24,520 nucleotides of DNA from a virus: the IMG/VR virus record IMGVR_UViG_3300047557_003395, positions 1 through 24,520 of that record. One strand, given 5' to 3'. Position numbers and translations under genes: made by a program. Shown here piece by piece: positions 1-24,520 of the stretch. The stretch's first letter is position 1. The number at the start of each line of letters is the position of its first letter. The notes under the pieces are model-generated. The model was given only the letters and a program-made list of their open reading frames with translations. It made no database searches and had not been told where the DNA came from.

Positions 1-183
1 CAAGAAGCAGCATTGGAAGCTGCCAAATGGGCCCAAGAACAAATGGAACAGAAACAAGAGATAGCTTGGATGGAACATGACGATCAGGGCAATCAGATCA
101 AAAAGACCAAAGACACATACCAACAAAATGCCGAACAAAATGAGCGTACGATTTGGCAACGAATCCAAGACGCTAAAAAATGA
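1..183 (+). CDS. C-terminal end of a hypothetical charged helical protein (5' partial)
   Basis: The frame is open from base 1 to a TGA at 181-183, giving the last 60 residues of a protein that starts outside the window. The visible part is rich in Gln, Glu, Lys and Ala (it begins QEAALEAAKWAQEQMEQ and ends WQRIQDAKK) and should be mostly alpha-helical, perhaps a coiled coil. I do not recognise the family. The stop overlaps the next start in an ATGA junction, so the two are probably translationally coupled. That the frame is coding rests on its uninterrupted reading, the coupling and the phage-like packing. Confidence 0.7.
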   Translation, partial: QEAALEAAKWAQEQMEQKQEIAWMEHDDQGNQIKKTKDTYQQNAEQNERTIWQRIQDAKK

Positions 184-575
184 CGGATAGAATCTTAGTA
201 GTAACTCCACCCGACGATACATTACTTGATGGTATACGTATCACACACGTAAACTTAACTGAAGATCAAAGTTCTATAGTTTCTTCAGCATTGATGAAAT
301 CTGATCTCCCCCATACTATGATAAACTATGTTTGGAAAATGGGAGATAAAGTAGATTGGTTTTTAGACAAGGTAGCAAAAAGCCATCTAGTTTTTTTCAA
401 CGCAGACGGTAAAGTAGATCCCGGACGAGAAATAATCATAGGTTGGACGGCTGCACAACCAAATTCATATTATTTTGGCACACTCAAAGATTTACACATG
501 GCCAATGATCGTGTTATATATAATAGTGATGACATTTTAAACTTAATGGAGAAAATCTCAAAACAAAATGGCTAA
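180..575 (+). CDS. hypothetical protein, 131 aa
   Basis: This is an unrecognised protein that begins with ATG inside the stop of the upstream gene (ATGA) and overlaps the S21 start by 8 bases. The pattern of short hydrophobic strands alternating with helices (RILVVTPPD near the start, SHLVFFNADG near the middle, REIIIGWTA after it) suggests a small alpha/beta fold, possibly Rossmann-like. There is no signal peptide or membrane segment, so it should be cytoplasmic. No catalytic motif could be assigned. Coupling to S21 suggests co-expression but does not give a function. Confidence 0.8.
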   Translation: MTDRILVVTPPDDTLLDGIRITHVNLTEDQSSIVSSALMKSDLPHTMINYVWKMGDKVDWFLDKVAKSHLVFFNADGKVDPGREIIIGWTAAQPNSYYFGTLKDLHMANDRVIYNSDDILNLMEKISKQNG

Positions 576-807
576 ATTCGAAAACAAATTTAAAGGCAGT
601 ACTGTAGTACTAAAAGAGAACGAAAATATTAATCAAGCTCTTCGTAGATTTAAAAAGAAAATCGAAGACAGCGGATTGATGGAAACTCTTAGAAAAAAAG
701 AATTCTATGAAAAACCAACCAGCGTGAGAAAAAGAAAAGCAGGTGCTGCTAAAGCTCGCTGGAATAAAAAACTTCGCGAACAACAACTACCTCCTAAACT
801 ATTCTAA
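568..807 (+). CDS. rpsU: 30S ribosomal protein S21 (bS21), phage-encoded
   Basis: The 79-residue protein matches the bS21 pattern. It has a short N-terminal strand region ending near GSTVVLKENENI, then helix NQALRRFKKKIEDSGLM. A second helix begins TLRKKEFYEKPTS and leads into a strongly basic C-terminus with KRKAG, ARW and a final KLF. In bacteria S21 sits on the 30S platform near the anti-Shine-Dalgarno sequence and affects initiation. Phage copies are known in marine myoviruses and are thought to replace the host protein to favour phage mRNAs. Length is close to the usual 65-75 residues, with a small C-terminal extension. It overlaps the upstream gene by 8 bases and GMP reductase follows 12 bases later. 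Confidence 0.93.
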   Translation: MAKFENKFKGSTVVLKENENINQALRRFKKKIEDSGLMETLRKKEFYEKPTSVRKRKAGAAKARWNKKLREQQLPPKLF

Positions 808-819
808 GAAAGGTATCAC

Positions 820-1839
820 ATGCGTATCGAAGACGAAGTCAAACTAGACTTCAAAGATGTCTTGATCCGTCCCAAGCGTTCTACTCTTTCTAGTCGCAAA
901 GAAGTAGACCTTAACCGTACATACAAATTTAAACATAGCGGGTTCGAATGGTCAGGAGTTCCTATTATAGCTAGTAATATGGACGGTGTAGGTACATTAA
1001 CTATAGCAGAAGAATTATACAAACACCGTATGTTTACTTGTCTAGTTAAATCCTACGGAGAAGACGACTTACATGACTTAGTTGGAAAGATAGGCGGTAA
1101 TTATTTTGCTGTTAGTACAGGAACCAGTGATAAAGATTTCCTAAAACTAAGACAAATAATTAATTCTTATCCAGAAATTCATTTTATTTGTATTGATGTA
1201 GCTAACGGATATAGCGAACACTTTGGAGAATTTGTTTCTAAAGTTAGAACAACTTATCCACACGCAACTATTATCGCCGGTAATGTGGTTACCGCGGATA
1301 TGACACAGGAGTTAATTTTACGTGGCGCAGATATTATTAAAGTTGGCATCGGTCCTGGGAGTGTTTGTACTACTCGGATTCAGACTGGCGTGGGATATCC
1401 TCAACTTAGTGCAATCATTGAGTGCGCCGACGCCGCTCACGGTCTTGGTGGCCATATTGTGGCTGATGGCGGATGTACTTGCCCTGGAGATGTTGCGAAG
1501 GCTTTTGGTGCAGGCGCTGACTTCGTAATGTTGGGTGGTATGTTAGCCGGTACAGATCAAGGTGGAGGCACAGTCGAGGACGGTTATGTAACATTCTACG
1601 GAATGAGTTCGGATACCGCTATGAATAAACATCATGGTGGCGTAGCAGAATATCGTTCGTCAGAAGGACGTACAGTAAAGATTCTCCACAAAGGAGATAT
1701 CAATCCAATCGTTTTGGATTTACTAGGAGGACTCCGTTCTACCTGCACCTATGTCGGAGCACCAACTCTCAAACAGTTATCCAAATGCACAACATTTATC
1801 AGAGTTAACAGACAGATAAATGATGTTTTTTTAAAATGA
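820..1839 (+). CDS. guaC: GMP reductase
   Basis: The 339-residue product belongs to the IMPDH/GMP reductase TIM-barrel family. GMP reductase uses NADPH to convert GMP to IMP and ammonia, returning guanine nucleotides to the common purine pool. The catalytic loop is [10 protein letters not shown] with the nucleophile Cys183. Other family signatures are the N-terminal [11 protein letters not shown], the SNMDGVG segment and the phosphate-binding [24 protein letters not shown]. No CBS domains interrupt the barrel, which together with the GuaC-like length argues for GuaC over GuaB. The start follows an AAAGG ribosome site. In a phage it would be an auxiliary metabolic gene adjusting nucleotide supply. 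The final 15 residues lie close upstream of the next promoter. Confidence 0.92.
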
Positions 1840-1841
1840 TA

Positions 1842-1870
1842 TTGACTTCTTAATAGAAAGAACTTATAAT
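1842..1870 (+). promoter_or_regulatory. sigma70-type promoter, probably giving a leaderless mRNA
   Basis: TTGACT at 1842-1847 and TATAAT at 1865-1870 are separated by exactly 17 bases. The next ATG (1877) is 7 bases past the -10 box, about where transcription should start. The exonuclease message would therefore have almost no leader, and no Shine-Dalgarno sequence precedes that ATG. Confidence 0.85.
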
Positions 1871-1876
1871 AGTAGT

Positions 1877-2464
1877 ATGACTACACATACAGACATCATG
1901 ATTGACATGGAGACACTTGATGTTCTCCCTTCGGCAACTATCCTAACAATAGGAGCAGTTAGATTTGATCCATTTGGAGATGAGTTATCAGAACCCAGCA
2001 TGGAAAAATTCTATGTAAAAGTAGATATAGATAGTTGTGACAGATTAGGTTGCACAGTCAGTCAGGCTACCCTCGAATGGTGGTCTAATCAAAGTAAAGA
2101 AGCGCAAGAAGAAGCGTTCAGTCCAGAGGACAGAATTGATATCGCAGATGCTATGAATCAATTATATAAATTCTGCTGGGGTGCCAAACGTGTTTGGAGT
2201 CACGGTGCTGGTTTTGATGTTATTATTTGCGAACATCTTTTCCGTAAAATCGGCAAAGCTATTCCATGGCAGTTCTGGGAAGTTCGTGATACCCGCACAT
2301 TGTTTGATATTGGTATTAATCCAAATCGTCCTCCTGTACTAAAACATCATGCTCTAGAAGATGCTTGGAATCAAGCAGTTGGTGTACAAAATGTATATAA
2401 ACGACTCAGATCTGCTAGCGGATTGGACGGCCAATTGTTTACACCCTTGGCTCATCAGAGATAA
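1877..2464 (+). CDS. DEDDh 3'-5' exonuclease (DexA / Rv2179c-like)
   Basis: The 195-residue protein carries the DEDDh exonuclease motifs. Exo I is IMIDMETL with Asp10 and Glu12. The middle motif is HGAGFDVII with Asp114. Exo III is KHHALEDA with His157/158 and Asp162. The layout and the N-terminal 'IMIDMETL..LPSATILTIGAVRFDP' pattern match the phage DexA / Rv2179c-like group, single-domain nucleases that remove nucleotides from 3' ends of DNA or RNA using two metal ions. Substrate (DNA versus RNA) cannot be told from sequence. It has its own perfect sigma70 promoter, suggesting early expression, perhaps in degrading host nucleic acid or in repair. The stop codon lies inside a late-promoter-like GATAAATA. 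Confidence 0.88.
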   Translation: MTTHTDIMIDMETLDVLPSATILTIGAVRFDPFGDELSEPSMEKFYVKVDIDSCDRLGCTVSQATLEWWSNQSKEAQEEAFSPEDRIDIADAMNQLYKFCWGAKRVWSHGAGFDVIICEHLFRKIGKAIPWQFWEVRDTRTLFDIGINPNRPPVLKHHALEDAWNQAVGVQNVYKRLRSASGLDGQLFTPLAHQR

Positions 2465-2467
2465 ATA
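2460..2467 (+). promoter_or_regulatory. candidate T4-like late promoter (GATAAATA) before dnaK
   Basis: GATAAATA is one base from the T4 late consensus TATAAATA and is identical to the motif at 6675-6682. A start about 6 bases downstream would give dnaK a leader of roughly 75 bases that includes the hairpins described next. AT-rich octamers arise easily by chance, so this rests on recurrence and position. Confidence 0.4.
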
Positions 2468-2490
2468 AAAATCGTAAGCTGCACCAAAAG

Positions 2491-2517
2491 TGGGCAGTTT
2501 ATCGGGCATAGTGCCCA
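2491..2517 (+). promoter_or_regulatory. dnaK leader: two mutually exclusive hairpins
   Basis: GGGCA (2504-2508) can pair with TGCCC (2512-2516) around a 3-base loop. TGGGCA (2491-2496) can pair with TGCCCA (2512-2517) around a longer loop. Both use the same 3' arm, so only one can form. A related GGGC-ATAAG-GCCC element sits at the same place before hsp20 (4632-4644). It could be a switch, an operator-like inverted repeat or an mRNA-stability element. Confidence 0.45.
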
Positions 2518-2522
2518 AATAG

Positions 2523-2542
2523 ATCTTACTTTATAAGGAGAT
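2523..2542 (+). promoter_or_regulatory. candidate RNA thermometer masking the dnaK ribosome site
   Basis: ATCTT (2523-2527) can pair with GAGAT (2538-2542), with four Watson-Crick pairs and one G-T pair, around a 10-base loop. This covers most of the AGGAG Shine-Dalgarno sequence 5-10 bases before the dnaK ATG. The same helix with the same loop length occurs before hsp20 (4649-4668). A weak helix over the ribosome site of two heat-shock genes is what fourU/ROSE-type thermometers look like. This is a prediction by eye. Confidence 0.45.
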
Positions 2543-2548
2543 AAAAAT

Positions 2549-4444
2549 ATGTCTAAGATCATCGGTATTGACCTCGGAACCACCAACTCATGCGTGGCTA
2601 TCATCGAGGCAGGAAATTCCAAAGTAATCGAAAATTCAGAAGGTGCTCGCACTACTCCTAGTATCGTTGCCTACACCTCAGATGAAATCCTAGTTGGTGC
2701 ATCAGCTAAACGCCAAGCTGTAACAAATCCCAAAAATACAATCTATGCAGCCAAGCGTCTAATTGGACGCAAGTTCAAAGAACAGGCTGTACAAAAAGAT
2801 ATCGATCTCATGCCTTACGAAATCTTCGAAGCTAAGAACGGAGATGCATGGGTACGAGCACAGGGCAAAGAATTAGCCCCTCCACAGATTTCTGCAGAAG
2901 TTCTTCGCAAGATGAAGAAGACCGCAGAAGACTATCTCGGTGAAACCGTTACTAAAGCAGTTATTACAGTGCCTGCATATTTTAACGATCAACAACGCCA
3001 GGCCACAAAGGACGCTGGACAGATCGCAGGTCTCGAAGTTCTACGTATCATCAACGAACCCACTGCGGCTGCTCTTGCCTATGGCGTCGATAAGACAGAT
3101 AAGAAAGATCGTAAGATCGCTGTTTACGATCTTGGAGGTGGTACATTTGACGTATCCATTATCGAAATCGCAAACGTTGACGGTGACAAGCAGATCGAAG
3201 TTCTTTCCACTAATGGTGATACATTCCTAGGCGGTGAAGATTTCGACCAACGCATCATGGACTACATGGTCGATGAATTCAAGAAAGAACAGGGTGTCGA
3301 CCTAACCAAAGATATGTTAGCTTTACAGCGTTTAAAAGATGCTGCTGAAAAGGCCAAGATCGAATTATCTAATAGCAGTCAAACAGAAATTAACTTACCC
3401 TATGTCACTGCTGACGCAAGCGGCCCTAAGCATTTAGTAGTTAAATTAACTCGTGCTAAGTTAGAAAGTCTAGTCGAGGATCTAATCCAGCGTTCACTGG
3501 AGCCTTGTCGCATAGCTATGAAGGATGCGGGTGTAAGCGCCAGCGACATTGACGAAGTTATTCTTGTCGGTGGACAAACACGTATGCCTAAGGTACAAGA
3601 AGAAGTTGAAAAACTATTTGGCAAAGCACCGCGTAAGGATGTCAACCCAGACGAAGCAGTAGCAGTCGGTGCTGCTGTACAGGGTGCTGTTCTAGGCGGT
3701 GATCGCAAAGACGTTCTATTGTTAGACGTTACTCCATTGAGCTTGGGTATCGAAACCCTAGGCGGCGTGATGACCAAGATCATCCAGAAGAATACAACTA
3801 TTCCTACCAAGGGACAACAGACATTCTCTACAGCAGAAGACAATCAACCAGCTGTGACTATCAAAGTGTTCCAAGGTGAACGTGAGCTTGTTCAGCATAA
3901 CAAACTCCTAGGCGAATTCAACTTAGAAGGCATTGCTCCAGCACGTCGAGGACAACCTCAGATTGAAGTTACCTTTGACATCGATGCTAACGGTATCATG
4001 AACATCAGCGCCAAGGACAAGTCGACAGGCAAAGAAAACAAGATCACTATTAAATCTGACAGCGGATTGAACAAAGAGCAAATTGAACAAATGATCCGTG
4101 ATGCTGAAGCCAATGCCGAAGCAGATAAAAAACAACGAGAGCTTATCGAAGTTCGAAATTCTGCCGAAGCCCAAGTACATGAAGTTCGCAAAGATCTAGA
4201 AGAATTTAGAAGTGAACTTTCTGAAACTGAAATTTCAGAAATCGAAACGGCTATCAAAGATGTAGAAGAAGTAGTCAAGGGAGACGATAAAGAAAAGATT
4301 ACCGAAGCCCTTAATAAGGTTTTTCCTGCTATGAAAACACTGTTGGAAAAACGTCAGGCTAAAGATCAAGCTGCCCAAGCTTCTAATTCTAATCCCGGAC
4401 AAGATGATGTAGTAGATGCTACTTTTACTGAAAAGAAGGACTAA
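2549..4444 (+). CDS. dnaK: molecular chaperone DnaK (Hsp70)
   Basis: This is a complete 631-residue Hsp70. The ATPase domain has the phosphate-1 motif GIDLGTTNS (residues 6-14), phosphate-2 DLGGGTFD (194-201) and the adenosine motif GGQTRMPKV (341-349). The interdomain linker VLLLDV (389-394) follows, then the beta-sandwich substrate domain starting [12 protein letters not shown], then a helical lid ending [13 protein letters not shown], close to bacterial DnaK tails. It folds and unfolds client proteins by ATP cycling, normally with DnaJ and GrpE. Neither partner is in this window, so host co-chaperones may be used. Full-length DnaK is rare in phages. Its leader resembles that of hsp20, and a small phage gene is coupled to its stop (TAATG). 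No frameshift or missing motif was seen. Confidence 0.97.
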
Positions 4445-4629
4445 TGATGGCAGGCAAAGGATCTAGACCTCGTCCATTCAGTGTCGATCAAAAAACTTTC
4501 GATACTAATTGGAATGCTATCTTTAAAAAAGAACAATCTGTAATTGAAGAAGTTTCTAAATTCATTTCAGAAGAAACTTTTCAAGAAACAGACAACAGAA
4601 TTACCGACCACTCGGGTGAGGGTCAGTAA
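4444..4629 (+). CDS. small conserved phage protein (GKGSRPRPF type), 61 aa
   Basis: The start ATG shares a base with the dnaK stop (TAATG); a second ATG follows directly at 4447. The N-terminus MAGKGSRPRPFSVDQKTFD, followed by a 'N-x-x-AIF-K' segment, resembles a family of short proteins that I recognise as frequent in T4-like aquatic phages and that has no known function. The basic, proline-containing start and acidic tail suggest a soluble protein. Its place between dnaK and hsp20 suggests co-expression with the chaperones but does not show a chaperone role. Confidence 0.82.
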   Translation: MMAGKGSRPRPFSVDQKTFDTNWNAIFKKEQSVIEEVSKFISEETFQETDNRITDHSGEGQ

Positions 4630-4631
4630 TA

Positions 4632-4668
4632 GGGCATAAGGCCCATTTATCTTACTTTAATAGGAGAT
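4632..4668 (+). promoter_or_regulatory. hsp20 leader: hairpin plus candidate RNA thermometer
   Basis: GGGC (4632-4635) pairs with GCCC (4641-4644) over an ATAAG loop. Downstream, ATCTT (4649-4653) can pair with GAGAT (4664-4668) across a 10-base loop and so cover the AGGAG ribosome site 5-10 bases before the ATG. Order, spacing and sequence match the dnaK leader, although these are different genes. CCCATTTA at 4642-4649 also resembles a sigma32 -10 box, but no CTTGAA-like -35 was found at the right distance. Confidence 0.5.
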
Positions 4669-4673
4669 TTAAA

Positions 4674-5111
4674 ATGACACAATTAACACGTTATGATGTA
4701 AATGCTTTAAGCAAAGCACTGGTAGGTTTTGATCGTATCTTTGATGATATGGAACGTAGATTTGCTAATCAAATTTCAAGCAATTATCCTCCGTTTAATA
4801 TCGCCAAGATGGCCGACAACCTTTACGATATTTCAATAGCAGTCACAGGTTTCGACAAAGAGGAAATCACTGTTCAGGTAGAAGCCAATGAGCTTACTGT
4901 TCGTGGCGAAAGAAAAACAGCCGATCAACCAGAACCCGAATATCTACATAGGGGTTTGGCTCTTCGTGATTTCGAAAGAACTTTTACGTTAGCGGAACAC
5001 ATGAAGGTTCGTAAAGCAGAAATCAAAAATGGCATTCTCTTAATCCAAATTGAAAGAGAAATTCCAGAAGAAATGAAACCTCGTGTTATTGACATTGTAG
5101 AAGTAAAATAA
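4674..5111 (+). CDS. hsp20: small heat-shock protein Hsp20 (IbpA-like)
   Basis: The 145-residue protein is a class A bacterial small heat-shock protein. The N-terminal region contains VGFDRIFDDMERRF as in IbpA/IbpB. The alpha-crystallin domain runs from about YPPFNIAKMADNLYDI to the NGILLIQIERE strand. The conserved YLHRGLALRDFERTFTLAEH segment is intact. The C-terminal tail contains a KPRVIDI segment where the I-x-I/V motif normally docks on a neighbouring subunit. These proteins hold denatured clients for DnaK without ATP, and dnaK lies just upstream. Hsp20 genes are common in T4-like cyanophages and pelagiphages, where capsid assembly or stress roles have been suggested. It follows its own structured leader and ends before a hairpin terminator. 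Confidence 0.95.
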   Translation: MTQLTRYDVNALSKALVGFDRIFDDMERRFANQISSNYPPFNIAKMADNLYDISIAVTGFDKEEITVQVEANELTVRGERKTADQPEPEYLHRGLALRDFERTFTLAEHMKVRKAEIKNGILLIQIEREIPEEMKPRVIDIVEVK

Positions 5112-5117
5112 TATAAT

Positions 5118-5141
5118 ATAAGGGAGGGGAACCTCCCTTAT
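5118..5141 (+). terminator. hairpin terminator after hsp20 (GGAA loop)
   Basis: AAGGGAGG (5120-5127) pairs perfectly with CCTCCCTT (5132-5139) over a GGAA (GNRA) tetraloop, and two further A-T pairs extend the base to 5118-5141. It is followed by TTAAATAA rather than a solid T run, and AT-rich sequence precedes it. It likely ends or protects the 3' end of the dnaK-hsp20 message. Confidence 0.7.
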
Positions 5142-5148
5142 TAAATAA
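5141..5148 (+). promoter_or_regulatory. weak candidate late promoter (TTAAATAA) before clpS
   Basis: The TAAATA core directly follows the terminator and sits 24 bases before the clpS ATG, leaving room for the AGGAG site at 5155-5159. It matches the T4 late consensus at fewer positions than those at 2460 and 6675, so it is only a candidate. Confidence 0.3.
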
Positions 5149-5164
5149 CAACGTAGGAGAAACT

Positions 5165-5464
5165 ATGTCAATAGAAACCAGTGTAGAAGAAAAAGTAGTG
5201 GTCGCTTTACAACCTCCGAAATTGTGGAAAGTGATACTTTTAAATGACAATCAAACCCCCATGGAATTAGTTATTGACATCTTAACTAAGATTTTTAAAC
5301 ATAATGAATCTAAAGCCAAAGATATCACTTTGGAAATTCATGAAACAGGAAGCGGTGTCGCTGGAATCTATCCTTTCGAAATTGCTGAACAAAAGGGTAT
5401 TGAAGCTACAGGCGTAGCTAGACAACACGGATCGCCTTTACGCATAACAGTGGAACAAGAATGA
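5165..5464 (+). CDS. clpS: ClpS, N-end-rule adaptor of ClpAP protease
   Basis: The 99-residue protein has the full ClpS core: WKVILLNDNQTPMELVIDIL, then a helix, ITLEIHETGSGVAGIYPFEIAEQK, and AR..GSPLRITVEQE. ClpS binds proteins whose N-terminal residue is bulky and hydrophobic and hands them to ClpA. Pocket residues of E. coli ClpS map here to Asn27, Asp28, Met33 and His59, but the second acidic residue (E. coli Asp36) is Asn29. The flexible N-terminal extension needed for delivery is present (about 20 residues). AGGAG precedes the ATG. The stop overlaps the heme oxygenase start (ATGA), linking protein turnover and bilin genes in one message. A phage ClpS could redirect the host protease. 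Confidence 0.93.
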   Translation: MSIETSVEEKVVVALQPPKLWKVILLNDNQTPMELVIDILTKIFKHNESKAKDITLEIHETGSGVAGIYPFEIAEQKGIEATGVARQHGSPLRITVEQE

Positions 5465-6051
5465 GTCTAAGAGAGATTACCAAAGATCTGCATCACGAAG
5501 CAGAAATTACAAAGTTTGCAAAATTATTATTGAGCGGAAAGATTGAACGTGAAGATTATGCAAAATATCTTTATCAATTAGTTTTGATTTACCCCATTAT
5601 CGAGATGGGAAATAAAGTTTTAGGTAATCTCGATAAACTAAACGGAATTGAACGCAGCTTTGCTATATATCAAGATTTCATAGAACTAGCTGGAAAAGAT
5701 CATTCTTATAAATGGCTTCCGCAAACTGTAGCATATCATAATTATTTGTTAGAAATTTTAAATGATACAGAACGTAAACATTTGATCAAAGCACATTTAT
5801 ATTGTCGTCACATGGGAGATCTAAATGGCGGTCAAATTATAAAGAAACAAGTAGCACATATTTCTAAAGGTCGCTTTTACGATTTTAAAAATCCAGACGA
5901 ACTTAAAGTAGCTATACGATCCGAACTCACTGACGATTTGGGGGATGAGGCTCGAGTGGCTTTTGAATGGGCTATCAAGATGATGAGAGAATTATACGAT
6001 GAGCCAAGTTTGGTCGACATTAATAGAGATACAGAACCTACTGGTTGCTGA
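5461..6051 (+). CDS. ho: heme oxygenase
   Basis: The 196-residue protein is a canonical heme oxygenase, which opens heme to biliverdin IXalpha, iron and CO using oxygen and reduced ferredoxin. The start LREITKDLHHEAE aligns with the LREGTKKSH..AE of cyanobacterial HO1 and places the heme-ligating proximal His at His11. The distal helix motif is RHMGDLNGGQ (Gly119-Gln125), with the flexible glycines that cover the heme. It begins in an ATGA overlap with clpS and its last 53 bases overlap the bilin reductase, so the two enzymes are surely co-translated. Cyanophages carry similar enzymes for pigment synthesis; here no photosystem gene is visible. The C-terminus is slightly shorter than cyanobacterial HO1. 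Confidence 0.95.
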   Translation: MSLREITKDLHHEAEITKFAKLLLSGKIEREDYAKYLYQLVLIYPIIEMGNKVLGNLDKLNGIERSFAIYQDFIELAGKDHSYKWLPQTVAYHNYLLEILNDTERKHLIKAHLYCRHMGDLNGGQIIKKQVAHISKGRFYDFKNPDELKVAIRSELTDDLGDEARVAFEWAIKMMRELYDEPSLVDINRDTEPTGC

Positions 6052-6679
6052 ATTTTCTAGAACGGGCGTAGAAGTAAATGAGCCCGGCATGGAAAGATTC
6101 AATCAACCCGGTTGGGTCAACAGAGTCTGGAATTCAGAAAATTATCGCAGAGCTCACGTAGATGTAGTAGATGCTCGAGAAACTAAAGGACTGTGGATGA
6201 TGCATTGTTGCGTTTTCCCGCACATACATAATCCTGCTCCTATTTTTGGTTTCGATGTAATCGCAGGAAAAAATAAGATCACAGGCTGTTTTATAGATTA
6301 TAGCCCTACAACAGATCGAAATCATCCAATGATCGAATATTTTGCCGAAGAAGTCAGCAGATACGATTGGATCAAAAAACGTGAACTTCCTGAATGGGCT
6401 CAACGTATTTTTAGTCCCTATATGGTCGCGGCAGGAAATGTCAACGATCAAAGCGAATTATCCCAGATCACTAGTCTAGCCCGAATACTAGTAAACCATT
6501 ACTTAGAAACCGTGGGTGAAACCAATCACAAAGTAGCAGATACTACATTTGAACAAAACTACTACGCACAAAATCAAAAGCAAAACCCTCATACACCGCG
6601 TGTAATGGTCAGTTTAGGGCTTTCAGAAGAGGATGTTAAGGTCTTTATACAGGATTGCCTGTTCCCTGAAATACGATAA
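5999..6679 (+). CDS. pcyX: ferredoxin-dependent bilin reductase (PcyX/PebS type)
   Basis: The 226-residue protein belongs to the ferredoxin-dependent bilin reductases (PcyA, PebA/B, PebS, PcyX), which reduce biliverdin to phycobilins. The signature core is MMHCCVFPHIHNPAPIFGF followed by DVIAGKNKITGCFIDYSPT. Asp86 corresponds to the central catalytic Asp of PcyA (Asp105). The N-terminal WSTLIEI helix fits the family, which supports the start at 5999 despite a 53-base overlap with heme oxygenase; a later in-frame ATG at 6089 would cut conserved sequence. Cyanophage PebS and oceanic-phage PcyX are four-electron enzymes making phycoerythrobilin. The PcyX assignment is from recalled similarity and the absence of photosynthesis genes, and is less sure than the family. 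Paired with heme oxygenase it completes heme to bilin. Confidence 0.88.
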   Translation: MSQVWSTLIEIQNLLVAEFSRTGVEVNEPGMERFNQPGWVNRVWNSENYRRAHVDVVDARETKGLWMMHCCVFPHIHNPAPIFGFDVIAGKNKITGCFIDYSPTTDRNHPMIEYFAEEVSRYDWIKKRELPEWAQRIFSPYMVAAGNVNDQSELSQITSLARILVNHYLETVGETNHKVADTTFEQNYYAQNQKQNPHTPRVMVSLGLSEEDVKVFIQDCLFPEIR

Positions 6680-6682
6680 ATA
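6675..6682 (+). promoter_or_regulatory. candidate T4-like late promoter (GATAAATA)
   Basis: GATAAATA ends 5 bases before the ATG at 6688. A T4-type late start about 6 bases downstream would fall on the ATG itself. The same ATAAATA-N5-ATG arrangement occurs at 13509-13521. No Shine-Dalgarno sequence lies between motif and ATG. The motif is identical to that at 2460-2467. Confidence 0.5.
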
Positions 6683-6687
6683 TTCTT

Positions 6688-8205
6688 ATGAGAGCATTTG
6701 AATTATTAGTCGAAGCCGAAGGCGGAATGTGGGATCGCATGCTAGAGAAAAAATCTGGCAAAAACATACAGTTTACCGACGGAACGAATACTTACGATCT
6801 GCTTAATGTAGCAGTATTTCCCCAAGACGATCGATTAAAATATGAACAGGATCCTAACGATCCTGCCCAAACTGTTGATGTACAGATCAAGAAAGACACT
6901 GAAGATTTCGCTCGACAGCAAGGCGCTATCGTGCAAAAAACCATACCGGGTCAAAAAAGAAATGCAGCAGCGATGGTCGTTATCCTAGGCGATCAAACTA
7001 AAAAATTAGCTTTCATCAAATATTTCCAATTTAAGAAAGATAGACATCCTCCTCTGTACTGGCAAACATCTGTTTTTGCAGGTGACACTGGGCTGAAACA
7101 AACAGACACTGGTAAATCAGCTACCGCTAAAGCTGCTGAGATTAGAATCAGTCCGTATGATATCGTTGATCCGGGTCGTCTCTATGATATTAATTCGATA
7201 CCTAATATCATAGCTCAAAAGTTAAAAACCAGAACAGATTTGCCCCCTGCACTTAGATCAGGGTTGTATGCGTTAGCTGACGATCTTTTGAAAAATACTA
7301 CTCCTACACCTGTACCAAACATCGAAGGCTATCAAGATCAAGTCGAAGTTGTTTTCGGTGAATCAGTTCAGCCCATAGCATTGGCAAACAACAACAGAGT
7401 GACAGGCTCGTATAAAGATGCTGAAAAAAATTTATTGAATCCAATGGGAGTCTCATGGAGCGATTTTAAGCAGGTCAGCTTCGGTGGATTCGGTGAACAG
7501 ATAGGAGACTCTTATCTGCATGCCGGTGAAGTAAAATTAACTGTCAGCAGTAAAGGCAAAAAAGGAGCCAATGCTAGCCTAACAGGTGCTATGGAAACCA
7601 TAGAAAAATATCCAGATGAATTTGGGCCAGGAACTGCGTTCAGTAAAAAATACAAAAAGTTAATGCCCGTTTTTCAAATTCTACATCAGGAAAATGCTAT
7701 TCCAGGAGTCATCAAGGCTTCTGTGTTTTTAAAAATCATTACCCAAGAAGAAGCAGATTATATACAAAGTATCTATGGTAAAGGCACAGGAACTGTAGAA
7801 GAACTACAAAATTATCCAAATCTTTCTACTGTGTACAAAGCTAAAATGTTTATGGGTCAGGAAGTTACTAATAAAAAAGGTGTGGTCAGAAAGTCTGCTC
7901 AAGGAGTTGATCCTAGCAATCCCAAGTTTCAGATGGGATATCATCTCTTGGGAAATCTAGCTAAACTGCTAAAAATCAAACTCAATGAAGATGTAGCACT
8001 AATGACCAGCTTCTTTAAAGCGGTGTTAAACAAGTCTTCGATGGTCCAAGTTTATACATCGACTAAACGTAATGAGAAAGGTATTTGGTTTGATAATTTC
8101 AAAGTGATATGGCCGCCTACTTTCTCCGGAAATATCGTTATAGAATCAGATCACTACACATCAAATGCTAGACCAAGCAAAAAGGTCAGCTTCAAATTCG
8201 ATTAA
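6688..8205 (+). CDS. putative capsid-packaged internal protein with capsid-targeting N-terminus, 505 aa
   Basis: The N-terminus MRAFELLVEAEGG resembles the capsid-targeting sequence of T4 internal proteins (MKTYQEFIAEAS in IPIII), including a T4 prohead-protease-type site L-x-E followed by a small residue (LVE|A). This suggests the protein is packed into the prohead, clipped, and injected with the DNA or left in the capsid. The body is soluble and not recognised. It contains GEVKLTVSSKGKKG near residues 290-305, an E-x-K pattern seen in PD-(D/E)XK nucleases, but the other motifs could not be placed. A basic segment and a beta-rich C-terminal quarter (IWFDNFKVIWPPTFSG) are visible. A late-like promoter directly precedes it, and the csg block follows after 70 bases. 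Confidence 0.85.
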   Translation: MRAFELLVEAEGGMWDRMLEKKSGKNIQFTDGTNTYDLLNVAVFPQDDRLKYEQDPNDPAQTVDVQIKKDTEDFARQQGAIVQKTIPGQKRNAAAMVVILGDQTKKLAFIKYFQFKKDRHPPLYWQTSVFAGDTGLKQTDTGKSATAKAAEIRISPYDIVDPGRLYDINSIPNIIAQKLKTRTDLPPALRSGLYALADDLLKNTTPTPVPNIEGYQDQVEVVFGESVQPIALANNNRVTGSYKDAEKNLLNPMGVSWSDFKQVSFGGFGEQIGDSYLHAGEVKLTVSSKGKKGANASLTGAMETIEKYPDEFGPGTAFSKKYKKLMPVFQILHQENAIPGVIKASVFLKIITQEEADYIQSIYGKGTGTVEELQNYPNLSTVYKAKMFMGQEVTNKKGVVRKSAQGVDPSNPKFQMGYHLLGNLAKLLKIKLNEDVALMTSFFKAVLNKSSMVQVYTSTKRNEKGIWFDNFKVIWPPTFSGNIVIESDHYTSNARPSKKVSFKFD

Positions 8206-8240
8206 AAATTCTCGCAGCATTTAATTTCAAATCAATTCGC

Positions 8241-8271
8241 TCTAAATACTAATACCGTGTACCGGGAGCGA
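8241..8271 (+). promoter_or_regulatory. candidate late promoter and ribosome site of the csg operon
   Basis: TCTAAATA (8241-8248) matches the TAAATA core of T4-like late promoters. It is followed, after about 15 bases, by GGGAGCGA (8264-8271), a ribosome site of the same unusual form as before three other genes, then ATG at 8276. The 70-base gap between 8206 and 8275 holds nothing else I can identify. Confidence 0.45.
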
Positions 8272-8275
8272 AAAA

Positions 8276-8782
8276 ATGAGAAGTGCAAAAGTAATTTTAA
8301 TTACGTTGTTGATACCTTCAGTGGTCTCGGCAGCAGAATTAGTTCACAATTTTAATAGTCCAGCTTTTTCTGGAATTGGTTATAGTTCTCACGTTCTAAC
8401 GATCAAACAGTTAGAAGATCAGCAGAAAGATAAAAATAAAGCAGCCGCAGAAGCCTTACAGGCTAAAATGGAAAGAGATGCTGCTAATACCCCTGTGGCT
8501 AGATTCCTAGCTAATGTAGAATCTAGAATTTTTTCACAGTTAGCTAAACAAATGACTGATAGCTTGTTTGGAGAAGGCGTCAACGCCTGCGCACCAACTG
8601 CTGCTAATGCTGCGACCATTAATTATTGTGGAACCATTAATAATGTAGGCGGCGAAGAAAATGGTAGTACGATTAGATGGTGGATCACAGAAGGAACTAA
8701 CGGAAATATGATCCACATAAATGTAAACGGTCCTGGCGGAAATACCACTATGGTAATTCCTGCTAATACGTTCTTTTTCTAA
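8276..8782 (+). CDS. csgF: CsgF-like curli secretion accessory protein
   Basis: The 168-residue protein has a Sec signal peptide (about residues 1-19, cut after VVSA). Its mature N-terminus is AELVHNFNSPAFSG, resembling the CsgF start T-F-Q-F-R-N-P-N-F-G-G, the segment that plugs into the CsgG pore. A helical linker, VARFLANVESRIFSQLAKQ, and a beta-rich C-terminus follow, as in CsgF. In E. coli CsgF sits on the outer side of CsgG and couples secretion to nucleation of the amyloid fibre at the cell surface. It lies directly before csgG, the expected order. It is about 30 residues longer than E. coli CsgF, the extra part being a Lys/Ala-rich helix and a Cys-containing segment (NACAPTAANAATINYCG) that may form a disulfide. 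Confidence 0.87.
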   Translation: MRSAKVILITLLIPSVVSAAELVHNFNSPAFSGIGYSSHVLTIKQLEDQQKDKNKAAAEALQAKMERDAANTPVARFLANVESRIFSQLAKQMTDSLFGEGVNACAPTAANAATINYCGTINNVGGEENGSTIRWWITEGTNGNMIHINVNGPGGNTTMVIPANTFFF

Positions 8783-8791
8783 GGATAGCAT

Positions 8792-9949
8792 ATGAGAAGA
8801 ACATTAATGTCATTAGCAATAGTAACACTGCTTGGAGGCTGTGCGACTGGATCTGCTATCAGAGAACAGCTGACCGGAAATCAATTTGATGAGCCCAAAA
8901 CCGAACCAAGCGTACTTTTGAAAAAAGATCAATATCAAGTTCCACCGCCCGCTGGTGGACCAATCACTGTAGCTGTTTATACCTTCTTAGATAAAACAGG
9001 GCAAAGAAAATCTCAGCAAAATATCGCTAGTTTAAGCTCTGCTGTAACGCAAGGTGCTGAAAATTATCTTATCAAGGCTCTACAAGATGCCGGAGATGCA
9101 CGTTGGTTTACAGTAGTTGAACGTGTCGGGCTAGATAATCTAATCAAAGAGCGTCAGATGATTAGACAGATGCGCGAGCAATATCAGGGAAAAGATGCTA
9201 AACCTTTGCCTCCTATGATGTTTGCAGGTGTTATTGTTGAAGGTGCAATCGTAGGATACGATTCAAACACACTAACTGGTGGAAGCGGATTTAGATTCCT
9301 AGGAATCGGAGCGACTACTCAATATCAGAGCGATACAGTTACAGTGGTATTAAGAACTGTGAGCGTAGCGACCGGAGAAGTTTTAACATCTGTTACTATA
9401 ACAAAAACTGTGTTAAGTTACATGGATAAACTAGGAGTTTTAAAATTTGTTGAACAGGGAACACAGGCAGTTGAAGCAGAAACGGGAGCCAGCATCAATG
9501 AAAGTATTAACAAAGCTACGAATATTGCGATTCAGGCAGCAGTAGTCTCAACTATTCGAGAAGGTGCAAGAAAAGGACACTGGGCATTTAAAGAGGAGGA
9601 AAAAACTAATGAGTTGGTACAAAAGAATACCCCATCTAAAACAGCCCCCGAAACAGCACCCTCGACACCAAAGTCCGATGAGCCAAGAATTATACCAACA
9701 GAAAATTCACCAGTGCTTGACGGATCAGGAAAGCCAATCGCAAATGTTGAAAGGCAGGGAGATACAAAAAAAGGAACAGTGACAGACTGGGTGAATTTAA
9801 GAGTTGGCAAAGATCGAGGCAGTGATATTATCATAAAATTAAAACCAAATTCAGTGATCGAACTAGTCAGCGAAGCAGGAGAACACTATTACGTCAGGGT
9901 TGACGGAAAGGAAGGTTGGATAGCGAAGAAATTTATTAAGGTACAATAA
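8792..9949 (+). CDS. csgG: CsgG-like outer-membrane curli secretion channel with added SH3 domain
   Basis: The 385-residue protein is a lipoprotein (lipobox LLGGC, Cys17) closely following CsgG: VAVYTFLDKTGQ, WFTVVERVGLDNLIKERQ, VEGAIVGYDSNTLTGGSGF, FLGIGATTQYQSDTVTVVLR and VSVATGEVLTSVTITKT-VLSY. CsgG forms a nonameric outer-membrane channel that exports unfolded curlin subunits. E. coli CsgG is 277 residues. Here a Pro/Thr/Ser-rich linker (about 270-325) leads to an extra bacterial SH3 domain (about 327-385, ending GWIAKKFIKVQ), which may bind peptidoglycan. By hand alignment the pore constriction Tyr51/Asn55/Phe56 is replaced by Gln76/Ser80/Leu81, although a one-residue gap makes this tentative. 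Nine bases separate it from csgF, so it is one operon. Confidence 0.95.
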   Translation: MRRTLMSLAIVTLLGGCATGSAIREQLTGNQFDEPKTEPSVLLKKDQYQVPPPAGGPITVAVYTFLDKTGQRKSQQNIASLSSAVTQGAENYLIKALQDAGDARWFTVVERVGLDNLIKERQMIRQMREQYQGKDAKPLPPMMFAGVIVEGAIVGYDSNTLTGGSGFRFLGIGATTQYQSDTVTVVLRTVSVATGEVLTSVTITKTVLSYMDKLGVLKFVEQGTQAVEAETGASINESINKATNIAIQAAVVSTIREGARKGHWAFKEEEKTNELVQKNTPSKTAPETAPSTPKSDEPRIIPTENSPVLDGSGKPIANVERQGDTKKGTVTDWVNLRVGKDRGSDIIIKLKPNSVIELVSEAGEHYYVRVDGKEGWIAKKFIKVQ

Positions 9950-9979
9950 CAATAATAATAACGTACCAAGGAGCGAACA

Positions 9980-10777
9980 ATGATTAAAAATAATTACAGC
10001 AAAATGGCCTTTATAATGGCGGCCATGTTTTGGGGATCGGGAGTCTACGCACAGACTGCCGCAACAGGCCCAAACAAAGTATACATAGAACAATTAGGAA
10101 ATTCTAACACGATTACTATACAGCAAGTAGGAGGTACCAATAATGTGGGCGGCACTAATACCACATCTACTACTGTTAGCACAACTTCGCCTATAGGAAT
10201 AACTACCTTAGTTCCTGAAGCGCCAAGTTCTTCCAACTATGCTACTATAACAGGCAGTTCTAATACCCTAGCAATTACTCAAACAGGAGATAGCAACTCG
10301 GCTCAATATAATATCAAAGGTAATAATAATGCCTACACTAGCACAGTTACTGGAGATGGAAATCAAACTAAATTAACTGTGGGAAATGTAAACACAAACG
10401 GTCTAAGAAATGTTATTACAGAAACTATAACCGGAGACAATAACTTAGTCATTCAAAATGTAGTAGGAACAGATAACTCTACTATTACATCTATCACGGG
10501 AAATAGTAATCAGATTACTAGCGATCAGACCACTAGCTATGGAACTATTACCAATACCGTATCTGGTAATTCGAACGTATTTAATATACAACAAATCGAT
10601 GCTGGGCCTCATATTTTAGCAATGGCCACAACAGGTGATTATAACAGTATTACTACGCAACAACAAGGTACCAATGCTACTACTGTTAATATACAAACAA
10701 CAGGAAGTCATAATACCATTACCGTGAGAAGCAGCAGTTCTGCTATAGTTTCTCCTCAAACCGCAGTCGGGAGATAA
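9980..10777 (+). CDS. curlin-repeat secreted protein (CsgA/CsgB-like), 265 aa
   Basis: After a signal peptide (cleavage about residue 24, VYAQ) the protein is almost wholly Asn/Gln/Thr/Ser/Gly-rich with curlin-type repeats. The best is VYIEQLGNSNTITIQQVG (about residues 34-51). Weaker ones follow: ATITGSSNTLAITQTGDSN, ITGDNNLVIQNVVGTDNS, VSGNSNVFNIQQIDAG and TTGDYNSITTQQQGTN. Each is a strand-loop-strand with N/Q/G at turn positions as in CsgA, which stacks into cross-beta fibres. It probably is the fibre subunit exported by the adjacent CsgG/CsgF. The ribosome site is GGAGCGA (9970-9976). The repeats are irregular, with loops rich in Thr and Ser, so amyloid formation is an inference. No membrane segment is present after the signal. 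Confidence 0.87.
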   Translation: MIKNNYSKMAFIMAAMFWGSGVYAQTAATGPNKVYIEQLGNSNTITIQQVGGTNNVGGTNTTSTTVSTTSPIGITTLVPEAPSSSNYATITGSSNTLAITQTGDSNSAQYNIKGNNNAYTSTVTGDGNQTKLTVGNVNTNGLRNVITETITGDNNLVIQNVVGTDNSTITSITGNSNQITSDQTTSYGTITNTVSGNSNVFNIQQIDAGPHILAMATTGDYNSITTQQQGTNATTVNIQTTGSHNTITVRSSSSAIVSPQTAVGR

Positions 10778-10780
10778 TCC

Positions 10781-11878
10781 ATGCATTATCTCCTGCTGTT
10801 TTTGTTGGTAGTGATAAACAATTACGCTCAAGCAGGAATAGGAGTTGTATCAGATGCAAAGGGCACTTCGTGTCAAATAGAACGAAATAAAAATAAGATG
10901 GCAGGCACTAAAGGTGCTCAGGTTGAAAGCATGGATACGTATTCAACCGGAGCCTGTGTTAGCAATATAACTTTCAAAGATGATAGTAAAGTTAAGATTA
11001 CTGAAAACTCTAGATTAGTCATAGACGATTTCGTGTTTGATCCTAAAAAATCAGATGCCGGAAAAATAGGAATGAAAGTCGCTATGGGCACTGTTCGTAT
11101 GGCCAGCGGACAGATAGCTAAAAATAATCCACAACTAGCAAATATTAAAACACCTACAGCGACTATATCTGTTAGGGGTACAGATTTTTCTATGACCGTA
11201 GACGAAACCGGCCAAAGTTTGATAATGTTGCTTCCCAGCTGCAAAGAAGAAAGCGAGATGAAAAAATACGAGCTTGATGAACAGCGTTGTAAAGTAGGCA
11301 AGATCATTGTAGAAAACAGTGCAGGCATCGTAGAACTTGATAAAGCATTTGAAGCCACTTATGTGATCAGTAATTCTATTGTTCCTAGCCCGCCTGTGGT
11401 AGTTAATACCATCGAATCTAAAATCGGCAATAATTTAATTTTAGTGCAACCTACAGAAGTAGCAAACGCGGTCAAAGAACAAAGAAAAAGTCAAAGAGAT
11501 AAAGATTTAGAAGAGATGGAGGCAGAGGCTCAAAGAAGAATATCTCAAAGAATTGAGAAAGCCAACGAAGAGAATAAGAATGCAGAACTTTTACCTTTTA
11601 CATTTGACACAGGATCCAAAGGTTGTAATCCCAGTCTTAATGTTTGTGTAGCTTGGGAAAAAGCAGATGCTCCAGATATACAGAGTAAGGGAAGAGGCAT
11701 AGCATTTAGATCTAACGAAGATCACTATGCTGAAGTTAAGACCACAGGTTACGGTTCAAATACCTATGTGGCTATCATACACAACGATCAACACGCCGAC
11801 GCTATCATAGGTGATGGTAGTCCCGGGGGTAATGTTGTAATCATACGTCAAAGCTCCGGAGTTTTGAGAAGACCATGA
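10781..11878 (+). CDS. secreted FecR-domain protein, 365 aa
   Basis: The protein has an N-terminal signal peptide (cut near AQAGIG), then a FecR-type domain (about residues 20-180). The domain shows ITFKDDSKVKITENSRLVIDDF, KVAMGTVRMASGQIAK and TPTATISVRGTDFSMTVDE, the usual pattern of FecR domains found outside iron-siderophore systems. A charged coiled coil follows (about 225-268), then a Cys-containing beta-rich C-terminus (about 270-365). FecR domains of this secreted kind often sit beside CHASE2 cyclases in bacteria, and one lies two genes downstream. It could sense or bind something in the periplasm or at the surface. The start lies 3 bases after the curlin stop and the end overlaps the next gene in ATGA. 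Confidence 0.87.
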   Translation: MHYLLLFLLVVINNYAQAGIGVVSDAKGTSCQIERNKNKMAGTKGAQVESMDTYSTGACVSNITFKDDSKVKITENSRLVIDDFVFDPKKSDAGKIGMKVAMGTVRMASGQIAKNNPQLANIKTPTATISVRGTDFSMTVDETGQSLIMLLPSCKEESEMKKYELDEQRCKVGKIIVENSAGIVELDKAFEATYVISNSIVPSPPVVVNTIESKIGNNLILVQPTEVANAVKEQRKSQRDKDLEEMEAEAQRRISQRIEKANEENKNAELLPFTFDTGSKGCNPSLNVCVAWEKADAPDIQSKGRGIAFRSNEDHYAEVKTTGYGSNTYVAIIHNDQHADAIIGDGSPGGNVVIIRQSSGVLRRP

Positions 11879-13512
11879 TTGTAAGAATACTTGCTATTTT
11901 ATTTTTACTAGTATCATCGGTCGCTCATTCAGCAATCACCGATGGTAAGTTTGGTATTAATCAAATATTTGACGTGCAGTACTATTGGAGTGGCACTACA
12001 TTAAATGCCAGCAATTTCATAGCACCATACGATAAAAACTTTCAAACAGTTACAGTAACCAGTGGACAATATTTTCAATTCTTCGCCAGTACAACTAATC
12101 CTGGCAAATACGGTCTGGGTCTTTATAATAGCAACGGTACATTAGCCAAAGTCGTTCACGACTATGGTGACATAACTGCGTTAGGTAGTGGTGCTATATT
12201 TTATATAGGTTCGGGTTTCTTTGGTAACGTTATTAGTACTGCACAAGGTTACAGTTACGGAGCTAGTGCTACATTTACTAACATGGATACCAGCGTATCA
12301 TCAACAGACTTATCTAATTATACATGGGCCAGTACAACTCCGTTAGCCTCCGGACAAACTGCGGCTCCGGCCGGACCACCACCACCTGCACCTACGGCGA
12401 TTTATAATACAAGTTCTACAGTTTATATTACTAATCATTATCCAACCAGTAATAATAGTCCTGCAGGGGAAGGTGCTGCAAATGCCTTTGATAACAATCC
12501 TAATACCAAGTATCTAAATTTTGATAAAAAGAATGCTGGTGTGACAATAAAATTAAATCAGGGAAGAGTTGTTACTGGATTTACATTAACAACAGCTAAT
12601 GATTTTAGTGGTCGAGATCCTACAAGTTATAAACTATACGGAAGTAATGATGGTGCAAATTGGACACTAATCCAAGACGGAACGTTGTCTCTCAGTGAAA
12701 GTCGTTATTGGACCAGCTCTACTATTCCTGTTACTAATTCTACTGCTTATGTTTATTATTACATTTTTTTTCCTACTACCAAAGCAGGTGATGGATGCGG
12801 GTTGAATTGCAATAGTATGCAGATTGCAGAAATTACCTATTTCTATGACGCTAACAATACTACAACTTCAACGGCCACAGGAACATCAGTGAGCAATCCA
12901 GGAAGCTATTGCTGTGGAGGCGGTGAATCACCGTTCAATGCCAATGCATCCTTTTCGTCAAGGGTACAAACATTCACCAATAGAACAACTGCCGATAATC
13001 AAGTGTATATCGAACAAATAGGAAATTCAAATACTATAACTGTTCAGCAATCTGGAACTAGAAATAATTATGTTAATTATTACGGAAACGGAAGCTCAAA
13101 CACTGTAACTATAACTCAAATTGGAAATGCATCAACGACTGCAAATTACATTGAGTTGGATCTAGGAACCCAAACGGTTTCAGCTAATTTAAATACTGTG
13201 AACTTACAGCAGAACAGTACTGGAGGTTCAAAAAGAATCCTAGCCACAGTTACTGGAAATTCTAACACACTGTTAATACAACAGAAAGATAGCGGTAATC
13301 ATTACGCAGAAGTAAATCTCACAGGAGGAAATAAATCTGTCGACCTTACACAACAGGGTTCAGCCGGACATATGGCTAATATAGGATTACACGGTAATTC
13401 AACATCTTTAACTCTAACACAGAGCGGTTCTACACAACAGTTTTATAGTATAAATCACACCTGTACTACAGCCGGCGGATGTGCAGCTATTACTGTAACA
13501 CAAGGTCAATAA
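11875..13512 (+). CDS. discoidin-domain and curlin-repeat fusion protein, 545 aa
   Basis: Three parts can be seen after a signal peptide (about residues 1-19). First is an N-terminal beta-rich region of unknown kind ending in a Pro-rich linker (AGPPPPAPT). Next comes an F5/8 type C (discoidin) domain at about 183-323, with AANAFDNNPNTKYLNF, YKLYGSNDGANWTLI and MQIAEITYF. A Ser/Thr/Cys linker leads to curlin repeats from residue 377 to the end, opening with VYIEQIGNSNTITVQQSG. That opening is nearly the same as the first repeat of the upstream curlin. Discoidin domains bind sugars or lipids, so the protein may nucleate or cap curlin fibres while carrying an adhesive head. It begins in an ATGA overlap with the FecR gene. 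Confidence 0.88.
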   Translation: MIVRILAILFLLVSSVAHSAITDGKFGINQIFDVQYYWSGTTLNASNFIAPYDKNFQTVTVTSGQYFQFFASTTNPGKYGLGLYNSNGTLAKVVHDYGDITALGSGAIFYIGSGFFGNVISTAQGYSYGASATFTNMDTSVSSTDLSNYTWASTTPLASGQTAAPAGPPPPAPTAIYNTSSTVYITNHYPTSNNSPAGEGAANAFDNNPNTKYLNFDKKNAGVTIKLNQGRVVTGFTLTTANDFSGRDPTSYKLYGSNDGANWTLIQDGTLSLSESRYWTSSTIPVTNSTAYVYYYIFFPTTKAGDGCGLNCNSMQIAEITYFYDANNTTTSTATGTSVSNPGSYCCGGGESPFNANASFSSRVQTFTNRTTADNQVYIEQIGNSNTITVQQSGTRNNYVNYYGNGSSNTVTITQIGNASTTANYIELDLGTQTVSANLNTVNLQQNSTGGSKRILATVTGNSNTLLIQQKDSGNHYAEVNLTGGNKSVDLTQQGSAGHMANIGLHGNSTSLTLTQSGSTQQFYSINHTCTTAGGCAAITVTQGQ

Positions 13513-13515
13513 ATA
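13508..13515 (+). promoter_or_regulatory. candidate T4-like late promoter (AATAAATA)
   Basis: AATAAATA overlaps the stop codon of the curlin-discoidin gene and ends 5 bases before the ATG at 13521, the same spacing as at 6675-6688. No ribosome site lies between. A late start here would give a near-leaderless message for the small secreted protein and the cyclase. Confidence 0.45.
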
Positions 13516-13520
13516 CTTTT

Positions 13521-13811
13521 ATGAAAAAACTAGCATTGTTCCTATTGGTACCATCTTTCGTATGGGCACAAGGATCTACTACTGTAGAAAAACCTGTAGT
13601 TTGTAATTGGACATCTGTGGTTTTAGATACCCTAAGAGAAAAATATCAAGAAGAACCTGTATGGTTAGGAAAAGATGCTAAAAGTCAATACACATTATTT
13701 GTTAATCAAAAAACTGGCGCTTTTACCATAGTGCAGTTCAACAATGAAATAGCCTGTATACTAGGGGCCGGAGAATCTAGTATAAATCTACCTAATAAAT
13801 CTAACATATGA
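13521..13811 (+). CDS. small secreted hypothetical protein, 96 aa
   Basis: I chose ATG 13521, not an upstream in-frame start at 13479, because the resulting N-terminus MKKLALFLLVPSFVWAQ is a clear signal peptide and the longer version would bury it. The mature part (about 78 residues) contains one early and one late Cys (PVVCNWT and EIACILGAGE) that could form a disulfide, plus EEPVWLGKD and TGAFTIVQF. It is presumably periplasmic or exported. I do not recognise a named family; it does not look like CsgE or CsgC. It overlaps the cyclase start by 4 bases (ATGA), so they are likely co-translated. Confidence 0.82.
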   Translation: MKKLALFLLVPSFVWAQGSTTVEKPVVCNWTSVVLDTLREKYQEEPVWLGKDAKSQYTLFVNQKTGAFTIVQFNNEIACILGAGESSINLPNKSNI

Positions 13812-15859
13812 AGATTAATTTCAAAAAAATATTAGTCAGTCCTTGGACAGCATTGATTACATTGGCACTTATTTTAAGTATACGAATTGTCGATCCTGTC
13901 TTTATAGAAAGTGTAAGATTACGATATTTCGATACACTGATCACAAACAAAGCACCCACAGAAAATAATATAGTAACAGTAAACATAGATGAGAATGCGT
14001 TGGATTCGTATGGACAATGGCCGTTCAAAAGAGACATCTATGCTAATCTCATAGAAAATCTATATAAAAGAAATGCAGGATTAGTAGTATTCAATGTTTT
14101 AATGACTGAAAAAGATCGTCAGGGAGGTGATAGTTCATTAGCAGCTACACTAAATGAATTTCCTGTAGTTCTTCCCAACATGCCTGCAGATCGTATGAAG
14201 AATGTTCCTAGACAGCCAGGTACTGCGGTTATAGGAGCAGAACATCACGAGATGATAATCGCATATCCTGGAATTATCGCTAACATACGGGACCTTGAAA
14301 GTCGTGCAGCAGGCGTGGGTATTGTGAATACACTACCAGAAGTTGATGGAGTTAATCGTCGCATGCCGTTAGTAATTGCAGTCAATGGTAGAGTGTATCC
14401 TAGTCTTGCTATGGAGGCATTGAGAATAGCCGCAGGCGATAGTACTACGCAGATTAAACTTAATGAGAACGGTGTAGAAAAAATGCGAATACCTGCATTT
14501 GGTCCTATTACTACAGATAGCCTAGGTCGTGTATGGATTGATTGGAGTCAAAAGTCTCGTTCAGTATCCATGACTGAATTACCTAAAGATTTTGGTGGTT
14601 CTGTAGTTATTGTAGGTGTAGCTGCTGCAGGTTTAGGTAATCCTGTGCCTACCGCAGTAGGTGCAGTATGGCCACACGAAGTACAGGCTGCGGTATTAGG
14701 TACGATGTTTAATAATGTAACCATACAACGACCTGATTACGCAGACGGTTTAGAAATTCTAACATTAGCGTTGGCAGGTGTTCTATTAATATTTTTAACG
14801 AGGTATGTATATGCGGGTTTGGCAACGACGGTTATACTTATCGGTGGCAGTGCTATTGGCAGTTGGTATGTGTTCACTAATCATCTATGGTTATTTGACG
14901 CTACTGCCCCTGGAGTTGGCCTACTTGTGGTCGCTCTGCATGCCTATGGGGTTAAGTTTGTAAGCGAGTTCTTACAGAAGCAAGCGATCAAAAAACAGTT
15001 TGCAGGTTACTGTTCCAAAGAAGTAGTAGAGATGCTACAGAAAGATCCAGACTTAATCAAGCGTGGTGTACGCAAAGATGTGTCAGTTATGTTTAGTGAC
15101 TTACGTGGATTTACCCCGATCGGTGAACACTACGGCGATAATGTTGCAGGCTTAGCCAAATATATGAACGGATATATGGATGCTATTAGCCAACCTATAT
15201 TAGATAATAATGGTATGGTCATTAAGTATGTAGGAGATGCATCAATGCACATACACGGTGCTCCTATCGATGATCCCGATCATGCACATACAATGATCAA
15301 AGTTGGTCTCGAAATGTTGGATGCTGTTGATCGTTATACAAAAGAAATGGAAGCACAGGGCCTACCGCCCGCAGCTATGGGTTGGGGTGTAAACAGTGGT
15401 ATAGGATTTATTGGTGAAATGGGCAGCACTGATAGACACAGTTATGATATCTTAGGTGATATGGTCAGTACCGCCGCACGTTTAGAAGCACGTTGCAAAG
15501 CCTACGGTGTTTTAAACATAGTCGGCGCAGAAACTTACAATCGTACTAAAGATGATTTCTTCTACTTGATGTTAGACAATCTACAGCCTAAGGGTAAATC
15601 AGTAGCAGATTTAATCTATACAGTGTTAAGAACTAATGGTGCTGATTATACTAGAGATAAGATAGCACACGAAGTAATGCACGATTTATATAAGCAGAAA
15701 AATTTCGACGAAGCTGCCGATATGTGTAAAAAATTAAAAGGCAACTTCGGCGGACAGATGGACAAGTATTATAAAATTTGGATTGAACGATGTGAGTTCA
15801 TGAAGCAGCAGGACCTTCCAGAGAATTGGAACGGAGAATTTATAGCCCACGAAAAATGA
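13808..15859 (+). CDS. CHASE2-domain class III adenylyl cyclase
   Basis: The 683-residue membrane protein starts with one TM segment (about 10-28) and a periplasmic CHASE2 sensor domain (about 30-310: LRYFDTLI, VTVNIDENALDSYGQWPFKRD, VWPHEVQAAVLGTM). A block of about three TM segments (315-395) follows, then a class III cyclase domain (about 425-600). Metal-binding Asp are Asp431 (MFSDLRGFT) and Asp477 (KYVGDASM). The base-specifying pair is Lys473 and Asp547 (YDILGD), typical of ATP-using cyclases. The transition-state Arg is Arg558, but the usual Asn four residues before it is Ser554. It would make cAMP in response to a periplasmic signal. FecR-CHASE2-cyclase neighbourhoods are known in bacteria but unexpected in a phage. 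Alternative: a poorly active or signal-only cyclase. Confidence 0.93.
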   Translation: MKINFKKILVSPWTALITLALILSIRIVDPVFIESVRLRYFDTLITNKAPTENNIVTVNIDENALDSYGQWPFKRDIYANLIENLYKRNAGLVVFNVLMTEKDRQGGDSSLAATLNEFPVVLPNMPADRMKNVPRQPGTAVIGAEHHEMIIAYPGIIANIRDLESRAAGVGIVNTLPEVDGVNRRMPLVIAVNGRVYPSLAMEALRIAAGDSTTQIKLNENGVEKMRIPAFGPITTDSLGRVWIDWSQKSRSVSMTELPKDFGGSVVIVGVAAAGLGNPVPTAVGAVWPHEVQAAVLGTMFNNVTIQRPDYADGLEILTLALAGVLLIFLTRYVYAGLATTVILIGGSAIGSWYVFTNHLWLFDATAPGVGLLVVALHAYGVKFVSEFLQKQAIKKQFAGYCSKEVVEMLQKDPDLIKRGVRKDVSVMFSDLRGFTPIGEHYGDNVAGLAKYMNGYMDAISQPILDNNGMVIKYVGDASMHIHGAPIDDPDHAHTMIKVGLEMLDAVDRYTKEMEAQGLPPAAMGWGVNSGIGFIGEMGSTDRHSYDILGDMVSTAARLEARCKAYGVLNIVGAETYNRTKDDFFYLMLDNLQPKGKSVADLIYTVLRTNGADYTRDKIAHEVMHDLYKQKNFDEAADMCKKLKGNFGGQMDKYYKIWIERCEFMKQQDLPENWNGEFIAHEK

Positions 15860-16020
15860 TTTATACTCCCTTAGATTGGTGGTTTGACTATTCAGTTTGG
15901 TTGATGTTACAATATAAGTTTGCATCCCCAGCTAAATTTATTAGTGTCAACGATGACATGGAAAAATTCTTAAAGCAGTTCAGTCTCAACGGTATCAAAC
16001 AATTCAACATCTGTAGATGA
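15856..16020 (+). CDS. small hypothetical protein, 54 aa
   Basis: The ATG lies in an ATGA overlap with the cyclase stop, and the TGA overlaps the next ATG in the same way, so it is fixed between two genes by coupling. The protein starts MIYTPLDWWFDYSVWLMLQYK and ends GIKQFNICR. It is rich in aromatic residues near the start, perhaps amphipathic and membrane-associated, but there is no clear membrane segment. No family was recognised. Confidence 0.72.
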   Translation: MIYTPLDWWFDYSVWLMLQYKFASPAKFISVNDDMEKFLKQFSLNGIKQFNICR

Positions 16021-16736
16021 TAAACAAATTAATTTTAGTCATCGTGATAACGATGATGAGTTCCTTTGCATTCTCTAATCCTATTACAGCACAATCGTGG
16101 TTAGTAGCAGATGCAGAGGGAAATATCGTCGCCTCTGAGAATACACGAGAAGTACGCAGCATCGCCAGTATCACAAAAATAATGTCGGCGATGGTAGTCT
16201 TAGATGCCAATCAAGATCTAGACGAATTCATAAAACCTTACACTCGTAGAGAACTTATACAATTATCTATGGTACGTTCTGATAATAGAGCAGCAGATAC
16301 ACTATGTCGACATTACCCCGGCGGATATTCTAATTGTATCACAGCTATGAATCTAAAGGCGCAAAGCCTAGGATTAGTAAACACAAAATTTGTAGATGCT
16401 ACTGGACTTGGGGTTATGAATGTTAGCACTGCTTTAGAATTAGTTAAGATAGTTCAGGAGTCCAGTAAATACGCAGAACTAGTCCATGCCAGCAGAATGA
16501 GCGCAGTTAAGATACAAATAAGAAAGAAATGGCTAGTTTTTAATAACACCAATCCTATCATTGGTAAGCGTCATGAATTTATTATAAGTAAAACAGGTTG
16601 GATTAGAGCCTCAGGCGGGTGTATCGTTATGATGTTAGATACAGATATTGGTAGAAGAATTGTAATAGTATTAGGCTCTAAAAACACTCATACACGAATT
16701 CCAGAAGCAGAATTTATAGCGTTGATTAAAAATTAA
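16017..16736 (+). CDS. D-alanyl-D-alanine carboxypeptidase-like protein (peptidase S11)
   Basis: The 239-residue protein has a signal peptide (about 1-20) and the three motifs of penicillin-binding serine peptidases: SITK (Ser51 nucleophile, Lys54), SDN (88-90) and KTG (192-194, in ISKTGW). These match the PBP5/6 (S11) family, which trims the terminal D-Ala of peptidoglycan stem peptides in the periplasm. The helix around FVDATGLG is also typical. The usual C-terminal domain and membrane anchor of PBP5 are missing, leaving a compact catalytic domain. In a phage it could weaken or remodel the wall during lysis or during export. It overlaps the upstream gene by ATGA and its stop overlaps the stop of a minus-strand gene. 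Confidence 0.9.
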   Translation: MINKLILVIVITMMSSFAFSNPITAQSWLVADAEGNIVASENTREVRSIASITKIMSAMVVLDANQDLDEFIKPYTRRELIQLSMVRSDNRAADTLCRHYPGGYSNCITAMNLKAQSLGLVNTKFVDATGLGVMNVSTALELVKIVQESSKYAELVHASRMSAVKIQIRKKWLVFNNTNPIIGKRHEFIISKTGWIRASGGCIVMMLDTDIGRRIVIVLGSKNTHTRIPEAEFIALIKN

Positions 16737-17128
16737 CCTTCCCCGGAAGCTGCTGTTTTTTTATCTTCTTCGTCGATATCATCTCTGCGTTTAAAAGTTT
16801 GATCGTCTTTTTTGGTGCTGTGAGATACAGCTTGATTGAATTTATCAGAAGCTTCTCTTTCTACTTTTACCTGTTCCATCACTCGATCGCCTTCGATGAT
16901 TTTACCACGAAGATGTAGAACTGTATTAACTTTCTGATTCAAACGGATTAGATCGTTGTCTAACATACGGATACGATCTATCAGAGCAACTAGAGTAGTA
17001 TTGGCTTCGCCTATCACTGGTTTGACTTCTTTAGTACACCATTCCCACACATACTTAATGATCCAACCCATGCCCACAGCCATGACTATAGGAAAACCAT
17101 ATTTGTTAATTAGTTCTACGACGTCCAT
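16733..17128 (-). CDS. holin-like membrane protein with coiled coil, 131 aa
   Basis: One N-terminal membrane helix (INKYGFPIVMAVGMGWIIKYV) is followed by a heptad-like helix (TTLVALIDRIRMLDNDLIRLN) and a long charged, Lys/Asp-rich tail. The G-F-P-I plus membrane helix plus coiled coil layout resembles small phage membrane proteins of the holin or YvrJ kind. It is related to the first gene of this operon (17662-17943), which suggests duplication. An AGGAG site lies before the ATG and the previous stop abuts that ATG. Function as a holin is a guess from topology. Confidence 0.78.
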   Translation of the reverse strand: MDVVELINKYGFPIVMAVGMGWIIKYVWEWCTKEVKPVIGEANTTLVALIDRIRMLDNDLIRLNQKVNTVLHLRGKIIEGDRVMEQVKVEREASDKFNQAVSHSTKKDDQTFKRRDDIDEEDKKTAASGEG

Positions 17129-17269
17129 TTATTTCTCCTTGTCCCAGAATCCCCAGGGATTGTAAATTTTCTTTTCTAATTTTTTCGGTTCATAACAATA
17201 CCATACAGCCACTGAAATCAACACCAGGCATTCCAACAGATAAAAAATTAAAAATGATTCAAATAACAT
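17129..17269 (-). CDS. small single-pass membrane protein, 46 aa
   Basis: I chose the ATG at 17269, which shares a base with the upstream stop (TAATG). A longer reading from 17317 would overlap the neighbour more and lacks support. The protein begins MLFESFLIFYLLECLVLISV, one hydrophobic helix, then a basic tail YEPKKLEKKIYNPWGFWDKEK would be cytoplasmic by the positive-inside rule. Its stop directly abuts the next ATG. No family was recognised. Confidence 0.7.
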   Translation of the reverse strand: MLFESFLIFYLLECLVLISVAVWYCYEPKKLEKKIYNPWGFWDKEK

Positions 17270-17469
17270 TAGCCTATTAAAGGTTTGAAAGTTTGTACGA
17301 CAGGTCTCCATGCCCACTCATAACCCACTACCAGACCCACTACAAACCCCACGACCGCTCCTATCGCTAAGGCTTTATATAAATCTCTATCATGCCAAAC
17401 GGGTTGTTTCTTTAGATACTCCTGCATCTGGGGACTAAGACTGTCCCACCACGCCTGATATTTGCTCAC
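17269..17469 (-). CDS. small membrane protein with glycine-rich TM helix, 66 aa
   Basis: The start is GTG (complement of 17467-17469) with GGGG nine bases upstream; a later in-frame ATG is possible. A soluble N-terminus MSKYQAWWDSLSPQMQEYL leads into a helix with regularly spaced Gly and Val (AIGAVVGFVVGLVVGYEWAW), a glycine-zipper-like membrane segment suited to helix packing or oligomers. It resembles short proteins I associate with T4-like aquatic phages, of unknown function. It overlaps the upstream gene by 35 bases. Confidence 0.75.
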   Translation of the reverse strand: MSKYQAWWDSLSPQMQEYLKKQPVWHDRDLYKALAIGAVVGFVVGLVVGYEWAWRPVVQTFKPLIG

Positions 17470-17653
17470 TTTCTGTTGCCCCTTTGATAATAAATTTTTC
17501 TAGATCACTAACTTTTAACAAAATTTGACGACCATTTATATTGACTAATTTAAAATAGTCCCCACCCTTCCAGCCTAGTCTATCCGAATTGAATTCTTCA
17601 TCTAAAATAATACCGTTTGGGCTACAATCCCATTGATAGTCAACATATAACAT
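17435..17653 (-). CDS. small hypothetical protein, 72 aa
   Basis: This is a soluble protein with no membrane segment. It starts MLYVDYQWDCSPNGIILDEE and has a strand-rich centre GWKGGDYFKLVNINGRQILLK. The pattern (acidic strand, G-D-x-F-x-L-V, G-R-x-x-L-x-K) looks like a small beta barrel, but no family is certain. It starts 8 bases after the stop of the first gene in this operon and overlaps the next by 35 bases. Confidence 0.75.
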   Translation of the reverse strand: MLYVDYQWDCSPNGIILDEEFNSDRLGWKGGDYFKLVNINGRQILLKVSDLEKFIIKGATESEQISGVVGQS

Positions 17654-17661
17654 TTCGTTCT

Positions 17662-17943
17662 TTAATCCCTTCTTGCGTCATTCTTACCATCCGCTCTAGC
17701 AATACGATCTACATCGGGTTTAAGACCAAGGGCGTTTGAAACGATAGTATCGATTCGAACTACATCGTGATTCATGGTTTTGACCCGATTATCCAAAGCA
17801 ACGATGATACCTTTCATACCATTGATACTGCCCAATACACCCTGCAATAACAATTTGATAGTTAGATATACAAAGTAGCCGCCGGCCAGTGCTACGGCGA
17901 TTGGAAAACCCAAATCACCGATTAATTTGAAGATTTCATTCAT
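17662..17943 (-). CDS. holin-like membrane protein with coiled coil, 93 aa
   Basis: This is the first gene of the five-gene minus-strand operon. An N-terminal hydrophobic stretch (LGFPIAVALAGGYFVYLTIK) forms one membrane helix, perhaps followed by a second short hydrophobic segment. A helix with heptad spacing (GIIVALDNRVKTMNHDVVRI) and a charged tail follow. It shares G-F-P-I, the helix position and the [IL]VAL-D-R-[VI]-[KR]-[MT]-[ML] stretch with the last gene of the operon, so the two are likely paralogues. The ribosome site is AGGAGCGAG. Lysis or membrane function is possible but unproven. Confidence 0.8.
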   Translation of the reverse strand: MNEIFKLIGDLGFPIAVALAGGYFVYLTIKLLLQGVLGSINGMKGIIVALDNRVKTMNHDVVRIDTIVSNALGLKPDVDRIARADGKNDARRD

Positions 17944-17955
17944 TGCTCGCTCCTG

Positions 17956-17974
17956 AATTTATATACGTATTTAA
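17956..17974 (-). promoter_or_regulatory. candidate late-type promoter of the minus-strand operon
   Basis: Reading the minus strand, TTAAATA (17974 to 17968) and TATAAATT (17963 to 17956) both approach the T4 late consensus. The first would leave a leader containing the whole AGGAGCGAG ribosome site. A sigma70 -35/-10 pair on this strand was not found. Two overlapping weak matches make the exact promoter uncertain. Confidence 0.35.
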
Positions 17975-17978
17975 CTGA

Positions 17979-18007
17979 TTGACTTCTAGATTAACTGATG
18001 CTATAAT
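17979..18007 (+). promoter_or_regulatory. sigma70-type promoter for the metallophosphoesterase operon
   Basis: TTGACT (17979-17984) and TATAAT (18002-18007) are 17 bases apart, a near-perfect match. The ATTGACTTCT context matches that at 1841-1850. The start should fall near 18014, giving a leader of about 23 bases with the AGAGCGAG ribosome site (18023-18030). It diverges from the minus-strand operon. Confidence 0.87.
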
Positions 18008-18036
18008 ATACATATATTTCTAAGAGCGAGAACAAA

Positions 18037-18831
18037 ATGCGTATTCAAGTAGTGTCCGACCTTCATTTAGAATTTGCAGACATAAACATTCAAAATCAAC
18101 AGAATGTCGATGTACTGATTCTGAGCGGTGATATCATGGTCGCTAGCAAAGTGAATCTGCCGAACAGCGAATACGGCATTCGTTTTCGCGACTTCTTAAA
18201 GCGTGTGAGCTTCCAGTTTCCGCATGTTATCTATGTTGCTGGCAATCACGAGTTTTACAGTGACGGTAAATTTTTTGAAAGCATCGATCAACTTCGAGCC
18301 GCCTGTTCTTTACACGATAACATCTACTTCCTGGAACGTAATTGTAAAATCATCGATGATATTGTTTTTGTCGGAGGAACACTTTGGACAGATATGAATA
18401 AATTTGATCCTCTGACATTACACGCTATTCGTGATATGATGAACGATTATCGTGCTACTGTTAACGATCATGCCGGTTATCGCAAATTGAAACCTGCAGA
18501 TACTGTCGACAGACATAGATTAACAGTAGAATATATCAAACATGTTGTTAGAGAACATAAGGATAAACAATGTGTGGTTGTGGGACACCATAGTCCTAGC
18601 TTTCAAAGTGTTCATCCTATGTATGCCAGCGAATATATCGTCAATGGTGCATATCACAGTGACCTCAGCGAAATTATGTTAGATAATCCTAACATTAAAC
18701 TGTGGACACATGGTCATACACATCATCCATTTGATTATGCGATTGGAGATTGTCGAGTGGTTTGTAACCCTAGAGGTTACGACGGTTACGAAAACACTGG
18801 TTGGAATCCTAACAAGATTATAGAATTATGA
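18037..18831 (+). CDS. calcineurin-like metallophosphoesterase, 264 aa
   Basis: The protein has the five metallophosphoesterase blocks: D-x-H (Asp8, His10 in SDLHLEF), GD (Asp32 in LILSGDI), GNHE (69-72), GHH (183-185 in VVGHHSPSF) and GHTHH (226-230, with His225 also nearby). These bind two metals and hydrolyse phosphate esters; substrates in the family range from nucleic acids and cyclic nucleotides to nucleotidyl-protein bonds, so the target cannot be named. There is no signal peptide, so it acts in the cytoplasm. The same phage encodes an adenylyl cyclase, and class III-type phosphodiesterases share this fold, so a cAMP role is conceivable but not indicated. It is first in an early-type operon and its stop overlaps the next gene. 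Confidence 0.93.
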   Translation: MRIQVVSDLHLEFADINIQNQQNVDVLILSGDIMVASKVNLPNSEYGIRFRDFLKRVSFQFPHVIYVAGNHEFYSDGKFFESIDQLRAACSLHDNIYFLERNCKIIDDIVFVGGTLWTDMNKFDPLTLHAIRDMMNDYRATVNDHAGYRKLKPADTVDRHRLTVEYIKHVVREHKDKQCVVVGHHSPSFQSVHPMYASEYIVNGAYHSDLSEIMLDNPNIKLWTHGHTHHPFDYAIGDCRVVCNPRGYDGYENTGWNPNKIIEL

Positions 18832-19298
18832 AAAAAATCTTCTACGAAAAAGTTGGTCGTCGTTATGTTCCTGTTAGCGAATATGACAACGAATTTCTAG
18901 ATGCCTTTCCAAAAGGTACACATCTCGTCATGTGCTATCCCGGTGGACAAAGTCGCCGCTTCAACATTGACCCAAATTATGCGGCTATGATTGCCGCAGG
19001 TCGTGTTGCAGAAGATTCTATATGTTCTGCTATGATAAAAGCAGATGAAGTGCATCCTTCTCGTAAGGCTTTAACAAAAGCAGAACGAGATGCCTGGCAA
19101 AATCTTATCGAAGTTTGGGGTGACGAAGCTCGCAGTCTACGTAGACCGGCCGTTCGTGACGTCGCAGAAGCTGCGGTCAAAGCCATGCAAGACGAAGCCG
19201 ATAAATTGATGAAGCATCCTAGTGTTCGAAAAGCGTTTGAGCAGTTTCTATTGGTCTGTGAACTTACAAAGGAAAGAGATGAACATCAAAGCTCATAA
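18828..19298 (+). CDS. hypothetical protein, 156 aa
   Basis: This is an unrecognised soluble protein coupled to the phosphoesterase by an ATGA overlap. The N-terminal half has strands (KIFYEKVGRRYVPVSEYD, GTHLVMCYPGGQSRRFNID), and the C-terminal half is helical and charged, from about residue 75 (SRKALTKAERDAWQNLIEV) to the end. A regulatory or DNA-modification accessory role cannot be judged. The last 20 bases overlap the next gene. Confidence 0.82.
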   Translation: MKKIFYEKVGRRYVPVSEYDNEFLDAFPKGTHLVMCYPGGQSRRFNIDPNYAAMIAAGRVAEDSICSAMIKADEVHPSRKALTKAERDAWQNLIEVWGDEARSLRRPAVRDVAEAAVKAMQDEADKLMKHPSVRKAFEQFLLVCELTKERDEHQSS

Positions 19299-19509
19299 AA
19301 GTCAGATACGTACCATCCGACAGAATGATCCCAGATTTGATATCGTTGATGAATATACCGTGGCTCCCAGGGCAGGGTTTGAAATTTCTTCGGGTTGTCC
19401 TAGAGAATACAAGTTGGTGCTAGCAGAATGTATCAACAACGGTTGGATTAAACCTGTAGCCTATATGACTGAGAAAGAAATGATATTTATGGGATTGTCA
19501 AATGACTAA
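19279..19509 (+). CDS. hypothetical protein, 76 aa
   Basis: I chose ATG 19279 because a strong AAAGGAAAGAG site lies just before it; a longer reading from 19222 would overlap the previous gene by 77 bases. The protein begins MNIKAHKSQIRTIRQNDPRF and contains PRAGFEISSGCPREYKLVL and a Trp-containing C-terminal half. It is soluble and small, and no family was recognised. It overlaps both neighbours, as is usual for this operon. Confidence 0.77.
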   Translation: MNIKAHKSQIRTIRQNDPRFDIVDEYTVAPRAGFEISSGCPREYKLVLAECINNGWIKPVAYMTEKEMIFMGLSND

Positions 19510-19747
19510 TGATCATGGAATTATCGCACAAGAAATCGGAACACTCATTCCAAATGCAGTGCTCAGTCTAGACCAAGCTGCGACGAATACTATTTCTTGT
19601 TATGCCGGTGGAGTTGAAATGCTTCGTGTCGCAGAAGATGGATTTTATGTGCGGGGTGAAAAAGTTCCAGCAGATGACAAAGAAGCACTAACTGTTTATA
19701 ATGCTTTCAAACAATTTCTAGTTTGGGCAGAACTTAATAGGAGATAA
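19502..19747 (+). CDS. conserved small phage protein (GFYVRGEKV type), 81 aa
   Basis: The start overlaps the previous gene by 8 bases. The C-terminal half, MLRVAEDGFYVRGEKVPAD followed by a helix ending FKQFLVWAELN, is a pattern I recognise in many short phage proteins. A strand pair presents a G-F-Y-x-R-G turn, then a helix with V-Y-x-A-F-K-Q-F-L. Its function is unknown. It is probably cytoplasmic. Confidence 0.8.
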   Translation: MTNDHGIIAQEIGTLIPNAVLSLDQAATNTISCYAGGVEMLRVAEDGFYVRGEKVPADDKEALTVYNAFKQFLVWAELNRR

Positions 19748-19748
19748 T

Positions 19749-20426
19749 ATGGGATCTATACTCAGTGATATTTTTGATGATTTTCGTCTTGGAGAAATCG
19801 AAAAAAAATCTCTAAATCCGAATCATGGAAAATCTGTAGACACGATCATATTCCCCTGTTGTCATAGAGAAGATAATGAACCCGTGACTATCATCGCTCC
19901 GGGTCTAAAGGAGGGTCCTTGGATCGCTGGGGGTGCTGCTTTGCGCTGGTTTCAAGATCAGCCCGTAGGGGAAAACGATATCGACGTATTTTGTTCTAGC
20001 CAAGAACAAGCACAAAGAGTGATAGATGATATTAAGAGCTACGGCAGATATAGTACCAAATGGGAAAGCGATAATGCTGTAACATTGACCTATTATACGA
20101 TTGGTGCTGGCAAAGAATGGACCATACAGATCATCAAACGTAGATATTTCATGAGCTTACAAGATGTCATCGACAACTTCGACATCACTGTTTGCCAAAT
20201 TGGCACAGGCGGAAACGAATGGCTTTTGGGAAAATATACAGCTCGAGATATCCGCGAAAAAAATCTTCGCATGATTCTACCATTACAACCAGATGCGATA
20301 AAACGTCTAACCAAATATTGGACCTACGGTTATCGTCCAGTAGACGGATTGATGGAGTCTGTAAAAAACAATCCTGTAGCAAAGAAAAACTTTCACGGTG
20401 ACAATGATTATGAAACTGCGTTCTGA
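19749..20426 (+). CDS. nucleotidyltransferase-fold protein, 225 aa
   Basis: The protein carries the signature of the DNA polymerase beta-type nucleotidyltransferase fold: hG-G at IAGGAALRWF (Gly61, Gly62), then D-x-D at NDIDVFC (Asp77, Asp79). A candidate third carboxylate is Asp145 in the NFDITVCQIG strand. Such enzymes transfer a nucleotide to RNA, protein or a small molecule. The helical C-terminal part (from about 165, ARDIREKNLRMIL) resembles the arrangement in phage members of this group, whose substrates are unknown. The ribosome site is AGGAG. Comparison with toxin-antitoxin nucleotidyltransferases is possible but no partner gene is evident. Confidence 0.75.
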   Translation: MGSILSDIFDDFRLGEIEKKSLNPNHGKSVDTIIFPCCHREDNEPVTIIAPGLKEGPWIAGGAALRWFQDQPVGENDIDVFCSSQEQAQRVIDDIKSYGRYSTKWESDNAVTLTYYTIGAGKEWTIQIIKRRYFMSLQDVIDNFDITVCQIGTGGNEWLLGKYTARDIREKNLRMILPLQPDAIKRLTKYWTYGYRPVDGLMESVKNNPVAKKNFHGDNDYETAF

Positions 20427-20796
20427 ACACAGCTGGAGTCTCTTAGATCCCAAACCAGTTCTGTTATATCTGCCCAATCTAGACGAATACATCGTATATT
20501 GGAATGGTATTGCTACTACCCATTCTATGGCCTTGAATTTGGCTATGGAACAATACGGTATATTTCCTACTCCAGAAATGAAATCTTCCATGGAACAGAA
20601 TTATTCCAAAATTTATTATGCCAACGGTTTTGATACTAGAGCATGGGATCTTAAGGTAGCGGAATCTCCAATTTATCCCTATATCAAACGCATTTTGAGT
20701 AAACATGTCAAAGATCTTACCGTGGATAAACAAAAAGAAATATCAGAAGTTCTAAATTGGTTTGATTATTCCAAGGCAAGAGTCTTAGAAAATTAG
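20410..20796 (+). CDS. hypothetical protein, about 128 aa
   Basis: Three in-frame starts are possible: GTG 20398, ATG 20404 and ATG 20410. I chose the last because MKLRSEHSWSLLDPKPVLLYLP is a natural start and it gives the smallest overlap with the previous gene; no clear ribosome site decides. The protein is soluble, with strands near YIVYWNGIATTHS, a helix around ALNLAMEQYG and a helical C-terminus. It is unrecognised. It ends just before the next sigma70 promoter, so it is probably the last gene of its operon. Confidence 0.78.
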   Translation: MKLRSEHSWSLLDPKPVLLYLPNLDEYIVYWNGIATTHSMALNLAMEQYGIFPTPEMKSSMEQNYSKIYYANGFDTRAWDLKVAESPIYPYIKRILSKHVKDLTVDKQKEISEVLNWFDYSKARVLEN

Positions 20797-20800
20797 CACG

Positions 20801-20829
20801 TTGACAAAATCATTTTTTGGTGCTATAAT
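20801..20829 (+). promoter_or_regulatory. sigma70-type consensus promoter
   Basis: TTGACA (20801-20806) and TATAAT (20824-20829) are 17 bases apart, an exact match to the E. coli sigma70 consensus at all 12 positions. It lies directly after the previous stop codon and leads to the small membrane protein gene at 20859. No terminator is visible before it. Confidence 0.9.
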
Positions 20830-20858
20830 ATAATAAACAGTTAAAGAAAGGAATTATC

Positions 20859-21020
20859 TTGATCAGTCTAATGTTAGTACTTGGTATTCTATCAATCTTT
20901 TCTTCTGGTGTCCTAGCTCACATGTATGGTGTTAAAGGAGATACTAGAGATTTTTACATCAGTGCCATTGGATTTGCCAGCGGCGTCTTTATTCTTATTT
21001 CAATGATCGGAGCATTGTAA
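20859..21020 (+). CDS. small two-helix membrane protein, 53 aa, TTG start
   Basis: This short frame begins at TTG with AAAGG (20847-20851) seven bases upstream; an in-frame ATG at 20871 is the alternative. It reads MISLMLVLGILSIFSSGVLA, then a short polar loop with HMYGVKGDTRDF, then a second hydrophobic segment ending LISMIGAL. Both halves should cross the membrane. It stops in a TAATG overlap with the next gene, which supports its reality. It resembles no family I can name. A role on the host inner membrane early in infection would fit its consensus promoter. Confidence 0.72.
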   Translation: MISLMLVLGILSIFSSGVLAHMYGVKGDTRDFYISAIGFASGVFILISMIGAL

Positions 21021-21601
21021 TGATTACTATCAAAGAATTTATGGAAATCGTAGATTATAAAATCACAGAAGGCAGTGACTTCTGTTGGGATTGTTATGGT
21101 TCGAATGCTTATCGACTGGATAGCTGGAATCAAGAACAAGATGGACACACGGTCAGTATCGTTTTCGATACTCGCACTCACGTGGTTTATGAAGCCTCGG
21201 CCTACGATTACAAGCGCAATCGTGCTTATCGTTTAATCAATCCTGATTATAAATCAGCGCATGATGATGAAGCCTCTGATCGTGACGTCGATGCTGATCA
21301 GGCCTGGGACGATGTCGATTACGTTGATTTAGATGTCGATGATGACTTCATCCAAAAATCTATGGCAATCGTAGCAGATGAGGACTATGATACTCGTGTA
21401 CAGGTACCGGTTGAGTTCTCAGATGAGGAACTATTAACTTATATGAAAATGGCACACGATCGTGATATGACCTTTAATCAATTCGTTGAAGAAGCACTGA
21501 AGCATGCTATTGACGAATTCAAACTTCGTGATCAAGTAGATGATATGTATGACGAGCCTGCCACGATGACTTCCAAGAAAAAGAAGAAAGGCAAAAAATG
21601 A
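21020..21601 (+). CDS. conserved hypothetical phage protein with RHH-like C-terminus, 193 aa
   Basis: The N-terminal half (ITEGSDFCWDCYGSNAYRLD, then FDTRTHVVYEASAYDYKRN) is a pattern I recognise from T4-like aquatic phages, with unknown function. A long acidic stretch follows (about residues 80-115, many Asp). Then comes a segment like ribbon-helix-helix DNA-binding domains: VQVPVEFSDEELLTYMKMAH then MTFNQFVEEALKHAI. A Lys-rich tail (KKKKKGKK) ends it. DNA binding is an inference from the helix pattern and basic tail. It is coupled on both sides (TAATG, ATGA). Confidence 0.82.
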   Translation: MITIKEFMEIVDYKITEGSDFCWDCYGSNAYRLDSWNQEQDGHTVSIVFDTRTHVVYEASAYDYKRNRAYRLINPDYKSAHDDEASDRDVDADQAWDDVDYVDLDVDDDFIQKSMAIVADEDYDTRVQVPVEFSDEELLTYMKMAHDRDMTFNQFVEEALKHAIDEFKLRDQVDDMYDEPATMTSKKKKKGKK

Positions 21602-21924
21602 CTGATGCTCAAAAGTTTTTAGAAGATCTAAAAACTGGCGTCCGATATGTTGTAATCAATACCTGCTATGGAGGATTTGGTCTGAGCCAACGAGCTATGG
21701 ACGAATACATAAAATTAGCAGGTATTACTGAAAGAGATTTCCACGATAGAGATATTCCTCGTGATGATTCCTACTTAGTAAAGATAGTTAAAGAGCTAGG
21801 CATGGCAGCTAACGGTCCTCATGCTAATCTTAAAATCGTAGAAATACCCGGTGATGTAAGTTGGCATATTGGAGAATATGACGGCAATGAATGGGTGGCC
21901 GAAGATCATAGAATGTGGAGTTGA
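21598..21924 (+). CDS. conserved hypothetical phage protein (VVINTCYGGFGLS type), 108 aa
   Basis: The protein opens with a strand and glycine turn (RYVVINTCYGGFGLSQRAMD). It then has a region with paired acidic and His residues, RDDSYLVKIVKELG, and the C-terminal VEIPGDVSWHIGEYDGNEW. I recognise this arrangement as common in phage and some bacterial genomes; function is unknown. The fold should be alpha/beta. The start lies in an ATGA overlap with the previous gene. Confidence 0.83.
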   Translation: MTDAQKFLEDLKTGVRYVVINTCYGGFGLSQRAMDEYIKLAGITERDFHDRDIPRDDSYLVKIVKELGMAANGPHANLKIVEIPGDVSWHIGEYDGNEWVAEDHRMWS

Positions 21925-21927
21925 TCT

Positions 21928-22200
21928 GTGTTAATTTCTGTAAATCATTGGCGGTTTGAGGACGGAAAAACTTGTCCTAATCCCGGCAGTCGTTGGGAAA
22001 TGACGCCTCCGCCCCGGGGATGGTACTGTTGGGTTTATCCTAAAGACAACAATGAATTTTTAGATTGGATGGAAAAGAATTGTCCTACATCAGATTGTAC
22101 TCCTAGATTCAATTCAGGTGATCCTATGATCACTGTGTATATCAAAGAAGATCGAGAAGCAACATTATTTCAATTAGCGTATGGGGATCACATTAGATAA
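21928..22200 (+). CDS. tandem-family small protein 1 (F-x-L-x-[WY] C-terminus), 90 aa
   Basis: The start is GTG with GGAG seven bases upstream. The protein has a Trp-rich N-terminus (NHWRFEDG, RGWYCWVYP), then a helix FLDWMEKNC, then a C-terminal strand-helix, ITVYIKEDREATLFQLAYG. The W-M-x-x-N-C and D-R-E-A-T-x-F-x-L segments recur in the following small genes, making this the first of a run of paralogues. It is soluble; function is unknown. Confidence 0.8.
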   Translation: MLISVNHWRFEDGKTCPNPGSRWEMTPPPRGWYCWVYPKDNNEFLDWMEKNCPTSDCTPRFNSGDPMITVYIKEDREATLFQLAYGDHIR

Positions 22201-22210
22201 GGGTGTAAAG

Positions 22211-22450
22211 GTGGCTAGTGTGGACGAGATCTTGGCGACAAGATCTCGTGCCACCTATTCCCATCGTATCAATTTTTCTACAGTCGGATATGGGGTTAAA
22301 GATCAGATGAATCGTTGGTGCGAAGAAAATTGCCGAGGTGCTTGGCACTCCGAAACATACTTCGCTCTGTATTGGCAGTTCACCGAAGAACGAGATGCTA
22401 CTATGTTTATGCTACGCTGGGGCGGCGCAGAAGGAAATAAAATAAGATGA
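22211..22450 (+). CDS. tandem-family small protein 2, about 79 aa
   Basis: I chose the GTG at 22211 because AAGGG (22199-22203) is seven bases upstream. An ATG at 22181 would overlap the previous gene by 20 bases and has no ribosome site. The family features are the helix MNRWCEENC and the C-terminal YFALYWQFTEERDATMFML followed by RW. It shares W-x-E-x-N-C and D-A-T-x-F-x-L with its upstream neighbour, so they likely arose by duplication. The start remains uncertain. It ends overlapping the next gene (ATGA). Confidence 0.78.
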   Translation: MASVDEILATRSRATYSHRINFSTVGYGVKDQMNRWCEENCRGAWHSETYFALYWQFTEERDATMFMLRWGGAEGNKIR

Positions 22451-22845
22451 AAAAAAGAACTCTGCGACGTAAGGTTATAATCCGTGAATATGATTTCAAT
22501 AAAGTTAAAGATCAGGCGTTCGCACCTTTGGCATGCATGGGATTAATTGATAGCTTATACGATAGAGCAGATTTTATTCCCATCAACCAAGAAAATCTAG
22601 AAAAATTAAAATTGGTAGAAATTCTTAAAGGCAAAACCAGCAAGCTGACCGAGGTAGAATTAAATTTAAAAAAACCTGCGATATTAGTAGCACAGTTAAG
22701 AGATTATCTCTATAATGCCAAATATTATCAATGGCATGTTACTGTAGACGAGGAAGGGTATGTTTGTGTGCAGGCTCGTAAGAATACTCCCAAAAGTCGT
22801 TTAGGTTGGGCGGTGTTTGAGAAAGATATAACGAGCAGGTTATGA
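22447..22845 (+). CDS. hypothetical protein, 132 aa
   Basis: This is a basic soluble protein starting MKKRTLRRKVIIREYDFNKV, inserted among the tandem-family genes but without their C-terminal signature. Strands near its end (YYQWHVTVDEEGYVCVQARK) suggest a beta-rich C-terminal part, and the N-terminal region is helical. The charged N-terminus could bind nucleic acid. It is unrecognised. It is coupled to both neighbours by ATGA overlaps. Confidence 0.8.
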   Translation: MKKRTLRRKVIIREYDFNKVKDQAFAPLACMGLIDSLYDRADFIPINQENLEKLKLVEILKGKTSKLTEVELNLKKPAILVAQLRDYLYNAKYYQWHVTVDEEGYVCVQARKNTPKSRLGWAVFEKDITSRL

Positions 22846-23102
22846 ACTTACAAGATCAAATACTGGACGAATTAAGCGAGCAGATGCACAGTGCTATAGA
22901 CTTTGAAATTCTTACCGATGTACTTGTTAAATCTTGTGGGTGGCATCGTGTAGATTTAGAACGATTTGCAAATAATACTCAAGCGGTTGACATTACCGCA
23001 TGGTGCCACGATAAAATCAAAGGTAATTGGAAGCGAAACGGTTGTCATTTTATTTTTGAACAATCTAGTGATGCTTTACTCTTTACATTAAAATGGAAAT
23101 AA
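22842..23102 (+). CDS. tandem-family small protein 3, 86 aa
   Basis: An N-terminal helix (LQDQILDELSEQMHSAIDF) precedes the family core: ITAWCHDKIKGNW, then the strand CHFIFEQSSDALLFTLKW. It ends right after the conserved Trp, as do several relatives. The core of about 45 residues is W-C-x-x-x-(5-20)-F-x-F-x-x-x-x-D-A-x-x-F-x-L-x-W. Its start overlaps the previous stop (ATGA) and its end overlaps the next start by 10 bases. Confidence 0.8.
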   Translation: MNLQDQILDELSEQMHSAIDFEILTDVLVKSCGWHRVDLERFANNTQAVDITAWCHDKIKGNWKRNGCHFIFEQSSDALLFTLKWK

Positions 23103-23278
23103 AGAGCAGATTTATCTTTACAGATCTTACTGCTTTAATCGCAGACTATGTATTTTACACCAACAACAAAACAGAAATAGACCAATGGTTAGAAGATAGA
23201 GACTGCGAAAGAAAAGGAATGGTTATAAAGTTTGTCGACGAAAAAACTAAACTATTGTTTATGATGAGATGGATATGA
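23093..23278 (+). CDS. tandem-family small protein 4, 61 aa
   Basis: This is the shortest member. After an N-terminal ISKF-like strand region (FIFTDLTALIADYVFYTNN) come the helix IDQWLEDRDC and the C-terminal VIKFVDEKTKLLFMMRWI. The usual D-A is replaced by T-K, but F-x-x-R-W is kept. It may be a minimal or diverging copy. The start overlaps the previous gene and has no evident ribosome site, so translation may depend on coupling. Confidence 0.72.
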   Translation: MEIKSRFIFTDLTALIADYVFYTNNKTEIDQWLEDRDCERKGMVIKFVDEKTKLLFMMRWI

Positions 23279-23279
23279 T

Positions 23280-23681
23280 ATGGGTCGTGTTAAAGAAAGT
23301 ATTATGTGGCCAAATGCGCCAGATAGAACGCCGCAGATTAATCAATATCTTGCGGACACTTTCTATTCATGTCAACCGGATCGAAAGTACAGACCCTCAA
23401 TAATGAAATATAACATCGTAGGAGATCGTGTGGAAGAAGCCAAAACTGTAGTAGTACATAAGTTCACTATGGGAGACGTTGAAGACCCAGATCTCTATGC
23501 TGCTCAACCCCTTTATGATTGGGAACACAGCGACGCGGGTCAATGGGTGATGAAGAACGCCTGCGAGACCCCCACTTGGTATAGATTAGCAGATCCCATG
23601 ACTTATGGATATAAGTATGAGATACGAGCTAAGTTTATGGGACCAGCATTGACAGAATGGATACTTAAACATGGTCTATGA
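23280..23681 (+). CDS. hypothetical protein, possibly a distant tandem-family member, 133 aa
   Basis: The N-terminal two thirds are unrecognised (SIMWPNAPDRTPQINQYLAD and MKYNIVGDRVEEAKTVVVHK). The last third resembles the neighbours in layout: AGQWVMKNACETPTWYRLAD, then YGYKYEIRAKFMGPALTEW and ILKHG. This parallels the W-x-x-x-N-C helix, strand and final helix of the tandem family without the D-A-x-x-F motif. I recall similar C-termini in T4-like phages. ATG 23280 follows one base after the previous stop. Confidence 0.8.
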   Translation: MGRVKESIMWPNAPDRTPQINQYLADTFYSCQPDRKYRPSIMKYNIVGDRVEEAKTVVVHKFTMGDVEDPDLYAAQPLYDWEHSDAGQWVMKNACETPTWYRLADPMTYGYKYEIRAKFMGPALTEWILKHGL

Positions 23682-23931
23682 TAGTGATCCTACAGTTACG
23701 ATTCTTCGAGCCCAAAAAGCCGAAGAACATCTTAAAGTAGATCAACGTTTAATGGAATTGCTATCAACCTATCACATGATAGTTCTCAGAGATGATGACT
23801 TCGCTGATAAACTAACATGGTGCCTTGAAAATTGTCAAAATAAATTCAGAGATCTAAGTGATCCAAATGGTCGTGCTTGGTACTTTCAAAATGAAAAAGA
23901 TGCTATGATGTTTTCGATAAGGTGGTCGTGA
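23671..23931 (+). CDS. tandem-family small protein 5, 86 aa
   Basis: An N-terminal helix (LRAQKAEEHLKVDQRLMELL) and a strand leading into the family core are visible: LTWCLENCQNKF, then a loop, then AWYFQNEKDAMMFSIRWS. It overlaps the upstream gene by 11 bases and the downstream one by 4. The core matches members 2, 3 and 6 most closely. No membrane segment or signal is present. Confidence 0.8.
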   Translation: MVYDSDPTVTILRAQKAEEHLKVDQRLMELLSTYHMIVLRDDDFADKLTWCLENCQNKFRDLSDPNGRAWYFQNEKDAMMFSIRWS

Positions 23932-24149
23932 AAGTTGTTTATCTTAATGATACAGGAATTTCTTACGAAAAGGCTCCTGAATATTTCAAAGAAGCCGCAA
24001 ATTGGGCTAGAAATCAATGTCAAAGTTTTATCGATTATCACGTACAAGATGTTTCAGATGTTAGCCACACCAATGATTTTGTAGCACAGTACGGATTCAA
24101 TGACCCAAAAGACGCATTGCTCTTTGAATTAAAATGGAAATCTCGTTGA
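23928..24149 (+). CDS. tandem-family small protein 6, 73 aa
   Basis: I chose GTG 23928, which overlaps the previous stop as GTGA and has AAGG (23919-23922) five bases upstream; GTG 23922 would overlap that ribosome site. The protein begins MKVVYLNDTGISYEKAPEYF. It has the family core: NWARNQCQSF, then a longer loop, then FVAQYGFNDPKDALLFELKW and a KSR tail. It is the last of the run and ends just at a sigma70 promoter. Confidence 0.8.
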   Translation: MKVVYLNDTGISYEKAPEYFKEAANWARNQCQSFIDYHVQDVSDVSHTNDFVAQYGFNDPKDALLFELKWKSR

Positions 24150-24174
24150 CTTTTTCGACAGTTGATGTTATAAT
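24146..24174 (+). promoter_or_regulatory. sigma70-type promoter for the last operon
   Basis: TTGACT (24146-24151) and TATAAT (24169-24174) are 17 bases apart. The -35 box overlaps the stop codon of the last tandem-family gene. Transcription should start near 24181, giving a leader of about 27 bases with a GAAAGAG ribosome site before ATG 24208. Confidence 0.87.
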
Positions 24175-24207
24175 AATATATCATCGACGAACATAGAAAG
24201 AGTTCAA

Positions 24208-24520
24208 ATGGCCGGTTATCAAACAATCCTTCGTATCCGCAGACTTGAAGAAGAAGTGGATAAACTAGGATTTCGTATGGGTAATTCAAAACACGGCAAC
24301 TATCGTCAAGAATTTGGCGATGTTGTTTCCTTATTCCCTAAGGACGACTGTTATCCAATCTATAGTAGAGATGCTGAACTATTTGTAGGAACCATCGAAG
24401 AAATGGAAGTATGGTTGCGTGGTTGGCAAAAATCTTTTGAATATCATCGTATGTTGATCGGTCGTAATTTTGAGGAACGTGTTAAACGTAAAGAACAAGA
24501 TTATCGCAATGATCAATTGA
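24208..24520 (+). CDS. conserved phage protein (IYSRDAELFVGT type), 3' partial
   Basis: The frame is open from ATG 24208 to the window end (104 codons, no stop). It begins MAGYQTILRIRRLEEEVDKL, a helix. The core, YPIYSRDAELFVGTIEEME then VWLRGWQKS, is a pattern I recognise in T4-like aquatic phages, and a charged helical C-terminus (ERVKRKEQDYRNDQL) follows. Function is unknown. The helical start and basic tail suggest a soluble, perhaps DNA- or RNA-associated protein. It is first in a sigma70-driven unit. Confidence 0.82.
   Translation, partial: MAGYQTILRIRRLEEEVDKLGFRMGNSKHGNYRQEFGDVVSLFPKDDCYPIYSRDAELFVGTIEEMEVWLRGWQKSFEYHRMLIGRNFEERVKRKEQDYRNDQL

Follow-up and report, generated by a model that had tools for sequence, protein, structure and literature searches.

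A curli-type secretion module with its own curlin-repeat proteins and a FecR-CHASE2 gene pair in a phage genome

Does a phage that encodes parts of a type VIII (curli) secretion system use them as a lone pore in the outer membrane of its host, or does it place a fibre on the infected cell? The question arises from a gene block in a 24,520-nucleotide stretch of an IMG/VR virus record (the window). An initial annotation, made from the sequence alone, had proposed five exported products in one tight operon, with CsgF-like and CsgG-like proteins followed by two curlin-repeat proteins and a FecR protein between them. These identities were borne out by Pfam and Cur1 family profiles, the searches returning matches for CsgF, CsgG and curlin alike. 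All genes lie on the plus strand. The block runs from csgF (8276-8782) through csgG (8792-9949), Cur1 (9980-10777) and the FecR-domain gene (10781-11878) to Cur2 (11875-13512), and operon genes are separated by 0-30 nt or overlap by 4 nt. The tight packing thus held, but a sixth secreted product of 96 aa had been missed (13521-13811; weak phrog_25396 match, 0.003). It is present at 20 of 164 loci, in every case directly 5' of the cyclase gene. Also missed was that cyclase, a CHASE2-domain adenylate cyclase of 683 aa (13808-15859) that is part of the module, so that the curli block, although real, ends later than proposed. Further downstream, an S11 D-Ala-D-Ala endopeptidase (PBP7-like; 16017-16736; PF00768 3.3e-36, NF008668 2.1e-45) with intact SxxK, SDN and KTG motifs is found at 44/164 loci. 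It often adjoins the module, and its belonging to it is uncertain. As the initial annotation had noted, CsgE and CsgC are missing; neither was found in the window or in 13 related records. Scanning the window against Rfam and for tRNAs gave no match.

We compared this arrangement with known systems. The gene set csgF-csgG-curlin-FecR-curlin-cyclase was described in pelagiphages by Wittmers et al. in 2022 (PMC9599517), with expression of the module genes in metatranscriptomes. Phage-borne fibre subunits are therefore not the unusual feature they had been taken for, the full set including FecR being already published. Comparison of gene order, as initially suggested, revealed the same six genes in the same order and on the same strand in HTVC008M (KC465899) and methylophage Melnitz (MZ577097), where phage baseplate genes adjoin the module. 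The window proteins are 42-45% (CsgG) and 36-46% (cyclase) identical to those of the pelagiphage module, HTVC008M and Melnitz. Like the window, these lack CsgE and CsgC, and alphaproteobacterial and phage curli versions without both have been reported (PMC9599517). Unlike them, the window has an SH3-like domain on CsgG, an F5/8 type C domain in Cur2, the small secreted protein before the cyclase and a DnaK-Hsp20-ClpS-haem oxygenase-PcyA neighbourhood with no histidine kinase in front, and its relatives include contigs of 280-364 kb. Escherichia coli curli (csgBAC/csgDEFG) share CsgG, CsgF and curlin repeats with the window, which differs in lacking CsgE and CsgC, in the added FecR and cyclase, in a Phe56 to Leu change and in far longer fibre subunits. 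In the Caulobacter holdfast anchor HfaA/HfaB/HfaD, the CsgG-like HfaB works with amyloid-like partners. The window CsgG, by contrast, scores 0.003 against the NCBIfam HfaB model and 3.4e-52 against CsgG, and no holdfast genes accompany it. With CsgG and CsgF, a FecR gene between curlins, a cyclase after them and a phage genome around them, the module is a phage type VIII secretion system and a further case of a set known from earlier work on ocean phages.

The secretion pore is clearly recognisable. CsgG (385 aa) is a lipoprotein with an LGGC lipobox (PF03783 E=1.3e-48) that aligns with solved CsgG structures (6lqh, 3x2r, 6si7; E 1e-47 to solved chains). Its C-terminal SH3-like domain (approximately residues 330-383; SH3_3 E=1.2e-6) is a gain made by about 40% of phage CsgGs. 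CsgF (168 aa, with a signal peptide) lies above the Pfam cut-off (PF10614 E=4.4e-9; phrog_35372 3e-28) and conserves the residues of the FxSPxFxG pore-plug motif (F26, S28, P29, F31 and G33); despite the clear Pfam match, a single-sequence search against the PDB gave chance matches only. At the constriction, the Tyr51/Asn55/Phe56 ring of canonical curli is replaced by Gln/Ser/Leu. Leu occupies the position of E. coli Phe56 in 78/103 viral CsgGs. By contrast, all 74 bacterial CsgGs carry Phe there, and 73 of them the Ser, so that a residue invariant in bacteria has been mostly lost from phage CsgG.

What might pass through this pore is suggested by the two curlin proteins. Cur1 (265 aa), the probable major fibre subunit, falls by itself under the Curlin_rpt cut-off (Pfam E=0.011); 56 of 69 orthologues match that model (best 1e-16), and the family profile matches the solved curlins 8c50 (1e-17) and CsgA 8enq (0.0016). 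It contains 16 GxxN units, compared with 3.2 in shuffled sequences, none of 2000 shuffles reaching that number. Its AlphaFold model is all-beta with 21 strands (pLDDT 82), and the best PDB match of a Foldseek search with it, at E 0.098, is not confident. Cur2 (545 aa) does have the predicted curlin repeats (PF07012 E=8.1e-5, above cut-off; C-terminal block at about 380-520), but a ligand-binding domain had been overlooked: an F5/8 type C domain (PF00754 E=3.3e-11) at 192-286, within a variable N-terminal part. Among 59 Cur2 proteins, F5/8C was found in 14-15, PA14 in 7, GLEYA in 3 and Curlin_rpt in 35. In one pair of loci, Cur1 is 97% identical and Cur2 64%. Cur2 carries a conserved curlin tail and, ahead of it, an exchangeable ligand-binding domain; the Cur2 of the window is a probable sugar-binding fibre protein.

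We examined 103 distinct viral CsgG proteins, with smaller denominators for downstream genes. CsgF lies upstream of CsgG in 103/103, a curlin gene directly 3' in 98/100, a FecR gene follows in 91/91, and the cyclase is within 9.5 kb in 67/74. Median dN/dS values, taken from 9 pairs of which 8 are independent, were 0.09 for CsgF, 0.10 for CsgG, 0.06 for Cur1, 0.09 for FecR, 0.13 for Cur2 and 0.12 for the cyclase. All module genes are intact and under purifying selection, Cur1 being the most constrained. Co-conservation of CsgF, curlin and FecR under such selection argues against a lone pore.

The remaining two genes form a pair of their own. The FecR domain (PF04773; window E=4.5e-10) was found in 71/71 orthologues. 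The window protein (365 aa) begins with a signal peptide and shows no cytoplasmic anti-sigma part, only the periplasmic signalling domain being seen; in its model, the N-terminal part matches 6ovk (E=1.3e-4), the domain by which PupR signals at the cell surface. No ECF sigma factor or TonB receptor gene was noticed within the annotated window, and this 'FecR' probably has a role other than iron regulation. Its residues 290-365 seem to resemble the Cur2 curlin tail, going by one modest hhalign score (E=1.6e-4, probability 51%; controls 0.4-0.9). FecR and CHASE2 are a general pairing in Alphaproteobacteria: across 30 genomes they were in proximity in 27/80, against 0.7 expected. A FecR/CHASE2-kinase operon, BiofilmReg, was reported as required for biofilm in Burkholderia contaminans (PMC5192318). 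There too a secreted FecR-domain protein adjoins a CHASE2 sensor, but CHASE2 sits on a histidine kinase, the FecR protein has LysM and curli genes are absent. The phage cyclase (PF05226 3.8e-39, PF00211 8.3e-16, phrog_35576 2.4e-188) joins an extracytoplasmic CHASE2 sensor to a cytoplasmic class III cyclase. It keeps the catalytic metal Asps, the Lys/Asp adenylate-specificity pair and the transition-state Arg; the transition-state Asn is Ser in 55/60 viral members, which makes activity uncertain.

Taken together, we lean, with modest confidence, towards a reading in which an adhesive amyloid encoded by the phage is presented on the infected cell and the FecR/cyclase sensor monitors it, an altered cell surface being the likely benefit. 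We infer secretion, fibre formation, sensing and benefit as follows. CsgG, a lipoprotein, would insert into the outer membrane as a pore, with its SH3-like tail reaching the periplasm, and CsgF, by homology, would plug and extend it via the conserved N-terminal motif. Cur1 would leave the cell unfolded and polymerise on the surface. Cur2 would use the same export route and dock on the fibre via its curlin tail; displaying the ligand-binding domain there would make the fibre adhesive. The FecR protein, retained in the envelope, and the cyclase may convert envelope or fibre state into cAMP. The outcome could be that competing phages are excluded, that host cells nearby are retained and aggregated, or both; aggregation and superinfection block, which the initial annotation also listed, had already been proposed (PMC7029224, PMC9599517). 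A bolder version, possible but doubtful, is that the curlin-like C-terminus of FecR docks nascent or stalled periplasmic curlin and raises cAMP via CHASE2, while Cur2 domains set phage-specific adhesion targets. Several results weigh against the adhesive-amyloid reading: Melnitz-infected cells showed no clumping in cytograms or electron micrographs (PMC9004378), export may be inefficient because CsgE is absent, and the constriction change, the unmatched Cur1 model, the cyclase Asn loss and the single FecR tail score all count on the same side.

Some of these results could instead suit a lysis or depolarisation pore, in which CsgG/CsgF act as a gated, pinholin-like channel of the outer membrane that times lysis, as proposed for Melnitz, with curlins as accessory plugs. 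The lack of visible fibres and clumps with Melnitz, the absent CsgE gate, the Phe lost in most phage CsgGs and the frequently adjoining endopeptidase agree with it, as does the timing suggested by a promoter-like motif, TAAATACTA (conserved core; locally ctAAATACTAa), at 8242-8250 on the plus strand, about 30 nt 5' of csgF. TAAATAC precedes csgF in 50/103 distinct upstream regions compared with 1.1 expected, 43 of them in the TAAATACTA context, and CTAAATA occurs once in the window, 5' of csgF, with 6.4 expected by chance. The motif also precedes other phage genes and is similar to T4-type late promoters (TATAAATA). In Melnitz, TATAAATA lies at -40 relative to gp23; gp23 of the large contigs has no leader, and no such motif was seen nearby. 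The resemblance suggests a late-class promoter. We nevertheless consider a lysis pore unlikely. With a curlin gene always close to CsgG and more constrained than any other gene of the module, the published lone-pore reading is weakened; it also leaves the FecR/CHASE2 sensor and the ligand-binding adhesin without a role. Moreover, csgA/csgB were assumed missing from Melnitz (PMC9004378), yet it carries two annotated curlin-repeat genes.

The late-type motif and the variable Cur2 domain would also fit fibres that serve lysis debris and virions as scaffold or decoration, for instance keeping progeny near new hosts, and leave the infected cell unchanged. A CHASE2 cyclase implies action in a living cell, and we regard this use as improbable. 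A long shot is the proposal (PMC7029224, PMC9599517) that phage replication is fed by cofactors, iron complexes or peptides entering via an open CsgG pore, FecR then serving as a regulator related to iron. Haem oxygenase, encoded upstream of the module, can free iron from haem; the conserved curlin genes would, however, be left unexplained, and a FecR without anti-sigma part or noticed ECF sigma partner, whose bacterial context is CHASE2 sensors, does not fit.

The initial annotation had allowed that longer contigs might place the block in a bacterial chromosome. Instead, related viral contigs of 280-364 kb hold the module plus the T4-type major capsid protein gp23. Genes of phage type, DexA and S21 among them, occur in the window itself; capsid and tail genes are absent within it. 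When 84,980 species genomes were scanned for CsgG of the phage-like type, 80 loci emerged, and in bacterial-labelled sequence the whole module was seen on short MAG contigs only. Virion genes of a phage are present on one such contig (phrog_3287 5e-77); a contig of 36 kb gave no clear phage hallmark. A bacterial or decayed origin, for which those few MAG contigs could speak, is thus very improbable, since neither FecR nor a cyclase neighbours csgG at bacterial loci and all module genes are intact and constrained. The window's phage is water-dwelling, and haem oxygenase and bilin reductase commonly adjoin the module in large-contig viruses. A cyanobacterial host, considered because of PcyA, was rejected (psbA is absent in 22 related records, and the same pair also occurs in pelagiphage Mosig), as was a phytochrome as the use for the bilin, no PHY domain being found. 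The module's range is wider than pelagiphages.

Although this kind of module is known, the window copy adds a probable sugar-binding fibre protein and a sensor pair. In the light of the comparison, the FecR protein, labelled an 'iron regulator', is better read as one of the two partners in a general FecR-CHASE2 sensor. Should the inferred functions hold, infection would equip planktonic bacteria that have no curli with an adhesive surface they otherwise lack, and this would bear on superinfection, aggregation and transmission.

The window, an IMG/VR virus record of 24,520 bases, carries seven genes on one strand (8276-15859), which encode CsgF, CsgG, a first curlin-repeat protein (Cur1, 9980-10777), a FecR-domain protein, a second curlin-repeat protein (Cur2, 11875-13512), a 96-aa secreted protein and a CHASE2 adenylate cyclase. 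They are spaced by 0-30 nt, with 4-nt overlaps at FecR/Cur2 and small protein/cyclase. CsgF, CsgG, FecR, Cur2 and the cyclase scored above curated Pfam cut-offs. As a single sequence, Cur1 fell under the Pfam curlin-repeat cut-off; 56 of its 69 orthologues matched the repeat, and its family profile matched solved curlins. Cur1 also possesses 16 GxxN units (3.2 in shuffles), mostly spaced by about 11 or 22 residues, and AlphaFold predicts 21 strands in a regular, all-beta chain (pLDDT 82); a Foldseek search with this model gave no confident PDB match. Together, the Pfam support and the orthologue, profile, repeat and model evidence for Cur1 confirm the curli-type (type VIII) secretion operon with its own fibre subunits claimed by the initial annotation.

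The operon is real and well supported, belongs to an already published kind, and has several details that sharpen its mechanism. Comparison with other phages revealed an identical csgF-csgG-curlin-FecR-curlin-cyclase order in pelagiphage HTVC008M (KC465899) and methylophage Melnitz (MZ577097), at 42-45% identity for CsgG and 36-46% for the cyclase. Phage CsgF/CsgG and a 'sibling capture' idea were described by Zaragoza-Solas et al. 2020 (PMC7029224), and a lysis pore was proposed by Buchholz et al. 2022 (PMC9004378). The fibre genes, together with FecR and the cyclase, were recognised by Wittmers et al. 2022 (PMC9599517), who also detected expression of module genes in metatranscriptomes and inferred that the module arose in Alphaproteobacteria.

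Two scans of viral contigs gave 160 loci, those found through CsgG being unselected for curlin. Among 103 distinct viral CsgG proteins, CsgF lay upstream in all 103, a curlin protein followed in 98/100 and FecR in 91/91, and a cyclase lay within 9.5 kb in 67/74. The two viral loci with no recognised curlin gene right after csgG are L051 and L161. Median dN/dS is 0.06 for Cur1 and 0.09-0.13 for the other five genes (9 pairs, 8 independent), which is not the pattern of a solitary pore whose fibre genes are decaying. T4-type gp23 occurs on six module-bearing contigs of 104 to 364 kb, indicating that the module is not confined to pelagimyophages of roughly 140-150 kb and occurs in larger phages too; in the open-access literature we found no paper that describes it there. 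The module also occurs on contigs binned into bacterial MAGs labelled Rhodobacteraceae, Flavobacteriaceae, Maricaulis, Saprospirales and Synechococcus (L164, L165, L167, L170, L172, L173), which are probably phage contigs inside bacterial bins.

The usual upstream neighbours are DnaK-Hsp20-ClpS-haem oxygenase-PcyA. In the window, DnaK, Hsp20 and the protease adaptor ClpS stand in a row (2549-5464), a host-like set kept upstream of the operon in many viral loci. The overlapping haem oxygenase and PcyA-like bilin reductase genes (5461-6679; PF01126 6e-22, PF05996 6e-17) lie directly upstream of it in most large-contig relatives; the nearest isolate to this pair is pelagiphage Mosig (51%), and the pair agrees with the hemO-pcyA/X cassettes of PMC11480375. 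A phytochrome was not found, and psbA was absent from related records. Further upstream, ribosomal protein S21 (568-807) adjoins a GMP reductase/IMP dehydrogenase-family enzyme (820-1839; PF00478 7e-65).

In E. coli CsgG, Tyr51, Asn55 and Phe56 (mature numbering) form the constriction; PMC7304575 numbers these residues Tyr66, Asn70 and Phe71. All 74 bacterial CsgGs compared have Phe56, and 73 have Ser at position 55; of the 103 viral CsgGs, 78 carry Leu and 25 carry Phe at position 56. The protein of the window has Ser at 55 and Leu at 56. A C-terminal extension reading as SH3-like is found in roughly 40/103 viral CsgGs, the Pfam support (1.2e-6) being for the window copy. CsgF retains F-x-S-P-x-F-x-G, which corresponds to the N-terminal motif that E. 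coli CsgF uses to line the pore.

Cur2 is modular, with a variable N-part followed by a C-terminal curlin block; loci L034 and L042 share 94% identity in CsgG and 97% in Cur1, and 64% in Cur2. F5/8 type C (14-15), PA14 (7) and GLEYA (3) domains were found in the N-parts of 59 Cur2 proteins. In known proteins such domains bind ligands, commonly sugars, which makes Cur2 the probable adhesive subunit. In many loci, genes for glycosyltransferases and other enzymes acting on surface sugars are inserted between Cur2 and the cyclase.

FecR was interpreted as a ferric citrate regulator in PMC9599517. In the phage protein, a signal peptide is followed by the periplasmic signalling domain of FecR, whose modelled structure matches PupR (6ovk, E=1.3e-4); no anti-sigma part was seen. 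Across 30 alphaproteobacterial genomes that encode CHASE2 proteins, 27 of 80 CHASE2 matches have a FecR domain within 5 kb (0.7 expected). Burkholderia contaminans reportedly needs an operon of FecR and a CHASE2 kinase to form biofilm (PMC5192318). The two domains therefore seem to make up a general sensor pair, one that the phage module also contains; neither FecR nor the cyclase was near csgG in the bacterial loci sampled. By profile comparison, the FecR C-terminus (290-365) resembles the Cur2 curlin tail at E=1.6e-4 with 51% probability, against E values of 0.4-0.9 for other parts. HYAEV..TG can be seen by eye in both, and the resemblance suggests that FecR may touch the fibre. The predicted cyclase retains the metal Asps and the Lys/Asp specificity pair. 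The transition-state Asn is Ser in 55/60 viral CHASE2 cyclases, a change that makes enzymatic activity uncertain, and is kept by bacterial relatives.

A motif, TAAATACTA, about 30 nt upstream of csgF resembles T4-type late promoters. TAAATAC occurs in 50 of 103 distinct csgF upstreams (1.1 expected), the TAAATACTA motif precedes other phage genes too, and Melnitz gp23 is preceded by TATAAATA at -40. From such motifs, late expression of the operon may at most be reasonably inferred. The minus strand at 16733-17943 encodes a series of small holin-like proteins, each with a hydrophobic stretch at its N-terminus (MDVVELINKYGFPIVMAVGMGW, MNEIFKLIGDLGFPIAVALAGGY); in relatives, the TAAATACTA motif precedes similar genes of 93 aa. 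A tandem family of short related ORFs of 75-90 aa ending in ...LFxLxW/MFxxRW (21928-24149) apparently represents diverged duplicates.

We lean, by a modest margin over even, towards a working curli export system arranged in this way, and are less sure of its purpose. The observation that weighs most against it is the lack of clumping with Melnitz (PMC9004378), aggregation being only one possible use. Cur1 and Cur2 would be exported through CsgG/CsgF and assemble into an adhesive fibre at the surface of the infected cell, with FecR and the cyclase acting as a sensor of the envelope, and the phage may benefit through the exclusion of competitors or the retention of neighbouring cells.
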